A stretch of DNA of 64,000 nt from Roseimaritima multifibrata (lineage in GTDB: Bacteria > Planctomycetota > Planctomycetia > Pirellulales > Pirellulaceae), in contig NZ_CP036262.1 of NCBI RefSeq assembly GCF_007741495.1, positions 1,178,001-1,242,000 on the forward strand. The letters run 5' to 3'. Below, one piece after another: positions 1-64,000 of the stretch. The position numbers and the translations under genes were made by a program. The notes beneath the pieces are model-generated. The model was not told the origin of the DNA and made no database searches. It was given only the letters and a program-made list of their open reading frames with translations. Position 1 is the first letter of the stretch; the number at the start of each line of letters is the position of its first letter.

Positions 1-2431
1 CGAAAACTGTGGGTTTCAATTCTGGTGGTAGTTTTATGTCCGCTTCGTCCAGCCAGAGGATGCCGTTGGCACTTTTCTGCCCTGGTTCAACGGTAACCGG
101 AAACGTGCTGTGTACGCCTGCTGGTAAGTCATCGCAGTCAAAAACAACGGCTCCGTCAAAGCCATCATAGCGTTCGACTCGGACGGTAAATTCCCGGCCA
201 GCGCCCCTCAGTAGCGGTTGCTTGATCTCGGTTACCGAGGCGGAAAACGAGGGGCGTGCTGGTCGAATTCGCAATTCATACCGATAGTCGGCTCCCCCTT
301 CAAGCCGCCGATCCGAGATGGCGACTGTAAATAGGCCGTCGGAGGGTGCTCTAAATATCAAACGACTGTTCTTCCCTTCTCGCCGCATTGGATCGTCGTC
401 GTTCTGGTAACCGATTTCGAAAACGGGCAGTCCGTTTGCCAAAGGAGCCTCGTCCGTCGCTAGTGGTTTCACAATGTAGGCGGGCTCTCCGAGCGCATGG
501 GTAACATGCGAAGTTTCAAAGTAAGTCCAGCGGTCGCCTTCTCCGGGATAAACATCGAAGCCTGAATCGGGACCTCGGGGATGCATCCACAAGCGTGTTA
601 CTTCACCGTTCGAGTAGAGGTAGTCATCCAGGTGCATACCGTCCCAGCCGAACATTCGAAAATCATTTGATTGGGTACTGCTTTTTCCTCGAAAAGTAAA
701 ATAGGATTCGCGTACCGCTTGCAAGCGAACACGGGTAACGATTTTGCCTTCAGAATTTTCGATCTGAATAGTTGGGTCAAGCAATCCGCCTGCAGTGGTC
801 GTGTCTTTTGAGTCGGCCACCGCATCACAATCCACCGCCCACACCTCGCCCGCTTTGGCAGCCCAGCGAAAGCGATCGACTTGTTTGGGGGTATCGATAT
901 TTCCGTGAACGATCACGTTTCTCGGTAAGAGTGGAGGCGTCGCTAAGGCACTTGGTTTGGGGTTTTCCGCGACAACGGTTGGAGCCGCAAGGTCTAAGAA
1001 AATGGAATCGTGCTTCGGAGCCTCGGACGTCGGTGGATCCGGTTGAGCAAGCGAGGGAATTTCTCTGCGGACCAATGTCCCATCAAAGAGTGTCAAGAAG
1101 GCTTCTTTCCCATCCATCGCGACTGCCACATCGCTTGTTGTTGCCCCGAATGGCTGCAAAGTTGCAGCAACATTCCAGTCCGCAATACGCACAATTTTTG
1201 CGTTGCCGGATTCGCTGACGACGATCACCCCCTTGCCACCGGGGATGATGGCAATTCCGTTTAGGGAAGCATCATCGATATACCGAGTGGTAATCAGTGG
1301 ATTTGTGCGGGGTTTGTCAATGGATGTTAACTTCCATGCACGAAACCGATGGTCCGCACTACAAGCAAGGATATATTTTCCGTCCTCGGTAAACGTAACG
1401 GCTAACACTTCCCCTTCTGGTTGATTTAATGTGTCGAACCGCTCACCCGTTTCGACATTCCAAACCTTAACCGTCTCGTCTGCCGAGCCACTTACCAACA
1501 CCTTTCCATCCGGCGAAAAGGCGAGCCCCAGGATGGCTCCGTTGTGTCCCTCTAGACGGTTGACTAACTCTCCTGTGGCGACATCCCAAAGAAGTATCTG
1601 TTGGTCGTATCCGGCTGTCGCTAAACGTTGACCGTCCGGCGATAGTTCCGCAGCGTATAATGTGTCACGATGCCCTTGGAACAAGCGTTTCGAAGAGTGA
1701 GAAGAATGATCGGTTGCACTGTCGTCGGAGGGCTCCGCTTTACTTGCAGCTAACGCTTCCTCTTGTTTGGAAAGGTCTCCAAGTTCGATGAGAACCGCCA
1801 AACCATACTTGCCCGTTAGACCGGACGCGACGACAAGGGTTTTTCCGTCTTTGCTAAAACGAAGCGAATTAATTTTTCCGGGGAAATCCTCCCAGCGATT
1901 TAGGATCTCTCCCGAATCGGTTTGCAGCGTGACCGACCCGAACCGAGCGACTGCCAGAAGTTTACCACTTGGCGCGACGGAAACCGCCGTCGCCGGCTGA
2001 ATGGCTTCGGCGTCCGTCACAATCTTCGGAAACTGCATTGCAGGTGATGCTGATTCTTTGACGCCGTCTTTGGGGCCGATTGCCCCTTGTTCGATCCACT
2101 CCGTCAGGATTGCCAGTTCTTCTTCATTGAATCCGTCTTCTTCCGGAGGCATCTTGGGGGCAAGTGTCCCTTTGATCATCAACAGTATGCGACTGCTTTG
2201 AGCTGTGCCGGGAGTAATCGCTGGCCCAGAATCGCCGCCTCCCATTAATCCTGCATAACTAGCCAGCACCAGCCCTCCTTCGGGTTCATCCACCGAATGG
2301 CACGCAACGCAATGCTTCTCCAAGAGCGGCACGATCTCTGTGGAGAATGCAACGGCTTGCTTTGCTGACACCGATGAAATGGGCAGTCCACAAAGCAACA
2401 GCAGCAAGAGCAAAGCAGGCCGTAAGTTCAT
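1..2431 (-). CDS. Cytochrome c domain / WD40 repeat protein (3' end outside window)
   Basis: The frame is open from the ATG at 2431 to the window edge, so the C-terminus is missing. Residues 1-23 form a signal peptide with a run of seven leucines. A haem-binding CVACH motif follows at about residues 41-45, in the planctomycete cytochrome c context (EIVPLLEKHC, then EGGLVLASY). Next are WD40 blades, for example LSPDGQRLATAGYDQQILLWD and FSPDGKVLVSGSADETVKVW, then a beta-rich part resembling a pre-peptidase C-terminal domain. In-frame ATGs at 2458 and 2473 could add 9 or 14 residues; 2431 gives the cleanest signal peptide. It is last in a minus-strand run after the DUF1549/DUF1553 protein, the usual company of such proteins. 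An exported haem protein is likely; its substrate is unknown. Confidence 0.8.
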   Translation of the reverse strand, partial: MNLRPALLLLLLLCGLPISSVSAKQAVAFSTEIVPLLEKHCVACHSVDEPEGGLVLASYAGLMGGGDSGPAITPGTAQSSRILLMIKGTLAPKMPPEEDGFNEEELAILTEWIEQGAIGPKDGVKESASPAMQFPKIVTDAEAIQPATAVSVAPSGKLLAVARFGSVTLQTDSGEILNRWEDFPGKINSLRFSKDGKTLVVASGLTGKYGLAVLIELGDLSKQEEALAASKAEPSDDSATDHSSHSSKRLFQGHRDTLYAAELSPDGQRLATAGYDQQILLWDVATGELVNRLEGHNGAILGLAFSPDGKVLVSGSADETVKVWNVETGERFDTLNQPEGEVLAVTFTEDGKYILACSADHRFRAWKLTSIDKPRTNPLITTRYIDDASLNGIAIIPGGKGVIVVSESGNAKIVRIADWNVAATLQPFGATTSDVAVAMDGKEAFLTLFDGTLVRREIPSLAQPDPPTSEAPKHDSIFLDLAAPTVVAENPKPSALATPPLLPRNVIVHGNIDTPKQVDRFRWAAKAGEVWAVDCDAVADSKDTTTAGGLLDPTIQIENSEGKIVTRVRLQAVRESYFTFRGKSSTQSNDFRMFGWDGMHLDDYLYSNGEVTRLWMHPRGPDSGFDVYPGEGDRWTYFETSHVTHALGEPAYIVKPLATDEAPLANGLPVFEIGYQNDDDPMRREGKNSRLIFRAPSDGLFTVAISDRRLEGGADYRYELRIRPARPSFSASVTEIKQPLLRGAGREFTVRVERYDGFDGAVVFDCDDLPAGVHSTFPVTVEPGQKSANGILWLDEADIKLPPELKPTVF

Positions 2432-2582
2432 GTTTGGTATCACTAGCAAAGACGACATTGAGATGAGGGACATGGGGCCGGAGGGGATAGGTGAAGGTCG
2501 TTCATTCGCGATCGGTAAATCGTATGCCCGGCGGTTTTGTTCCAGCCGTTTTAGACTGTGATTAAATCCAAGTGAGCGAACC

Positions 2583-4850
2583 TTAATGGTTGAACGTAAA
2601 TTCGGCGCTCGTCAATACGCTCCATGCTAAGTCACGCCACGCAACCAAATTTTGATCTTCGTATTCTTGGGTGATTTGCTGTAGTGTTTGGCGTTCTTGT
2701 TCGGTTGGCATTCGCGACAGTGCTCGTTCAAACAATGCGGTGAGCACTTGATTCGTGTCGGCACCTTGTTGATCCAGTTGTACCAACAGATTGTCCACTG
2801 CATTTAGTTTGGGATTTAGCGTGTCGCCGTTTGATAAATGCAGTACCTGCACCAAGCTGGGTTCCGCACTACGTTCGCATTCGCAGACAATTTCTCTTGG
2901 GTTGCGGCCGAACGTTTTCAAAAAGTAAGAGGAAACCGCTGAATCGTACAGTTCGATCGCTCGGGTTCCTGCGGGGTAAAAATCAGTCTTTTGTACATCG
3001 GCCCCCGAGAAAGCTACTTGATCAAATGTCGTGGTTGTCTGCAGGACTTGGTCGACCGCGTCAAGCAGGACTTCAGCCATCAGACGACGCGGGTAGTAAC
3101 GGCTTAGGTAGCGGTCGTCATCTTTGTTGGTTGGCAGTGGAATGCTACTGCGTTGGTAGGTCTCACTTTCCAGGATCACTCGCATTAGACTTTTTAAGTC
3201 GAACTGAGCCTCTGCAAGATAATCGGCAGACGCTTGGAGTAACGGTTCGTTGGAGGCTGGGTTGCTAACCCGCAGGTCGTCGACAGGTTCAACCAATCCA
3301 CGGCCAAAAAAGTTCGCCCATACTCGGTTGGTAATCGCTCGAGCGAAGTAGGGGTTGTCCGCAGTCGTCATCCAGTCGGCCAGCGCCACGCGACGGTCAC
3401 CAGGAGCATCGAATTCCAGCGGTTGTGAATCCAGCGGAGTCGGTGGTTGTGGTTTCCCGCGTGTCGGTTGGATGACGTCTCCTGAATCGGTAACGTAAAG
3501 CGTACGGATCCCGTCGCCGTTACGCGTTTCGCCACCCCAGCCTTTCGCGCGGACTCGGGCGAATAGGTTTGCCATCCCGTAGTATTGATCGTTCGACCAT
3601 TTCTCCAGTGGATGGTTGTGGCATTTCGCACAGCCGATCGATAGCCCCATAAAAGCCTGACAGGCATTCTCCGTCATCTCTTCAGGAGTCTGATGCAGGG
3701 CGTAAAAATTCGTCGCGCCGTTTTCCGTGCTGACGCCGGTCGCTGTTAATATTTGACGAACAATTTTGTCCCATGGACGGTCTTCGGCCACCGCTCCGCG
3801 AATCCATTTGTAGTAGGCCTGGACGGCTTGTGGCCGGAGGCGGTTGCCGTTGATCAACAGCATGTCGCTCCACTTGTAGGTCCAGTAGTCGACGTAGTCT
3901 TCGCTGGACAACAGACGCTGGATCAGTTGGCTGCGGCGTTCGGGTGCGGGGGTACTTAAGTAGATCTGTCGTTGCTGCTCGTTTGGCAATCGGCCGACGG
4001 TATCTAAGAACGCACGTCGCAGGAATGTTTCATCATCGCAACGTGGAGAGGGAGGTAGATTAAGCGTCTGCAGCTGTTCCAGCACCAATTCGTCGATAAA
4101 GTTTTCACGTGGTGCTTTCGCGAATAGGCTTGGCGAGGTGGGGTGAGGGAACGAGACGGTCATCCGTGCCAATGCGATTCGGCTTCCAAACCAGACGCGA
4201 ATTGCCCCTTCACCACTTCCGCGAATGGTTACCAAACCGTTCTCATCCACGCCCGCAATCGATTCGTCCGTTGCTGAGAATTTGGCCCACGAGGTCACAT
4301 CAACGCTGCCCCCATCATCGTACTGGGCGTGTACTGTAAGCTGAGCTGTGTCGCCGGTTGCCAGGCGAGCCTTTTCGGGGGCGACCTTAATGTTGGTCAG
4401 TCTGGCATCCTCTTGGGCTGGTCCCGGGGCTCCAGCGGCGATCCATTCAGCAAGGATTTGGTAATCGCGAGAGTCCGTTTCCAGCCGAATTCCTCCCTTG
4501 TGAGGTAAGGTGCCGGTCGGTTTCGCAAGCAGCAAGCTACGCCCGGGGTCCGCGATTTCAATTCGCCTTCCACGATTTTGTTTGGTGATCGCAAGGTAAT
4601 CGGCTTCGCTATCGAAACCATGCAGCGACAATCGAAATCCTCCTTTACCTGCGAGGGTTCCGTGGCATGCGCCGGCATTGCAGCCGTGCCGCGACAGGAT
4701 CGACTGCACATCGTTGCGAAAGCTCCAAAGGCGATCGCTGGGGGCTGCTTCAGGTTCCTCGGCAACTGCATTGCAAGACATTGCAAGCAGGCCGATGCAG
4801 ACCACCATCGCCAAGATGGATCGTCGCGGTGCGGAAGGATTTTGTAACAC
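2583..4850 (-). CDS. DUF1549/DUF1553 planctomycete cytochrome protein with Ig-like domain
   Basis: 755 aa. A signal peptide (residues 1-30) precedes a planctomycete cytochrome c-like site, C57-NAGA-CH63, which has four residues between the cysteines rather than two. Residues about 150-230 look like a bacterial Ig-like (BIG2) domain. DUF1549 starts near ENFIDELVLEQL and contains a second motif, CAKCHNHPLEKW. DUF1553 begins at NPYFARAITNRVWANFFGRG and runs to the C-terminus. This order is typical of a family greatly expanded in planctomycetes; the biochemical role is not established. It follows the DUF1501 gene by 72 bp on the same strand, so cotranscription is likely, although a small hairpin lies between them. 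Confidence 0.9.
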   Translation of the reverse strand: MLQNPSAPRRSILAMVVCIGLLAMSCNAVAEEPEAAPSDRLWSFRNDVQSILSRHGCNAGACHGTLAGKGGFRLSLHGFDSEADYLAITKQNRGRRIEIADPGRSLLLAKPTGTLPHKGGIRLETDSRDYQILAEWIAAGAPGPAQEDARLTNIKVAPEKARLATGDTAQLTVHAQYDDGGSVDVTSWAKFSATDESIAGVDENGLVTIRGSGEGAIRVWFGSRIALARMTVSFPHPTSPSLFAKAPRENFIDELVLEQLQTLNLPPSPRCDDETFLRRAFLDTVGRLPNEQQRQIYLSTPAPERRSQLIQRLLSSEDYVDYWTYKWSDMLLINGNRLRPQAVQAYYKWIRGAVAEDRPWDKIVRQILTATGVSTENGATNFYALHQTPEEMTENACQAFMGLSIGCAKCHNHPLEKWSNDQYYGMANLFARVRAKGWGGETRNGDGIRTLYVTDSGDVIQPTRGKPQPPTPLDSQPLEFDAPGDRRVALADWMTTADNPYFARAITNRVWANFFGRGLVEPVDDLRVSNPASNEPLLQASADYLAEAQFDLKSLMRVILESETYQRSSIPLPTNKDDDRYLSRYYPRRLMAEVLLDAVDQVLQTTTTFDQVAFSGADVQKTDFYPAGTRAIELYDSAVSSYFLKTFGRNPREIVCECERSAEPSLVQVLHLSNGDTLNPKLNAVDNLLVQLDQQGADTNQVLTALFERALSRMPTEQERQTLQQITQEYEDQNLVAWRDLAWSVLTSAEFTFNH

Positions 4851-4876
4851 GTGTTTCTTTCGTCAGGCTGGATTCC

Positions 4877-4896
4877 GATGCCTCGGTTTAGGCATC
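4877..4896 (-). terminator. Small hairpin between the DUF1501 and DUF1549 genes
   Basis: Arms GATGCCT and AGGCATC enclose a 6-base loop in the 72-bp gap. There is no T-run on the minus-strand side, so this is more likely an RNA-processing or attenuating hairpin than a full terminator. Confidence 0.3.
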
Positions 4897-4922
4897 AGAG
4901 CTTGGAGCGATACCAAAAGTCA

Positions 4923-6299
4923 TTAGCTGAATAATTCGCGGATTTCACGAAAGCCAAAATCGACCAAGGGGAATGGACGGCCGCCGGGACCTGGCAGTTC
5001 TGCGTGTAGGTCTAGACCCAGGCTATGGAAAATGGTTGCAATGATCTCGCTGGGCGGTGCCGGGCGGTCGGCTGGGACTCCGCCAATCGGATCGCTCGCG
5101 CCGATGGCTCGACCACCCTGAACTCCACCTCCAGCAAAAGTACAACTGAAACATTGTGGCCAATGATCGCGTCCTCCTGCCGGATTCACTTTGGGGGTCC
5201 GCCCAAATTCGGCTAAGCCACAGACCATTGTGTCCTCCAACATTCCTCGGTCCGCAAGGTCTTCGATCAAAGCCGAGTAGCCTTGGTCATACATCGGGGC
5301 AACAATGTTCTTCATTCCCTCAATGGTCGTGAATGGTTTGCTGCCATGGATGTCCCAGGTCAGTTCATTAAAGACCGTCAGGAACGTATTGACGGTTACA
5401 AATCGGACACCGGCTTCCACCAATCGTCGGGAGAGCAAGCAGCATTGGCCAAACCGATTCATTCCGTAGCGTTCGCGTACCGCGGTTGGTTCTTTGGTAA
5501 GGTCAAAAGCGGAGCGAGCTTGAGGGCTGTTCATCAGGCGATAGGCTGCAGCGAAGTTTTTATCCATCAGTGCCGCGGATTCGGTCGCTTCAAAAGATCG
5601 CATTTTGCCTTCGATGGCGGCCCGCATGCGTCTTCGGCGGTCGATGCGAATATCACCCAGTGAATCGGGCGGCAGCAGATCTGGAACCTTAAAATTCGGC
5701 TGGCTAGGATCGGCCATTAGCGCGAAGGGATCGTAGGCTTTGCCCAAAAATCCTCCTGCTTGCCCATTGGGTAGATTGCCGCCGCCGCGCCCCATGGTTT
5801 CTGGCAAGACGACGTGAGCCGGTAAATCGGTGCGGCGACCTTTCAGGTACTGCAGCACTGCGCCAGCATGCGGATAGTTCACGCCGCCAGTGAATTGCCG
5901 ACCGGTCTGCATCATCTGCCAGCCCGCGTCATGGACGGCCGCTGCATTGTGATAACAGGACCGAACAATCGAAAATTTGTCAGCGACCTTTGCGTGTCCC
6001 GGAAGGATTTCCGAAATTTGAAAGTCACCCTTTGTGGCAATCGGTTGGAACGGCCCGCGGATCTCCGCAGGGGCCTGCGGTTTCATGTCAAACGTATCAA
6101 GCTGGCTAGGAGCCCCCAGGTTAAAGATCATGATGCATGATCGATTGTCTTTGGACTTGTCGGTTAAACCTGCCTCCTTGGCCGCCAGTAATTGAGGCAG
6201 ACCAAATCCGATTGCTCCTAGCGTACCCGCCTGCAGGAAATCGCGGCGTGTGGTTCCGTTGCAGGTATGCGACTTTCCGCGTGAAATCAAGTTCAGCAT
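4923..6299 (-). CDS. DUF1501 family protein (Tat-exported, sulfatase-like fold)
   Basis: 458 aa. The N-terminus has a twin-arginine signal (TTRRDFLQAG, about residues 16-25) followed by a hydrophobic stretch ending LLAAKE. Diagnostic DUF1501 stretches include MIFNLGAPSQLDTFDMKP, VRSCYHNAAAVHDAGWQMM and LAEFGRTPKVNPAGGRDHWP. DUF1501 proteins belong to the alkaline phosphatase/sulfatase-like fold and are nearly always encoded beside a DUF1549/DUF1553 gene, as here (next gene downstream). Folded export by Tat fits a metal-containing periplasmic enzyme, but the substrate is unknown. Confidence 0.9.
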   Translation of the reverse strand: MLNLISRGKSHTCNGTTRRDFLQAGTLGAIGFGLPQLLAAKEAGLTDKSKDNRSCIMIFNLGAPSQLDTFDMKPQAPAEIRGPFQPIATKGDFQISEILPGHAKVADKFSIVRSCYHNAAAVHDAGWQMMQTGRQFTGGVNYPHAGAVLQYLKGRRTDLPAHVVLPETMGRGGGNLPNGQAGGFLGKAYDPFALMADPSQPNFKVPDLLPPDSLGDIRIDRRRRMRAAIEGKMRSFEATESAALMDKNFAAAYRLMNSPQARSAFDLTKEPTAVRERYGMNRFGQCCLLSRRLVEAGVRFVTVNTFLTVFNELTWDIHGSKPFTTIEGMKNIVAPMYDQGYSALIEDLADRGMLEDTMVCGLAEFGRTPKVNPAGGRDHWPQCFSCTFAGGGVQGGRAIGASDPIGGVPADRPAPPSEIIATIFHSLGLDLHAELPGPGGRPFPLVDFGFREIRELFS

Positions 6300-6319
6300 G
6301 ATATGGTTCCTAAAACCCG

Positions 6320-9300
6320 CTACTTGGAGGGCCGCAGTTCGATTCGGTCTAACCCGACCATGAATCGGCGTAACGCAGATTTGTTGGCCCCGGTAATCTC
6401 AAGTTCAAAGGTAAGCGGTTGTCCCTTGGGAATCGTGACTCCTTGCCATTCTAGCGGTTCAGCCAATGACACTTTGGGATCGAACAAATCGATCTCTAAA
6501 GGCGATATGCCCGGTCCGCGGACTTGCAGTTGGGCGTAGTCAACGGCTCGAGTTAGATACATCGTGACGTCGTAAGTCCCTTCGGCGGGGACTGGAAGCG
6601 TTACCTTTAGTACCGACCCTGGTTTGCCACCCGTCCACCAGAGTTGCGAATCTCCCGACCAATCGCCACCAAAACCGCCCATCGCTTGCGGGCGAAGGGC
6701 TCCGGCGGTTGCTTTGCTGCGGGAAACCAACCATTCGCCTTCAAGACGCCAGGTGCCTTCCTGGTCGGGGACGGGAAGTACCTGATCGGCTGACTGACCG
6801 GGGAGCGGTACTTGTGAATCACCGCTCAGATATCGAAAAAGTTCGCGGATCTGTTGGTCGGTCATTGGTTCAAGTTGACCTTCGGGCATCAACGACATCT
6901 GTGAAAGCACGCGTTCTTCGACGTTCGCTTTGGCAAGCACGACCGATTCCGTCGCGGTTTGCACGGTGACTGCCGATTCGTTTTCGCTTTTAACCAGACC
7001 GCTGACCAACCGGCCATCATCCATCAGAAATTGAGTCATCTGGTAATCGCGGCCAATCAGGGCGTTGGGTTCCAGGATGTTTTCCATCCAGTACTTCAAA
7101 TCGGTTCGGTTGGCACCGGTGATTTCTGGACCGATCGATTCCCCCGTTCCAAACAGTTTGTGGCACTTGCCGCAGTTGGTGTCATATAGCAATCGACCAT
7201 TGGAACGATCCGCTTTTTGATATGCATTGCCGGACAACAGCTTTTGCAGACGAGTGTACTGTGCCGCTTTTTCCGAGGACGATGTCCCGATCCGGCCCCA
7301 TGCCTTTTCCAGACGCGCATTTAGTTCGCTGTCGTTTAAAGCGACTGCTTGGCGAACGATAAATGCGGGAACCGTTTGAGAGGCAATTTTTTCGGACTGC
7401 ATCGCTTCGGCCAATAACTTTGCTGAAGCTAATCGAGCGACCAAGGTGTTCAGTGCAGCGGTTTGGGCTGCAGGTGACAAAGCGTCATATCGAGCGATCA
7501 ATTGAGCCGCGATTTGGGGATTGTCAAATTGAGCAAGTGCCTTGATCGCAGGGACTGCAACGGCTGGATCCTCCAGGTAGTTCACCAATTTGTCAGCTAG
7601 ATTCACATCGCCGATTGTCGACAAAATTTTCAACGCAGCCACACGCTGTGAGGCCGGTTTGTCCGTGTCCTCAAATGTCGATTGGTAGTACGGCAGAACG
7701 CTGGGATCGCCGAATCCAACGGCGACTGAGCGAGCCGTTTCTTGTAACGCGGGTTCCGCGGTATCCAGAATCTGTTGATAGGACGCAGGCCATGCTTTTG
7801 GCATCGGCAGACCTGCGCGGCTGGTCGTTGCCTGCAACAGTTCTTCCAGGATCAGTTTATGATATTTCTTGGCTGCGGACTGCGATACTTGAGCCGCCAG
7901 TATCTCGCGACCTTCCTCGGTGGCCGCCGTTCGGCGAATGGTGTATCGCAGAAGGTCGGGCCAACCGCTTTGCATCGCCAGTTGGAAAGCACGACCTGGG
8001 TCTTCGCCCGCCAGAGGTTCAAAACCGTACCAAACCAACAGCGGGATATTGCGATCATTCAAGTCGACATGGTGGGTAACCAGTCCGGTGACGATCGGCC
8101 AGCGTTGCTCCAGCGGAAGGCGTTGCAGGACCGCAGCAAGCTGACGACGGACTGCAGGGCTGGATTCTGAACGTGCAAGATCCGCAAGCATTGTCAAAGT
8201 CGACGCATCCAGCGCTTGCTCGGATTCGCCCAGCATGGTGACAGCCCAGCTTCGGACGTAAGGATCGGAGTCCTTCAAAATTTGCTGCAATGCGGGCACA
8301 TCCAGTCCGCCGATCGCCCAGTTGGTCCAGAGGGCACGAAGGCGATCGCGTTGACTATTTGTTTCTGCAAATTGGTTCGCCAGTGCTTCTTGTACCTTTG
8401 AGCGATCCAGCGTGCCGGCTGCTGCGCGTTCTTGAAGCAAGCGTTGTGCGCGGCGAGCAAAATAGCCGTTGTCGCTTGATAGCCTGGCTGCCAACTGAAT
8501 GTCGGACTCTTTGCTTAGGTCGAAGCGATAGGGACGTACATCGCCATACCGAAAACGAAACAGTCGGCCGTCACTGCGATTCCAAATTTCTGGCGAGCGG
8601 TTGTGGCATGTTTGGGGATCGTGCCAGTCGGAGGTGTAGATGGCCCCGTCCGGCCCGACCATGATTCCAACCCCAATTTGCTGATGATCTTGAGATAGTG
8701 AAAAATCGGGGCGATGGCGACCGATGTAGCCGCTGCCCTCATCTTCGACTGCATCGACGACGATTCGATGCCCATGCAGGTTGTGCATCATCAATTGCCC
8801 TTGATACTCTGCCGGAAAAACACCACCGTTGTAGATCGCCAGTCCACAATGAGCGTGTCCACCACCAACCATCGACGTGTCGAGTGGTTTTTCGGCGGTA
8901 AGTTTCCGGTCCACTCGTCCAGCGTCATTGGCTGAACCGAACGTCCCGTCGCCGTAATGTAAATGGTCAGCGATGGTTGAAATGTCGTCGTAGATATATG
9001 GATTGAAGTGAGTTCCTGCTTGGCGAAAATAGCGTCCGCCCTGCTGGATGTGAAACAGATGGGGAATCACGCAGGCTTCAATAAACCAGTCTCCACGATC
9101 ATTGAAATCAAGTCCCCATGGATTGCTGCTCCCTTCTGCGTAGACTTCGAATTCATGACGAGTGGGATGGTACCGCCAGATCCCTGCGTTGATTGGAATG
9201 CGTTGATCATCCTTTGTCCCCGGTTTACCAACGCGAGAGTGTGTGAAGACTCCGTGGCAACCGTATAGCCAGCCGTCGGGGCCCCAAGTAAATGAATTCA

Positions 9301-10987
9301 GGGTTTCGTGTGTGTCTTGGTAGCCCCAGCCATCCAGTAGGACCTGCGGTTTACCATCGGGGACGTCATCGCCGTCGGCGTCCGGAATGAACATGAATTC
9401 CGGAGCCGCTCCGACCCACACGCCACCAAAACCGACCTCGATTCCGCTGGCTAAATTCAGTCCTTCGATAAAGGTTTTTTGTGATTCAAAGGAGCCGTTG
9501 GCATCGGCGTCTTCAAGAATGATGATGCGGTCTTTACCTTCGCCTTGCGGTGCTTTCTGCGGGTAGGTGTGTCCCTCAAGAACCCAGATCCTACCCCGGT
9601 CGTCGAAGCACATCGCAATCGGTTGAGTGAGTGCGGGTTCGGAAGCAATCAAGTCCGCCTCAAAACCCTCGGGTAGCATCATGTGCTGAGCCGCTTTCTC
9701 CGCAGGCACCCCATCGGTGTATTTTGTTTGATCGCGACCTTCCTCGATTTGCCATCGTTTCATTGGCTCGGGAGTCGTTTCCGGTTGACGAATATGCACG
9801 GTCAAGCCTTTCTTGCTTGACGACACGATATCAAGCTGGTTGTCCGCATTTAAATCTGTCACCAGTAAATCGGTTCCAACACCTGAATTACGGTCGATCC
9901 GATGCGGTACAAATTCGACTCCGTTTTCGCTCCGCTCGCAGCGGAACCAGTACAGAACCGGTTCTTGTCTTCCGCCAACATCGTGGCCGTTATGTGCCCA
10001 CCAACGTTTGCCGGTAATGATGTCTTGAATGCCATCTTGATCGACATCTGCGAGGACAACCGCGTGCAGTTGACTGAAGACCACACCGTACGGGTTCTTG
10101 ATTGAGGTATCGCCCATGATGTCGTGGCGTACGAATTTTTCCGGGCCTTGTTGCTCAAACCATGCTAAGCCAAAACCGTGAGCATTCAGCGATGTCACGA
10201 TGTCCGAGTCTCCGTCACCATCGACATCGGTAACGCCAATCTGTGCACCGCCGCCGCCAATAGGCCCCGGCGCCCATGTGTATTGTTTCCACAGTGGTGC
10301 CGAATCCTTGGTGAGGCCCGGATTCTTCCACCAGAATTTCTTGTCCAGTAAATCAACGTGCCCATCGCCGTCGACGTCTCCGATTCCCATCCCATGTGCA
10401 AACCGTCCTGCACAGGTTCCGGGGCGTGTGACGCCCGTCCAGACCCATGGCTTTGTGGCGTCTTCGGTGGCCGCGAAGTAGCCGTATTGCCCTTCATGCC
10501 CACAAACGATTTCCGGAGTCCCCCCAGGGATCAGGTCATAGAACGCTGGCGATTCGTTGTCGACGTCGCCAGTGATCTCTTTCATTTCCCAGGTTTGGTC
10601 GCTTGGATCCCCGCCGGGATGGAGGTACAGACGAGCCGATTTTCCGGGGAAGCCAATCACCAGAACATCGTTGTCGCCATCATTATCGACATCCGAGACA
10701 TGGCTAAAGAACTGGTCACTGTACTGCGAGATAGGGAATTCTTTTGGAGGAGCAATCTCGTGCGAACGCGTGAAGTCAGGACCACGAAACCACAGAGGCC
10801 CCGCGACGATATCGATCTGACCGTCGCCGTCGATATCTCCCGCGGAGGCTCCTTCGGTAAAGAAGTGGTCGTGAATATTCGTCGACGTCCAGCCATTGCC
10901 TGCATCGCTTGGCGAGATCACCAAGCACTGAAGTCCGAGGGTTATTCCCAATAAGAAGATAGGCATTCGGATCATTGAGGTTCTCAA
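6320..10987 (-). CDS. Giant FG-GAP / PVC-type dehydrogenase-like / HEAT / cytochrome c protein
   Basis: 1555 aa with a signal peptide (residues 1-29). Residues about 30-410 hold repeated DxDGDGxxD elements (GDIDGDGQIDIV, ADVDQDGIQDII) typical of calcium-binding FG-GAP/VCBS beta-propellers. From about 430 (MLPEGFEADLIASEP) comes the PVC-type membrane-bound dehydrogenase-like propeller. Alpha-helical HEAT-like repeats follow (YVRSWAVTMLGES and later), then a cytochrome c site CGKCH near residue 1272 and a C-terminal beta domain. The last parts match the common planctomycete architecture of dehydrogenase, HEAT and haem domains; the N-terminal FG-GAP propeller makes this one unusually long. It is the first gene of the minus-strand cluster, with DUF1501 20 bp downstream. 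Likely an exported or cell-surface redox protein; substrate unknown. Confidence 0.85.
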   Translation of the reverse strand: MRTSMIRMPIFLLGITLGLQCLVISPSDAGNGWTSTNIHDHFFTEGASAGDIDGDGQIDIVAGPLWFRGPDFTRSHEIAPPKEFPISQYSDQFFSHVSDVDNDGDNDVLVIGFPGKSARLYLHPGGDPSDQTWEMKEITGDVDNESPAFYDLIPGGTPEIVCGHEGQYGYFAATEDATKPWVWTGVTRPGTCAGRFAHGMGIGDVDGDGHVDLLDKKFWWKNPGLTKDSAPLWKQYTWAPGPIGGGGAQIGVTDVDGDGDSDIVTSLNAHGFGLAWFEQQGPEKFVRHDIMGDTSIKNPYGVVFSQLHAVVLADVDQDGIQDIITGKRWWAHNGHDVGGRQEPVLYWFRCERSENGVEFVPHRIDRNSGVGTDLLVTDLNADNQLDIVSSSKKGLTVHIRQPETTPEPMKRWQIEEGRDQTKYTDGVPAEKAAQHMMLPEGFEADLIASEPALTQPIAMCFDDRGRIWVLEGHTYPQKAPQGEGKDRIIILEDADANGSFESQKTFIEGLNLASGIEVGFGGVWVGAAPEFMFIPDADGDDVPDGKPQVLLDGWGYQDTHETLNSFTWGPDGWLYGCHGVFTHSRVGKPGTKDDQRIPINAGIWRYHPTRHEFEVYAEGSSNPWGLDFNDRGDWFIEACVIPHLFHIQQGGRYFRQAGTHFNPYIYDDISTIADHLHYGDGTFGSANDAGRVDRKLTAEKPLDTSMVGGGHAHCGLAIYNGGVFPAEYQGQLMMHNLHGHRIVVDAVEDEGSGYIGRHRPDFSLSQDHQQIGVGIMVGPDGAIYTSDWHDPQTCHNRSPEIWNRSDGRLFRFRYGDVRPYRFDLSKESDIQLAARLSSDNGYFARRAQRLLQERAAAGTLDRSKVQEALANQFAETNSQRDRLRALWTNWAIGGLDVPALQQILKDSDPYVRSWAVTMLGESEQALDASTLTMLADLARSESSPAVRRQLAAVLQRLPLEQRWPIVTGLVTHHVDLNDRNIPLLVWYGFEPLAGEDPGRAFQLAMQSGWPDLLRYTIRRTAATEEGREILAAQVSQSAAKKYHKLILEELLQATTSRAGLPMPKAWPASYQQILDTAEPALQETARSVAVGFGDPSVLPYYQSTFEDTDKPASQRVAALKILSTIGDVNLADKLVNYLEDPAVAVPAIKALAQFDNPQIAAQLIARYDALSPAAQTAALNTLVARLASAKLLAEAMQSEKIASQTVPAFIVRQAVALNDSELNARLEKAWGRIGTSSSEKAAQYTRLQKLLSGNAYQKADRSNGRLLYDTNCGKCHKLFGTGESIGPEITGANRTDLKYWMENILEPNALIGRDYQMTQFLMDDGRLVSGLVKSENESAVTVQTATESVVLAKANVEERVLSQMSLMPEGQLEPMTDQQIRELFRYLSGDSQVPLPGQSADQVLPVPDQEGTWRLEGEWLVSRSKATAGALRPQAMGGFGGDWSGDSQLWWTGGKPGSVLKVTLPVPAEGTYDVTMYLTRAVDYAQLQVRGPGISPLEIDLFDPKVSLAEPLEWQGVTIPKGQPLTFELEITGANKSALRRFMVGLDRIELRPSK

Positions 10988-11374
10988 TTTCGTGAGTCAC
11001 TGAGGTGAGGATTTGAGCGGGGGAGGTAACGAGGAGAGCGGATGGTCGCGTTCCTGTATGCCTGTTTTGCGGTGCGCAGGTGCCCCTAGTTTAGCTCCTT
11101 GGTCGATCGGAATGCTTTCCTACACGCATTTAATTGCGTGCACTGCACAAATTTGCATGTCTATGCGGGGTTTGGGGATGTTGTCGCCCAGCGTGTTCCG
11201 GTTGCAGACGGAAGCAAATCTTGATTTCTCACCAGGGAAATAGTGGTTCGAAGCCATTGCTTGGAATGTGCGGCGAATGCTTTGGCACAGAGCGTGCGAT
11301 GTGGTCATCGCTGCAGTCACTCAGGTCTGCAATTGAAAGTTCAATGTCAGAGAAGCCTTAGGAGGATTCATTAG
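10988..11374. promoter_or_regulatory. Divergent intergenic region
   Basis: This 387-bp gap separates the minus-strand cytochrome cluster from the plus-strand kinase-like gene, so it should hold promoters in both directions. I see no convincing promoter boxes or conserved ORF. An AGGAGG ribosome-binding site ends about 9 bases before the ATG at 11375, one of the clearest in the window. Confidence 0.5.
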
Positions 11375-12109
11375 ATGACCGCACTTCATATTGCTGCAAT
11401 TGAAAAGCGAGCCGAGCAGAAAATTCGTAAATGGGTCGAAGCGGAACACAGTCGAGAACGTTTGGCGAAAGCCGACGTCAGTACAAGTGTCGGTCCTTAT
11501 CTGATGTTGTCCCGGGAAACGGGGGCCGCAGGCAGCGAAATCGCACAGTTGGTTGGTCAACAATTGCACTGGGATGTACTTGATAAAGAGATCATTGACT
11601 ACATGGCGGAACACTACGGAACGTCCCGTAGTTTGATCGAGGTGGTTGATGAAAAACATAGCAGCTGGCTAGGCGATATCTTTAACTCGTGGATCGATGG
11701 CAATGGGTTCTCCTCGGCGGCCTACATGAATCGATTGAATCGCCTGTTCTTGTTGGCAGCGCATCACGGGAGGGTTGTGATCGTAGGGCGAGGCAGTCGT
11801 TACTTGCTGCCTCGTGAAGGAGGGCTTTCCATTCGAATCGTCGCCCCGCTTAACTATCGCATTGCTCGAATCGCCGCCGAGCGTCAGATCGGTCCGAAAG
11901 AAGCTCGCAAGTTTGTGGAGCACTCTGACAAAGAACAGGCGGCATTCATCAAAGATCATTTTCATCATCAGTGTGCTGATCCACACGAATATGATTTGGT
12001 GATCAATATGGAAAATCGGACTCCGCAAGATGCGGCCGATTTCATTGCCGAAGCTGCCAGGCGATGGATGCAGGTCCATGCAGGGGAAGAAGTTCAGCGA
12101 GTCAGCTGA
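11375..12109 (+). CDS. Cytidylate kinase-like family protein
   Basis: 244 aa. After a helical N-terminal stretch of about 45 residues, the core starts at LMLSRETGAAGSEIAQLVG, which takes the place of the P-loop region, then WDVLDKEIIDYMAEHYG. This pattern is characteristic of the cytidylate-kinase-like family (AAA_26). VVIVGRGSRYLLP and a helical lid-like section (RIARIAAERQIGPKEARKFV, then DKEQAAFIKDHF) follow. A canonical GxxGxGK[ST] Walker A is not seen, as in this family generally, so true CMP kinase activity is doubtful. The start is supported by an AGGAGG site. The gene stands alone, divergent from the cytochrome cluster. Confidence 0.85.
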   Translation: MTALHIAAIEKRAEQKIRKWVEAEHSRERLAKADVSTSVGPYLMLSRETGAAGSEIAQLVGQQLHWDVLDKEIIDYMAEHYGTSRSLIEVVDEKHSSWLGDIFNSWIDGNGFSSAAYMNRLNRLFLLAAHHGRVVIVGRGSRYLLPREGGLSIRIVAPLNYRIARIAAERQIGPKEARKFVEHSDKEQAAFIKDHFHHQCADPHEYDLVINMENRTPQDAADFIAEAARRWMQVHAGEEVQRVS

Positions 12110-12121
12110 CAGCCCGCATTG

Positions 12122-12195
12122 CCGCAACGGTAACTCTGTTGCGGGGTGCTCTACACGCTCTTTCGCCTCCCCCCGCGTCTAGGCGGGAGGAGGGC
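12122..12195. terminator. Hairpins between convergent genes
   Basis: Two stem-loops occupy the gap between the kinase-like gene (plus) and the esterase gene (minus). One has arms CCGCAAC (12122-12128) and GTTGCGG (12138-12144). The second pairs the C-rich block from 12164 with GGCGGGAGG ending at 12195. No strong T-run follows either, so a bidirectional terminator role is inferred from position. Confidence 0.45.
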
Positions 12196-12211
12196 AAGCA
12201 TAACTGGCGGC

Positions 12212-13762
12212 TTACCAGTTGTCGGTTCGGAAAACAGATGCTGGCAGGTCGTCGCTGTTTTCCAGGTTGGCACCTTCGGGGTTGGATGCCCAGGCGTAGC
12301 GGACGGCGACTGGATGGGGAACATTGGGACTTTGGACTTGAACCGAGTTTTTCCCCACGATGGTTGCAGTTGCCCAATGCCACTTCTTGTCTTTGCCGGC
12401 GACTTCAAAACGTTTCAGTGGCTTGCCTTCTCCGCTGCGAAGGCCTGTTCCGACGTGATCAAAAGTTACCAGGATCGAATCCCCATCCACTTTGCTTGAT
12501 TTAAGCAGCGGCCCGGAGATGACCAGAGAACGGCCGTAGTCTTTTGCAAGCGCCCATCGTGCCAGACGTTCGCCCGGGTCCTTTTTGTTTTTGGGATGAA
12601 TGTCGTTGGCTTCTCCCACGTCATTGATGATCGCCATACCGGTCTTTGGAGTCGTATCGAGAATGAGACGCATGCGGTCTTGAAGAAGCGCCCAATCGTC
12701 GGGGGTGCCAGGCTGAGTTGATGGAGCGCGATAATTAGCCAATTGCACGAAGTAGAACGAAAAATCGTCGTCCCAGCGAGATCGCCAGTCACGGATCATA
12801 AGCGGAAGGGTTTGGTCGTAGGGAACGGCTCCTGGTTTTGCATTGGCTTCGCCTTGATACCAAATCGCTCCACGCATGGTGTAGCCCACAAACGGATGGA
12901 TCATTGCATCAAAGAGGACACCTGGTCTTCCTTCGGTTAGCAGCGGACGTTTGGGGGCGGTCGGTCTGCGAGGCATGCGTTTGCGTTCTGCTGCTGGCAA
13001 GGCTTTGTTTGCGGCCGCTTTCGCGTTCCACTGCTCAAGCCGAATTTTGTACTGTTTGTCCGCCTTCGCTTGGTCAAAGGTGGCATCCGCCTTTAACGTT
13101 GCATCGACCAACCGTTTTGTCCCTGGCAGGGTCGACAATGCTTCGCGGCTGGTGAATGTTTCCACAGGCTTTCCACCCCACGCGGTCTTGATCACCCCAA
13201 CGGGGATTTCTAGATCTTGATTCAATTTTAGTGCGAAGAAGAATGCAACGGCCGAATACTGTGGAACGGTTTTCGGCGAACAGGCGGTCCAGCTGCCCGC
13301 AATATCGTTTTGCGGTTCGGCGGCAGTTGTTGTGGCGGCGTTAAACATTCGCAAGGTAGGATAGTTCGCCTGTTCCATTAACGATTTGTATGCAGGGACT
13401 CGGTTCATCGTGAAGGACATATTCGATTGTCCCGAAGCCAACCAAACCTCTCCGACCAAGACATCTTGGATTTCTAACCGGTCGTTTCCTGCTTCGACGG
13501 TTAACACGGAACCGTTGGAATTTGCAGGACCCATTTTGAGATGCAATTTCCAGTTGCCATTTGCATCCGCAGTCGTTTGGGATCGCTGACCGTCGAACGA
13601 AACACTGACGTCTGCTCGCGGGGCTGCCTGGCCCCAAATCGCAGCTTCCGATTCGCGTTGCAGAACCATGTGGTCGGAAAAGAAATGCGGCATCTGAATT
13701 TCCGCATACAACGACGTCGAGGTAATCAGTCCCGCGACTAGGCAAAGTAGATGGCGAATCAT
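12212..13762 (-). CDS. Sialate O-acetylesterase-like protein (SGNH hydrolase fold)
   Basis: 516 aa. A signal peptide (residues 1-20, ending SLYA) is followed by the family's usual opening MPHFFSDHMVLQRE and an N-terminal beta domain. The nucleophile block WLASGQSNMSF sits near residue 110, and the closing Asp-x-x-His block is DVGEANDIHPKN near 385. IWYQGEANA is also typical. The family removes O-acetyl groups from sialic acids or other sugars; in planctomycetes the true substrate may be an algal or wall polysaccharide. It lies 84 bp downstream of a DUF1501 gene on the same strand, suggesting a catabolic cluster. Confidence 0.88.
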   Translation of the reverse strand: MIRHLLCLVAGLITSTSLYAEIQMPHFFSDHMVLQRESEAAIWGQAAPRADVSVSFDGQRSQTTADANGNWKLHLKMGPANSNGSVLTVEAGNDRLEIQDVLVGEVWLASGQSNMSFTMNRVPAYKSLMEQANYPTLRMFNAATTTAAEPQNDIAGSWTACSPKTVPQYSAVAFFFALKLNQDLEIPVGVIKTAWGGKPVETFTSREALSTLPGTKRLVDATLKADATFDQAKADKQYKIRLEQWNAKAAANKALPAAERKRMPRRPTAPKRPLLTEGRPGVLFDAMIHPFVGYTMRGAIWYQGEANAKPGAVPYDQTLPLMIRDWRSRWDDDFSFYFVQLANYRAPSTQPGTPDDWALLQDRMRLILDTTPKTGMAIINDVGEANDIHPKNKKDPGERLARWALAKDYGRSLVISGPLLKSSKVDGDSILVTFDHVGTGLRSGEGKPLKRFEVAGKDKKWHWATATIVGKNSVQVQSPNVPHPVAVRYAWASNPEGANLENSDDLPASVFRTDNW

Positions 13763-13846
13763 TTGAATTAGGGTCCAGTTGAAGGTAGCAGGTGACGGTG
13801 TACAGTCTGCTTGCTGCGAACTCGCGACGCAAACGAAGCATCAAAA

Positions 13847-15346
13847 TTAGGCTAAGAGGTCATGGATGACATGGCCGTGGACATCGGTTAAGCGGAAGTC
13901 CCTTCCTTGGTAGCGATAGGTCAGACGCGTGTGGTCGATGCCCAACAGATGCAGGATGGTGGCGTTTAGATCGTGAATGTGCATCGTGCCAGGAGTCCAC
14001 TTTTCCTTGGTCGGTTGTGGCGTTAACGGATTACCGTCTGCATCCGCGATGTTGTATCCAAATTTATCGGTGTGTCCGTAGGTAATCCCCGGCTTGACTC
14101 CGCCGCCTGCCATCCAAGTGGTAAAGCATCGAGGATGGTGATCGCGTCCGTAGTTCTCACGTGTCAAGCTGCCTTGGCAATAGACGGTCCGTCCGAATTC
14201 GCCACCCCAGACCACCAGCGTATCTTCCAGCAAGCCGCGTTGTTTGAGGTCCGTGATCAGGGCGGCACAGGCCTGGTCGATATCTTTGCACTGGGATTCG
14301 TGTTCCGCGGGGAGACGGCCATGGGCATCCCAGCCACGATGGAAAATCTGTACGTTGCGAACTCCTCTTTCCACCAACCGACGAGCATTCAAGCAGCAGG
14401 CGGCGAAGGTCCCCGGGGTTTCCGCTTCCTTGCCGTACAAGGTCATCGTTTCGGGGGATTCTTGGGTTAAGTCCATCAATTCGGGGACCGATGCCTGCAT
14501 GCGATAGGCCATTTCATGTTGATGAATTCGAGCCAGGATTTCGGGGTCGCCAAAGCGGTCGTGTTGCTGTGAATTAAGTGCGGACAATGCGTCCAGCTGT
14601 TTTCTGCGGTCGGTACGCGATACGCCAGGGGGATTGCTAAGGTACAAGACCGGATCGCCCTGGCTGCGCATCAGCATCCCTTGGTGATCGGAGGGCATAA
14701 AGCCGGTCCCCCACAATCGATTAAAGAGGCTCTGTTCGGGGAACTTTGTTTGTGCATGCATCACCACGTAGTGCGGCAGGTTTTCGTTCATGCTACCCAG
14801 GCCGTAACTTAACCATGCCCCAAGACTTGGGCGGCCGGGTATTTGGCTGCCTGTTTGGATGTAGGTAATCGCGGGATCGTGATTAATCGCTTCGGTGAAG
14901 GTGCTGCGGATCACACATAGTTCTTTGGCAACCTTTGCGGTGTGAGGGAGCAGTTCGCTGATCCAAACACCGTCCGCATGGTTATCGAATTTTGAAAATT
15001 TGTATTTGCTGGGGCAGACTGGTAATCCGTTTTTCTGGTTGGACGTCATGCCTGTCACACGTTGCCCATCGCGCACGTGGTCTGGCAATTGTTCGTTGAA
15101 CATTTTTGCCAATTCAGGTTTGTAATCCCACATATCCAGGTGGCTGGGGCCGCCACTCATGAATAGATAGATGACATGCTTGGCTTTGGCCGGATGGTGG
15201 AGTCCCTCGGTTGTGGAGGCGGCAGAAAGGTCGTCCTGCAGCAGTCCTGCCAGCGAGGCTGTTCCCAGTCCCAGCGCGGCACGGCCAAACAGTTGCCGCC
15301 GAGTGGTCATCAATTCGTGTTCGCGAAATGGGCTAATTGTCATCAT
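13847..15346 (-). CDS. DUF1501 family protein (second copy)
   Basis: 499 aa. It has a Tat-type N-terminus (TTRRQLFGRAALGLG, about residues 14-28) and the DUF1501 hallmarks YLFMSGGPSHLDMWDYKP, NARRLVERGVRNVQIFHRG and VVWGGEFGRT. It is clearly diverged from the copy at 4923-6299, so it is a paralogue rather than a recent duplication. It sits 22 bp after the DUF1549/DUF1553 gene in transcription order, and the pair is likely translated from one transcript. ATG codons at 15346 and 15343 are both possible. Confidence 0.9.
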   Translation of the reverse strand: MMTISPFREHELMTTRRQLFGRAALGLGTASLAGLLQDDLSAASTTEGLHHPAKAKHVIYLFMSGGPSHLDMWDYKPELAKMFNEQLPDHVRDGQRVTGMTSNQKNGLPVCPSKYKFSKFDNHADGVWISELLPHTAKVAKELCVIRSTFTEAINHDPAITYIQTGSQIPGRPSLGAWLSYGLGSMNENLPHYVVMHAQTKFPEQSLFNRLWGTGFMPSDHQGMLMRSQGDPVLYLSNPPGVSRTDRRKQLDALSALNSQQHDRFGDPEILARIHQHEMAYRMQASVPELMDLTQESPETMTLYGKEAETPGTFAACCLNARRLVERGVRNVQIFHRGWDAHGRLPAEHESQCKDIDQACAALITDLKQRGLLEDTLVVWGGEFGRTVYCQGSLTRENYGRDHHPRCFTTWMAGGGVKPGITYGHTDKFGYNIADADGNPLTPQPTKEKWTPGTMHIHDLNATILHLLGIDHTRLTYRYQGRDFRLTDVHGHVIHDLLA

Positions 15347-15368
15347 GCCATCGGGATTAAAGTTCTGC

Positions 15369-18242
15369 TTAGTACAGTAAAATCGCTACATCGCTTGCCA
15401 GCACGGTGGTGACGACTTGAGTCCACGCCGCCATTTCAGTGGGATCGATTCCTTCCTTTGTTTTTGCTTCACCGATGCTGAGCAGTTCTTCCGCGGATGC
15501 CGGGGCGGCTTCGTATCGCTGCCGAAGTTGTTGCAGTAAATCAAGGCAAACTTGCTGTTCGGTCGGCGTCGGCGGCCGGCAGGTCAATGTTTTCCACAAT
15601 CCTTCCAGACGCGCTGAATCGGAAGGGTATTGGTCCAACAGTTGTTCGGCATATTTTCTGCCAATTTCAATTCGTTGCGTTTCGTTCAGCATCCCCAGCG
15701 ATTGAAGGGCTGTCGTGGTCCGCGATCGGCGGACGCAGCTGGTTTCGCGATCAGGGGCATCAAACAGTGTCATCATTGGATGCGGACTTGTCCGTTTCCA
15801 GTAGACATAAAGACTGCGGCGATAAAGCAAATCCCCTTCATCACGGACGTACTGTTTTGTGTTGCTTGCCGGGTGAGCCATCGCCAGCCACATTCCAGCG
15901 GGTTGATACGGTTTGACCCCTTCTCCGCCCATTTGGGGATCGAGCAATCCGCTGGCCCACAGCCCCACATCGCGGAGGACCTCGGCATCTAGGCGAAAAC
16001 TAGGGCCGCGACTCCACAGTCGGTTTTCAGGATCATCGATGTCGTTTCGCCATTTAGAGCTTTGGCAAAACGTGCGGCTAGTGACCATCTGTTTTAGCAG
16101 GTGCTTTAGATTCCAGTTGCTCTGATGCATTTCAACCGCCAACCAGTCCAGCAGTTCAGGATGAGTTGGTTGTTGTCCTTGCAAGCCAAAATCTTCCGGA
16201 GTCCGAACCAATCCCTCGCCGAAGGTCCGTTGCCAGATTCGATTTACCAAGACTCGTGCGACAAGCGGGTTGTCGGGAGAGGTCAACCAACGCGCCAGCC
16301 CAAGTCGGTTTGGCGGGGCGTCGTCGGGAAATGGGTTGAGGACTTTTAAGCCGCTTGGCTGTAGCGGATCGCCAACGGGCATGTCGTATTCGCCCCGTTT
16401 CAGCAGGCGTGTTTCACGCGGTTGAGGCAGGTCTTGGGCGATTAAGGTCGAGACGAATTTCGATTGCATGCGATGGGACGCTGCGGCGATTTCGACCGCC
16501 GCTGAGTGAAATTCCGAGTCTTTCCACGGCCCATGCGGATCTGCCAACATTTCCAACTGGTCCGATTTGTTGCAGGTTTCCCACGTTTCGTTTGAAGCGA
16601 ATGCGTCCCAGGGATTTTGTACTTTGGCGATAATCTGGTTGACGTTTTTTCCGCCAACCATTTTAAAACGGAGACGGTGAAGGCCTGATGAGAAATAGGG
16701 CCGAGCGATCACCAAGCGATCGTCGGCATCTTGGACGGTGACGACGGTTGGTTTTTCGTCGACCCATAGCTCGGACCCGACAGCTCCTGAGAATGAAACA
16801 AGCAGCGATTGATCTTGGGGGACTTCGACCGTTGCGGTCACCCATATCGCTTTTCCGCTGGTTGGTACTTTTCCACGCGAGCTTCGTCCACTGATTTCGC
16901 CAGGCAATCCTGCGACGTGCGCGAGTTCCGGTTCGGATGCTTTTTCGTTCGGCTCGGAATCCCAGGTGAAATCCGCGTCGACTGAAACCGGCTTGGACAT
17001 CTTCCAATCGCTCGACTTCCAGTTGGTCCTCGCGGTGGCGTACTTTCCTAACGCTGTTTCGCGATCGCTTTGTTGAAGAACGCTGGTTGCAGCTTCGATG
17101 GTTTCGTCTCTTTGTGCGACGACTTCGGTCCAGGCTTTCCAGGCGGTTTGGTTCGCGGGGACCCACGCGATGGGGCCGTAGGTATAGGAGTTTCCGTCCA
17201 GCGCCGGTTCTGCGGTGCTGTTAAAGAACGCCATCAATTGGTAGTACTCGGTATGTTGGATCGGGTCATATTTATGTGTATGGCAGCGAACACAATTCAG
17301 AGTCATTCCCATCATGACGGTGCCGAATGTTTCGACTCGATCAAAATTGTTCTTCGCCTGGAATTCTTCTCCGATCGCTCCTCCTTCGCCGGTGCTGGGA
17401 TTCAATCTTATAAACCCGGTTGCCGCCAGTTGTTCCAAGCTAGGATCCGGCAGCAGATCGCCCGCCAGTTGCCAAGTGATAAAATCGTCCAGTGGCAGAT
17501 TGTCATTAAAGGCTTTGACAACCCAGTCACGGTAGGCATAGATGCCTCGTTTGTTATCCAGGTGCAAGCCATGGGTATCGCCATATCGAACCGCATCCAA
17601 CCAGTACCTCGCTTGGTGTTCGCCGAATCGAGGGCTGGCAAGCAGGCGATCGACCAGCCGTTCGTAAGCGTGCTCGGATTCATCTGCGAGAAACGCGTCC
17701 AGCATCTTTGGTTCGGGCGGTAGCCCTGTCAGCACAAACGCAGCCCGCCTGGCCAGCGTCGATTTTTCGGCGGCAGGGGCAAAATCAATTTGCTTGGCTT
17801 GCAGTTGTTGTTGGATGAAGGCGTCGATCTGCGCTGCGGAGTCTCCTTCGTGCTCGCGGTCTTTGTGTGGTTTCACAAAACCCCAGTGCATCGCGTATTC
17901 ACCACCCTGTTTGATCCATTGAGAGAGGAGTTCACGTTCGGGCTGCGTGAGAGGTTTTTCGGCATGTTCCGGAGGCATCGGGTCGTCGCTGGAATGAATC
18001 CGATGCAACGCGATGCTCTCGCTGGGATTTTCTGGATCGATCGCCCGGTGGCCGCCCAGGTCGGCGTGAGCTGCCGCTGCCGAATCCAACCGGAGTTCAC
18101 CTTCTTCGGCGTCGGGGCCGTGGCAGAGAAAACATTTGTTGGAAAGTATGGGGAGGATTTGCCTAGCGAAATCGACTTCTTCTTCCGCCAATAAAACGCC
18201 AGGGAAAAGCGATAATCCGAAGAGAATGCAGGATCGGAGCAT
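15369..18242 (-). CDS. DUF1549/DUF1553 planctomycete cytochrome protein (PSCyt1-PSCyt2-PSD1)
   Basis: 957 aa. A signal peptide (1-19) is followed by CFLCHGPDAEEGELRLDS (haem site at residues 37-41), the classical PSCyt1 motif. DUF1549/PSCyt2 begins near AQIDAFIQQQLQAKQI and contains CVRCHTHKYDPI. A central beta domain of about 160 residues (around 420-580) resembles a carbohydrate-binding or PA14-like module. DUF1553/PSD1 starts at NPLVARVLVNRIWQRTFGEG. It is first in a three-gene minus-strand cluster with DUF1501 and the esterase. The central insert distinguishes it from the 755-aa relative at 2583-4850, which carries an Ig-like domain instead. Confidence 0.92.
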   Translation of the reverse strand: MLRSCILFGLSLFPGVLLAEEEVDFARQILPILSNKCFLCHGPDAEEGELRLDSAAAAHADLGGHRAIDPENPSESIALHRIHSSDDPMPPEHAEKPLTQPERELLSQWIKQGGEYAMHWGFVKPHKDREHEGDSAAQIDAFIQQQLQAKQIDFAPAAEKSTLARRAAFVLTGLPPEPKMLDAFLADESEHAYERLVDRLLASPRFGEHQARYWLDAVRYGDTHGLHLDNKRGIYAYRDWVVKAFNDNLPLDDFITWQLAGDLLPDPSLEQLAATGFIRLNPSTGEGGAIGEEFQAKNNFDRVETFGTVMMGMTLNCVRCHTHKYDPIQHTEYYQLMAFFNSTAEPALDGNSYTYGPIAWVPANQTAWKAWTEVVAQRDETIEAATSVLQQSDRETALGKYATARTNWKSSDWKMSKPVSVDADFTWDSEPNEKASEPELAHVAGLPGEISGRSSRGKVPTSGKAIWVTATVEVPQDQSLLVSFSGAVGSELWVDEKPTVVTVQDADDRLVIARPYFSSGLHRLRFKMVGGKNVNQIIAKVQNPWDAFASNETWETCNKSDQLEMLADPHGPWKDSEFHSAAVEIAAASHRMQSKFVSTLIAQDLPQPRETRLLKRGEYDMPVGDPLQPSGLKVLNPFPDDAPPNRLGLARWLTSPDNPLVARVLVNRIWQRTFGEGLVRTPEDFGLQGQQPTHPELLDWLAVEMHQSNWNLKHLLKQMVTSRTFCQSSKWRNDIDDPENRLWSRGPSFRLDAEVLRDVGLWASGLLDPQMGGEGVKPYQPAGMWLAMAHPASNTKQYVRDEGDLLYRRSLYVYWKRTSPHPMMTLFDAPDRETSCVRRSRTTTALQSLGMLNETQRIEIGRKYAEQLLDQYPSDSARLEGLWKTLTCRPPTPTEQQVCLDLLQQLRQRYEAAPASAEELLSIGEAKTKEGIDPTEMAAWTQVVTTVLASDVAILLY

Positions 18243-18403
18243 GGGGAGACGGCGTGTGGGAGGGATTTCCAGGCAAAGAACACCCCGGCCATCTTAGCTG
18301 ATCAGAACACCCAATAGAAACCAATTCAGGATCGGTGCCCATCGCCAAACGGGCTATCGATCTAATCGGAAGCGGAGAAAGATTGTCGCCTTTGGCCCAA
18401 TGT

Positions 18404-19207
18404 TTATTTGGGTTGCGAGTTGCAAGGTACCAGAGCCAGTTCTCGAACGGCTGCTTGGATATCCTTTTGACGCATCAATGATTCGCCGACCAGGATCGCT
18501 TTGGTGCCAGCAGCGGCGAGCATCGCAACATCGTCGCGGGTGCGGATTCCGCTTTCGCCCACCAGCAGGCGATCTGCAGGGATTTCAGCTCGCATGCGAA
18601 CGGTGTGCTGCAAATCGGTTTCAAAAGTCCGTAGGTCGCGATTGTTCACCCCGACCAGTTTTCCGCCCGTTGCTAAGACTGCGGGGAGGTTGCTTGGTTC
18701 GTACAGTTCAATCAGCGATGTCATGCCAAGTTGTCCGGCTAATTCATATAATTCAATCAGCTGGTCTGGGCTTAGGCATTCGGCAATCAGGAGGATCGCA
18801 TCGGCGCCAGCACTGCGGGCTTCGTAGACTTGGTACGGATCGACAATGAAGTCTTTGCGTAAGAGCGGTCGGTCAACCGCGGCCCGGATCGCTTTCAAGT
18901 ATTCCAAGTCGCCTTGGAAAAACGGTTTGTCGGTCAGCACGCTAATGCAGGCCGCCCCGGCTTCTGCGTAGCAGGTCGCAATTTCGACTGGGTCGAAATC
19001 GTCGCGAATGACTCCGGCGGAAGGGCTTGCTTTTTTGACTTCCGCGATCAACTGGACATGGTCGCCTGCCTGCAACGCACCGAAGAAATCGAGCGGTGGC
19101 GGAGCTTGAGCGGCGGCCAGTTGCACTTCCGCAAGCGGCCGTTGCAGCTTTGCAGCGGCGACGGTTTGCTTTGTGCGGGCAACGATCTTGTCGAGGACAG
19201 TAGTCAA
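18404..19207 (-). CDS. trpC: Indole-3-glycerol phosphate synthase
   Basis: 267 aa, the usual single-domain length. The enzyme closes 1-(o-carboxyphenylamino)-1-deoxyribulose 5-phosphate to indole-3-glycerol phosphate in tryptophan synthesis. TIM-barrel motifs are in order: IAEVKKASPSAG (catalytic Lys), LLRKDFIVDPYQVYEARSAG (catalytic Lys), LVGVNNRDLRTF (catalytic Asn) and LVGESGIRTRDDV (phosphate binding). It lies 25 bp downstream of purH on the same strand; no other trp gene is present, so the pathway is dispersed. Confidence 0.97.
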   Translation of the reverse strand: MTTVLDKIVARTKQTVAAAKLQRPLAEVQLAAAQAPPPLDFFGALQAGDHVQLIAEVKKASPSAGVIRDDFDPVEIATCYAEAGAACISVLTDKPFFQGDLEYLKAIRAAVDRPLLRKDFIVDPYQVYEARSAGADAILLIAECLSPDQLIELYELAGQLGMTSLIELYEPSNLPAVLATGGKLVGVNNRDLRTFETDLQHTVRMRAEIPADRLLVGESGIRTRDDVAMLAAAGTKAILVGESLMRQKDIQAAVRELALVPCNSQPK

Positions 19208-19232
19208 TGCAGCTTGCTTTCTTGAATCCAGA

Positions 19233-20810
19233 TCAATGTCGGAAGTGTCGGCGACCGGTCATGACCATTGGGATCTGATGACGATCACAGGCTTCGATCA
19301 CTTCTTGGTCACGCCGTGATCCACCCGGCTGGATGATCGCAACGATTCCAGCTTCGGCTGCGGCTTCGATCGAATCGGGGAAAGGGAAAAACGCATCGGA
19401 TGCCAAAACGCTTCCGGTTGCACGGTCTCCTGCTTTGTCGATCGAAATATCGACACTGTCAACGCGGCTCATCTGACCAGCACCGACACCGATCAAGGCG
19501 GTATCTTTGGCAAGCACAATGGCATTGCTCTTCACGTGCCGGACCATTTCCCAGGCAAACGAGATGTCGTCCCACAGCGCGTCGGTGACTTGGGTTTGAG
19601 TGGGGGTTTTCCACTGCAGCGATGCCGATGGAAGTCGATCCGCATCTTGGATTAGCAGGCCGCCACTGATGAAGCGTCGTTCGGTCGAGCGGTTAGGATC
19701 GTCCAGGCGTCCGACTTGCATCAAGCGTACGTTTTCACGCCACTTTGGTTTGGTGGTCAGCAAGCCAACCGCTGCCGCTTCAAAATCAGGAGCGACAATC
19801 GCTTCGATGAACAAGCCCGGTTCGCAGAGAGCTTCTGCCGTAGCGAGATCGACGGTACGGTTGAAACCTAGCACGCTGCCAAAGGCACTTAGTGGATCAC
19901 CTTCCAGTGCTTTGCGGCAGGCACGAGAAAGTTTGTCGGCGGTTGCCGCACCACAAGGATTGTTGTGCTTGATGACCGAGGCAGCGGGTTGTGAGAATCC
20001 GCGAACGATGGACAACGCGGAATCAAGGTCCAGCAAGTTGTTGTAGGAAAGCTCTTTGCCATTTAGTTGCCGTGCGCTAACCAGGTTGGCCGCACGAACA
20101 TTGGGTTCGGCGTAGAGGGCCGCTTTTTGGTGAGGGTTTTCACCGTAGCGAAGCAGGTTCTTGCGTCGAAAGTTCATGCTCATCGTTACCGGGAATTCAC
20201 CCGATACCGATTCGCCACTGAGGTAATCGGCAATCGCTCGGTCGTAAGCTGCGGTGTGCTGAAACGCTTCGCATGCCAGTCGCTGGCGGAATTCCAGGGT
20301 GGTGCCACCTAGGGTCTGCAGCTGTTCCAGGATTTCGCGGTACTGTTCCGGTGCGGTTGCGACGGCCACATCTTGTTGATTTTTGGCAGCAGCACGCACC
20401 AAGCTTGGGCCGCCGATGTCAATTTGCTCGATCGCTTCGCTACGGGAGACGCCTTGCCGAGCGACTGTTTCGCGGAACGGGTAGAGGTTGACCACGACCA
20501 AGTCGAAAGGTTCGATGTCGTGATCGTCGATGGCCTGCATGTGGTCGTCGCGTTCCCGACGAGCCAGGATGCCACCAAAAATCTTTGGATGGAGGGTTTT
20601 TACCCGGCCATCCAGCATTTCAGGGAACCCCGTGTAATCGGCCACGTCTTGAACCGGAATTCCGCAGTCTTCCAGGTGACGAGCGGTCCCACCGGTGCTG
20701 AAAATTTGCACACCAGCACGGTGTAGACCTGCAGCAAAATCGGCAAGGCCAAGTTTGTCACTAACACTGATCAATGCGTTTCGAATAGGAACGGCGTCAG
20801 GCACAGCCAT
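19233..20810 (-). CDS. purH: Bifunctional AICAR formyltransferase / IMP cyclohydrolase
   Basis: 525 aa, full length. The last two steps of IMP synthesis are carried out by an N-terminal IMP cyclohydrolase domain of the MGS fold (FSTGGTARHLEDCGI, VKTLHPKIFGGILARR) and a C-terminal AICAR transformylase domain (LRYGENPHQKAALY, IKHNNPCGAA with the catalytic Lys-His, ASDAFFPFPDSI). It is the gene before trpC in a short two-gene unit. Confidence 0.97.
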   Translation of the reverse strand: MAVPDAVPIRNALISVSDKLGLADFAAGLHRAGVQIFSTGGTARHLEDCGIPVQDVADYTGFPEMLDGRVKTLHPKIFGGILARRERDDHMQAIDDHDIEPFDLVVVNLYPFRETVARQGVSRSEAIEQIDIGGPSLVRAAAKNQQDVAVATAPEQYREILEQLQTLGGTTLEFRQRLACEAFQHTAAYDRAIADYLSGESVSGEFPVTMSMNFRRKNLLRYGENPHQKAALYAEPNVRAANLVSARQLNGKELSYNNLLDLDSALSIVRGFSQPAASVIKHNNPCGAATADKLSRACRKALEGDPLSAFGSVLGFNRTVDLATAEALCEPGLFIEAIVAPDFEAAAVGLLTTKPKWRENVRLMQVGRLDDPNRSTERRFISGGLLIQDADRLPSASLQWKTPTQTQVTDALWDDISFAWEMVRHVKSNAIVLAKDTALIGVGAGQMSRVDSVDISIDKAGDRATGSVLASDAFFPFPDSIEAAAEAGIVAIIQPGGSRRDQEVIEACDRHQIPMVMTGRRHFRH

Positions 20811-20899
20811 TTTTCCAATTTTGGGGGAAGTGTTATTTCGTCTGCGTTTTTAGTGTTGGTGTAAGGATAAACGGCTTTGCGGTCAACGGGGCGCGGTCT

Positions 20900-22042
20900 C
20901 TACCGGTCGGATCCTGACCCTCCAGTGGGTGATTGTGACAGTTGTTCCAGATAGAGCTGCTCGTACCTCTGGACCATTTCTGTCAGGCTGAAATGACTGG
21001 CCACATGGTTGCGGTTTTCCGCACCGATTCGCGAAGCCAGTTCGGGGTCTGCTAGGAAGGTGATGATCGCTTTGGCGGTCCCCGAAACGTCCCCCTGCGG
21101 CACACACTGCAACTGCAGGTTTGCTGCTAGCAGTTCAGCGGCTCCCTCCACTTCGTTGCAAACCACCGGTTTTCCGCAGGCCATCGCCTCAAGGACGACG
21201 TTCGGCATCCCCTCGTAGTGGCTGGTCAGCACCAGTAGTTGGCAGGCGTGCAGGTAAGGGGCAATTTCCGCTTGCCAGCCGATCCGTCGAGCTCGCTGAC
21301 CAGGCAATTTTTCCAGTTCCGTGTTGCATTGGTCACGCAGTGGACCGTCCCCAATCATGACCAGCCATGCGTTGGGATCTGCCTGCAAAACCTGCTCGGC
21401 TGCGGCAAACAGTCGCTCAAGTCCTTTTTGTGGATCAAGTCGCCCTACGAAGAGGATCACCTTCGCGTCGGATGGGATGTCGTGTCGCCGCCAGTCGATC
21501 GGGTACGTCGTTTCCCAGCGAGCGATATCGATTCCGTTGGGGATGACCACCGGGGGGCGTTTTGTTGCAGTGCAAAGCCGGTTCTGTTGAACGAATTCGG
21601 CGACCGCTTGGCTTACGCAGACGATGGCTTGCATTTTTGCGACAGCCCAGCGTTCGATACGCAATCGCCACGGGGTCGGGTCGGCAACGCGAACGCCTCC
21701 GATGCAGATTTCAACTTTGGCAATTTTGGCGGCGATCGTTCCCAGGACATTGGCGTGAAACAGGAATGTCTGGACCACGTCGGGCGGATCGCGGCGAATC
21801 ATCCGGCTCAGTCGGTTCAGGGCAAATGGAGCAAGCCAGATGGAGCCCGATTCCAGCGATTCAAAAGGAATCTTCGCCTCATGCAATCGTTTTAGCAAAC
21901 CATCGCGAGGTTTTAGCGGGGGCGGGCCCAGTGAAATCACACGGACGCGATGACCTCGCGCATGCAGCCCGAGGGCCAATTCGGTCAGGCAGCGTTCCGC
22001 CCCCCCCGTGTTCAGTTCCGTGATGATCAAGTCGATCCGCAT
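20900..22042 (-). CDS. GT4-family glycosyltransferase
   Basis: 380 aa with a GT-B fold. The N-terminus MRIDLIITELNTGGAERCL is the acceptor-side loop common in GT4 enzymes. The donor-side motif VILFVGRLDPQKGLERL lies near residue 200, and the E-x7-E nucleotide-sugar motif is in SHYEGMPNVVLEAMACGKPVV near residues 285-305. Likely a cytoplasmic retaining transferase for a cell-surface glycan. Its ATG follows directly on the TAA of the DinB-like gene (zero spacing), so the two are translationally linked; it precedes purH by 89 bp. Confidence 0.9.
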   Translation of the reverse strand: MRIDLIITELNTGGAERCLTELALGLHARGHRVRVISLGPPPLKPRDGLLKRLHEAKIPFESLESGSIWLAPFALNRLSRMIRRDPPDVVQTFLFHANVLGTIAAKIAKVEICIGGVRVADPTPWRLRIERWAVAKMQAIVCVSQAVAEFVQQNRLCTATKRPPVVIPNGIDIARWETTYPIDWRRHDIPSDAKVILFVGRLDPQKGLERLFAAAEQVLQADPNAWLVMIGDGPLRDQCNTELEKLPGQRARRIGWQAEIAPYLHACQLLVLTSHYEGMPNVVLEAMACGKPVVCNEVEGAAELLAANLQLQCVPQGDVSGTAKAIITFLADPELASRIGAENRNHVASHFSLTEMVQRYEQLYLEQLSQSPTGGSGSDR

Positions 22043-22591
22043 TTAGTTCTCGCTGGGGGGCGTTTGGCTGCGGGAGATAACGATCTGCAGGTGGTGTTCC
22101 ATGTGTCCGGCAAGGACCCAAGCCAGCCCACGAACGTTAATTGAATTCCCTGAAACGTTGCCGAATCGGTCCCAGGCGTTGGGGCGTAGGCGTTGAAGAA
22201 GGCGGATGTTGGCTTGGCGCAACAGGCCGATTTCCTCAATCAGCCAGCTCAGTTTTCCGCCCATTCCAAAGCGGCTGTCTCCGTATTGTTGCTCGTCCCA
22301 GCTGAGGTGAGGGGCGGGGTCTCCAGCAGCAATCCGAAGCATCCGATATCCAAAAATACGCTCCGAATCTGCTAGGTGGGAATAGACCTGGCGGATGGTC
22401 CACTGGTAGGGAGCGTGGACCGTATCGATCTGGTCCGTTCCGACATTGCTGGCTGAATTGCACAGGAGTGTCATCTGGTCCCTGAAGATCTGCAGGATGT
22501 CGTCTCCCATCACTCGTCCCGCCAGTTCTTGGTAGTACGTGTGGCCGCCAAATTCGGATGCAGCAGGACGTCTAGAAACGGTCGTGTTCAT
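22043..22591 (-). CDS. DinB superfamily protein
   Basis: 182 aa from the ATG at 22591; a TTG at 22630 would add 13 residues without improving the domain. The DinB four-helix fold shows in the metal-ligand pattern: a first His in IRQVYSHLADSERIFGYR, and the late pair in LAGHMEHHLQIV. Relatives are damage-inducible proteins or metal-dependent thiol transferases, and the reaction here cannot be told from sequence. It is immediately upstream of a glycosyltransferase and diverges from purine nucleoside phosphorylase across a repeat-rich gap. Confidence 0.8.
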   Translation of the reverse strand: MNTTVSRRPAASEFGGHTYYQELAGRVMGDDILQIFRDQMTLLCNSASNVGTDQIDTVHAPYQWTIRQVYSHLADSERIFGYRMLRIAAGDPAPHLSWDEQQYGDSRFGMGGKLSWLIEEIGLLRQANIRLLQRLRPNAWDRFGNVSGNSINVRGLAWVLAGHMEHHLQIVISRSQTPPSEN

Positions 22592-22768
22592 ATTGCTAAT
22601 TGGTATGGAGAGAGCCGCGGAGGGTGCCAACGTTCCGCCTGGAAGGTGAGTTGGGGGGAACCGCTTCGCATTCTAAACGACCGCACACCAATCCGCCTCC
22701 GGGGGACGTGAAATGTACAAGGGACGGTGCAGCATCATCCTAACCGATTGTGGCCTTTCGCTCGGGGC

Positions 22769-22822
22769 GTGAAATCGATTGGCGACGATCGCTACGGCGG
22801 TCGCGTCACCAATCGATTTCAC
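22769..22822. repeat. 14-bp perfect inverted repeat
   Basis: Arms GTGAAATCGATTGG (22769-22782) and CCAATCGATTTCAC (22809-22822) match exactly around a 26-base centre. The right arm overlaps the first 34-bp tandem repeat. It could fold in the leader RNA or bind a dimeric protein. Confidence 0.75.
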
Positions 22823-22917
22823 GTCTCGGAGAGACGCGGCTACGGTGCAATTTCACGTCTCGGAGAGACGCGGCTACGGTGCAATTTCACGTCTCGGAGA
22901 GACGCGGCTACGGGCAA
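22817..22917 (+). repeat. Three tandem copies of a 34-bp hairpin repeat
   Basis: Copies run 22817-22850, 22851-22884 and 22885-22917 (the last lacks one base near its end). Each contains CGTCTC-GGA-GAGACG, a 6-bp stem with a 3-base loop, then GCGGCTACG. The copies are otherwise identical, which points to recent slippage or repeat-unit insertion. Confidence 0.9.
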
Positions 22918-23126
22918 TCTGTCGTGGGAACGTCTGCGTGGCTTGGCTGCGTCTGACGTGTGTGGCGAGCGGTCTGGGATTCGCGTCAACTGGCCTCGGA
23001 ATCGTCTCTTTGATAGGATCGCTTGCGAAACCGAACGGCTTGTACCGGTCTGCGGATCATGCGTTTTCGCTTGGACCGTCGCCGACGCTGCTTCATGGCC
23101 CCTTTATGCTGTCCGCTGGAGAACCG

Positions 23127-23966
23127 ATGCTCGATCTTTTCGAAAAAATTAACGACGCCACCGCTGCCATCAAAAAAGTCTGGGACCGATCGCCCCGAGC
23201 CGGCATTATCTTGGGGACCGGTCTGGGTGGTTTGGTTGAAGAGATCGATGTCGAAGCGACCATTGAATATGGCGACATCCCTCACTTTCCGACATCGACG
23301 GCGACCAGTCATCGCGGGCGTTTGGTTTGCGGGATGTTGCAAGGGATTCCTGTGGTTGCGATGGAAGGGCGTTTCCATATGTACGAAGGTTACCCTCTAA
23401 AGCAAATCACTCTGCCGGTTCGTGTTTTCAAAGCGCTGGGGGCTGAGTTGCTGGTTGTTTCGAATGCCTGTGGTGGATTGAATCCTTACTATCAGTCGGG
23501 CGACATCATGGTGATCGAAGACCAGATCAATCTGATGGGCGACAATCCCCTTATCGGTGTCAACGACGACCGCTTGGGACCGCGTTTTCCTGACATGTGC
23601 GAACCGTATGATCAGCAGTTGATCGATCGCTTGATGGACGTTGCCCGACGCGAGAATATCGTTGCGCACAAAGGGGTTTTTGTCGCAGTCGCGGGACCCA
23701 ATTTAGAAACTCGAGCCGAATACCGGTTCCTTCGCACGATCGGTGCCGACGTCGTCGGAATGAGCACGGTCCCTGAAGTTTTGGTGGCGGTCCACTGCGG
23801 ATTGAAGGTGGTTGGGTTGTCGGTCGTTACCGACATGTGCCTGCCAGATGCTCTTCAGCCTGCCAATGTCGAACACATCATCGCAATTGCCAACCAAGCC
23901 GAACCGAAGCTTCGCACGATGGTTCGTGGTGCGATCAATACGCTGGCCGAAATTCGCCTCGCGTAG
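23127..23966 (+). CDS. Purine nucleoside phosphorylase (inosine/guanosine type)
   Basis: 279 aa from the ATG at 23127, preceded by GGAG; an ATG at 23106 would add seven residues. The enzyme splits purine nucleosides with phosphate to base and ribose-1-phosphate in salvage. Family motifs: GIILGTGLGGL (phosphate loop), FPTSTATSHRGRLVCG with the phosphate-binding His-Arg, MEGRFHMYEGYPLKQIT, SNACGGLNP, GPNLETRAEYRFLRTIGADVVGMSTVPE and the base-binding Asn/Asp region SVVTDMC. This is the trimeric PNP family. It lies opposite the neighbouring genes and ends facing fmt. Confidence 0.95.
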   Translation: MLDLFEKINDATAAIKKVWDRSPRAGIILGTGLGGLVEEIDVEATIEYGDIPHFPTSTATSHRGRLVCGMLQGIPVVAMEGRFHMYEGYPLKQITLPVRVFKALGAELLVVSNACGGLNPYYQSGDIMVIEDQINLMGDNPLIGVNDDRLGPRFPDMCEPYDQQLIDRLMDVARRENIVAHKGVFVAVAGPNLETRAEYRFLRTIGADVVGMSTVPEVLVAVHCGLKVVGLSVVTDMCLPDALQPANVEHIIAIANQAEPKLRTMVRGAINTLAEIRLA

Positions 23967-24044
23967 CGTTTTGTTAGATGTTGCACCGTTTTGGCTGCAT
24001 TCTTCCATGCGGCCCCCCGCGGTCGCTCGCTGGCGAGAGAAAGA

Positions 24045-24069
24045 AGACGGCATTGGGTTTGTGCCGTCT
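24045..24069. terminator. Hairpin between convergent PNP and fmt genes
   Basis: Arms AGACGGCA (24045-24052) and TGCCGTCT (24062-24069) enclose a 9-base loop in the 144-bp gap between two converging genes. There is no clear T-run. A smaller stem, TCGCTCGC/GCGAGAGA, lies just before it. Confidence 0.45.
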
Positions 24070-24110
24070 CGCTTGTGCGTGTTGTGGGGCGAATTTGCCG
24101 TGGGGCGAAT

Positions 24111-25079
24111 TTACTGGCCGCTAAAGCGGGCCTCTGCCGACAGGGGGTGGCCTCGCAGGAAGTCGGCGACGGCCATCGGTTTTTTTCCGGCGGGCTGTAG
24201 TTGATCGATTTGCAGCAGCCCTGTTCCGCAAGCCACGAACAGGTCTGAGTTTTCTTCGTCAACGACGATCTGTCCCGCCTGCAGGTTGCTTGCTCGCGTT
24301 TGGTTGGATGGGGCGGCCTTCAGGACCGTGATTCGAACCGCTGGTTTGTCGCTCCGGTGTAGGAACGTGAATGCGGTGGGCCAGGGCTGCATCGAGCGAA
24401 TTTGGAAATCAACCTGAGCCGCACTTTGGGACCAGTCGATGGCTCCGTCTTTTTTCTGAAGCCGCGGAGCTCGAGAGGCCTTTGAGTTGTCTTGCGGGAC
24501 GCCGATTGGTTCCATTCCGTCCCACCCCGCCAATTGCTTTAGGGCCGCCAGCGTCGCTGCGACTCCATCTTCGGCCAGGCGGTGTTCAAGTTCTCCCGCG
24601 GTTTCATGGTCCTGAATTTTCAGGGGCCGCTGGGCGACGACGGGGCCGCCGTCCAGTCGCGGAGTCATGTGGATGATCGACACGCCGGTTTCCGATTCGC
24701 CTTTGCGCATCGCCCACTGCACGGGGGCGGCACCGCGATAGGCCGGCAGCAGTGATCCGTGTAGGTTCAGTCCTCCCTTGGGAGCCACCGCCAGGGCTTG
24801 GTCGCTTAAGATTTGTCCGTAATCGCAGACGAACAGAATGTCAGGGCTGTGGCTGCGGATCGTTTCGATCGCGGCGGGGTCATTGATCGAGGGGGGATCA
24901 AAAAGTGGCAGTTGGTGGGCCTCGGCCCATTCGCGTACGGGGGCAGGAGGCGGTCCGCTGCGGCTCTTTTTCGTCAAGGCTGGGCGGGTCACGACCAAGG
25001 GGATTTCCATCCCCGCTTGCCGAATCGCTTCGAACGAAGGGACGGCAAAGGGGCCGGTTCCCATCAAAATGATTCGCAT
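24111..25079 (-). CDS. fmt: Methionyl-tRNA formyltransferase
   Basis: 322 aa from the ATG at 25079, which gives the family's usual start MRIILMGTGPFAVPSF. An upstream ATG at 25109 overlaps the def stop by 8 bp but only adds MPDLDNKAKE. Fmt formylates initiator Met-tRNA using 10-formyltetrahydrofolate. GGLNLHGSLLPAYRGAAPVQWA carries the catalytic Asn-His and SLLPxYRG loop, and TGVSIIHMTPRLDGGPV follows. The C-terminal OB domain is present. It is paired with def directly upstream, the classical arrangement for adding and removing the formyl group. Confidence 0.95.
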   Translation of the reverse strand: MRIILMGTGPFAVPSFEAIRQAGMEIPLVVTRPALTKKSRSGPPPAPVREWAEAHQLPLFDPPSINDPAAIETIRSHSPDILFVCDYGQILSDQALAVAPKGGLNLHGSLLPAYRGAAPVQWAMRKGESETGVSIIHMTPRLDGGPVVAQRPLKIQDHETAGELEHRLAEDGVAATLAALKQLAGWDGMEPIGVPQDNSKASRAPRLQKKDGAIDWSQSAAQVDFQIRSMQPWPTAFTFLHRSDKPAVRITVLKAAPSNQTRASNLQAGQIVVDEENSDLFVACGTGLLQIDQLQPAGKKPMAVADFLRGHPLSAEARFSGQ

Positions 25080-25101
25080 CTCTTTTGCTTTGTTATCTAG
25101 A

Positions 25102-25686
25102 TCAGGCATATCGGTTTAGCCACTCGGCTTGTTCTTTTATGATCGACTGGTCCGAGGGGATGGTTCCGCCCGCTTGCCGGCTGCGGAATTCAAATTCGAA
25201 TTCTTCCAGCAGAGGGTCGATTTCTTTGCGAGCACCTTCGGGCATGCGGTCGAAGAACATGGTTCCGTCCAGGTGGTCGGTTTCGTGCTGCAGCACCCGT
25301 GCGAAAAAGCCCTCGCAGGTAAAGTTCAGCGGGGTCCCTTGCAGGTCGTAGCCCGAGAACTGAATTTGCTTGGCTCGGATGACATCCCCGAAGACGCCGG
25401 GGACGCTTAGGCAGCCCTCCCGGTCGGGTTCTCTGCCCTTGGGGCGTTGGATGACCGGGTTGATGACCACCATCTCTTCCCCTTCGCCCTGCTTGCCCGT
25501 TGGGTTGAGGACAAACATCCGGAGGGGCAAGGCGACTTGGTTGGCGGCCAGGCCGACTCCTTCGTGGCAGTACATCAGTTCGATCATCTCGGCAGCCATC
25601 ATTCGCAGTTCTTTATCGACCCGTTTGATGGGCCGGCTGGGGAACCGAAGGGTTGGATGCGGATAGTTGACAATTTCCAGCGGCAT
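25102..25686 (-). CDS. def: Peptide deformylase
   Basis: 194 aa. It removes the formyl group from nascent protein N-termini. The three defining motifs are intact: GVGLAANQ (residues 43-50), EGCLSVPG (90-97, with the metal-binding Cys92) and HETDH (134-138, two His ligands and the catalytic Glu). It is cotranscribed with fmt 22 bp downstream. Confidence 0.96.
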   Translation of the reverse strand: MPLEIVNYPHPTLRFPSRPIKRVDKELRMMAAEMIELMYCHEGVGLAANQVALPLRMFVLNPTGKQGEGEEMVVINPVIQRPKGREPDREGCLSVPGVFGDVIRAKQIQFSGYDLQGTPLNFTCEGFFARVLQHETDHLDGTMFFDRMPEGARKEIDPLLEEFEFEFRSRQAGGTIPSDQSIIKEQAEWLNRYA

Positions 25687-25911
25687 TCGACTGTACAGGA
25701 GCAGCGTAAAACGATGAGGAAAAACTAGGCAAATTGCCCGGTTTCTGAAGCTTCCATCCTATCGCCGTTGTCGCCGGGAAGGGAGGGCGCTACTTTTTCG
25801 AATAGGCCGCTCATGTTATGGTCTCTGTCTAATTGTGCACGAAGCGAGGAAGCCGGCTGTTTCTGGACGGCTGGCGACCAATTTACCTTTCAGCGGAACC
25901 GGCCCCCCCAA

Positions 25912-28059
25912 ATGACCATCGACACCTATACGACTTGCCCCTGTGGTAGTGGCAAGAAAATCAAGTTTTGCAAATGCAAAGATTCCGTTGGTGAAATGGA
26001 CCGCGTGGTCAAGATGATGGAAGGGGGGCAATTGGTTGCCGCCTTAGATCGACTGAACCAAATTCTTGAAGAGCATCCCTCGGCAGCTTGGGCGTTGGCC
26101 GTGCGAGGACGTTTGCTGATTGAAATGCGGGAATACGGTACGCTCGCCAGCAATGCCGAACGATTTGTGCGGTTGCAGCCTTCGAACCCGCTGGCACTTG
26201 CCCAGTTGTCGCTCGCTTTGATGACCAAGGGAGATGTGGCCAAGGCGACGGAGACGATGCTGCAAGGGCTGAATGAGGTCGGCCCGGATGTCGATCAATT
26301 CTTCCTGATGGTTTCCAGTACGGTCGCGATCGCTCACCTTGAAAACCGAGCCTTCTTGAGCGCGACGGCGTGGGATTCGTTGAGCCAAAACCTCCCTGAA
26401 TTTCAAGAGCAGCGGGAGCGATCCGCCGGTCGTATGCTCAGCCGATCGCCTGAAGTGAATCAGTTTCTGAAGGGGCCGTTTGCTCTGTTGGAACGCCCCG
26501 AGGATGTGGAGTGGGGCGAGCGGTATGACGAAGCCGCTGGTTTGATGCATCATGTTCGCATTCTGGCTGCAGAGCCCAAGTTGGAGTCTCTGGACCGGCA
26601 GTATCGCGGTGAACCTGCGATCTTGTCAGGACTGCTGAACTGTGCCATTTGGCGTGGTGATGTGGAACGCCAACAAGCGTTGTTCGGAAAACTGGCCAAG
26701 TGTGAATCGCTTGGCGATGAAGAACAGGCTCGGATGCTGGCCCTTTCGGCTCTGGTTGAGCCCGACAGTTCGTTGATGTCGGTGGGGATGGAAGAACATG
26801 TCTATACGATCAACGACTTCGAAGCATTTACCGTTGCCTGTACCGCGAACTCTCGGATCGTTGGTAAGCCGGTTGACGATTCATATCCGGCCGAAGCCGA
26901 GGATGGCGGCGTGCCTCCGCGATTTGCTTATCAGATTCTGAATGCTCCGTACCCTGAGGTCGCCAGTGCTGCGGAATTGCCGCCGGTCGCGGAAGTTCCC
27001 GGTGTTTTGGCCAGTGCCCTCGCGTTTGGTCGCCAGACCGACCGTGCCGCTCGGCTGAAGGCTTACGTCATGGCAAGCAAGGCTGACGCTCTGAAGTCTC
27101 TGTTGACGGATCTTCTGGGTGGCGAAGTCGAGATGACTTCGGAGACTCTGCGTGTCTTCATGGCTCATTCGCTTCAGCGAGAAATGCCTCATCCGTTTCA
27201 GGCCGCCCTTGCCGGGAAGACTGATTCCTCGGCAGCGAGTGTCGAGTATCTGCGGGAAGGCTTTGTCGATACGGTCATGCAGCTGAAATTGCCTCTTTTC
27301 GATGACAAAGCCGTCTCGGAAGTGGTCGACGACGATCAGTACCGCATCCAGCGTTTAGCGTTGGTCCGGACCCTGCAGAATCAGTCGGATTTGGCGATCA
27401 TTCAAGGCGAAAATCTCGCCAAGCTGGCAGAGAAGCTTGGGGTTTCCGACCTCCCGCCGATTGTTGTCACCGATGCTGAATCGGAAAACGTGAAGGTTTA
27501 CGAATTGCCGCAAGTCGATTTGTCGCAGGCGGATGCAGAAACCACGTTTTTATACCTGAACTACGCCGAAGCCTACGTCTCTCGCTCGGCAGTCATGGAA
27601 GCCGCCGATCGGCTGATTGAGCTGGATCCTCCAGGAGACCTTCGCAGGGCTAAACTGGCCGCCTATGTCGCCAAGGCGTCGGGAGCCCCGGACCATGCGG
27701 AAGCGTTGGCCATTCTTGGAGAAGGGCGTCAGTGGGCAGAAGCGAACGAAGTCCCTGCTCCTTCGATTCTTCTTTCCATCCTGCCTCATGCCTTGTTAGG
27801 TGGAGCCGGTCCGGTCTTTGAAGAGACGGTGTCGAAGCTGTTGTCCGAGTATCGTGAAGATCCAAACGTGATGGCTCGCCTGCAGCAATTGCTGGTTAAT
27901 TTCGGGTTGATCAATCCAGATGGGACGCCTCGCAATGCTCCACAGGCAAGCCCTGAACCGCAGGGTGGTCTTTGGACGCCTGATCAAGGGGACGCTCCTG
28001 CGGGAGCTCCACCAGCCGCCGATGGCGGAAGTAAGCTTTGGGTTCCAGGAATGGACTGA
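25912..28059 (+). CDS. SEC-C motif / tetratricopeptide-like protein
   Basis: About 715 aa from the ATG at 25912. The frame is open to 25768, but the extra stretch is not family-like and this ATG puts the domain at the N-terminus as usual. Residues 9-22 (CPCGSGKKIKFCKC) form the SEC-C zinc-binding motif known from SecA tails. TPR-like helical repeats follow from about residue 40 (VAALDRLNQILEEHPSAAWALAVRGR, PSNPLALAQLSLAL) and continue for most of the length. The C-terminus is Pro/Gly/Ala-rich and ends KLWVPGMD. Function unknown; the motif suggests a scaffold that contacts SecB, ribosomes or nucleic acid. Confidence 0.85.
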   Translation: MTIDTYTTCPCGSGKKIKFCKCKDSVGEMDRVVKMMEGGQLVAALDRLNQILEEHPSAAWALAVRGRLLIEMREYGTLASNAERFVRLQPSNPLALAQLSLALMTKGDVAKATETMLQGLNEVGPDVDQFFLMVSSTVAIAHLENRAFLSATAWDSLSQNLPEFQEQRERSAGRMLSRSPEVNQFLKGPFALLERPEDVEWGERYDEAAGLMHHVRILAAEPKLESLDRQYRGEPAILSGLLNCAIWRGDVERQQALFGKLAKCESLGDEEQARMLALSALVEPDSSLMSVGMEEHVYTINDFEAFTVACTANSRIVGKPVDDSYPAEAEDGGVPPRFAYQILNAPYPEVASAAELPPVAEVPGVLASALAFGRQTDRAARLKAYVMASKADALKSLLTDLLGGEVEMTSETLRVFMAHSLQREMPHPFQAALAGKTDSSAASVEYLREGFVDTVMQLKLPLFDDKAVSEVVDDDQYRIQRLALVRTLQNQSDLAIIQGENLAKLAEKLGVSDLPPIVVTDAESENVKVYELPQVDLSQADAETTFLYLNYAEAYVSRSAVMEAADRLIELDPPGDLRRAKLAAYVAKASGAPDHAEALAILGEGRQWAEANEVPAPSILLSILPHALLGGAGPVFEETVSKLLSEYREDPNVMARLQQLLVNFGLINPDGTPRNAPQASPEPQGGLWTPDQGDAPAGAPPAADGGSKLWVPGMD

Positions 28060-28187
28060 TCGATCGATGAAAGCATGAGGCGGTTCGGCTGGTTCGGGTC
28101 GCCGCTGCTGTCGATCTGGCCAACCGGCGAGCTAAATCGCCGCGAAGCTGTCCGGATTCCAGCATCGCCATTTAATAACCAAGGGAC

Positions 28188-29267
28188 ATGATGTTACACG
28201 CTGTTATTATGGCTGGCGGAAGCGGAACTCGCTTTTGGCCTGCCAGTCGTCGCGATACCCCGAAACAACTTTTGAAGCTGTCTGGCGATCGTACGATGAT
28301 CCAGGCGACGGCGGACCGGTTGGGGGATCTGGTTCCCGATCAACGCAAGATGGTCGTCACCAATGCGGCTCTCGTCGCTGCGGTTCGGCAGCAGTTGCCC
28401 GACCTTCCGGTCGAGTCGATCGTCGGGGAGCCTTGTAAGCGTGATACCGCTCCCTGTATCGGTTTGGCCGCGACCCTGATCGCCGCCAAGGATCCGGATG
28501 CGACCATGTTGGTAATGCCGGCGGATCATGTGATCACCAGCGATGCGGATTTCCAAAAGGCGGTTCTCGCGGGGGAGGCTTTGTTGGACGAGGATCCGAC
28601 CCGGATTGTGACCTTTGGGATTGAACCGTCCTATCCGGCGGAATCTTTTGGCTATATCGAACGGGGCGAAACGCTCGGGAAGGCGGATTCGGCAGCCTAT
28701 CGAGTTACCCGATTTCGCGAAAAACCGGATGCCGCGACCGCTCAGCAGTATCTGGCTGCAGGGACGTTCTACTGGAACAGCGGGATCTTTATGTGGCGTT
28801 GTTCCACGATTCTGGAGGCGTTGCAAAAACAGATGCCCGAGATGATGGAAAAACTGGAAAACATTGGTCAGGCGGCTGGGGAATCGAATTTTTCGGAGGT
28901 TCTAGAGCGAGAGTTTGCGGCCATCGAAGGCAAATCGATCGATTACGCCGTCATGGAGGATTACCCCAATATTGTCGTCCTTGAAGCTCCCTTTCGCTGG
29001 GACGATGTCGGCAGTTGGCAGTCTTTGGCCCGTATGAATCCTCCCGATGCGGATGGAAATACGGTCCTTGCTAATCACCTGGGGATCGATACTCGGCAAA
29101 CAATCGTTTTTGGTGATACCGACCACCTAATCGTGACGATCGATATCGAGGACCTGATCGTGGTCCACACTCCCGGGGCGACTTTGGTTGCCCCGAAATC
29201 GTCTGAAGAACGCGTCCGTGAAGTGGTCAAGCGATTAACGGAAGAGGGTCGTGAGAGTCGTTTGTGA
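28188..29267 (+). CDS. manC: Mannose-1-phosphate guanylyltransferase
   Basis: 359 aa; ATG codons at 28188 and 28191, with AAGGGA just upstream of the first. It makes GDP-mannose from mannose-1-phosphate and GTP. Motifs: VIMAGGSGTRFWPASR (nucleotide-binding loop), GEPCKRDTAPCIGLAA, VMPADHVI, FGYIERGE, FREKPD, WNSGIFMW and FRWDDVGSW. It lacks the C-terminal phosphomannose isomerase domain of the bifunctional type, so it is the short form. It stands 128 bp after the SEC-C gene and supplies precursors for surface glycans. Confidence 0.93.
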   Translation: MMLHAVIMAGGSGTRFWPASRRDTPKQLLKLSGDRTMIQATADRLGDLVPDQRKMVVTNAALVAAVRQQLPDLPVESIVGEPCKRDTAPCIGLAATLIAAKDPDATMLVMPADHVITSDADFQKAVLAGEALLDEDPTRIVTFGIEPSYPAESFGYIERGETLGKADSAAYRVTRFREKPDAATAQQYLAAGTFYWNSGIFMWRCSTILEALQKQMPEMMEKLENIGQAAGESNFSEVLEREFAAIEGKSIDYAVMEDYPNIVVLEAPFRWDDVGSWQSLARMNPPDADGNTVLANHLGIDTRQTIVFGDTDHLIVTIDIEDLIVVHTPGATLVAPKSSEERVREVVKRLTEEGRESRL

Positions 29268-29388
29268 GAAAATGGGCATAAAATTGCTCTTTCGGAGCGC
29301 TGCCTTAGTTGTCACAATCGCCGGCTACCCCTATCTTCACGGGTTCAAATAACCACATATTCCCCCAGTCTCCACTGCTTGGCATTCC

Positions 29389-29405
29389 CCTAGGGGGCTG
29401 TTTTG
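29389..29405 (+). terminator. Possible weak terminator after manC
   Basis: CCCCTAGGGG is followed by a short TTTT-containing stretch in the 184-bp gap before the small basic protein gene. The stem is short, so this is tentative. Confidence 0.3.
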
Positions 29406-29451
29406 CTGCTGAAGACCGAGCATTGATATTGAATATTAGGAGTTTTCCACA

Positions 29452-29670
29452 ATGACAATGGACAGCAGCCTGAAAGTTCAGGCCGGAGCGATTAAGACTC
29501 GCAACGTTTTGACCCGTGCAGAACGTATTACGCGATTGAAAGAATTGGACCGCTGGAATGAAGACGACAGCGTCGTCGGCATGCCCAAGGTTCGCGTCGT
29601 GAAAGTCTCGCTGAAGAAGAAGAAGAAAGTGAAGAAAGAAGAGACCGACGACAAAAAGAAGAAGAAGTAG
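29452..29670 (+). CDS. PVC small basic protein
   Basis: 72 aa. The sequence MTMDSSLKVQAGAIKTRNVL, then RAERITRLKELDRW and MPKVRVVKVSLKKKKK, matches the small basic protein family (TIGR04137) known from planctomycetes, verrucomicrobia and chlamydiae. The lysine-rich tail suggests nucleic-acid or ribosome binding; no activity is established. An AGGAG site lies about 10 bases upstream. It has its own intergenic region and what looks like a downstream terminator, so it is probably a single, well-expressed transcript. Confidence 0.9.
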   Translation: MTMDSSLKVQAGAIKTRNVLTRAERITRLKELDRWNEDDSVVGMPKVRVVKVSLKKKKKVKKEETDDKKKKK

Positions 29671-29683
29671 GCTCGAAATCGAA

Positions 29684-29737
29684 TGGAAGGACCTCCGTTT
29701 TGGGTGGCCTCCGTTCGTCTTTCACTCTTTTTTTCTT
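29684..29737 (+). terminator. Likely terminator after the small basic protein
   Basis: A GGAAGGACC...GGCCTCC imperfect stem is followed by a run of seven T plus further T-rich sequence before the desaturase start. Confidence 0.45.
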
Positions 29738-29752
29738 GAACCAGGGTTGGTC

Positions 29753-30763
29753 ATGAGCGTTGTGGACACGGATTGCCCAAAACCGGGTGCTGGCTCGGCT
29801 CCTGCTAAAGGGGAGCTGGATCCCGTTCAGCAAGATGCGACCGGCCAGGCCGATCCATTGCGACTTCCGCTGCCTGAGGCGACTCAGCCGCTGCAGCTGA
29901 TGTGGCGGTATGTCATCGTGTTGTCGTTGGTGCATCTAGTCGCTCTGATGGTTTTCGTCCCCTGGTTTTTCAGTTGGTCGGGAGTGGTTTTGGCAATCGC
30001 CGGGCATTTTGTGTTCGGCATGTTAGGGGTGACGATCGGTTACCACCGGCTGCTAACGCATCGCGGCTTCGAGTGTCCTAAATGGCTGGAGCATACGTTC
30101 GCCATTTTGGGAATGTGCAATTTGCAGGACAGCCCTGCTCGTTGGGTCGCGATCCATCGCCTGCACCACCAGCACAGTGATCATCAACCCGATCCGCATT
30201 CGCCACTGGCCAGTTTCTTGTGGTCTCATGTCGGCTGGGTCGTCTATCGTCATCGCGACCTGGATCGCACGTCTCGCTACGAACGTTATGTCCGCGACCT
30301 GTTGCGAGATCCGTTCTACCTGCGTCTGGAAAAGAAGGACGGTTGGTTCTTCGTTTTCGCTGCACATGCTCTGTTGATCGTAGGTGCGGGAGCTCTGTAT
30401 GGATGGTTTTCGGGTGGGAGTGGGCAAGCCGCTTTCCAGATGGCGGCCAGTTGGGCTGTCTGGGCGGTCGCCGCACGAACCGTGTTTGTTTTGCACGGGA
30501 CCTGGGCTGTTAACTCTTTGACGCATGTCTTTGGGTATCGAAATTACGAAACCCGTGACGAAAGTCGCAACAATTGGTTGGTTGCATTGTCAAGTCACGG
30601 TGAAGGCTGGCACAATAATCATCACGCACAACCACGCTCGGCGGCTCATGGCCACCACTGGTGGGAATTTGATATGTCTTGGTGGGTGATTCGCGGGATG
30701 GAAATGGTAGGGCTGGCCACTAAAGTTGTACGTCCCAAACCTGTTGCCGACCCCGATACCTGA
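29753..30763 (+). CDS. Acyl-CoA / fatty acid desaturase
   Basis: 336 aa from the ATG at 29753 (CCAGGG upstream; an in-frame TTG at 29747 is less likely). This membrane di-iron enzyme introduces a double bond into acyl chains. All three histidine boxes are present: GYHRLLTHR near residue 98, HRLHHQHSDH near 134 and HNNHHAQPRSAAHGHHWWE in the C-terminal part. Two pairs of hydrophobic segments surround the boxes (about 46-85 and 200-245), the normal topology. It is probably involved in membrane fluidity. Confidence 0.93.
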   Translation: MSVVDTDCPKPGAGSAPAKGELDPVQQDATGQADPLRLPLPEATQPLQLMWRYVIVLSLVHLVALMVFVPWFFSWSGVVLAIAGHFVFGMLGVTIGYHRLLTHRGFECPKWLEHTFAILGMCNLQDSPARWVAIHRLHHQHSDHQPDPHSPLASFLWSHVGWVVYRHRDLDRTSRYERYVRDLLRDPFYLRLEKKDGWFFVFAAHALLIVGAGALYGWFSGGSGQAAFQMAASWAVWAVAARTVFVLHGTWAVNSLTHVFGYRNYETRDESRNNWLVALSSHGEGWHNNHHAQPRSAAHGHHWWEFDMSWWVIRGMEMVGLATKVVRPKPVADPDT

Positions 30764-30886
30764 TGCCTTCGGATCCGGATCAGCTCCTCTTCCGCTTGTG
30801 CTAAGTCAAAACTAATACTTGGGGATAAATGGATGATCCTGTTCCTGCAGCAAGCTTTTCGTTTGGTTCTTGCGGAAGTATCCGGC

Positions 30887-31912
30887 ATGTCCCGGTTCTT
30901 CCCCCTTCTGAAAAACGGCCTCCCGCGATTCGGGGTTGTGGCCAGTTCCGCGACGATGCTCGCGTTGGTTCTTGGCTTTGCCGGGTGTTCTGATCCCGGG
31001 AAAAGTGCAAACAAAGAGGGTCTGCAGCCGGTCGTGATTCAGTTGAATTGGTACCCGGAGGCCGAGCATGGCGGTGCCTATGCTGCCCTGGTCGATGGAT
31101 CCTATGAAGCGGCCGGCTACGATGTTGAAATCCGCTCCGGAGGTCCAGCGACCCCGGTTGCCGCCGACCTAGCCAGTGGCCGTTGTCAGTTCGCTTTTGC
31201 AAACGCCGATGACGTGGTCCTTTATCGCCAACAGGGCGTTGATGTGGTCGCGGTTTTGGCCGCCATGCAGAACCATCCACGCTGCATTCTGGTGCGGGCC
31301 GATTCCGGAATCACCAGTCTTGATGACCTGAAAGGGCTAACCCTTCAGCGTCAGCCTGGCAAGCCTTTTCTGGAATTCATGCGGCAACGCGGATTGTTGG
31401 ACGGAGTTCAGGAAGTACCTTATCTCGGTTCGGTATCGGCCCTGGTGGCGTCGAAGGATATCGCGATCCAGGCCTATTCATTTGCCGAACCGCTGCTCGC
31501 CGAACAGCAAGGAGTCGACGTAACGCCATTGATGGTCAGCGAGCTTGGCTGGAACCCTTACAGCAGCGTCTTGCTGACCACGGGGGAACTGATTCGTGAC
31601 AATCCGACGTTGGTTCGAGATGTGGTGCAAGCGACTCAGCAAGGTTGGCGTACCTATCTAACCAGCCCCTCGGCGGCGAACGAGAAAATTCTTGCTGCGA
31701 ATCACCATGGAATGACCGCTGAAGTGCTTGATTTCGGAGTCAAGCAACTGCCAGGACTGGCGATGCCTGACGGGGCAACCATTGAAAGTGTTGGAGGGAT
31801 GTCTCTCTCGCGTTGGAAAACTTTAGTCGAGCAAATGACCAAACTAGGCATCGTCGACCCCGAGAATGTAAAAGCTGAAGATTGCTTTGACGCTCAGTTT
31901 TTGCTTCCTTAG
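30887..31912 (+). CDS. ABC-type substrate-binding lipoprotein (SsuA/THI5-like)
   Basis: 341 aa from the ATG at 30887, with GGAAG about 10 bases upstream; an earlier ATG at 30833 would only lengthen the leader. The N-terminus is basic then hydrophobic and ends in a lipobox LGFAGC, so the mature protein is lipid-anchored. The fold is that of NMT1/SsuA-type binding proteins: VVIQLNWYPEAEHGGAYAAL, ASGRCQFAFANADDVVLYRQQG and LTLQRQPGKPFLEFM. Relatives bind sulfonates, nitrate or pyrimidine precursors of thiamine. No permease or ATPase gene is adjacent, so the ligand cannot be assigned. Confidence 0.85.
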   Translation: MSRFFPLLKNGLPRFGVVASSATMLALVLGFAGCSDPGKSANKEGLQPVVIQLNWYPEAEHGGAYAALVDGSYEAAGYDVEIRSGGPATPVAADLASGRCQFAFANADDVVLYRQQGVDVVAVLAAMQNHPRCILVRADSGITSLDDLKGLTLQRQPGKPFLEFMRQRGLLDGVQEVPYLGSVSALVASKDIAIQAYSFAEPLLAEQQGVDVTPLMVSELGWNPYSSVLLTTGELIRDNPTLVRDVVQATQQGWRTYLTSPSAANEKILAANHHGMTAEVLDFGVKQLPGLAMPDGATIESVGGMSLSRWKTLVEQMTKLGIVDPENVKAEDCFDAQFLLP

Positions 31913-31954
31913 CGTTTGCTACTCATAAGTTTCCCGCTTCAACGATAGACACCG

Positions 31955-34882
31955 GTGACACAGACCACTCTCCAACGCATTTTTCTGGGCTGGGATCAGC
32001 CTCTTCTGCAAGCATCCGTCAACTATTTGCACAAGCGATATGGTTCCAGCAAAAGTTGGGATCTGTCGGCGACGACGTTGGTCGTTCCGACTTCGCGTTC
32101 GCGTCGGCAGTTGATTGCGTTGCTTAAACAGCACGCCGCTACGGAGCAGCTGGATTTGCAGCCGCCTCGGATTCTGACCGTCGGAACGCTGCCGGAACAG
32201 CTCTACCAGCCCGCGGGCGAACTTGCTTTAGAACTGGAGCAGACACTTGCCTGGACTCAGGTTCTGTTGGCGACCGACCCCCAGCGTCTGAAGGCGTTGC
32301 TGCCCACTATTCCGCCGCATGACCCGATTGCGCCGTGGGTCGAACTTGCCGCTTCGCTACGCCGCTTGCATGACACGCTGGCCGCTGACAATTTGCGATT
32401 TGCCGACGTCATTGCGTTTATTGAAACCGCTGCCGAAAAAGATCGCTGGCAATTACTGGATGAATTGTTGGATGCATATCGAGGCCAATTGAAGGCAGCC
32501 GGGCGGCTGGACCCTGCGGCGGCCAGGCAGACGGCGATCGAAACGGGCGGCTGTGGGACCGATCGTCAGATTATTTTGATTGGTGCTGCCGACCTGAGCG
32601 GTGTTCTTTGCAAAATGTTGGACACCGTTGCTTCTAAGGTGACTTCGCTGGTCGGGGCAGCCGAATCCGATCAGGTTTTGTTCGACCGCTACGGACGGGT
32701 CGAACCGCAAGAGTGGGCGATGCGTGACCTGCCTTGGCGGGACGAGCAACTTTTGCAGGCCGATGATGCCAGCGATCAGTCGGCCGTGATGGCAAACCAG
32801 GTTCTAAAACTGCAGCAGACCTTTAGGCCGGATCAGATCACCGTTGGGGTCACCGACGATTCTTTGGTCACCTTTGTCGAAACCGAACTGGAACAGTGCA
32901 ACCTTGCCACACATCGCGAGCAAGGTTGGCCACTATCGCAAACGGCTCCGGGCCGGTTCCTGCGTTTGCTGTCGATGTTACGGACGCGGATGGACTGGAA
33001 TTCTTTGGCGGCACTGGTCAGGCACTCGGATGTTTACGATTGGCTGGACCGGCAGCTGTCGGCGGAAAACGAAGAATCGGGCCTTCCGAAAACGCGTCGC
33101 GATCTTCCCTGGTTGACTCAACTGGATCACTTTTTAGGAAACCACTATCCGACAAAGTTGGATGTGGCGATTCCGGCGGTTGCGTTGGACGATTACCCCG
33201 TCCTGCCTGCGCTGCTGCAACGCGTCACGGATTGGCTGGCTCCGTTGCTCGCGCCACCGAAGTCGTTGGCCAAATGGTCGCAATCCCTGCTGCGTGTGAT
33301 CGACGCGATTTATCCGCCCGTCGAAGAGTTCTCCGAAAGCGATACATCGGATTCCGGTGAATTTGGTGCGGATGAAACCGATGCCGTTCCTGGTGAAGAC
33401 ATTGGAGTCCAGCGGACTCAGTTTGCGATCGACCGGATGCACGTGATGTTGGAGCGGTTGGAAACGCTCAGCGATGTCTTAGACGTTCCGGTCCCCGCGG
33501 CGGTGGCGATGGAGATGCTGCTGGGTAGGTTGGCCGAAGCACCGATTGTGCTTGCATCCTCCCCCGAGAAAATCGAAATTTTGGGGTGGTTGGAACTTGC
33601 CTTGGATGATTCCGAAGGCTTGGTGGTCGTCGGGCTGAATCATCCTTATGTGCCGGAAAGTATCACGGCGGACCCGTTTCTTCCGGGCAGTCTGCGGTCT
33701 CGGTTGAACATGGCCGACAATGAACGTCGTTTTGCCCGAGACGCCTATGCGTTGCACAGTATTCTAAGCACCCGTCCCGATACCCGATTTATCGTCGGTC
33801 GCCGCGGTCCCGACGGCAGTCCAACGCCGCCCAGTCGTTTGCTTTCGGCGGCATCGGGGGCGGATCTTGCTCGCCGAATCATGCAGTTACTCTCTGCCGC
33901 TGATTCTCCGCGTGTGATGCCCCCTTCTTCCTCTGGGGAAATCAGCAAGACATCGCTGCCGATTCCTGTTGCGGGCAAAGCCGACATCAAGGTCATGAGT
34001 GTGACCGCTTTTAGTGCCTACTTGGCCTGCCCGTTTCGGTTCTATTTGCGACACGTTTTGGGACTCCGTCCTCAAGACGATCAGTCCCGTGAATTGCAGG
34101 CCAACCAGTTCGGCGACTTGGTTCACGGAGCACTCGAGGATTTTGGCGACAATGAAGATCATCGCCAGGCGACCAAGGCAAGCGAAATCGAAGAACTGCT
34201 GCTTCAGTATTTGTATGCCTATGCCAAAAAGCGATTTGGGGAAGATCCTGCTGCCGCAGTGCAGGTGCAAATCCATCAGGCGGAGCGACGCTTAAAAGTG
34301 GTTGCGTCCCGTCAAGCGGAACGGCGTGCGGAAGGCTGGGAGATTCGCTACGCGGAAGCTTCCGTCGATCCGAAACCTGCGGCGGACGGAAGCCCAGGTG
34401 CCGGGATCCAGATCGGCGATCGCCGGATGGGGCTGAAAGGTCGTTTTGACCGTATCGATTACCATCCGCAAACCGGTCAGTGGGCGATCCTTGATTACAA
34501 AACGCATGGGCACCTACCGCGTAAAAAGCATATCGATTCAACCAGTGGTGAATGGGTTGATTTGCAGTTGCCGCTGTATCGTTTGATGACCGAGTACATC
34601 GAAGGGGTCGACGCTCCAGCGGATCAGATTCAGTTGGGGTATTTCAATATTGCTGACCAAGCGGATGCAACCGGCATTCATCTGGCCGATTTTACAGAAA
34701 CCGAATTTGAAGCGGCGGAGAAACTTGTGAAGTCATGTATCGAGCGAATTTGGGATAACGATTTTGCCCCGAGTCCCGATCCGGTTCCGTTTGATGACTA
34801 TGCAATGATTTGTCAAACAGGATTGGCAGCAACTCTGCTCGATTCCTTCTCCCTGCCAAGTGTTGAGGAGGTGAGTCAATGA
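31955..34882 (+). CDS. AddB-like PD-(D/E)XK nuclease
   Basis: 975 aa from a GTG at 31955. The N-terminal two thirds resemble the inactivated helicase part of AddB (TLVVPTSRSRRQLIALL near residue 40, VGTLPEQLY). The nuclease domain starts near residue 675 (SVTAFSAYLACPFRFYLRHVLG), then FGDLVHGALEDF and the catalytic strand GRFDRIDYHPQTG-WAILDYKTHG (about 828-850, with D and D-x-K). The classical AddB four-Cys Fe-S arrangement is not evident. It overlaps the next gene by ATGA and should form the partner of that helicase in double-strand-break end resection. Confidence 0.82.
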   Translation: MTQTTLQRIFLGWDQPLLQASVNYLHKRYGSSKSWDLSATTLVVPTSRSRRQLIALLKQHAATEQLDLQPPRILTVGTLPEQLYQPAGELALELEQTLAWTQVLLATDPQRLKALLPTIPPHDPIAPWVELAASLRRLHDTLAADNLRFADVIAFIETAAEKDRWQLLDELLDAYRGQLKAAGRLDPAAARQTAIETGGCGTDRQIILIGAADLSGVLCKMLDTVASKVTSLVGAAESDQVLFDRYGRVEPQEWAMRDLPWRDEQLLQADDASDQSAVMANQVLKLQQTFRPDQITVGVTDDSLVTFVETELEQCNLATHREQGWPLSQTAPGRFLRLLSMLRTRMDWNSLAALVRHSDVYDWLDRQLSAENEESGLPKTRRDLPWLTQLDHFLGNHYPTKLDVAIPAVALDDYPVLPALLQRVTDWLAPLLAPPKSLAKWSQSLLRVIDAIYPPVEEFSESDTSDSGEFGADETDAVPGEDIGVQRTQFAIDRMHVMLERLETLSDVLDVPVPAAVAMEMLLGRLAEAPIVLASSPEKIEILGWLELALDDSEGLVVVGLNHPYVPESITADPFLPGSLRSRLNMADNERRFARDAYALHSILSTRPDTRFIVGRRGPDGSPTPPSRLLSAASGADLARRIMQLLSAADSPRVMPPSSSGEISKTSLPIPVAGKADIKVMSVTAFSAYLACPFRFYLRHVLGLRPQDDQSRELQANQFGDLVHGALEDFGDNEDHRQATKASEIEELLLQYLYAYAKKRFGEDPAAAVQVQIHQAERRLKVVASRQAERRAEGWEIRYAEASVDPKPAADGSPGAGIQIGDRRMGLKGRFDRIDYHPQTGQWAILDYKTHGHLPRKKHIDSTSGEWVDLQLPLYRLMTEYIEGVDAPADQIQLGYFNIADQADATGIHLADFTETEFEAAEKLVKSCIERIWDNDFAPSPDPVPFDDYAMICQTGLAATLLDSFSLPSVEEVSQ

Positions 34883-37602
34883 ACGATCCTTCTTCACAGC
34901 AAATCCAGTTTGATTTTGACAGTGGCCCAGCGGAAAAAGCCCCCGCGTGGGACTTGCCATCCTACGCGATTCCCGAGCAAACGCTCCCGGCCCTGTTGGT
35001 CCGGGCCTCGGCAGGAACAGGAAAAACTTACCGTCTGACGGGCCGACTGCTGCATTTGCTGTTGCAGGGGGCTCCGATCGAAAGCCTGCTTGCTACGACG
35101 TTCACCCGGAAAGCCGCGGGTGAAATTCTAGAGCGTCTGTTGTCGACTTTGGCGTCCGCGGCCGATGATCGTACGGATAAATCGTTGCTGGCGTTGCAGC
35201 AGCAGATCGGGCGAACCGACGTGACGCGGCAGCAATGCACGCGACTGTTGCATGCGATCATTCGAGAAATTCACCGCTTGCGTATCGGGACCTTGGACAG
35301 CCTGTTTTCGCAGTTGGCGCGTTCCTTTCCCTTTGAGCTTGGCTTGCCACCAGGCTGGCGATTGACGGACGAGAACGAGGAACGTTGGCTTCGCAGTCGA
35401 GCAATCCATGCGATGTTATCGGAATCCGATTTGGCGGAAGTTACCTCGCTATTGGCGATGCTAACCAAGGGCGAAATCAAGCGTTCCATCGCCCGTGAAA
35501 TTGAAATGGTGATTGTCGATACGTATGCCGTGGCGCGTGGTTGTTCGCTCGCTGCGTGGGAGAAACTGCAGACGCCGTCCGCCCCAGAGAATCAAACGCT
35601 CACCGAATCAGCGGGCTTGTTGTTAACCGCCCAAGTCGGACACAAATCCGCCGATAAGCAATTGCATGCGATCGGTGAATTGATGGAAAGCCGTGAAATC
35701 GCCGAATTGGCTGGCAAACCGCTGCCCGCCACCGTCAAAGGGTTGGTGGAACGGGATGAACCGGTCACCTATTACAAACGGGATTTGCCCGAATCGATTG
35801 TCAGTGCGCTTCTGGCAGCCTATGACTGGAGTCGTTCGCATACGCTGGGGTTGCTCTCAGAGCAATCGCAGGCGACCGGGCGTATCCTGCAAGATTATGA
35901 CCATCATATCCATGCGTTAAAACAATCGACTCGAGCCCTTGCGTTTGATGACGTGGCACAGCGATTGTCGGAATGGATCGACAAAGAAGACCTCGCGACG
36001 ATTGCCTATCGGTTGGATGGTGCGATTGAACATGTGCTGTTGGATGAATTCCAAGATACCTCTCCACAGCAGTGGAAAGTCCTCCGTCCGTTGGCTTATC
36101 GAGCGGCCCTTGAATCTCAAAAACAACTCGCTTCTCCGGACGATAAACGACTGAAAAATGGGCGTCCGGTCGCTCCGACTTTTTTCTGTGTCGGAGATAC
36201 CAAGCAGGCGATTTACAGTTGGCGTGGCGGGGTCGCGGCGATCTTTGATTCGGTCGCCGAGCAGATCCCCGGAGTCACGCAAGATGAAATGTCGATCAGC
36301 TACCGCAGTAGCCCGGTCATTACCGATGCCGTGACTCAGATTTTTCAAAATCTGTCTCGACATCCGCTCTGTCAAAACGCTGGCAGTATTGCCTCGGATC
36401 CTGCCGACGCATCCGCTTACGAAGCCGATGCGATTCAGCGTTTTAATAATGCCTTTCCGGATCACGAATCCGCGGGTAAATCATTGCCCGGTTACGTCTG
36501 CCTGCAGACCGGTCCGGAACACGATGGTCCAGCCGACGAGAAGTCAATCGTTTTGCAGTCCTATGTGGCGGCAAAGGTTGCGGAACTTGCCGAGAGTATG
36601 CCAGGCCGTTCGATTGGGATCCTGACGCGCAAGAACGCGACGGTCGCTCGGTTGATTTATTTGCTTCGTGCCCGCGGCGTTGAAGTCAGTCAGGAAGGGG
36701 GGAACCCTCTTGTCGATTCCGGTTCGGTTGAACTGCTTCTTTCGGCATTGATGTTGTCGGAGCACCCGGGGGATGGACGTTGGTGGTACCACGTTCGCAA
36801 TTCACCACTTGCCCAGCACGAGGTTTTTCGGCCGCACGCGGAGGCTGCCGAAAAATTGGCTGCTGGCAATCCAAATCCACAGGATTGGTCTCACCAGGCC
36901 AGCATCGCCCTGACCGCACAACAAGCCGGTTCATCGGTACGCCGATGGATCGAGCATCGCGGGTTGGTGGTCGCACTTCGTGAATTAGCGAAACCGATTG
37001 CGGAAGTTTCCGAGGCATCCGATCAGTTGCGGATGCGGCAGTTGCTGCAGTTGGCCCAGCAGTTTGAACGCAACCCGCAGCCACGCCTGAGCGATTTTGT
37101 CGACCAGGTTCGCCAACAACGCGTTGAACGCCCGCAACCAGCTCAGGTTCGTGTGATGACGGTTCATCAAGCGAAAGGGCTGGAATTTGATGCGGTCGTA
37201 TTGCCGGAACTGGAATACGCGTTGGGGGCGAGTGGCGTCCGCTGCGTCGCTCGACGTCCTTCGCCGACGGATCCTCCGGAAGCGATGTTGCGGTACTTGG
37301 GGAAAGCCTCTTGGCGATTGCTGCCCGAAGCATGGCAGCGAGCCTTTGGAGCAATGGCTGCAGGAAGTGTCACCGAAACGTTGTGCTTGCTGTATGTGTC
37401 GGTAACCCGGCCGCGGCATGGGTTGTACATGTTTGTGGCCCCGACCCCCAGCCGGACTGCGACGTCTCAAGCAAATGCTAAAATGTTGCTTTACAACGCT
37501 TTGCAGTGCGATGCCAAGCCAGCCGATGGCGAAACCGTTTGGTTTGAAACCGGGGACCCTCTCTGGTATCAGACGGATCCGGCCGGTTCCGAAGACAAGT
37601 GA
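34879..37602 (+). CDS. UvrD/AddA-like superfamily 1 helicase without nuclease domain
   Basis: 907 aa. SF1A helicase motifs appear in order: Walker A RASAGTGKTYRLTGRLLHLL (near residue 44), TFTRKAAGEIL (motif Ia), LLDEFQDTSPQQW (Walker B, near 386), VGDTKQAIYSWRGG (motif III), SISYRSSPVI (motif IV region), MTVHQAKGLEFDAVVLPEL (motif V, near 760) and LLYVSVTRPRHGLYMF (motif VI). Motif VI lies near the C-terminus, so the RecB-type nuclease domain found in AddA (usually about 1200 aa) is absent. Its ATG overlaps the AddB-like stop, a strong sign of a heterodimer with a single nuclease. Confidence 0.87.
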   Translation: MNDPSSQQIQFDFDSGPAEKAPAWDLPSYAIPEQTLPALLVRASAGTGKTYRLTGRLLHLLLQGAPIESLLATTFTRKAAGEILERLLSTLASAADDRTDKSLLALQQQIGRTDVTRQQCTRLLHAIIREIHRLRIGTLDSLFSQLARSFPFELGLPPGWRLTDENEERWLRSRAIHAMLSESDLAEVTSLLAMLTKGEIKRSIAREIEMVIVDTYAVARGCSLAAWEKLQTPSAPENQTLTESAGLLLTAQVGHKSADKQLHAIGELMESREIAELAGKPLPATVKGLVERDEPVTYYKRDLPESIVSALLAAYDWSRSHTLGLLSEQSQATGRILQDYDHHIHALKQSTRALAFDDVAQRLSEWIDKEDLATIAYRLDGAIEHVLLDEFQDTSPQQWKVLRPLAYRAALESQKQLASPDDKRLKNGRPVAPTFFCVGDTKQAIYSWRGGVAAIFDSVAEQIPGVTQDEMSISYRSSPVITDAVTQIFQNLSRHPLCQNAGSIASDPADASAYEADAIQRFNNAFPDHESAGKSLPGYVCLQTGPEHDGPADEKSIVLQSYVAAKVAELAESMPGRSIGILTRKNATVARLIYLLRARGVEVSQEGGNPLVDSGSVELLLSALMLSEHPGDGRWWYHVRNSPLAQHEVFRPHAEAAEKLAAGNPNPQDWSHQASIALTAQQAGSSVRRWIEHRGLVVALRELAKPIAEVSEASDQLRMRQLLQLAQQFERNPQPRLSDFVDQVRQQRVERPQPAQVRVMTVHQAKGLEFDAVVLPELEYALGASGVRCVARRPSPTDPPEAMLRYLGKASWRLLPEAWQRAFGAMAAGSVTETLCLLYVSVTRPRHGLYMFVAPTPSRTATSQANAKMLLYNALQCDAKPADGETVWFETGDPLWYQTDPAGSEDK

Positions 37603-37675
37603 TTCACTTGTCACCGGTTACGACGTTCTGTGTTCGCTCTCTTACAGTTTCTTTCTTTCAGCTTAGTACCTTGCG

Positions 37676-38965
37676 GTGAAAAAATTCATTCATGCGGCGG
37701 ATTTGCATTTGGACAGTCCGCTCCAGCGCCTTGAGCAATACGAGGGAGCTCCGGTCGAACAGATTCGTGGAGCATCGCGACGTGCCCTTGAGAATCTGGT
37801 TGCGCTGGCGCTGAAAGAAGAAGTCGATCTGGTGGTTATCGCCGGTGATTTGTACGACGGGGATTGGCAGGAATTTAACACCGGCCTCTTTTTTGTGACT
37901 CAGGTCAGTCGTTTGATCAAAGCGGGGATCCCCGTGGTAGCGATCAGTGGTAATCATGACGCTGCCAGTCAAATGACCAAGTCGCTTCCACTGCCAAAAA
38001 ATCCGGACGGCAGTGAAATCATGCTTAGCAGCCGGCAAGCCGAATCGCGGCGTTTTCTCGATCTGGGGATCGTCGTCCATGGCCGTTCGTTTGGGAAACG
38101 TTCCGAAACGGAGAACATGATTCCAGGATACCCGCCTGCAGATGCGGGGATGTTCAACATTGGCCTGCTGCATACCAGCCTTACCGGGGCGGAAGGGCAT
38201 GATAATTATGCACCTTGTACGCCAGCACAATTAGCCGACAAAGAATATGACTACTGGGCACTCGGGCACGTGCACACCCGTTCGGAACAGCATGACGTAA
38301 CCGATCCGGCGGCCGCACCGATTTTGTTTTCGGGCAATATCCAAGGCCGACACCCGCGGGAAACCGGTGCTAAAGGTTGTGTCGTGGTCGAGATCGACGA
38401 ACAGGGAAAACCGACAACAAAGTTCGAGGCCCTGGACGTTGTTCGCTGGGAAGTTTGTGAATTAGATGCCGCTGAATGCGAAACCGAAGACGAACTGTAT
38501 GACCTGTATGCCGATTGGTTGCAGGCGGCGATGGAACAAGCCGAACACCGGATTTTGGTCCATCGGATTCGGGTGACCGGAGCTTCAGCACTGCATGAAA
38601 TTCTAAATTCGAATCGAATCGATTTTGAAAACAATCTTCGTGCTCACGCGATTAGCGTTGCCAACGAGCAGACGTGGATCGAACAGGTCCGAATCAAAAC
38701 CCGTCCTAAGTTAGAATCGGAACTCGATTTTGATCCCGCCGGCCCACTGGGCTGCCTGGAAGCGGTGCTGTCCGAAATGGAGCAATTGACGGATTTAGAA
38801 TTGTTCGAAGAAGCGCTGCAGACGTTGCAGCGAAAATTGCCCGCAGAACTGACCGCTGCGAATGTGGAACCGCTTGATCTGTTGGCGCCGGAATCGCTGC
38901 AGGAATGGGTTGCCGCCGCACGCCCCCTATTACATCATCATTTGAAACAGCAAGAGGATTCGTAA
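37676..38965 (+). CDS. SbcD/YhaO-like DNA repair metallophosphoesterase
   Basis: 429 aa from a GTG at 37676. The calcineurin-like phosphoesterase core has its metal-binding motifs: FIHAADLHLDSPL (D-x-H), VIAGDLYDGDW (GDxxD), ISGNHDAAS (GNHD), GLLHTSL and YWALGHVHT (GHxH). YhaO-type proteins are SbcD/Mre11 relatives that work with a large coiled-coil ATPase, which is the next gene. Stop and start overlap as TAATG, so the two are translationally coupled. It starts 73 bp after the helicase. Confidence 0.9.
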   Translation: MKKFIHAADLHLDSPLQRLEQYEGAPVEQIRGASRRALENLVALALKEEVDLVVIAGDLYDGDWQEFNTGLFFVTQVSRLIKAGIPVVAISGNHDAASQMTKSLPLPKNPDGSEIMLSSRQAESRRFLDLGIVVHGRSFGKRSETENMIPGYPPADAGMFNIGLLHTSLTGAEGHDNYAPCTPAQLADKEYDYWALGHVHTRSEQHDVTDPAAAPILFSGNIQGRHPRETGAKGCVVVEIDEQGKPTTKFEALDVVRWEVCELDAAECETEDELYDLYADWLQAAMEQAEHRILVHRIRVTGASALHEILNSNRIDFENNLRAHAISVANEQTWIEQVRIKTRPKLESELDFDPAGPLGCLEAVLSEMEQLTDLELFEEALQTLQRKLPAELTAANVEPLDLLAPESLQEWVAAARPLLHHHLKQQEDS

Positions 38966-41900
38966 TGCGATTGGAACGTTTAGACCTATTGGCCTTTGGT
39001 GGGTTTACCGATCGCAGTTTGGATCTGTCCGCTGGCCCTCATCGTTTGCATTTGATCTTTGGACCCAATGAATCGGGGAAGTCCACAACGCTCCGTGCGA
39101 TCACGGGGCTGTTGTATGGGATCGAATCGCGAACTCAAGATAACTTTCTGCATAGCAATGCGAAAATTCGCGTTGGCGGTCACATTGTCGACGATCAAAA
39201 TGGATCGCTGGAATTCGTCCGTAGGAAAGGGAATCGCAATACGCTTCTCAATCCGGATGGAAGTGCTCAAGACGAAGCCAATCTGGCTCGTTTTTTGACC
39301 GCGATCGATAAAGAAATCTTCGAGCGGCAATTTGGCTTGAATCATCCGCGATTGAATGAAGGGGGCCAATCGATCAGCCAAGGGGAAGGCGACCTGGGCG
39401 AAATCTTGTTCGCTGCTGGAGCGGGTTTGGGACAGCTGACAAATATTCAGCAGATCCTGAAGAAAAAGCAGAGCGACTTGTTTCTCCGCTCGGGCGCAAA
39501 TCCTGCGATCAATAAAAATCTTGAACGTCTGAAACAGGCCAGACGGGAAATGAAAGAGGCGCTGCTGAAACCGGCGGACTACGTTCAGCGGGTTCAGGCG
39601 TACGAACAACTGGCTGCCGAAACCAAGGAATTGCGCGAACAAGTTCAGAAACGCAAAACAAGGTTGGATCGCGACCGTCGCCGTTTAGAAGCTTTGCCAC
39701 TTGTTGCCCGCCGCGCCATCCTTTGTGAAGAACTGAAGGGGTGTGAAGGCATCCCGATCCTCTCCAAAGATTTTGCGGAGCGGCATCGTGCTGCGGACCG
39801 CAAACGGATGCTCGTTGAAGAACAACGGCAGCGGATCGAGAATGGCTTGAAGGATCTGCAAACCGAGTGGGACGCGATCTCCTCGGATGAAAATGCGCTC
39901 CGCCATGGGCAGCAGATCACGTCTTTGTACGAGCGATTGGAGTCTTGGAAAAAGACCTTGCGGAAATTGCCGGACATTGGTGCTGAAATCGATTCTCTGC
40001 AGCGGCAGATTGCGAACGATCTAAAGCGGATCAATCATGACGCCGCGACGGTCGATATGGAATCGCTTGAAATTCCAGTTGCTCGGCGGGAAGCGATCCA
40101 GAACCTTTTCAATCAGTACGGCGGATTGAACGAGAAGGTAAGTTCCGCGGAACGGACATTAAAAGAACTGCAACAGCAGGCCGAAGAGGCCGAGCGGAGT
40201 GAACGGGGCAGCGCCCCGCCGACCGACCCGCAGGCTTTGGCGGTTGTTCTGGAACAAATTGGACAACCACAGCTCCTTCTCGATCAACTGCGAACGGCCG
40301 AAAAGAATTGCAACAAGCGATTGCAACGCGCGGAAAGCGAATTGCAGAAGCTGGATGGATTTCAAGGGACTTTGACCGAAGTCTTTGAACTGCGAATCCC
40401 GTCCGCTGCGAAAATTGCTGAAGAGACCAAGCTGCTTGAAAAGCTTGCTAAAAACTTGCAGCATTCGATCGATCAAATCCACGCCGGTGAAGAAAAACTG
40501 ACCGAGATCACCGACAAACTGGCCGCCGCCCGTGGCAAGCAGTCGCTCCCTAGCGAAGCCGATTTGGCCAAGTTGCGTCAGGTTCGCGATGATCAGTTGC
40601 AGGGGCTTGGACTGAAGCAGGACGGCTCGGGTGGAGAGTGGGCGATTCTTGGGAAAGCGATCGCAGACGCCGATGCCTGTGTCGATATCTTGCGCAGTGA
40701 AGTCCAACGCGTCGAACGCAGGGCGCAATTGGAGCACGAGCAAGGTGTGCTGCAAACGCAATTGGAAAACTTGGCAGAAGCTAGGCAGGAAGCCGATGCT
40801 GCGTACAACGAGGCTTGGCGGCAATGGTTGGACCTTTGGCAACAGCATGGGATCCGTGCGGATCAGCCCGCGGTTATGAAAGATTGGGTAGCCGCCTTTG
40901 ATCGTTTGCAGCAGATGCACGGCGAGCTTGATGACGCTCAGCTGGCCGTTCGCGAAGCGAAACAGTCGGTCGCTCTGGCCGTCAATCGATTGCAAACAGC
41001 GTTGCGGTTTGCAGAAGTCCCAGCCGGTTCCGGACTGCCAGAGGGAACACATACAGAACAAGATCTAGCGCCGTCCGAAGATGATCGCCCCTTGTTGGAC
41101 GTGCTTGAATCGCCGCATGAAGAATGGCTGGGTGATGGCGAAGAACCGGTTCATCAATCCAGCTCTCCCGAACCGCCGCTGGAACATCCGCAAGATCTGA
41201 TCTGGCTGTACACGACCGCGAAGCATCAGCTGGAGCAGCAGCGTGCCCGGTTCTCTGATTTTCAGCAACAGGCACAAGCACGGCAATTATTGAAAAGCCA
41301 ATTGCCTCGTGCGGAACGTCATTTGGAAGAGTGCAATGCGGAAATGCAAATTTGGCGAACGCACTGGAAAGAGGCCACCAGTTACCTCAATCAGTCGGCT
41401 GATCTGCACCCCGATAGTATTAATCGGATCATCCACGATATCGATGCAGTCCTTCGGCTAAATGAAGATCGTGCTCGTTTAGAACAGCAGCGAGACAGCA
41501 TTCAGCGGGAATCGGATCTGTTTGTCAATGAAGTCCAAGACCTTTTGGATCTGATGGAATTGCCTGCGGACGAAGATCCCGCGAAGTCCGTTCTGCAGTT
41601 GTGGCAGGAATTAAATGCCCAGCAAACGAACCACCAGCAACGTGCTTCATTGCGGAAACAATTGGAGCAATCGGAGCAACAAAAATCGCAGATGCAGGTC
41701 GACTGGGAATCGGCAGAGACCGAATTGAAGATTTTGATCAAAGAGGCTGGCTGTGAGCGAGCTGATGACTTGAGTGCCGTCGAGCAACAGGCCCTGAAAC
41801 GGGATCAGTTGGTGTTGGAACGGACCAGCCTTGATTCGCATCTACAAACATTGGCGGGGTCGGGAGACTTGGCAGCGTTTGTTGAAATGGTGGAAACGAC

Positions 41901-42573
41901 GGACGCCAGCGAGCTGCAAGATCAGGTAACCAGCGAACAGGCCGAGTTGGCTGAGATCGATGAACGATTGACCGAGCAGTTGCAAAGGCTAGGTCAGCGT
42001 CGCAGCGGCGTCGAAGCGATGGACGGTCGAGGTGCCGCGGCGCAGGCCCAGCAGGAGCTTCAAGATAGTTTGGCGAAGATTCGACGGGACGCAATGGATT
42101 ACGCAACGCTTCGCGTCGCGGACATCGCGCTGCAACAGGCGATCGAACGCTATCGAGAAACGAATCAGGGGCCTGTTTTAGCGCGCGCGGAAAGTTTGTT
42201 CGCTCGTCTGACGCTTAATGACTACAGCGGATTGCGAGCCGATTTTGACGAACGCGGCCGGCCGGTGCTGGTAGGGCTGCGAGGTTCGGATATGGTCCCC
42301 GTGACTGCGATGAGCGACGGGACGGCCGATGCGCTTTATCTGTCGCTTCGCTTGGCGAGCCTTGAATCGCACTTAAAACGTCGCGGACCATTTCCATTGG
42401 TCTTGGATGATATTCTGATTCAGTTTGACGATGGACGTTCGGCAGCCGCTTTAAAGATTTTGGCAGAGCTAAGTCAGCAGACGCAGGTGTTGTTTTTCAC
42501 GCATCACCAGCATCTGTTAGATCTAGCGAAGGAGACTTTGCAGTCAAACGAATACCATTCGCATGCGTTGTAA
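38965..42573 (+). CDS. SbcC/YhaN-like coiled-coil ATPase
   Basis: 1202 aa from the ATG at 38965 (AAGAGGA upstream; the frame is open to 38905 inside the previous gene, but MRLERLDLLAFGGFTDRSLD is the family's start). The Walker A, GPNESGKST, is near residue 33. Long Glu/Gln/Leu-rich coiled coils fill about 190-1050. The second ATPase half carries the signature-like AMSDGTADALYLSLRLA (near 1112) and Walker B PLVLDDILIQFDD (near 1146), followed by a His switch region HHQHLL. It should form an SbcCD/Mre11-Rad50-like complex with the upstream phosphoesterase. Confidence 0.9.
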   Translation: MRLERLDLLAFGGFTDRSLDLSAGPHRLHLIFGPNESGKSTTLRAITGLLYGIESRTQDNFLHSNAKIRVGGHIVDDQNGSLEFVRRKGNRNTLLNPDGSAQDEANLARFLTAIDKEIFERQFGLNHPRLNEGGQSISQGEGDLGEILFAAGAGLGQLTNIQQILKKKQSDLFLRSGANPAINKNLERLKQARREMKEALLKPADYVQRVQAYEQLAAETKELREQVQKRKTRLDRDRRRLEALPLVARRAILCEELKGCEGIPILSKDFAERHRAADRKRMLVEEQRQRIENGLKDLQTEWDAISSDENALRHGQQITSLYERLESWKKTLRKLPDIGAEIDSLQRQIANDLKRINHDAATVDMESLEIPVARREAIQNLFNQYGGLNEKVSSAERTLKELQQQAEEAERSERGSAPPTDPQALAVVLEQIGQPQLLLDQLRTAEKNCNKRLQRAESELQKLDGFQGTLTEVFELRIPSAAKIAEETKLLEKLAKNLQHSIDQIHAGEEKLTEITDKLAAARGKQSLPSEADLAKLRQVRDDQLQGLGLKQDGSGGEWAILGKAIADADACVDILRSEVQRVERRAQLEHEQGVLQTQLENLAEARQEADAAYNEAWRQWLDLWQQHGIRADQPAVMKDWVAAFDRLQQMHGELDDAQLAVREAKQSVALAVNRLQTALRFAEVPAGSGLPEGTHTEQDLAPSEDDRPLLDVLESPHEEWLGDGEEPVHQSSSPEPPLEHPQDLIWLYTTAKHQLEQQRARFSDFQQQAQARQLLKSQLPRAERHLEECNAEMQIWRTHWKEATSYLNQSADLHPDSINRIIHDIDAVLRLNEDRARLEQQRDSIQRESDLFVNEVQDLLDLMELPADEDPAKSVLQLWQELNAQQTNHQQRASLRKQLEQSEQQKSQMQVDWESAETELKILIKEAGCERADDLSAVEQQALKRDQLVLERTSLDSHLQTLAGSGDLAAFVEMVETTDASELQDQVTSEQAELAEIDERLTEQLQRLGQRRSGVEAMDGRGAAAQAQQELQDSLAKIRRDAMDYATLRVADIALQQAIERYRETNQGPVLARAESLFARLTLNDYSGLRADFDERGRPVLVGLRGSDMVPVTAMSDGTADALYLSLRLASLESHLKRRGPFPLVLDDILIQFDDGRSAAALKILAELSQQTQVLFFTHHQHLLDLAKETLQSNEYHSHAL

Positions 42574-43139
42574 CTGCAAGCGAGTCGTTTGATTGGCCGT
42601 GCCAGCGTCCCCCTGCCTTCTCCCCGCGGTACCACCCCTCATCGATCGCAATCGATGAGGTGCGTGCTGCCACGTCCACGCACTATCACCCACGTCCGCT
42701 ATCGCCTGAGCGGAGGCTTGGCGTCCGACCAAGTTGTCGTCATTGAGCATTTTTTTGGGGGGGGCAGCAATCGCCGTTTTTTGTGTGAGCGGTACAGTAA
42801 GTCCTATTTAAATGCGAGTCATCGATGTAACTGTCGATTCGCCAATTACCAGGGGACTTAAAGATCTGTGCACGAGCGATTGGCGTCGTCGAACCCAAAT
42901 TTTCGATGCAAAGCGGTGTGCGATAAAAAAGGGATGTTACTTGCAAGGCAAAAGACGCAGAGGTTGCTGAATGCATTTGCTGATTCATCTCCGAGGCGAT
43001 TTAATCGCTAGCCATCGCAATTAGAAGCTTGCTCCAGTCCGATTTAGCAGTGAGAATAGAGGCATGGTGGTGGAGTGAAGTGGTGAGAATAAGTCTCCCA
43101 CCGCCAAAAATCGTCACCGCATACAGATTTGTTCACACC
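42574..43139. other. Left boundary of the accessory island
   Basis: This 566-bp stretch has no gene I can support. It contains the hairpin at 42637-42660, a G-run near 42760, and inverted GGTGGTGGAG/CTCCCACCGCC segments around 43064-43105. The next recognisable structure is the first attC-like site at 43140. Confidence 0.5.
42637..42660. terminator. 10-bp perfect hairpin after the SbcC-like gene
   Basis: Arms CCTCATCGAT and ATCGATGAGG enclose a CGCA loop 64 bp after the operon's last stop. There is no T-run, so it may terminate with help or stabilise the 3' end. Confidence 0.5.
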
Positions 43140-43212
43140 GCCGAACCACCAAGAATCCTCCCCAAAACCATTTATTCCTACCCGGTACGTCCGGTAAGGA
43201 TGAGTGTTATCC
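43140..43212 (+). repeat. attC-like site 1 (partly degraded)
   Basis: Left core GCCGAAC (43140-43146), right core GTTATCC (43206-43212). The arms pair only partly. GTTATCC is itself enclosed by GATGAGT/ACTCATC. The next ORF starts 23 bases after it. Confidence 0.5.
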
Positions 43213-43234
43213 GACTCATCTGAATGGCAGCCAA

Positions 43235-43777
43235 ATGAATAGACATCGTTACCTAGCAAGAACGCTCCTTATTGCAGTCGCTGTTATTGTTGCATATTTC
43301 CCGCTTGCGAAACTGTATCACCTGTGGTTTACGAGCGAGTACTCCTCGTACTACGTGACATCATTATTAGCGTCGGAGATTCACAACGGTGATTCAGTTG
43401 ATGAAGTTGCGACGCACTTTGCATCTCAGCGATTTTTGACCGCTTCGGAAATAGATGTCATGAAGGATATCCCAGATACATTTGGAGGAACCGAGCGTCC
43501 GATGGAAGATGGCGACACATACTATTGCTTCTCAACTTACAGTGGCGAGAGCATCTTTGCGCAATTCCGAGATGGTCGCCTTGTTGGGCTTCCAAACGAG
43601 TGCTACGAAGACTTGCCCCTGCTTGCAGAAATCAATGGATTTTCGCTGCCAAACCCAATTTTCCGGTTCGGGTTTTGGCCACTTTACCTTATTGGCATTA
43701 TTTGCATTTGGCTGTTCCTTGTGTCGCGTTGCTGGATTCGCCGACCAGGCAGCAGCGGCCAATCGCTCGCGGTATAG
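43235..43777 (+). CDS. Cassette ORF: two-helix membrane protein of unknown function
   Basis: 180 aa, not recognised. A basic start (MNRHRYLART) leads into a hydrophobic helix at about residues 9-30, then a soluble part of about 110 residues containing GDTYYCFSTYSGES and FRDGRLVG, and a second helix near 150-168 followed by an Arg-rich end. The ATG is 23 bases after attC-like site 1 and the stop is 6 bases before site 2, the normal layout of a gene cassette. Confidence 0.65.
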   Translation: MNRHRYLARTLLIAVAVIVAYFPLAKLYHLWFTSEYSSYYVTSLLASEIHNGDSVDEVATHFASQRFLTASEIDVMKDIPDTFGGTERPMEDGDTYYCFSTYSGESIFAQFRDGRLVGLPNECYEDLPLLAEINGFSLPNPIFRFGFWPLYLIGIICIWLFLVSRCWIRRPGSSGQSLAV

Positions 43778-43783
43778 TTACGC

Positions 43784-43875
43784 GGATAACCATGGCATTC
43801 ACACGGAGCGGGGCTTGCGGCCGTTTTGAAATAGAAGACTTTACTCTCCCCGCCCGGTGATGCCTGGCGTTACCC
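43784..43875 (+). repeat. attC-like site 2
   Basis: Left core GGATAAC (43784-43790), right core GTTACCC (43869-43875), 92 bp. Inner arms pair through GGCATTCAC against GTGATGCC with one extra T unpaired, then CGGAGCGGGG against CCCCGCCCGG. This is the best-preserved stem in the array. Confidence 0.75.
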
Positions 43876-43884
43876 GACTGAATC

Positions 43885-44358
43885 ATGAACGATGACCTGT
43901 CGCCACGCGAGAAGAAGTGGTCTGACCTTTATCTCCGCTCCGAAAAGCTGCACCGCGCGAAGCAACTCGGCATGGAATACCCACGCGTACAAGGGCATCA
44001 CCAAATCGAACAACATGCTGTAAACGTCCTGTTCATCTGCTCAAAGAACCGCTGGCGCAGCCCAACCGCAGAGAAGATGTACACTGACCACGACCTGATT
44101 CGGGTTCGCTCGGCTGGCACCAGCCGGTCCGCAAATCGCGTTGTGCGGTCCGGAGACCTCAAATGGGCGGACGTTGTGATCGCCATGGAACCGAAGCATG
44201 TTTCACGTCTGCGAGCCGACTTCCCTGGCGAGACGCGATACTTGGACATCCACTGCGCTGACATCCCAGACGACTACCGGTTCATGGACCCGGAGCTACA
44301 GAGCCTCATCGCTGATGCGGTCGCCCGTATTCTCCCGGACCACGCAAGCAACGGATAA
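43885..44358 (+). CDS. Cassette ORF: low-molecular-weight protein tyrosine phosphatase family
   Basis: 157 aa. After an N-terminal extension of about 45 residues comes VNVLFICSKNRWRSPTAEKM, whose C-x5-R-S loop (CSKNRWRS) is the catalytic P-loop of LMW-PTPs. SAGTSRSANRVVRSGDLKWADVVIAMEPKH and IPDDYRFMDPEL match the short bacterial subfamily, with the general-acid Asp likely in IPDDY. The start lies 9 bases after attC-like site 2, and the TAA stop is part of the left core of site 3. Substrate unknown; the only cassette product with a clear enzyme family. Confidence 0.88.
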   Translation: MNDDLSPREKKWSDLYLRSEKLHRAKQLGMEYPRVQGHHQIEQHAVNVLFICSKNRWRSPTAEKMYTDHDLIRVRSAGTSRSANRVVRSGDLKWADVVIAMEPKHVSRLRADFPGETRYLDIHCADIPDDYRFMDPELQSLIADAVARILPDHASNG

Positions 44359-44443
44359 CCATCGCATTCATACGGAGCCGGGCTTAGGCGATTTCACGAA
44401 TGGACACTCAACTTTCCCGGCCCGGTGATACGGGTCGTTATCC
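44353..44443 (+). repeat. attC-like site 3
   Basis: Left core GGATAAC (44353-44359), right core GTTATCC (44437-44443), 91 bp; the outer 8 bp are perfectly complementary. The stop codon of the phosphatase (44356-44358) lies inside the left core, a hallmark of integron cassettes. Confidence 0.78.
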
Positions 44444-44456
44444 GACTCGGATTCTC

Positions 44457-44879
44457 ATGAGTGACACAGTCGAACCCGAGGTGCACTTAGAAGCCAGTCG
44501 CTGGCGTTTCTTTATCACGACGGCCTGGTCGAGTTTGTCTATTGGGATTCTGGTCTATCTGCTTACGATGTGGTTAAACGTTCCGTATGGATGGGCTGTT
44601 TTTCTCGTTGTGTTGCGTGCATTTCTCTGGGCTGCAACCATCGACATTCGCAACCTGGACGTGCGGGTTGATGCAAACAGTTTGACGGGGCCAGGTATGC
44701 TCTTTTCCTCGAGTTCCAGCACGTTGTTGTTGCCGAATATTGACGGCGATAACGTGTTTGAATTGCTCGGCGTTTTCTCCGTGGAGGATTCGGATGGGAA
44801 TGAGATAATGGGACACTACAGCTACTATTCTCGTGCGGATCGCGAATTCCTTCGTGAATTTATTCAGCGTCTTCGCTAA
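44457..44879 (+). CDS. Cassette ORF: two-helix membrane protein
   Basis: 140 aa from the ATG at 44457, 13 bases after attC-like site 3; the frame extends to 44400 but that part lies within the site. Two adjacent hydrophobic helices span about residues 17-60 (TTAWSSLSIGILVYLLTMWL and AVFLVVLRAFLWAA), followed by a soluble beta-rich tail of about 75 residues. The layout resembles small PH-domain-like membrane proteins, but I do not recognise the family. Confidence 0.6.
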   Translation: MSDTVEPEVHLEASRWRFFITTAWSSLSIGILVYLLTMWLNVPYGWAVFLVVLRAFLWAATIDIRNLDVRVDANSLTGPGMLFSSSSSTLLLPNIDGDNVFELLGVFSVEDSDGNEIMGHYSYYSRADREFLREFIQRLR

Positions 44880-44906
44880 ACTTTACAACTCTTGCAGGGA
44901 ATCTGC

Positions 44907-44996
44907 GGATAACCATCGAATCCACCGAAGTCGGGATTGCGAGGTTTTCCAAATGAACAATCAACTTTCCCGACTCGGTGATGCGGGTCGTTCTTG
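44907..44996 (+). repeat. attC-like site 4 (right end diverged)
   Basis: Left core GGATAAC (44907-44913); the right end reads GTTCTTG (44990-44996), a diverged core. The inner arms pair well: ATCCACCGAAGTCG against CGACTCGGTGAT with unpaired bases. The middle section (TTCC-AATGAACAATCAACTTTCCC) resembles the middle of site 3. Confidence 0.65.
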
Positions 44997-45024
44997 CCGG
45001 CTGGCGCGCCTTCAAGCTGGCAAT

Positions 45025-45310
45025 CAATGCTCCCGGTGATCGATCGGTTCTTTCGGCTCAGCGTCCCTTGCAGCTTTCGTGGTAGCCTAAGGCTGTAGGC
45101 AGCCATTGTTCGCATCTGGCTAAAGCAACCTGGCGCATCCATTCGCGAAATTAGCGTTATTAGCGGGCAATGTTGCGCGCATGTTTTTGCCCGCGAATGA
45201 CGCTAATCTACGCGAATGATGGGGCTCGTGATGCGCGGTCGACCTTGATGCGTGTTGTCGCTGCTTCGCGACTCGATGTCGATTTTTGTTGCTCGGCTCC
45301 GGTTCGGCCA
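45025..45310 (+). repeat. Dispersed hairpin repeat, copy 1
   Basis: A roughly 285-bp element shared with 47213-47499 and 49958-50248 in the same orientation. Its centre (45140-45218) is a long near-perfect hairpin: CATTCGCG...ATTAGCG...GCGGGCAA pairs with TTGCCCGC...CGCTAAT...CGCGAATG. The 3' part (CGCGGTCGACCTTGATGCG to CGGTTCGGCCA) is almost identical between copies 1 and 2. Confidence 0.85.
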
Positions 45311-45321
45311 GTAATGGGGAT

Positions 45322-45758
45322 TTGATTACCGATCCAATCTTCGACCACGATCGGCGCGATGTATATCGTCTCTCGATCGAATACTTTGCCGAGGCATTGG
45401 CGTTTGTAAATCACCCAGCGGATTGTATTGTCACGCCAGCGACCAGTGGCTGCGTGCAGCTCAATCGATCCCGCTCAACTTCGCCGAAGGCAACGGAAAA
45501 TCCCGGCGCACGGATCGTGCGTGATTCCTCGACATTGCATGTGGTTCGGCGTTGGAATATGCGGCAATTCAGGAGATGCTACTGACGACGAAAGGGCTCA
45601 AGGTTCAGGACGATGCCGCGGTGAAGGCATTGCTGCACCGGATTGTCTCGATGCTGACTTGAATGGCGATGAAATTTGGCGGTGTCGCCGAAGAGGTCGC
45701 GGAGTATGATGCTGCGGTCGATTACGATTGCGATTGGGGAGACCCGCCGGAACCATGT
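45322..45758 (+). pseudogene. Degraded four-helix-bundle protein gene (S23/IVP family)
   Basis: Two frames together give a four-helix-bundle protein. DPIFDHDRRDVYRLSIEYFAEALAFV is in the first. After a frameshift near 45410-45424 come DQWLRAAQSIPLNFAEGNGKSRRTDRA, FLDIACGSALEYAAIQEMLL and LLHRIVSMLT in the second. In-frame TGA codons at 45522-45524 and 45660-45662 break it further. The downstream MAMKFGGVAEEVAEYDAAVDYD looks like the family's acidic tail. Relatives occur in 23S rRNA intervening sequences and as Avd accessory proteins of diversity-generating retroelements. It begins 12 bases after hairpin repeat copy 1. Confidence 0.8.
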
Positions 45759-45841
45759 GGTGTTCGTGCGGCGGCAACGGTTTCTCGTGAACGCAACGTC
45801 CTGAATCGCCGCCGTGTGACCACTTACGTTCCGTCACTTCC

Positions 45842-46300
45842 ATGCAACTATCTGAAAACGCTTCAATGGCCAATCTGCCCAAACAGCGCATTCTAGATTC
45901 ACGGCTGACACAAATTAGTCATTCGCATCCAACCAAACCTGAGTTTGTACTTAAAGGAATTGGCCCCGCCGAATTCCGATCTCACTACCTCCGACTTGAA
46001 TCTGGTGTGGTCCTTGATCTTTTCACTGCCGAACTAACTGTCGCAACCAGCGATGAAATGGTCTGCGCTGGAGAAACGGATGGCATCCCGGTGGACGCCC
46101 TAATTGGTAGAACCGTAACCGGCGTTTGGAATGACGACACCGGTTCCTGTATCGTGGTCCTGGACCATGAGATTTATCTGAAGGATTCGAACGACGGTGC
46201 GTACGGTAACCCGCTGCGTGCCGGCTTGATCGTCAATGACTATACTGAAGACCAGCGGTTAGAGTTCACTGACTATTGGACCGAAGAGCCGTTGGAATAG
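45842..46300 (+). CDS. Cassette ORF: soluble protein of unknown function
   Basis: 152 aa, not recognised; an internal ATG eight codons on (MANLPKQRI) could be the true start. It has no signal or membrane segment. It is acidic, with alternating beta-type segments (FVLKGIGPAEFRSHYLRLES, GVWNDDTGSCIVVLDHEIYL) and an acidic end (TDYWTEEPLE). The stop directly abuts attC-like site 5. No clear site precedes it; the dead four-helix gene lies upstream instead. Confidence 0.6.
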   Translation: MQLSENASMANLPKQRILDSRLTQISHSHPTKPEFVLKGIGPAEFRSHYLRLESGVVLDLFTAELTVATSDEMVCAGETDGIPVDALIGRTVTGVWNDDTGSCIVVLDHEIYLKDSNDGAYGNPLRAGLIVNDYTEDQRLEFTDYWTEEPLE

Positions 46301-46301
46301 G

Positions 46302-46391
46302 ACGCAACCATCGATTGCAACGAAGGCCGCGCGTCAGCCGATTTAAATTGGTCAATCCATTACACGGCCTCCCTGAACCGAACCGTTATCC
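46302..46391 (+). repeat. attC-like site 5
   Basis: Left core ACGCAAC (46302-46308), right core GTTATCC (46385-46391), 90 bp. Inner pairing is GAAGGCCG against CGGCCTCC with flanking partial matches. It begins 2 bases after the stop of the preceding ORF. Confidence 0.6.
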
Positions 46392-46424
46392 GCCTGAACC
46401 CATCATACGTGCCCAGCATCCTGA

Positions 46425-46838
46425 ATGTCCCAAGCGATGTCTGACAACGAACATTGCGCCATAACCGTTTTTCACGTCGACCCGTTCACTGGGATTTTGC
46501 TTGAGCCCACGCCTCCCTTCGAACGCTACAACACTGTTCCGAATCGAAACTGTGTCAATTTCGATACCGCATCCGACGCTATCAAGTATTGCCGGGAAAC
46601 AGTCGCTTCCCATCCACATGTCCAGTGTGTCGTTAACGGACTTCCGGTTGGCACACCATGCGAGTTTGGAGACCCCGCGTGGGTCGAGGGTGAGTCGAAG
46701 CGTCGGATGGAACAAAACAGACTGATTGCCGACGACTTGGAACGCCGCCATCGCCGGGATCGCTTGTGGCTTACGGGATTCATCATCGCTGTTCTAATTG
46801 GTGTGGTACTGTTCGTGCTAACCCGATCGGGAGGGTGA
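46425..46838 (+). CDS. Cassette ORF: tail-anchored membrane protein
   Basis: 137 aa, family not recognised. An N-terminal soluble domain of about 105 residues (AITVFHVDPFTGILLEPTPP, then FDTASDAIKYCRETVASHPHVQCVV) is followed by a charged linker (RRHRRDR) and a single C-terminal hydrophobic helix (LWLTGFIIAVLIGVVLFVLT). The start is 33 bases after attC-like site 5. The sequence after the stop contains only a badly degraded candidate site near 46850-46900. Confidence 0.62.
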   Translation: MSQAMSDNEHCAITVFHVDPFTGILLEPTPPFERYNTVPNRNCVNFDTASDAIKYCRETVASHPHVQCVVNGLPVGTPCEFGDPAWVEGESKRRMEQNRLIADDLERRHRRDRLWLTGFIIAVLIGVVLFVLTRSGG

Positions 46839-47212
46839 CTAGTAAGTTGCACTGGAGCGGAAGGTCAGTTGCCGCCGCGGAGTGAGTTTTAACGTTTTGC
46901 TGTCCGTGTTTGCTCTGGTCGATTGCAGGCTTGTTGGGCGTTCTTCGCTCTTGCTTAGGCTGTTCCCGAGACTCATCGGCTTCTGATCTTCCTGCCCCCA
47001 TTTTCCTGCCCATTTGCTCGGCAGGAGTTGGCAAGAAGATGGGGGCAATAAAATTCTAATAATGGTCGAATTGTTGCTCGATCTCTCTTTGGCCAGGGTG
47101 CTAAGGGCTCTGGATCCAGGCCGCTTGACCAGTCGTCCGCCACGCATGTTCAGTGCAATGCCCATGTGACGACCAACGTTCTTGCAGGCTAACGTACCGT
47201 CCACGCTGGTAC
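46839..47212. other. Non-coding stretch with a long hairpin
   Basis: No supportable gene in this 374-bp gap. It holds the hairpin 46993-47047. A minus-strand open frame from 47261 to 46839 exists, but it has no domain and runs into hairpin repeat copy 2, so I leave it uncalled. Confidence 0.5.
46993..47047. repeat. 18-bp imperfect inverted repeat
   Basis: TGCCCCCATTTTCCTGCC (46993-47010) pairs with GGCAAGAAGATGGGGGCA (47030-47047) with a few non-Watson-Crick positions; the loop is 19 bases. An A/T-rich stretch follows on the plus strand. Confidence 0.65.
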
Positions 47213-47499
47213 TCCATGCTCTTGGTGGTCGATCGGTTCTTTTGATCCGGCGTTTGCGCATCGGTTGTGGTAGGCGAAGGCTACGTGGCAGTCATTGTTC
47301 GTTTCTGGCTAGGGTAACCTGGCGCATCCATTCGCGAAATTAGCGTTATTAGCGGGCAATGTTGCTCACATGTTTTTGCCCGCGAATGACGCTAATCTGC
47401 GCGAATGATATTGCTTGTGATGCGCGGTCGACCTTGATGCGTGTTGTCGCTGCTTCGCGACTCGATGTCGATTTTCGTTGCTCGGCTCCGGTTCGGCCA
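47213..47499 (+). repeat. Dispersed hairpin repeat, copy 2
   Basis: The same element as at 45025-45310. The hairpin lies at 47329-47407 with both arms complete, differing from copy 1 at only a few positions. The 5' 100 bp are more diverged than the 3' part. Confidence 0.85.
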
Positions 47500-47863
47500 A
47501 TCGGTTGCGATCTACATGTCGATGTTCCTGTTTGCGGTTTGTATCGATCTCTGCTTGCGACCGTTCGTCAGGTTCCTTAAGCGTATCTGTCGATGCTCTC
47601 GCGTATCACGGTCTGCGGATCAGGTCGACGGTTCCGCGACTTCCGGTAACGATCTCGCAACAACGCAGCTTAAGGTCGCGCTCGATGCGATGCGAGAAGG
47701 TGAGGAGGTTCTGTCTAAATCCTATGCGGCACGACGCTGCTCATTGGATGATTTCGTCCGTGCGAAATCACTTCGAATCCAGACCGAAATCGCGCTGTTT
47801 CGACATGAGGCAATGCCAAGGCCTTGGGAAGAAGTTTGTGGAAAATCTCTGTCATCAACATGA
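47465..47863 (+). CDS. Small ORF starting inside hairpin repeat copy 2
   Basis: 132 aa from the ATG at 47465. The first ten residues are translated from the repeat; then come a hydrophobic helix (SVAIYMSMFLFAVCIDLCL) and a helical, charged remainder. In copy 1 the same start meets a stop after 12 codons. An overlapping frame of similar length exists, so coding status is uncertain. Confidence 0.35.
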   Translation: MSIFVARLRFGQSVAIYMSMFLFAVCIDLCLRPFVRFLKRICRCSRVSRSADQVDGSATSGNDLATTQLKVALDAMREGEEVLSKSYAARRCSLDDFVRAKSLRIQTEIALFRHEAMPRPWEEVCGKSLSST

Positions 47864-48005
47864 TTGTGAGGGGATGCACCGATCCGCAGTTGAACCGGCG
47901 AACCACGAACTCCATAGAAAATCGCCATGACGTGCTGGACACTGGATCCTCGTTAGGGCGAACCCCGTCAATTTGAACCTTCGACTGAATCTTCGGATCG
48001 AACGC

Positions 48006-48458
48006 ATGATTGGGAATCACTCTGAAGGCGTTATCGTGACCGCAGTTTATCGTCATTGCGGTATTGTGGGGCTTCGTTGGTTTGGTCGGGTTTACTTCCC
48101 GCTTTTACTCGGTTGCCTAGTCACGCTTGGTATCGCCGTCGTGTGGGCAACACCTTTTCTCCCATCGCCACAACGAGTCGTGACACAAGTTGCGTCGGGT
48201 GCACTATTGCTTGTGGGCGTATTTCTCGTCTGCCGTATGTGGGCCGCATTTCAGCGTGAATTGTCTAACCTGGACGGATTGCTGCATCATTCCATTGACG
48301 ATATTGCTGGCGAGGACGGATCTATTTGTTTCCTTGGCTTCAAGGTGATACCATGCACTCAGGGCCTCGCGTTCTCACGATCTGCCTTGGTACGCACAGC
48401 GGTGAACAGCCTGCGTATGCATCGGAGACCGCGAATTTTGTTACTTGGTCGTAGGTAA
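48006..48458 (+). CDS. Cassette-type ORF: two-helix membrane protein
   Basis: 150 aa from the ATG at 48006; a TTG at 47973 is less likely. Two hydrophobic helices (VYFPLLLGCLVTLGIAVVWA and SGALLLVGVFLVCRMWAAF) are followed by a soluble part that ends in a basic tail. Not recognised. A weak attC-like remnant (GGCGAAC near 47894, GTTAGGG near 47954) precedes it. Confidence 0.5.
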   Translation: MIGNHSEGVIVTAVYRHCGIVGLRWFGRVYFPLLLGCLVTLGIAVVWATPFLPSPQRVVTQVASGALLLVGVFLVCRMWAAFQRELSNLDGLLHHSIDDIAGEDGSICFLGFKVIPCTQGLAFSRSALVRTAVNSLRMHRRPRILLLGRR

Positions 48459-48518
48459 CATTGCCACCGTTTCCGCTGATGCGAACCGTTCTGTCATTAC
48501 TCTTTTTGAGGAAGCGAC

Positions 48519-49034
48519 ATGCGCCTGCTCTCATTACTTATCGTTGTTTTGGTGCTGACTCCTGTGTTTGGGCAGGATGAGGAAGTGCGTTCTGTCGTAG
48601 AGTCTACGCCGCAAAAAACGGACTCGCCGCAGGTCGCTCCAATCGCTCTTTGGAACGTTGCACCACTTTCGGCGTCCGAAAATCAGCTGGTTGGCGAGTG
48701 GAAACAAACGATCTTACCTACGAACGAAGAGGGCCCAACGTGCACATTCTCGTCAGACCGCGCATTCCGTTCTGACTCAGGGATTGCGGGGCGATGGCAT
48801 GTCCGTGACGAACTGCTACACATTCAATACTGGACAGACAAGCAGTCTCTTTTGCCGTATGCCGACCTTTTACGACGCTGGCACGCTCCCGCGGATACCT
48901 GGAAAATTACGTTTAGCGATGAAGGCAACCGGGTTGAACTGGCTCCACCAAACAAAGCGATTGAGGCTGTATTCACGCGTTTAAAGGATAAGAGCAAACG
49001 CAGTGTCGCTGACCAGTCGCAAGCTCCACGCTGA
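48519..49034 (+). CDS. Cassette-type ORF: exported protein of unknown function
   Basis: 171 aa. A clear signal peptide (MRLLSLLIVVLVLTPVFG, then Q) precedes a domain with NQLVGEWKQT, TCTFSSDRAFRSDSG and AGRWHVRDELLHIQYW. This pattern is seen in lipocalin-like proteins that start with a GEW-type strand; I cannot assign a family with confidence. GAGGAAG lies 6 bases before the ATG, one of the few good ribosome-binding sites in the island. Confidence 0.65.
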   Translation: MRLLSLLIVVLVLTPVFGQDEEVRSVVESTPQKTDSPQVAPIALWNVAPLSASENQLVGEWKQTILPTNEEGPTCTFSSDRAFRSDSGIAGRWHVRDELLHIQYWTDKQSLLPYADLLRRWHAPADTWKITFSDEGNRVELAPPNKAIEAVFTRLKDKSKRSVADQSQAPR

Positions 49035-49061
49035 GTGCGACGAAGACAGAAAGCCAGGGGC

Positions 49062-49143
49062 TGGCAATGCATTGACGTATGGCTTGGGTGGTTTTGTGAA
49101 TGGAAGATTAATTGTCCGTCCTCGGTGACGGGAGATGTTCGCC
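49062..49143 (+). repeat. attC-like site 6 (diverged)
   Basis: The right core is GTTCGCC (49137-49143) in the context CGGTGACGGGAGATGTTCGCCGACT, parallel to sites 2-4. The left end near 49062 (GGCAATG) is degenerate. The middle (TTGTGAATGGAAGATTAATTG) resembles the middle of site 3. Confidence 0.5.
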
Positions 49144-49167
49144 GACTGGAATCGACTTGCTATACAG

Positions 49168-49740
49168 ATGATGGACACTAAAACCGTAAATCCATACGAT
49201 CCTACATCGCTTCCGGACGATGTATTGACTTCTGGATTGACTCGCTTGCAAACCTCTCTCGTTACAATTCTTGCGATAGTGTTGCTTTTGCGAGGCGGTT
49301 TCATGCTCTTCTCGTGGGTGATGCAACTGTCTTCCGGCTTCACCATTGATTCTCATTTCTACGCGGCGACCTTTGCCAAAGATCAGATTTACGGGCTTTC
49401 CGCGTTCATTGGCGGGTTGATGCTATTGCCCCGGCACAAGTCCGGTTGGTGGTTCGCGTTGATTCATTGGTGCTGGTACGTCGCTTACGAAATCTGTGTT
49501 GTCTCCGCTGCTGCGGCACTCGGTTGGCGCATTCCCCTGCATGCCTACCCTCCAACGCTATACCGCGTCATGGGGTTCACCGCGTTTCTTGCGATTTGCG
49601 GGCTTTCTATTCTGCTTTGGCGACCCGTTGCCACTGCCTGCCATGCGCCAGTATCCAAGCGGTACTTGGCGGTAACGGCGGTAATGATCTCTTCCGTGGC
49701 GCTGGCGTTCGCCGTAAACTGGTGGATGTCACAACGCTGA
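49168..49740 (+). CDS. Cassette ORF: multi-spanning membrane protein
   Basis: 190 aa from the ATG at 49168; the frame is open further up but inside the attC-like site. Four to five hydrophobic helices: LVTILAIVLLLRGGFMLFSW, YGLSAFIGGLMLL, FALIHWCWYVAYEICVVSAA, VMGFTAFLAICGLSILLW and VMISSVALAFAVNWW. Family not recognised. The ATG lies 25 bases after site 6, in cassette position. Confidence 0.65.
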   Translation: MMDTKTVNPYDPTSLPDDVLTSGLTRLQTSLVTILAIVLLLRGGFMLFSWVMQLSSGFTIDSHFYAATFAKDQIYGLSAFIGGLMLLPRHKSGWWFALIHWCWYVAYEICVVSAAAALGWRIPLHAYPPTLYRVMGFTAFLAICGLSILLWRPVATACHAPVSKRYLAVTAVMISSVALAFAVNWWMSQR

Positions 49741-49861
49741 TTTGCGAATGTGGCGAAAGCGACGCGGCAACGGGTACTGTTAAGATCAATCGCAAGCTAA
49801 ATCAACCTTCTGTCTCGCTGAATAAGCGGTGGCGATTCCGTCCCGCTTCGTGGTCAATGAC

Positions 49862-49947
49862 GGGTAACCCTGCGATGGTAAGAGCGGCGCCGAAACGCGA
49901 TTGCACATGGTCGACCAACCGCGGCGGGCCGGTGATCGCGGTTGTTC
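49862..49947 (+). repeat. attC-like site 7 (diverged)
   Basis: GGTAAC on the left (49863-49868) and GTTGTTC on the right (49941-49947). Some pairing remains (AACC and GCGAT on the left against ATCGC and GGTT on the right), with GGCCGGTGATCGCGG in the expected position. It lies 121 bases after the preceding stop, further than in other cassettes. Confidence 0.4.
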
Positions 49948-49957
49948 TAGCAGGCTG

Positions 49958-50248
49958 ATGCTCCGACCATGTTGGCAAACACTACTCGCGGAAGGCGATC
50001 GGCTCCTGCGTTCCCTTTTACTTTGGGTGACAGCCTAAGCCTGCAGGGCAGGTGTCGTTTGTTTGGGGATAGACAGGTTGATGCATCTGTTCGCGTTATT
50101 AGCGCGCAAGGTTGCTCGGATGTTTTGCCCGCTAATAACGCTAATCTACGCGAATGATACTGCTTGTGATGCGGCGTCGACGTTGATGCGTGTTGTCGCT
50201 GCTCCGCGACGTGGTGTCGTTGTTTGTTGCTTGGTCCCGATTCGTGCG
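49958..50248 (+). repeat. Dispersed hairpin repeat, copy 3 (diverged)
   Basis: Same order of elements as copies 1 and 2 but more substitutions. The left hairpin arm (from 50084) has lost the first ATTAGCG block, while the right arm (to 50156) is complete, so the stem is shortened. The 3' part (GTCGACGTTGATGCGTGTTGTCGCTGC) is recognisable. Confidence 0.75.
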
Positions 50249-50413
50249 ATATGTTAAAAGAATGCTATATCGATGCGGATGGCGAATCGTTCGTTGTGCC
50301 GTAAACCTGTCGCAGGAACGATTTCCCCGCGGGTGGGCGCAAGGCGACCGGCAAATTCGTTGTGTTTTCAATGCGATTGGCGGACGGTTCGCATCGTTCC
50401 GCTAAGAACGTAG

Positions 50414-50689
50414 ATGGCATTGGGCTCTTCCCCTCACGTATGGACCAACATGCTCCGTTCCACTCGTGTCTACTCACTTGGTATCTGCACTGGCGTTGGG
50501 ATTACCTTAACGATTCTCGCAGTCACGGCGCGGCTCGGGATTCTTGCATCCGATGCGTTGCTTGATATCGGTTGCCTTGTCTCTGGCGTTCTCCTTTTGC
50601 TTTTCAGTAGCGCGATGTGGTTGCGCCGCAAGCCAATCGTCAATAAACATCTTCCACCTCATCGATCATCTTCCACGCTTCGGAACTAG
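50414..50689 (+). CDS. Cassette-type ORF: small two-helix membrane protein
   Basis: 91 aa from the ATG at 50414; an internal ATG at 50450 is also possible. Two hydrophobic helices (YSLGICTGVGITLTILAV and IGCLVSGVLLLLFSSAMWL) with a short basic tail. Not recognised. It lies 165 bases after hairpin repeat copy 3 and is followed by attC-like site 8. Confidence 0.5.
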   Translation: MALGSSPHVWTNMLRSTRVYSLGICTGVGITLTILAVTARLGILASDALLDIGCLVSGVLLLLFSSAMWLRRKPIVNKHLPPHRSSSTLRN

Positions 50690-50757
50690 TTCGAATCCAT
50701 GGGGTGGCGTCCTGGCGTTGTTTTTCACTGTCGTGCTCCAATGCTCGCTATAATCGC

Positions 50758-50851
50758 CGATAACACATGGTGTGTTACGTGGCCGGGTTTGCGAACGTTT
50801 CTTTCAGCTTGCAAGTTAAGTCTCCCGGTTCCCAGAACCCTACTGTTCGTC
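50758..50851 (+). repeat. attC-like site 8
   Basis: Left core CGATAAC (50758-50764), right core GTTCGTC (50845-50851), 94 bp. Pairing extends well inward: GCCGATAACA against TGTTCGTCGGC, and GGCCGGG against CCCGGTT. This is the last site before the tandem repeat block. Confidence 0.7.
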
Positions 50852-50899
50852 GGCCAAACGGACGTCTTAAAGGAACGCTGTGAACGTCATTCATCGACT

Positions 50900-51810
50900 G
50901 ACGGCTTGCGAGCGTTTGGCGTTAAATGAATCGTATTCGTACTCAGAGCGCAGCCCGGTACTCGTACTTGTACTCGAATCTGGGCACCGTTGATCGATCC
51001 TCGCTTCGAGCACGCTCAAATCGGTCTTTGTCGTCTCTCGTCAGTCGCAGAATGGGATGGGGGCGTCGAGTACGAGTACCGCGATGCTGAGTACAAGTAC
51101 GAAAAAGGCAGGACCTCAGAACCAGGCTGTGCATCTGCGGACGGCTTGCGAGCGTTTGGCGTTGAATGAATCGTACTCGTACTCAGGGCGCAGCCCGGTA
51201 CTCGTACTCCTACTCGAATTCGGGCACCGTTGATCGGTCCTCGCTTCGAGCACGCTCAAATCGGTCTTTGTCGTCTCTCGTCAGTCGCGGAGTGCAATGA
51301 GGGCGTCGAGTACGAGTACCGCAGTGCTGAGTACAAGTACGAAAAAGGCAGGGCCTCAGAACCAGGCCGTGCATTTGCGGACGGCTTGCGAGCGTTTGGC
51401 GTTGAATGAATCGTACTCGTACTCAGGGCGCAGCCCGGTGCTCGTACTCCTACTCGAAATGGGGCACCGTTGGTCGATCCTCGCTTCGAGCACGCTCAAA
51501 TCGGTCTTTGTCGTCTCTCGTCAGTCGCGGAGTGCAGTCGGGGCGTCGAGTACGAGTACCGCGATGCTGAGTACGAGTACCGCGATGCTGAGTACGAGTA
51601 CCGCGGTGCTGAGTACGAGTACCGCGGTGCTGAGTACGAGTACCGCGGTGCTGAGTACGAGTACGAGTACAAGTACAAATACGAAAAAGGCAGGGCCTCA
51701 GAACCAGGCTTTGAATTTACTGACGGCTTGCGAGCGTTTGGCGCTGAAGGAATCGTACTCAGGGCGCAGCCCGGTACTCGTGCTCGTACTCGAATTGGAG
51801 CACCGTTGCC
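50900..51810 (+). repeat. Nested tandem repeat: 240-bp units
   Basis: Units start with GACGGCTTGCGAGCGTTTGG at 50900, 51140, 51380 and 51722: two units of 240 bp, one of 342 bp and a partial one. Each contains GGTACTCGTACTC and, about 110 bases on, GAGTACGAGTACC, a 13-bp inverted repeat in the best copies. The unit spacing is exact and the copies are nearly identical, indicating recent amplification. Open frames across the block translate the repeat only; I do not call a gene. Confidence 0.92.
51548..51652 (+). repeat. 21-bp minisatellite inside the third 240-bp unit
   Basis: Five copies of GAGTACGAGTACCGCGATGCT (third to fifth copies with GCGGTGCT), followed by shorter GAGTAC repeats. One frame reads EYEYRDA repeatedly. 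The other long units carry a single copy, so the expansion accounts for most of the extra 102 bp. Confidence 0.95.
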
Positions 51811-51867
51811 TGTGCGTCGACCGACTGGTTTCGATTTCCGAGTGGGGGTGCAATTCAGGGCAGCTTG

Positions 51868-52626
51868 CTAGCTTCTTAGATTCCAGTCTTGCATCTCTTC
51901 GAGCAATTCTCTGCGGGTGAGGTCAAACTTTAGCGGGGATACGGTGACGTGTCCGTCGCTTAGTTCGGTGACATCGGTGTCGGCTGCCGGAGGTTTTTCC
52001 GGTGCGTGCCATACGGCCCAGTAGTAGTCTCGACCGCCTGGATCTTGCCTCTTTTCGTATCGGTCGCCGTACTGGGCCAACCCCATCGGGACGACTTTGA
52101 CCTCGGCCGCATGATTGGTCGCTTCGGTCGGAATGTTGATGTTGAACAGTCCGCCCTCTGACGACGGTTTCGAGGCGATTCCTCCAATGACGTTTCTGGC
52201 AATCACCGCGGCGGCCTGGAAATCGGCATCGGGAGCGTATTCCAGCGAGACGGCACAGCTGGTGATCCCGAAAAAGGCTCCTTCGATCGCTGCGGCGACG
52301 GTCCCGCTGTAGAGGACGTTGATCCCTGCGTTCAGCCCGCTATTGATCCCGCTGACAACGATGTCGGGACGCCACGGGCAAAGCTCGGCAATCGCCAATT
52401 TGACGCAGTCGGCGGGGGAACCTTCGACCGCCCAGACCGTGCGACGATCGGGGAGAATGATCTTTTTGCAAACCAAGGGGGTGAGGAACGTAATCGAATG
52501 CCCTACTCCGCTCTGCTCGGTTGCGGGGGCTGCCACAAAGACCTCCCCTAGGTGCCGCAATTGACTTTCCAACGCTGCCAGTCCTGGAGCGTAAACGCCA
52601 TCATCGTTGGTCAATAAAATTTTCAT
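51868..52626 (-). CDS. surE: 5'/3'-nucleotidase SurE
   Basis: 252 aa. SurE is a metal-dependent nucleoside monophosphatase linked to stress survival. The N-terminal metal site LLTNDDGVYAPG (two adjacent Asp) and VSGINSGLNAGINVLYSGTVAAAIEGA are diagnostic, together with SVEGSP-type EGSPADCVKLA and YWAVWHAPE. Its start overlaps the stop of the upstream glycosyltransferase by 4 bp. It is the last gene of the lnt-hpt-GT-GT-surE run and borders the tandem repeat block. Confidence 0.95.
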   Translation of the reverse strand: MKILLTNDDGVYAPGLAALESQLRHLGEVFVAAPATEQSGVGHSITFLTPLVCKKIILPDRRTVWAVEGSPADCVKLAIAELCPWRPDIVVSGINSGLNAGINVLYSGTVAAAIEGAFFGITSCAVSLEYAPDADFQAAAVIARNVIGGIASKPSSEGGLFNINIPTEATNHAAEVKVVPMGLAQYGDRYEKRQDPGGRDYYWAVWHAPEKPPAADTDVTELSDGHVTVSPLKFDLTRRELLEEMQDWNLRS

Positions 52627-53720
52627 GAAAACTCGTTATATAGTTCAATGTGTTTACGGATCATTTGTGAGACCGAGAAATGTTCGGCGATTCGCTGTTG
52701 TCCGGCAGCCCCCATCGCTTTGGCCCGATCCGGGTCTTCAATGATCATGTTGGTCACCTGGGCAAAACCTGCCGGGTCACCCAGGGGACGCAAATAGCCG
52801 GTCTGTTGGTCAATCACGAGGTCTCGATTTCCGGGAATATCGGACGCGACGACTGGGACTCCCATCTGCATCGCTTCCATCACCGCGTTGCTTTGCCCTT
52901 CGTATTCGCTTCCGATCCAAAAGGCTTTACTGTGGGGGAGCAATTGTTGGATGTCACTTCGAGAGCCCGCGAATTGAACCCTTTTCGGGAGCGTTGCCGC
53001 GTCGCGGTATCGCAGCAGTTCCGCTCGCTGAGGCCCATCGCCGATGATGACAAGCGTGGTGTCTCGGCGCAATTCGCCCAGCATCTGGCCTCCCCAGACA
53101 AGGTCCCTGTATCGCTTCTGGGCCCAGAGTCGACCGACCGCAAGAATGAGGTGCCGTTCGGGGTCGACATTCAACCGGCGGTAGGCTTCGGTTCGATCGA
53201 TCGGTTCCACTTGAGCCGGCTGGATTCCGTTGGGGATGATGCGAAAGCGTTCGGCTGGGATTCCGTGTGCGGCGTAAAAGTCGCTCACTCCGGAACTGTT
53301 GGTTGTGATCGCAGCACTTTTTTTGGCGAGGTAGCGATCGATAAAAAAGTGGCGACTTGTTTTCCATGGATCGACGCAGCGTTCGGATCCGATCACCACA
53401 GGAACGTTGATCGCCGCAGCCGCAGCACGGCCGTAGCTGTTGGCGGCAAAGATCCACGTATGAACGATATCGGGGTTCAGTTCGCGGAGGATTCGTTTTA
53501 GTCGCCAGTATGCCGAGGGGTCGGCTTTGAATCGTTTGCCAACCAAGGTGACGGGGATCCCCGCCGCATCGAGGGCTTCTCTGCGGGGGCCATCGCGGGT
53601 GAGCAGAACAACGTGCGGATCGAATTGGTCCCGTGGTAACCCTGCGGCCAGAAGCGTCAACTGTTTTTCGGCGCCACCTCGATCCAAGGTCGGGATGATC
53701 AGGCATAGTCGTCGCGTCAC
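52623..53720 (-). CDS. GT4-family glycosyltransferase
   Basis: 365 aa from a GTG at 53720. The GT-B fold is indicated by CLIIPTLDRGGAEKQLTLLA at the N-terminus, LILAVGRLWAQKRYRDLV near residue 195 and the E-x7-E type region GSEYEGQSNAVMEAMQMGVPVVASD near 270-295. GTGA and ATGA overlaps couple it to both neighbours. It probably acts with the adjacent glycosyltransferase on a surface polysaccharide or glycolipid. Confidence 0.9.
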   Translation of the reverse strand: MTRRLCLIIPTLDRGGAEKQLTLLAAGLPRDQFDPHVVLLTRDGPRREALDAAGIPVTLVGKRFKADPSAYWRLKRILRELNPDIVHTWIFAANSYGRAAAAAINVPVVIGSERCVDPWKTSRHFFIDRYLAKKSAAITTNSSGVSDFYAAHGIPAERFRIIPNGIQPAQVEPIDRTEAYRRLNVDPERHLILAVGRLWAQKRYRDLVWGGQMLGELRRDTTLVIIGDGPQRAELLRYRDAATLPKRVQFAGSRSDIQQLLPHSKAFWIGSEYEGQSNAVMEAMQMGVPVVASDIPGNRDLVIDQQTGYLRPLGDPAGFAQVTNMIIEDPDRAKAMGAAGQQRIAEHFSVSQMIRKHIELYNEFS

Positions 53721-54928
53721 GGTGTCAGCTCAGCAGTCGATGGGTTGGGGGTCGGGTGTTTTCCTGTCAAACGTTCGAATAAGCGAACGTGCTGTTCAAC
53801 CATCTGGTCATACGGTGACTGCAGCATCACCTGACGAATGCGGCGAGCCTTTTCCTGGCTGATATCGTAGGGTTCTAGCGTGGCAGTGATCGCGTTCAAT
53901 AGAGAGCCCGTATCGTTTGCGGCGAAGGACTGGCAATCGGAGAACGAAGTTCCCAGCATACGGCGAGTTTCCAAACTGTCGACCACCGCCGCTGGCACGC
54001 CTGCACTCAGGACGCTGGGCAAATAGAAGTCCAGTCCATCGGAGGCGCTGGGAAGAACATAGGCATCGGCGGCCAAAAGCGGTTCCGCAAAAGAACTGAA
54101 CGAGCCCGGCATGCTGATCAGGTTTTGGACACCGGTGCCACGCAGTGCACCGTACAGGGCCATTCGGTCGGGACCGTCGTTCAGCAGCCAAACGCGGAGA
54201 CGCGGGAAACGGTCAAGCAGTGATGGCAGGGTGTCGACCAGATGCCGCAGTCCCCCTTCGGCATTCATGCGGTTGGTGACCAGGAGGACCTGGGCGTCCA
54301 GGGGCACAAAAAGATCTGAATTGATCGCAGAGAGCGCATGGCGGGCGGATTTTCTCGCTTCGGGCGTCCGCGGTTCAGCCGCTTGGTACCCTTGTTGGAT
54401 GCGTTGAATCCGGTTGGGTTGAGCTCCGGCAGCGATAAGGGCTTGTTCCGCCGAAGCGCGACCCGCAATCAGGTGGTCCGCTTTCAAACAGTGGGTTGCA
54501 CATTTCCGATTCGAACGCGAACCGCCCCACCAGGCGGCATCGCTGCCGATTTCTGTACCGTGATACCGAAGGATGGAGGGGATTCCTAGTCGCTTGGCGA
54601 CCTCGACCACGACGGCCCCTTCTTCACGCATCGAATCGGCATACAGGGCGTCGTATCCGCCCGCGTTTGCCTTCAGCCAATTCGTCAAAGCACGCGTGTA
54701 CCGTGCCATCGACCACTCACTGCGAGGGGCTGGAGCCGGTCGGTGTAAGGGAGTTTCGTTGACGGACAGGGCCCGAGGCCAAGAAGCCGCGTAGCGGGCG
54801 GCAACGACTTCGGCCTGAACATGGTACTTCCTCAGCCCTGAAGCCAGCATCGCCAACCGTTGAGTCGCATCGTCACCGACCAGCGGCCAAAAGCGACGAG
54901 TAACCATTAGGATGCGAAGAACGCTCAT
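53717..54928 (-). CDS. Glycosyltransferase family 4-like protein
   Basis: 403 aa from the ATG at 54928, giving MSVLRILMVTRRFWPLVGDD; a TTG at 54934 would overlap the hpt stop. A GT-B-type enzyme: the N-terminal part contains YADSMREEGAVVVEVAKRL and PSILRYHGTEIG, the C-terminal part VLLVTNRMNAEGGLRHLVD and PSASDGLDFYLPSVLSAGVPAAV. The latter has Asp-Gly in place of the usual Glu of the donor motif, so it is diverged. It is coupled to the next glycosyltransferase by a GTGA overlap. Confidence 0.8.
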   Translation of the reverse strand: MSVLRILMVTRRFWPLVGDDATQRLAMLASGLRKYHVQAEVVAARYAASWPRALSVNETPLHRPAPAPRSEWSMARYTRALTNWLKANAGGYDALYADSMREEGAVVVEVAKRLGIPSILRYHGTEIGSDAAWWGGSRSNRKCATHCLKADHLIAGRASAEQALIAAGAQPNRIQRIQQGYQAAEPRTPEARKSARHALSAINSDLFVPLDAQVLLVTNRMNAEGGLRHLVDTLPSLLDRFPRLRVWLLNDGPDRMALYGALRGTGVQNLISMPGSFSSFAEPLLAADAYVLPSASDGLDFYLPSVLSAGVPAAVVDSLETRRMLGTSFSDCQSFAANDTGSLLNAITATLEPYDISQEKARRIRQVMLQSPYDQMVEQHVRLFERLTGKHPTPNPSTAELTP

Positions 54929-54930
54929 CT

Positions 54931-55521
54931 TCAAAGTGACGATGGGTTGCGATGGGTTGATGAGTCAGTGGGAAGCGTCTGAAGGATCGCAGCGTTTTCT
55001 CCTGCGGCGATCTCTTCGTCATCAAGAATGGCGATGTAAGGAAGGTTTCGATACATGTCGTGGTAGTCTAAACCATACCCGACGACAAACTCGTCGGGGA
55101 TTTCGAAGGCGACAAAGTCGGGCCGGACGGGGACGTCGTGGGTCCGCTGTTTGTGTAGCAGCATGGCGCTGCGGACACTGGACGCGCCAAGTTGTTGAAC
55201 CGTTTGGATCAACCCGTCCAAGGTCCGCCCGGTGTCAAAAATATCATCGACCAGCAGGACATCGCGGTCTTTGACATCAAGCAGCATCTTTGTGTCGACC
55301 GCCAGCTTGCCGGCGGTTTTCTCCCCGTGATAACTGCTTGCTTGGATCACCCCCACACGAACAGGCATCGACAGCATCCGAATTAAATCGGCAAACAGGA
55401 TGACCGATCCGGTCATCACGGCGACCACTGTGAGCGGCTGACCTTGGTAGTGTTCATCGATCTGTTGGGCCAGCTTGCGGACGCCTGCTAACAGTTGTTT
55501 TTCATCTAGAAGAACTTTCAT
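54931..55521 (-). CDS. hpt: Hypoxanthine phosphoribosyltransferase
   Basis: 196 aa. It converts hypoxanthine or guanine plus PRPP to IMP or GMP. The PRPP-binding loop VLLVDDIFDTGRTLDGL is near residue 98, with MTGSVILFADLIR and VRVGVIQASSYHG before it, and RPDFVAFEIPDEFVVGYGLDY (base-binding region) after it. The length slightly exceeds the usual 180 aa because of a C-terminal tail. It complements purH and PNP, elsewhere in the window, in purine supply. Confidence 0.95.
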   Translation of the reverse strand: MKVLLDEKQLLAGVRKLAQQIDEHYQGQPLTVVAVMTGSVILFADLIRMLSMPVRVGVIQASSYHGEKTAGKLAVDTKMLLDVKDRDVLLVDDIFDTGRTLDGLIQTVQQLGASSVRSAMLLHKQRTHDVPVRPDFVAFEIPDEFVVGYGLDYHDMYRNLPYIAILDDEEIAAGENAAILQTLPTDSSTHRNPSSL

Positions 55522-55636
55522 CGCTCACACGGCTTGGCACAGATTTTACGGACTGGCAGACCTTTTCGGACTGGCAGAGGGGGAGGCAAGTGTAACCGAA
55601 ATCGCTCGCATTCGCAGGGCTATCGGCTGCGATTTG

Positions 55637-57355
55637 TCAAACCCGCCTGGCTCGCCAACCACCTTGAAAGGCTAGATAGCAAACAATTCCAGCGCATAGG
55701 CGGAGCGGCCAATCCCCCCACCATTGGTAGAGGCTCCAGCGGCTGTCGCGCGTTGGATTGACCAAAAGATGCCCCTTTGTCATTTTCGGTAATGAATCGA
55801 TAACTCGCCCACTTCCATCGGCCCAGAAGGTGGGGCCTGTGTTGGAGGCCATCAATACGGGCCGCCGGGTGGCGACTGCCGCAAACTGCGAACAGCGACG
55901 GTGGTGCCCCAGGATTGGCGACCCTCCGAACCATGCGTCATTGGTCAGGTTGATGATTACATCGGGGTTCTCGCCCTCCGCCAGTAAACTGCGAATCTGA
56001 CCAATCGGGACCGATTCGACGGCGGTTTCAAAACAGATGTTCGGGACGATATTTACGTCTTTGCACTGCAGCGATTTGACCGCTGGGCCTATTGAAACTC
56101 TTGGCATCTGGATCCAGGTATGGACATCGGGGAACCATTCGGTGAACGGGATGTATTCGCCAAACATGACAAGGTGCCGTTTTCCGTACCAGTCCGACAC
56201 CCGCCCACGCTCTTCGACCAAAACCGCTCCGCTGTAACTATGAGGACGCTCTGCAAACCGAATGACGCCGCACCCTAACAAGAGTGCTGGGGGGACGGTT
56301 TGTTTGCTCCCTGCGGTCATCCGGCGTTGGACTTCGCCAGCGTTCAATTGCCATTGTTCAGCACTAACGGTGACTCGATTGGTGAATTCACTTGAAGTCA
56401 TGCCAGCATCGGCGGGGACGATTGCAGTTTCCTCTAAAAGCATCCAGGGGAAACCACGCGTGAACATCGATTCGGGCCAGACCACCAAATCGACGGTTTG
56501 ATCGGACGCAGCCAACGCAGCCTTGGAACCATCCAAGTAGGAATCAAATATTTCCGTTTCGCGTCCCGGTGGCATGATGTATTTAACCGCTTCATCACGT
56601 TGCACCAAGGCAACGCGGATCCCCAGCGATGGAGCGTCGGGGCCGGATTCCGGTTGTTGCAGTCGCCAAGAACCGTAAGCCAGGGTCGCCGTTACTAGCA
56701 CCACGCTGGAGGCAACGGCCCCGATCACTAAACGCTTCGGAATCGCGACGGTGCCGGCGCCGAATCGAAAGCGAGCCTGGATCACGATCGCGATTGTCGC
56801 AGCAACGGTCGCCAATAACGCACTAACGGCATAGCTGCCCAGAAGGTCGGCAATTTGGATGACAACCGTGATATCGGCTTGAGTGTGTCCCAGCATGCAG
56901 GCAGAGAAACCGGTGAACGCGTAACCGCGGATCCATTCCAGACCACACCAGATTAGCGGGATTCCGACGAGTGGTGGGATTCGATTAGCGATCCCGGTCC
57001 GCACTAAACCGACAAACAGCGGTGTATAAAGCCCAAGGTAGGCCGACAGTGTCAGCCAGCCGAGAAACATTGCGGGATGGGCGAAGCAGAGACCATATAA
57101 AGCGGTCAACCAAAACAAGGTTCCCGCGTACCAAAGACGTCTGTAGCCGCTCGCTCCAGGCCCTTCCGTTTGCAACGCGAGGATGGACCAGGGGACCAAC
57201 GCTATCCATCCAAACACCCACCATCTCAGCGGATCCATTGCCAACCAGAGAAGGACAGCACCTAGCCAAGGGAGCCACTTCTGCAGTCGCCGAGATCGTG
57301 GATCGGGAGATGAAGGTGTTGGTGTTGGTGAAGGCGATTCGGAACCAGAGGACAT
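55637..57355 (-). CDS. lnt: Apolipoprotein N-acyltransferase
   Basis: 572 aa. Lnt adds the third acyl chain to lipoproteins at the inner membrane. The N-terminal half has about seven hydrophobic helices (starting LPWLGAVLLWLAMDPLRWWV). The nitrilase-like domain carries the catalytic triad: Glu in VVWPESMFTRGF, Lys in WYGKRHLVMFGEYIPF and Cys in VPNICFETAVES. A final membrane helix is at the C-terminus. It is first in a minus-strand run with hpt, 115 bp downstream. Confidence 0.94.
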   Translation of the reverse strand: MSSGSESPSPTPTPSSPDPRSRRLQKWLPWLGAVLLWLAMDPLRWWVFGWIALVPWSILALQTEGPGASGYRRLWYAGTLFWLTALYGLCFAHPAMFLGWLTLSAYLGLYTPLFVGLVRTGIANRIPPLVGIPLIWCGLEWIRGYAFTGFSACMLGHTQADITVVIQIADLLGSYAVSALLATVAATIAIVIQARFRFGAGTVAIPKRLVIGAVASSVVLVTATLAYGSWRLQQPESGPDAPSLGIRVALVQRDEAVKYIMPPGRETEIFDSYLDGSKAALAASDQTVDLVVWPESMFTRGFPWMLLEETAIVPADAGMTSSEFTNRVTVSAEQWQLNAGEVQRRMTAGSKQTVPPALLLGCGVIRFAERPHSYSGAVLVEERGRVSDWYGKRHLVMFGEYIPFTEWFPDVHTWIQMPRVSIGPAVKSLQCKDVNIVPNICFETAVESVPIGQIRSLLAEGENPDVIINLTNDAWFGGSPILGHHRRCSQFAAVATRRPVLMASNTGPTFWADGSGRVIDSLPKMTKGHLLVNPTRDSRWSLYQWWGDWPLRLCAGIVCYLAFQGGWRARRV

Positions 57356-57490
57356 GGGGACTAGTGGGGTAGTGATCGATCAGAAGGATTGTTTGCAAAG
57401 ACGCATCCGATTAGGTGAACGTCTTCGACGGGCGTTTTTTTTGTCGTCAGCGATTTGTAATGAGAATCGCCATCGAATGATCTGGAGCGG

Positions 57491-59578
57491 TTATGGCTTC
57501 GCCTTTAGTTGCTTGAGGGCAACCGACCCCGTCTGCGGCGCTTGGCAGGTGTGGTTTTGGCACTCGTACAATGTCGGTTTATTGTCGACGGGAAATTTTC
57601 CGCCTAACAGAGCTGCCAGAGGTCCCGCATCGGGTGGGTCCTTTTCCAGGATCGCGATCGTGCTGTGTGGGCGATAGTGAAGAAAAAGTGCATCAAGCAT
57701 CGCTTGCCGTTCGCTGCCGTTTTCTTCTTTGGGCAAGGCCAGCACAAGTTGTTGGTGGGCCTGATGCCAGTTGTCCAGCGCCGACAGCAGTTTCGCCGCC
57801 GCTGCCGATTGTTCTTCGATGACCACGCTACTGGCCAACAGCGTCTTCTCGGCCGCTTCCAAGTAACGCGGATTTGCGGTCAAACGTCCGAGCTGGATCA
57901 ACGCCACGGCCGCGGAGCCATTGCTGCTGGGAATGCTGTTGTCGTGCCAGTCTTTGGTTCGCGAGATCAGGGTTTCCGCGTCATCGGCTGTGTAGAAAAA
58001 TCCGCCCGCTTGCGCATCTTCGTAATGTTTCAGCATCTGGTCTGCCAGGATGGATGCCCGTTCCACCCACTTCGCTTCGCCGGTCGTTTCATACAGCTGC
58101 ACAAAGGCTTCGATCGTATAGGCATAATCATCCAGGTAAGCGATCAGATGCGCTTCGCCAGCTCGGAAAGCATGCAGCAGCCGGCCTTCTTCATTTCGCA
58201 TTTTCGTCCAGACGAATTCCGCGGCGGTGTTGGCGACCTGCGCGTAATCGAAGGAGGGTTGTTCATCACTGGAGGGGGGCAGTACGCGGCTACCAAGTGC
58301 CATCGCAGCGATCGCCATCGCGTTCCAGCTGGTCAGTACTTTGTCGTCTCTACCGGGATGGATTCGAGCATCACGGTGAATTCTTAGTTTTTCGCGGTCG
58401 GCGGCGAGTTCCGATTCTAGCTTCGCGAGCGGGATGTTTTGCTGTTCCGCGATGTCTGCTAAGGGAACCGGTAGATTGAGGATGTTTTGATGTTCAAAGT
58501 TCCCTTCCTCGCTGACGTCATAGACGGCGGCGAACCGTTTGCCTTTTGTTTCTCCTAGGACTTCAAGGATCTCTTCCAGCGACCAGACATAGAACTTACC
58601 TTCCACCCCTTCGCTGTCGGCGTCCTCGCTGCTATGGAAGCCACCGGCAGGGTCGACGAGGTCTCTGGCCAGATAACGCAGGGTCTGATCGGCGACCACC
58701 GCGTATTCGGTTGCTGCGGTTAGCTGATAGGCATGTAGGTACAGTTTGGCCAGCCCGCCGTTGTCGTAGAGCATTTTTTCAAAGTGCGGGACAAGCCATT
58801 TTTTATCGACGCTGTAGCGTGCGAAACCTCCGCCCAGGTGATCGTAAATGCCGCCGGCCGCCATTCGATCCAGTGTCGTGCGGAGGACGGTTAGGGCGGC
58901 TGGATCCTGGCGTCTTTGGTAGTACCGCATCAGCAATTCCAGATCGGTCACATGCGGGAATTTCGGAGCTTCGCCGAATCCACCCCAGGTATTGTCGTGA
59001 ATCCGGATCAATCGCTGGCAGGCCTGATCGATGGCGGCCAAGGGGGCAACGCTGTCGGCCGTGGAGGCGGGGCCCGCGGCGATTTCCTGTAGTGATTTTG
59101 TAACGTCGTCGGCAAATTTATGGGCGTCGGCTTGACGGTTTTCCCAGGCGTCGGCGACCGCATCGATCACGGTCCCAAACGCGGGCATTCCCGCTTTGGC
59201 TTCGGGCGGCCAGTAGGTGCCGGCGAAAAAGGGTTTCCGGTCAGGGGTTAAGAAGACGCTCATCGGCCACCCGCCATGCCCGGTCATCATTTGCACGGCG
59301 TTCATGTAGATCTGGTCGATGTCTGGCCGTTCTTCGCGGTCGACTTTGATGTTGATGAAGTGCTTGTTTAGCTTGGCCGCGGTCGCTTCATTTTCGAAGC
59401 TTTCGTGTTCCATCACATGGCACCAGTGGCAGGCGGCGTATCCGACCGACAGGAAGATCGGTTTGTTCTCCTTCTTGGCTTTGTCCAGAGCCTCCTTACC
59501 CCAGGGATGCCAATCGACCGGATTGTCCTTGTGTTGCAACAGATAAGGGCTTCGCGATTTGGCTAGCTGGTTGGGCAT
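57491..59578 (-). CDS. YyaL/SSP411-type thioredoxin-domain protein (DUF255)
   Basis: 695 aa. The N-terminal thioredoxin-like domain begins [23 protein letters not shown] and has the motif [14 protein letters not shown], a CxxC redox site. An (alpha/alpha)6 barrel related to glycosidases follows ([51 protein letters not shown]). The family is widespread, and its cellular role is unsettled. Its start overlaps the DinG-type gene's stop by 16 bp, so the two are cotranscribed. Confidence 0.93.
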
Positions 59579-61686
59579 CGGTCCATCTCTGGAAGGGATT
59601 CAAGAAAGGTTTTGCCGTACGGTTTCGTTTGGATTCGAGGATCCAGGATGACAACGATTCCCGTATCGGATGCGGTACGAATCAATCGTCCAAATCCTTG
59701 CCGAAGTTTGATCACCGCTTCAGGCAATTGGTAGTCACGGAATGGGTTTCCCCCGGAAGCGCGGATCGCTTCAAGTCGAGCTTGCAGCAGGGGATGATCG
59801 GGAACACTGAACGGTAGTTTCGTGATGATCACGTTTTGCAGTGCATTGCCCGGGACATCCACCCCTTGCCAAAAACTATCGGTCCCCAGCAGGACGCTTC
59901 TGGGGTGCTTGCGAAATTCTTCCAGCAACTGAGTCCTCGTTTGGTCTCCGCCTTGAGCATAGAGGTTCATTTTTTGGACGCGGCACCATGGCGTGAGTGC
60001 GGTTGCACAGCGACGCAGTAGGTCGTAACTGGTGAACAGCACAAAAGCATGCCCATCGGTTTTTGCGATGTACTTTTGAATCTGCGCCGGCAGAGCCTGT
60101 TCAAAGGCGTGGCGTTCTGCCGACGGATCGGGCAGGTCGGTCACGATCGCCAGTTGAGCCTGTTTCTTGTAATCAAACGGGCTGCCAACTTTAAGGGAAC
60201 CGCCGGTGCTGACCCCTATTCGCGATCGAAAGAAGGAGAAATCCTTTTCCTTGCCAACCGCCAGGGTCGCGCTTGTCAGGATGACCGACTTGGGACGGGG
60301 GATCTCTTCCTCTTCGCGAGGTTGGAACAACTGTTGACGAAGGACCGAGCCAACATCGATGGGGGCAGCGGCCAACGTGACCCGAGGTAGGCCACGGCTA
60401 GAGGCCGATTGTTCGATCCAGTAGACCGAATCGCCAAAGGCCTGTTCGTTCCAGCTGCGAAGATGCCCTGCCAGTAACATCAGACGATCGTGGGCGGAAA
60501 TGAAGTCCTGTTTGTCCGATTCGTTCTTCAGGTCGCTGCCATATTGATGCAGTTTTGCTGCCAGCAGTTCAAGGGCTTTGCTGACGGGATTGGCGACCAC
60601 TTTGGTTGCGTTCACTCGCCCGTTCTTTTGTCCTTGGGTCTCCTGCCAGTCAAGCAGGTCTGCAAAGAAGTTGGTCGAGGCAAAACGGCAGGCTTCCACG
60701 TCTTGTTGCAATTGCTGCAGGTCATGCACCACCAGCAAACCTTTTTGGGTTCGATCGTTGTACAGCTTGTTCAGCATGTAATCGATCTGTCCGCTGGTGA
60801 CGCGAATCCCCATATGGTCTCCGGCAACGGCTTCGACCGTATGGCATTCGTCAAGGACGACCGCATCGTAATCTGGCAGGATGCGGGCTCCCTGTTGGCG
60901 GAGGGCCAGGTCGCTGAAGAACAATGCATGATTTACCACCAAGATCTGCGCACGCATGGCTCGGCGGCGGGCCTTGAAATAGAAGCATTCATTGTACATT
61001 TTGCATTTGCGGCCCAAGCAGTTGCCTGAATCGCTTTGCACTTCATCCCAAACATCGCGGTCAGGGCGAATCGGGAGGGAACTGAGGCTTCCGTCATTCG
61101 TCGATTTTGACCATTGATCGATCGCCTTTAACTGTTGGATTTGACGATCAAATCCCATCAGCTGAGTCGATTTGGCCTTGGCGGAAGCAAGTCGGCGGAG
61201 GGAGACGTAATTGCCGCGTCCTTTGACCAACACGGCCGAGAATTCTCGGGGGATGACACTGTTAAGAATCGGCAGGTCTTTTTCGATCAATTGTTCTTGC
61301 AGGCTGATCGTGTGGGTGCTAATCAGGACCCTGCGGTTTTTCTTTCCGGTCGCTTCTTTGGGGCCTGCAGCGCCGGAGTCGGCAGCCTGGCCGGAGGCTG
61401 CTTTTTGCAAGGCATCATTGGGGGCATCCATTGCGTCCGGCGAATCAGCGGCATCGGGCGATTCGATTTGATCGGAGGTGGCATGCAGGATTGCTGGAAC
61501 CAGGTAGGCAAAACTTTTGCCCGTTCCGGTGCCTGCTTCGGCGATCAGGTGTTCTTCCCGCTCGAAAGCTTTGGTGATCGCGGCGGCCATTTCCAGCTGT
61601 TGCGGTCGGTTTTCGTATTGTTTTAATCGCTGGGCGATCCGCCCTTCAGGGCCAAGAATCGCATCCGCATCGAGGGGAGGGGGCAC
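59563..61686 (-). CDS. DinG/XPD-type ATP-dependent DNA helicase
   Basis: 707 aa. Superfamily 2 helicase of the XPD/DinG group. Walker [18 protein letters not shown] is near residue 53. A four-cysteine Fe-S cluster is suggested by [19 protein letters not shown] and a preceding Cys-poor spacer. [11 protein letters not shown] is the DEAH-type box. C-terminal motifs are [15 protein letters not shown] and [20 protein letters not shown]. An insert of about 45 residues after motif I (Asp/Ala/Pro-rich, around 78-125) is unusual. These helicases unwind DNA or R-loops during repair. Confidence 0.92.
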
Positions 61687-61728
61687 GGGCCGCTGTCCTA
61701 TATAAAAAGCTGGCGGAGGAGGTGTCAG

Positions 61729-62877
61729 TTAAATCCTCGCCACGTATTGGCCACTCAGCCGTCGTACCAACTGACGTGACTCGAGAACACTAATCGTGGC
61801 TAGGACACGCTGAACTGGCAACCCACTTGCCGAAGTGATCACGTCAATCGAAGTGGATTGGGGCTGAATGGCTTGCAAAACCGTCCGCTCTTGCTCATTC
61901 AGCAGCAACTCCGCCCCGCTGCGGATCGTCTGCCCGGATTTCATTGGGATCGCTGCCGAAACCGGCCCTAGCGCTTCGAGGATATCTTCGGGCCCGCGAA
62001 TCAAGGTAGCTCCGTCGCGGATCAGCTGATGGCAACCCTGCGAAGTCCGTGAATTGACCGGCCCGGGCAGCGCCAGTACCTCTCGCCCTTGTTCGCCGGA
62101 AAGTCGAGCGGTTATCAGGGCCCCGCTGCGATCGGGAGCCTCGACCACGACGGTAGCCATCGACAGCCCACTGATCAGTCGATTGCGCTGCGGAAACATT
62201 CCGCCACGCGGGGAGGCATCGGGGCGATATTCACTGACAACGGCGCCGTTGGAGGCAATCGTGGTGGCGAGCGGCTGGTTTTCGGGGGGATATAGCTTTC
62301 CCAGCCCGCCCCCCAGGACCGCAATCGTTCGTCCGCCCGCATCCAGGGCCCCGCGATGGGCTGCGGCATCGATTCCGCGGGCCAGCCCGCTGACGATCGT
62401 CACCCCTGCGCGGGCAAGCCCGTAGGCGATTCGTTCGGCCTGAGCCCGCCCGTAGAGGGTGGCATGCCTCGTTCCTACAATGCCAACGGCAAGAGCATCC
62501 AGCGGCTTCCACTCCCCTTGGCAAAACAGGATGGGCGGGGCGTCGTCCAGGTCCCGGAGCGGATTGGGGTAGGGGCCATGATCCTTCCTGAGGATGGTGG
62601 TGCCGTTTTCGGCACACCAATCGAGGATCTTCTGTGCCGCCACATGGTCGGCCGCGTGACGAATTTTGTTCGCCAATGTCGATCCGACGCCGGCAACCGT
62701 TTTCAGTTCGGTTTCGCTGGCTGCAAGGGTTGCTTCCGGAGTCTGGAAGCGTTCGAGAAGTGCGGTCAAAATCCGCGGGCCGATCCCGGGGAGCATTGTC
62801 AGTTGAAGCCAATGGATTTGTTTCGCCGCTTGCAGATCGACCGATCCGGAATCGCTCGATTCTATCCGCTGCCCCAT
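61729..62877 (-). CDS. dprA: DNA processing protein DprA
   Basis: 382 aa from the ATG at 62877, preceded by GGGGCAGG; the GTG at 62907 would lie inside the terminator hairpin and is rejected. DprA binds incoming single-stranded DNA and loads RecA during transformation. An N-terminal helix-hairpin-helix part (LPGIGPRILTALLERFQTPEATL, VAGVGSTLANKI) is followed by the Rossmann fold: VGIVGTRHATLYGR, VTIVSGLARGIDAAAHRGAL, AVLGGGLGKLYPPEN, FPQRNRLISGLS and LALPGPVNS. A C-terminal winged-helix domain is present (VLQAIQPQSTSIDVI). Confidence 0.95.
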   Translation of the reverse strand: MGQRIESSDSGSVDLQAAKQIHWLQLTMLPGIGPRILTALLERFQTPEATLAASETELKTVAGVGSTLANKIRHAADHVAAQKILDWCAENGTTILRKDHGPYPNPLRDLDDAPPILFCQGEWKPLDALAVGIVGTRHATLYGRAQAERIAYGLARAGVTIVSGLARGIDAAAHRGALDAGGRTIAVLGGGLGKLYPPENQPLATTIASNGAVVSEYRPDASPRGGMFPQRNRLISGLSMATVVVEAPDRSGALITARLSGEQGREVLALPGPVNSRTSQGCHQLIRDGATLIRGPEDILEALGPVSAAIPMKSGQTIRSGAELLLNEQERTVLQAIQPQSTSIDVITSASGLPVQRVLATISVLESRQLVRRLSGQYVARI

Positions 62878-62891
62878 GAAACCTGCCCCAT

Positions 62892-62925
62892 AAAAAAACC
62901 GGGACACGCAAAATGCGTGTCCCGG
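62892..62925 (-). terminator. Rho-independent terminator for the Gly/Arg-rich protein gene
   Basis: A perfect 12-bp stem (CCGGGACACGCA at 62899-62910 and TGCGTGTCCCGG at 62914-62925) with a 3-base loop is followed on the minus strand by seven T residues (62892-62898). It is 81 bp past the stop at 63007 and just upstream of dprA, so dprA must have its own promoter or use read-through. Confidence 0.93.
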
Positions 62926-63006
62926 CAGTTTATCGAACGCAGAGCGTCTCTCGCAAGCAAAAACCGTCAGGTCAGACGATGGTTTCCGGCGGAGGGGGGC
63001 CCTGGA

Positions 63007-63849
63007 TTACTCAGCGCTGGGGCGTTGGCGACGTTCGCCACCGCGGCCACCACGTTCACCACCACGTTCGCCACCTCGTTCGCCGCCACGAGCACCACCT
63101 CGTTCGCCGCCTCGTTCACCACCGCGTCCACCGAAACCACCACGTCCGCGGTTTTCCTGTGCAGCTTTGACGGCTTCGGAAGGATCTCCCTTCAGTTCAT
63201 CGAAGGCGACTTGCTGTTCTGTGGTCAGCACGGCCAGCAGTTTTTTCTCTTCGGCTTCGCGGGCTTCGGTAATTTTTTCGCGGATGTTTTCGCGATCTCC
63301 ACTGGTCATGACTTCGCGGAACGATTCACGAGTCGCGGTACGAATCTTTTCCATTTCGCTAGTTTGTTCTTTGGTGATTTCCAGCTTTTCGATCACGGTT
63401 GGATCGGAAAGCGCTTGGATGCCCAGCATTTGGATCGTCAATTGGTTTAGGCGAACCTGTTGTGGTTCAAGAAGGATTTCCTTGATGTCGGCGCGAATTT
63501 GTTTCGCTAGTTCCTCGTTCGCTTTTTGCATTTTTGCGACCATTGCACTCCGTTCTTCTTCCGAAGCTTCACGCAAGCCGCGGAAATCGAGGCGTTCGCC
63601 TTCGGGGCGTTTGCCTACTTTTTCCAGAGCTTCCAGCTGGTCTGGCATGATTTCGATCTCCTCTTGGACGGCTTCTACTCCCAGTAAGGCCAGCATCGTC
63701 CGTTCCGGAGAACCGCCTCGCATGCCTCCAGGTCCGCCGGGGCCACCAGCACCGCGTCCACCTTGGCCGCCACGTCCCTGTGCTGCGAGTGGCAGGGCCG
63801 AAAGAGCGACTAAAGCGACGCAACTACCAAATCGAAGCAATTGTTTCAT
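63007..63849 (-). CDS. Secreted helical protein with Gly/Arg-rich repeat tail
   Basis: 280 aa. A signal peptide (ending LPLAAQ, near residue 23) is followed by a Gly-rich segment, a helical central region of about 150 residues with EMEKIRTATRESFREVM and ILEPQQVRLNQLTIQML-like stretches, and a tail of repeated GGERG units (about 238-275). The helical part with LTTEQQVAFDELKGDP resembles the LTxxQ-type Spy/CpxP-like periplasmic proteins, but this is weak. The tail's RGG-type repeats suggest nucleic-acid or polyanion binding. It has its own terminator. Confidence 0.8.
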   Translation of the reverse strand: MKQLLRFGSCVALVALSALPLAAQGRGGQGGRGAGGPGGPGGMRGGSPERTMLALLGVEAVQEEIEIMPDQLEALEKVGKRPEGERLDFRGLREASEEERSAMVAKMQKANEELAKQIRADIKEILLEPQQVRLNQLTIQMLGIQALSDPTVIEKLEITKEQTSEMEKIRTATRESFREVMTSGDRENIREKITEAREAEEKKLLAVLTTEQQVAFDELKGDPSEAVKAAQENRGRGGFGGRGGERGGERGGARGGERGGERGGERGGRGGERRQRPSAE

Positions 63850-64000
63850 CGTACGTTCCTACAAGAATTTGTTCAGAGAAGCAGAGGTTCTTGGCAAGGT
63901 GAAATCGCTTGCCACACCCCTTATGTAACCAATTGTAGGTTCAATGGTTTCGCAGATGTTTAAAAAGAAACCTTAGTTTTTTTTGTCTCCACTGGCGGAT
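63850..64000. promoter_or_regulatory. Upstream region of the Gly/Arg-rich protein gene
   Basis: 151 bp to the window edge. No gene is visible; it is A/T-richer than its surroundings and should contain the promoter of the secreted protein. I cannot point to specific boxes. Confidence 0.35.

Follow-up and report, generated by a model that had tools for sequence, protein, structure and literature searches.

An attI-headed cassette array lacking intI as a probable satellite integron platform in Roseimaritima multifibrata

The island at positions 43140-50851 of the window, by which we mean the whole 64-kb stretch of the Roseimaritima multifibrata chromosome that was analyzed, is in our assessment quite probably a planctomycete-type integron cassette array that has an attI of its own together with a likely promoter but no intI, and that represents a satellite integron platform. 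It is one of several satellite arrays on the chromosome, and both intI genes are distant. At the level of sequence, the assignment is based on an attC array, attI homology, the finding of no intI in the window and of two intI genes elsewhere. It is based also on a cassette-closure signature in the genome's arrays, on cassettes common to several arrays, and on a differing head with a collinear tail relative to an array of a congener. In the mechanism that we propose, cassettes would be circles closed at G|TT, and the folded attC would be joined to attI by an IntI. New cassettes would enter at attI, beside the promoter, and older distal cassettes would decay.

attC sites and cassettes of the island

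An attC covariance model was trained solely on 16 attC sites adjoining two integron integrases elsewhere in the genome, with the window sites excluded. Fourteen of the 18 stem pairs in these sites have at least one sequence changed on both sides with the pair kept, and their consensus contains single unpaired columns within the stem, e.g., columns 21 and 29, so the extra unpaired inner-arm bases noticed in the initial annotation are real. In the window, the model detects four attC sites with strong scores (54.9-68.6 bits), all inside 2.6 kb, and six weaker ones, every one of them on the plus strand. At E ≤ 10, the island holds 10 of the 11 matches in the window, the sole match outside it being at 1615 on the minus strand (10.2 bits). 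The palindromes are indeed interleaved with small plus-strand ORFs across the island, as first described; of the eight that had been read as attC sites, those at 43784, 44353, and 44907 are strong attC matches (68.6, 56.5, and 56.5 bits; E 4.9e-15 to 5.3e-12), the element near 43140 belongs to attI, and the palindrome near 50755-50853 has no match to the model even at E ≤ 10. The AAC/GTT core ends are kept. The canonical attC core is RYYYAAC for R'' and GTTRRRY for R'; the window sites have GGATAAC and GTTATCC, and the sites beside intI have related forms. Such a relaxed core is probably characteristic of this type of array. Simple folding of AAC/GTT pairs, confined to the window, yielded numerous chance structures and recovered a single strong site of the four (44357-44439); it missed the others because R'' and R' within an array often mismatch, and it was superseded by the covariance model.

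The cassettes all lie on the plus strand. Cassette 1 (43207-43869) contains an ORF at 43235-43777 encoding 180 aa with no Pfam match, and its attC is at 43780-43880 (68.6 bits, E 4.9e-15); read by eye, the R'' of this site, GCGGATAAC, pairs with the start of the same cassette, GTTATCCG, a pairing left out of the genome-wide count given below. Cassette 2 (43870-44437; ORF 43885-44358, 157 aa) encodes a low-molecular-weight phosphotyrosine phosphatase-like protein that matches PF01451 over 35 residues (E 7.1e-7, 30 bits, cut-off 23.2); its attC is at 44349-44448 (56.5 bits, E 5.3e-12), and its R'' makes four of five pairs with its own start and five of five with the neighbor. Cassette 3 (44438-44990; ORF 44457-44879, 140 aa) has an attC at 44903-45003 (56.5 bits, E 5.3e-12) whose R'' makes five of five pairs with its own start and one of five with the neighbor; the protein scores 20.4 bits against Phage_holin_3_3, under the cut-off of 28.4. 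Cassette 4 (44991-45828) is without a convincing ORF and joins a repeated cassette head of 321 bp to a portion of a 615-bp cassette family (about 80% match to the 615-bp cassette at 45313-45574); it has a weak attC at 45743-45839 (27.8 bits, E 8.8e-5), and its R'' makes three of five pairs with its own start. Cassette 5 (45829-46385; ORF 45842-46300, 152 aa) ends in an attC at 46298-46396 (54.9 bits, E 1.4e-11), with four of five R'' pairs made with its own start and none of five with the neighbor.

The more distal cassettes are decayed. The first (46386-47178, ORF 46425-46838) has an attC match at 46829 (12.7 bits, E 0.53), and its boundary is set by the GTT at 47178, a second copy of the 321-bp repeat beginning at 47181. 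One or more decayed cassettes follow at 47179-48488 (ORF 48009-48458), with attC-like sites at 48400-48499 (22.0 bits, E 0.0024) and 47893-47987 (12.7 bits, E 0.52). The next two are at 48489-49137 (ORF 48519-49034, 171 aa; attC-like site 49055-49148, 19.4 bits, E 0.011) and 49138-49953 (ORF 49168-49740, 190 aa; attC-like site 49858-49953, 15.0 bits, E 0.14). The segment at 49081-49152 is 76% identical to an attC region at L014 18876-18947. The matches at 49858, 47893, and 46829 are individually below significance. A distal remnant at 49954-50890 contains an ORF at 50414-50689 and a third, partial copy of the 321-bp repeat at 50090-50244. The 321-bp unit has seven copies of near full length, all of them inside arrays; an inner part of the repeat, ~120 bp, is also found outside them. 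The decay of the distal window attC sites is as expected of a dying array.

The ends of a cassette are expected to be complementary in the closed circle. We scored 67 cassettes of the genome's arrays for closure, 53 of which passed filters. The R'' flank was paired at five of five positions with the cassette's own start in 30 of the 53, and with the in-array neighbor in two. Own-start pairs numbered 205, compared with 106 on average and 137 at most in 10,000 shuffles; in-array pairing was also slightly above the shuffles (124 versus 108, p 0.028). Within the window, perfect closure is found in cassettes 1 (by eye) and 3 alone.

It is hardly credible that the island is not an integron at all but a set of REP-like or terminator palindromes among small genes. 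The occurrence of the inner part of the local repeat outside arrays would suit that explanation, which is opposed by the attC model trained beside IntI, the covariation, the closure signature, the attI, the clustering, and the absence of Rfam matches at gathering scores across the whole window. Nor do model matches scatter over the genome at E ≤ 0.001: there are 83, in eight clusters and with no singletons, the first isolated match being at 181,326 with E 0.124. At that threshold, palindromes recurring outside arrays, which would have counted against the attC reading, were not seen.

The attI head and the distant integrases

The initial annotation saw no attI, but an attI homologue heads the array. 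The predicted attI, of IntI-1 type, spans 43083-43206 on the plus strand, and its alignment with the region upstream of intI-1 covers 117 bp (43083-43198, 73.5% identity, E 1.5e-11). The crossover, placed by eye beyond the alignment end at 43198, would lie between G 43206 and TT. The element at ~43140-43212 is therefore part of attI, contrary to the attC reading. The exact sequence CCCGGTACGTCCGGTAAG has two copies in the genome, one in the window attI and the other beside intI-1. A conserved hairpin in attI found little backing, with a double change in just one of 14 pairs, and most weak G000 matches to the window attI were dismissed as chance. Upstream of attI, a candidate cassette promoter at 43029-43057 on the plus strand (TTGCTC, 17-base gap, GAGAAT) was recognized by consensus match. 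By regular expression, TTGCNN-17-GA(T/G)AAT is found in seven of nine attI-1-type leaders and is absent from the IntI-1 leader and from L052; the IntI-1 leader reads by eye TTGCTA-17-CATAAT. We infer that the window promoter is functional.

As had been proposed, the array has no adjoining integrase: neither the Phage_integrase nor the IntI profiles match the window's genome interval, and tblastn with IntI-1 on the window gave nothing convincing (best E 0.015, at 9.8 kb). A search of the genome, which the initial annotation had called for, found two full-length intI genes (TIGR02249 422 and 401 bits, cut-off 265), 1.76 and 3.8 Mb from the window. IntI-1, 1.76 Mb away, would be the most likely matching integrase because the window attI is of IntI-1 type, and it may act in trans at the window array. 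We also weighed whether a tyrosine recombinase of the array at 5.72-5.74 Mb might be a third integron integrase, and read it as not IntI: its TIGR02249 matches skip model positions 178-214 and stay under the cut-off, it shares 24% with IntI-1, and it adjoins an ORF judged by eye to be similar to an IS91-type transposase.

An array that begins at an attI homologue is no random site, and this makes it very improbable that a distant IntI dropped cassettes at a secondary chromosomal site where an integron was never present. Off-target insertion is one of three routes proposed for CALINs in PMC8618304, and the genome does have two IntI; however, the 117-bp match to the IntI-1 leader would need to be chance.

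Of the six intI-less arrays on the chromosome, five begin with an attI module that is of either the IntI-1 or the IntI-2 type; no recognizable attI was found at the sixth, at 0.49 Mb. The genome has attI platforms beside intI in two cases and at the heads of five intI-less arrays, plus one solo attI. Identity to the IntI-2 attI is 92-98% for the attI-2 satellites but 75% for attI-2 of congener G002, so the modules are young. Cassettes are common to integrase-bearing and integrase-less arrays: a 615-bp cassette is present both in the IntI-1 array and in two that lack intI, with 87-97% identity between arrays, compared with 75-83% to the copies in R. solitaria and G001. Another shared cassette, of 1,555 bp, carries the gene for an IS91-type transposase and could have moved on its own. 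The IS91-like ORFs beside IntI-1 were considered as an insertion sequence in attI, but the identical G|TT ends in three copies and an attC-like end favor a cassette, with self-transposition possible as well. Neither the array nor surE gave a match in plasmid searches. A tentative model, to which we give somewhat less than even credence, is a distributed integron in which two integrases would serve scattered attI-plus-promoter platforms and the ~117-bp attI module, with its fixed left edge, would spread as a unit, giving many expression heads and one shared cassette pool.

Relatives and the history of the array

No window cassette is shared with other arrays of the genome (at least 70% of both), so the case for activity in trans here is made by the head and tail comparison with one congener and by the other arrays. 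An attI-headed array of congener G001 contains the 615-bp cassette followed by a homologue of cassette 5 (80% protein identity over 144 residues), in the same order as in the window, and its head is different. The arrays of G009, compared with each other at E ≤ 1e-8, gave short attC-sized matches alone and no common leader. The ancestor of the window and G001 arrays may have had its own intI. A possibility that we take seriously while doubting it is that the array is the dead relic of an ordinary integron whose intI was deleted, its attI and cassettes persisting by inertia with no recombination. The fall of distal attC scores from 54.9 to below 20 bits and the finding of no intI in the window would fit; against this, the three attC sites nearest attI have good scores, the head is unlike that of the collinear G001 array, the attI-2 modules are young, and cassettes are common to several arrays.

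Less probably, a chromosomal rearrangement rather than a deletion parted the array from its intI, which we consider unlikely. The left gene block (34879-42573) and the right block (51868-55521) are each order-conserved in G001 and G002, yet lie ~45 and 122 kb apart there, and the island sits at their junction; the flanking blocks in these congeners (stretches L059-L062) have no attC match at E ≤ 0.1. However, the window showed no intI remnant, and the repeated attI modules elsewhere need a copying process, not a single break. We favor a satellite platform, and the window array is probably still active.

Relation to known systems

Published work already covers CALINs, planctomycete integrons, mobilization in trans, and one phage CALIN headed by attI; for several attI-headed satellites on one chromosome we found no published description. 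CALINs are said to outnumber integrons with intI (PMC9668308), and this genome bears on the question of how they originate and whether they are alive. According to PMC9024848, attI is poorly described beyond class 1 and the standard tool has no attI search by default; attI-headed arrays would therefore be filed as plain CALINs. The genome is a testable case, since matched attI types assign to each array the integrase that should serve it, and attI-2 copies this young raise the question of how the attI module moves.

The window array resembles a CALIN, the IntegronFinder class for attC clusters without an integron integrase, in having at least two close attC sites (the threshold is two in PMC9024848) and no intI nearby. 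CALINs can be mobilized in trans, according to PMC12444791 and PMC9668308. The window array differs in having its own attI and likely promoter, and in being one of five such arrays in a chromosome that also holds two integrons with intI. Planctomycete intI and attC are known (PMC2426708, PMC8352920, and PMC8618304), and R. baltica is named in PMC3108266. The island shares with a sedentary chromosomal integron of planctomycete type its attC type, attI, cassette architecture, and ORF-less and duplicated cassettes. Of the elements of a complete integron, it has by homology an attI at the array head, but it lacks an adjacent functional intI, the nearest being 1.76 Mb away, and the genome has several attI platforms. 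In mobile integrons, truncated attI sites that are functional in recombination occur in unusual cassettes (PMC12901181); as described there attI replaces attC at the cassette end, whereas here it heads the array. A further parallel is the Shewanella prophage M16-3, whose genome carries both a complete integron and a CALIN that begins with that integron's attI (PMC9892861). That is a single prophage case, whereas here there are five arrays with two attI types in a bacterial chromosome, and similar arrays in two congeners.

An attC array without an integrase of its own

The genome is a single contig of 7,216,590 bases, with the window at 1,178,001-1,242,000. A covariance model was built from an alignment of 16 sites chosen by eye beside two integron integrase genes elsewhere in the genome, here called IntI-1 and IntI-2; no window site was used in training. 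In the alignment (n=16), 14 of 18 pairs had at least one sequence changed on both sides with pairing kept, and the stem was broken by single unpaired columns, like the unpaired bases that the initial annotation had described in the window palindromes. This model, whose E-values are rough, recovered four strong sites in the window, at 43780 (68.6 bits), 44349 (56.5), 44903 (56.5) and 46298 (54.9), and six weaker ones, three of them at E 0.14-0.53. Ten of the 11 window matches at E<=10 belong to the island (about 43140-50851), on the + strand, in agreement with the proposal that its palindromes are attC sites. Genome-wide counts are lower bounds because 150 of 2,297 first-pass candidates were scored: there were at least 98 matches at E<=1 and at least 83 at E<=0.001, the latter forming eight clusters (3, 4, 3, 3, 14, 14, 23 and 19 sites) when separated by a 10-kb gap. 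Palindromes recurring independently of arrays had been named as evidence against this proposal; no singleton occurred among the listed matches at E<=0.001, the first lone match being at 181,326 with E 0.124. The island is almost certainly a real attC array.

When a cassette circularizes, the R'' outer arm of its attC is expected to pair with the start of its own cassette and not with that of the next one. From 100 sites entered from this genome, 76 had clear AAC and GTT ends, 67 of these followed another site and were scored, and 53 remained after filtering (site score >=30 bits, length <1,500), with first cassettes after an attI left out of the count. The five bases flanking R'' were fully paired with the own cassette start in 30/53 and with the neighbor start in 2/53. 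The own-start pairing total was 205, above the highest value in 10,000 shuffles (137, with a mean of 106); for neighbor starts the total was also slightly high (124 vs 108, p 0.028).

Two genes exceeded the TIGR02249 cut-off of 265 bits, IntI-1 at 2,983,514 (422 bits) and IntI-2 at 5,041,985 (401 bits). Along the record the window array is 1.76 Mb away from IntI-1 and 3.8 Mb away from IntI-2, or 3.4 Mb from IntI-2 by the opposite route if the chromosome is circular. The window itself has no TIGR02249 match, and a tblastn search of it with IntI-1 yielded no convincing integrase remnant. A recombinase elsewhere in the genome, as suggested earlier, does exist. The named relatives closest to IntI-1, among the matches listed, are from Rhodopirellula solitaria (68% identity, best segment) and Rubripirellula obstinata (72%), which places the genome in the Pirellulaceae and probably in Rhodopirellula. 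IntI-1 (9470-10816 of its fetched locus, L014) has 119 residues N-terminal to the SAM-like domain, and the IntI-2 frame (L015 9270-10442) has 74, counted from a chosen start. Among the best 80 IntI-1 relatives, the alignment reaches before query residue 60 in four: R. solitaria, Rubripirellula obstinata, a Luteimonas and a Granulosicoccaceae MAG.

attI leaders and satellite arrays

Window positions 43083-43198 match the IntI-1 array's leader in a 117-bp alignment of 73.5% identity (E 1.5e-11). The initial annotation had seen no attI and had taken the first palindrome for an attC; that palindrome is part of the attI. An 18-base attI core has exactly two exact copies in the genome; with up to three mismatches there are seven sites vs 10 for a reversed control, and hence only exact and near-exact matches are informative. 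A promoter-like pattern, TTGCNN-17-GA(T/G)AAT, matches seven of nine attI-1-type leaders, the window included; the IntI-1 leader falls outside it, its second box reading CATAAT by eye. The window array is very probably headed by an attI.

Such modules recur. An array at 1.566 Mb is headed by an attI-1-type leader (79% identical to the window sequence across 70 bp, E 5.5e-10), and a solo attI-1-like leader at 6.079 Mb (L052 7199-7288, 75% over 92 bp) has no attC match at E<=0.1 within the 12 kb fetched. The attI-2 type (E<=0.001) is found at four places, each the head of an array: beside IntI-2 and at 2.572 Mb (98% identical), 1.402 Mb (92%) and 5.743 Mb (96-97%, with a 21-bp duplication dividing the match into two pieces). 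The left edge of all three copies is constant within 3 bp in alignments to the IntI-2 leader; two copy-vs-copy alignments extend 15-29 bp past it at lower identity. Since attI-1- or attI-2-type leaders lie at their heads, five of the six intI-less arrays of the genome are attI-headed; no attI was recognized at the sixth, at 0.49 Mb.

In the congener genome G002, two arrays, at 3.376 and 5.909 Mb, begin with attI-1 modules, and the sequence fetched for them contains nothing resembling IntI-1; a third module, at 2.684 Mb, adjoins an interrupted intI, and an attI-2, 75% identical, is likewise found beside an interrupted intI. In a second congener, G001, the contig 119 array has an attI-1 module at its head, and two further matches lie on contigs 163 and 103. 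A tree of nine attI-1 leaders separates four own-genome copies from four of G002 and one of G001 (branch support 98/99), with equal clustering in 17-21 of 500 label shuffles and a long branch for the 6.079 Mb row; this separation indicates that the copies arose or were homogenized within lineages. Interrupted or shortened intI copies in the congeners (L058 4092-5298, L055 5823-6763, L157 3196-4077), two of which retain the attI module, are possible stages of intI loss.

Cassettes and associated elements

A 1,555-bp IS91-type transposase cassette is present as a tandem pair at the IntI-1 attI and singly at the attI-2 of the intI-less 5.743 Mb array, with copies 99.3-99.9% identical over their full length. 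The unit (L014 11187-14304; L048 3487-1928) encodes Y2_Tnp and Zn_Tnp_IS91 domains and ends in an attC-like site of 31.5-34.1 bits; it looks like an integron cassette, but its transposase may also move it. A 615-bp cassette occurs in three arrays, that of IntI-1 and two lacking intI (2.56 and 1.40 Mb), with 87-97% identity from one array to another. Pairs between the IntI-1 and 2.56 Mb arrays, and one pair involving 1.40 Mb, agree exactly at both cassette ends, the remaining alignments beginning at the cassette start and ending short of its end; for the copies found in R. solitaria and in G001, identity is 75-83%. No whole window cassette is shared with another array of the genome. The product of cassette 2 (43870-44437) matches the low-molecular-weight phosphatase family over a short segment (30 bits against a cut-off of 23.2); for the eight other ORFs of the window that were tested, nothing in Pfam scored above cut-off.

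A 321-bp unit lacking an ORF (44991-45313, 47179-47499, 50090-50244) begins where cassettes meet. With 40 of 46 candidates scored, seven copies are near full length and all of these lie in arrays, and about 120 bp of the unit's interior form a repeat also present elsewhere in the genome. On its right the island is bounded (50892-51920) by 240-bp tandem repeats, three copies from 50892, and by short repeats of the GTACGAGTACCGC type; the genome's other arrays contain similar units, as does L160 of G001. Group II introns, 95-98% identical between loci, run against the cassette direction in L014 (16248-18342, carrying a reverse transcriptase), L043, L045 and L046, and a second, shorter type runs along it in L015, L047, L050 and L051. 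Running against the cassettes of the array at 5.72-5.74 Mb are a tyrosine recombinase and, directly after it, an ORF resembling, by eye, an IS91-type transposase (L047 15537-17594).

Comparison with congeners and known systems

The window array runs through cassettes 1-3 (43207-43869, 43870-44437, 44438-44990), a 615-bp-like fusion (44991-45828) and cassette 5 (45829-46385). The attI-headed G001 array (L160) has one cassette unmatched in the window, then the 615-bp cassette, then a homolog of cassette 5 (protein 80% identical over 144 residues). A collinear tail with a differing head is what would be expected from insertion at attI, but the pattern is seen in a single congener, and the two arrays have different chromosomal surroundings. 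The genes to the left of the window array form a block conserved in G001 and G002, as do those to its right, with no attC match at E<=0.1 in the stretches fetched there; because the two blocks lie about 45 and 122 kb apart in those genomes, the island is located at a rearrangement junction. Across 20 genomes including this one, with 150 attC candidates scored in each, IntI exceeded the cut-off in four and attC sites at E<=0.001 occurred in at least 13. The single-contig genome G009 (L149-L152), of another genus of the family, has at least 40 such matches and no IntI above cut-off, and neither attI type was found in it.

In the portions of the papers available, intI and attC of planctomycetes are already known (PMC2426708, PMC8352920, PMC3108266, PMC8618304), and mobilization in trans of CALINs, attC clusters lacking an integron integrase, is stated in PMC12444791 and PMC9668308; for the window array, we lean toward IntI-1 acting in trans, at present or in the recent past. 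Searches of a literature mostly excluding subscription papers returned no report of chromosomal attI-headed satellites, that is, attI-headed arrays without an adjoining intI. The accessible text of PMC8618304 gives three proposals for CALIN origins, that of PMC7923331 describes CALINs with group IIC-attC introns and one genome with a CALIN and no intI, and that of PMC3607928 terms a Treponema remnant lacking intI static. Xanthomonas has CALINs at seven chromosomal loci, attI being absent from the part of the description available (PMC12444791), and a Shewanella prophage, as presented in the available part of PMC9892861, carries an array without intI but with its own attI.
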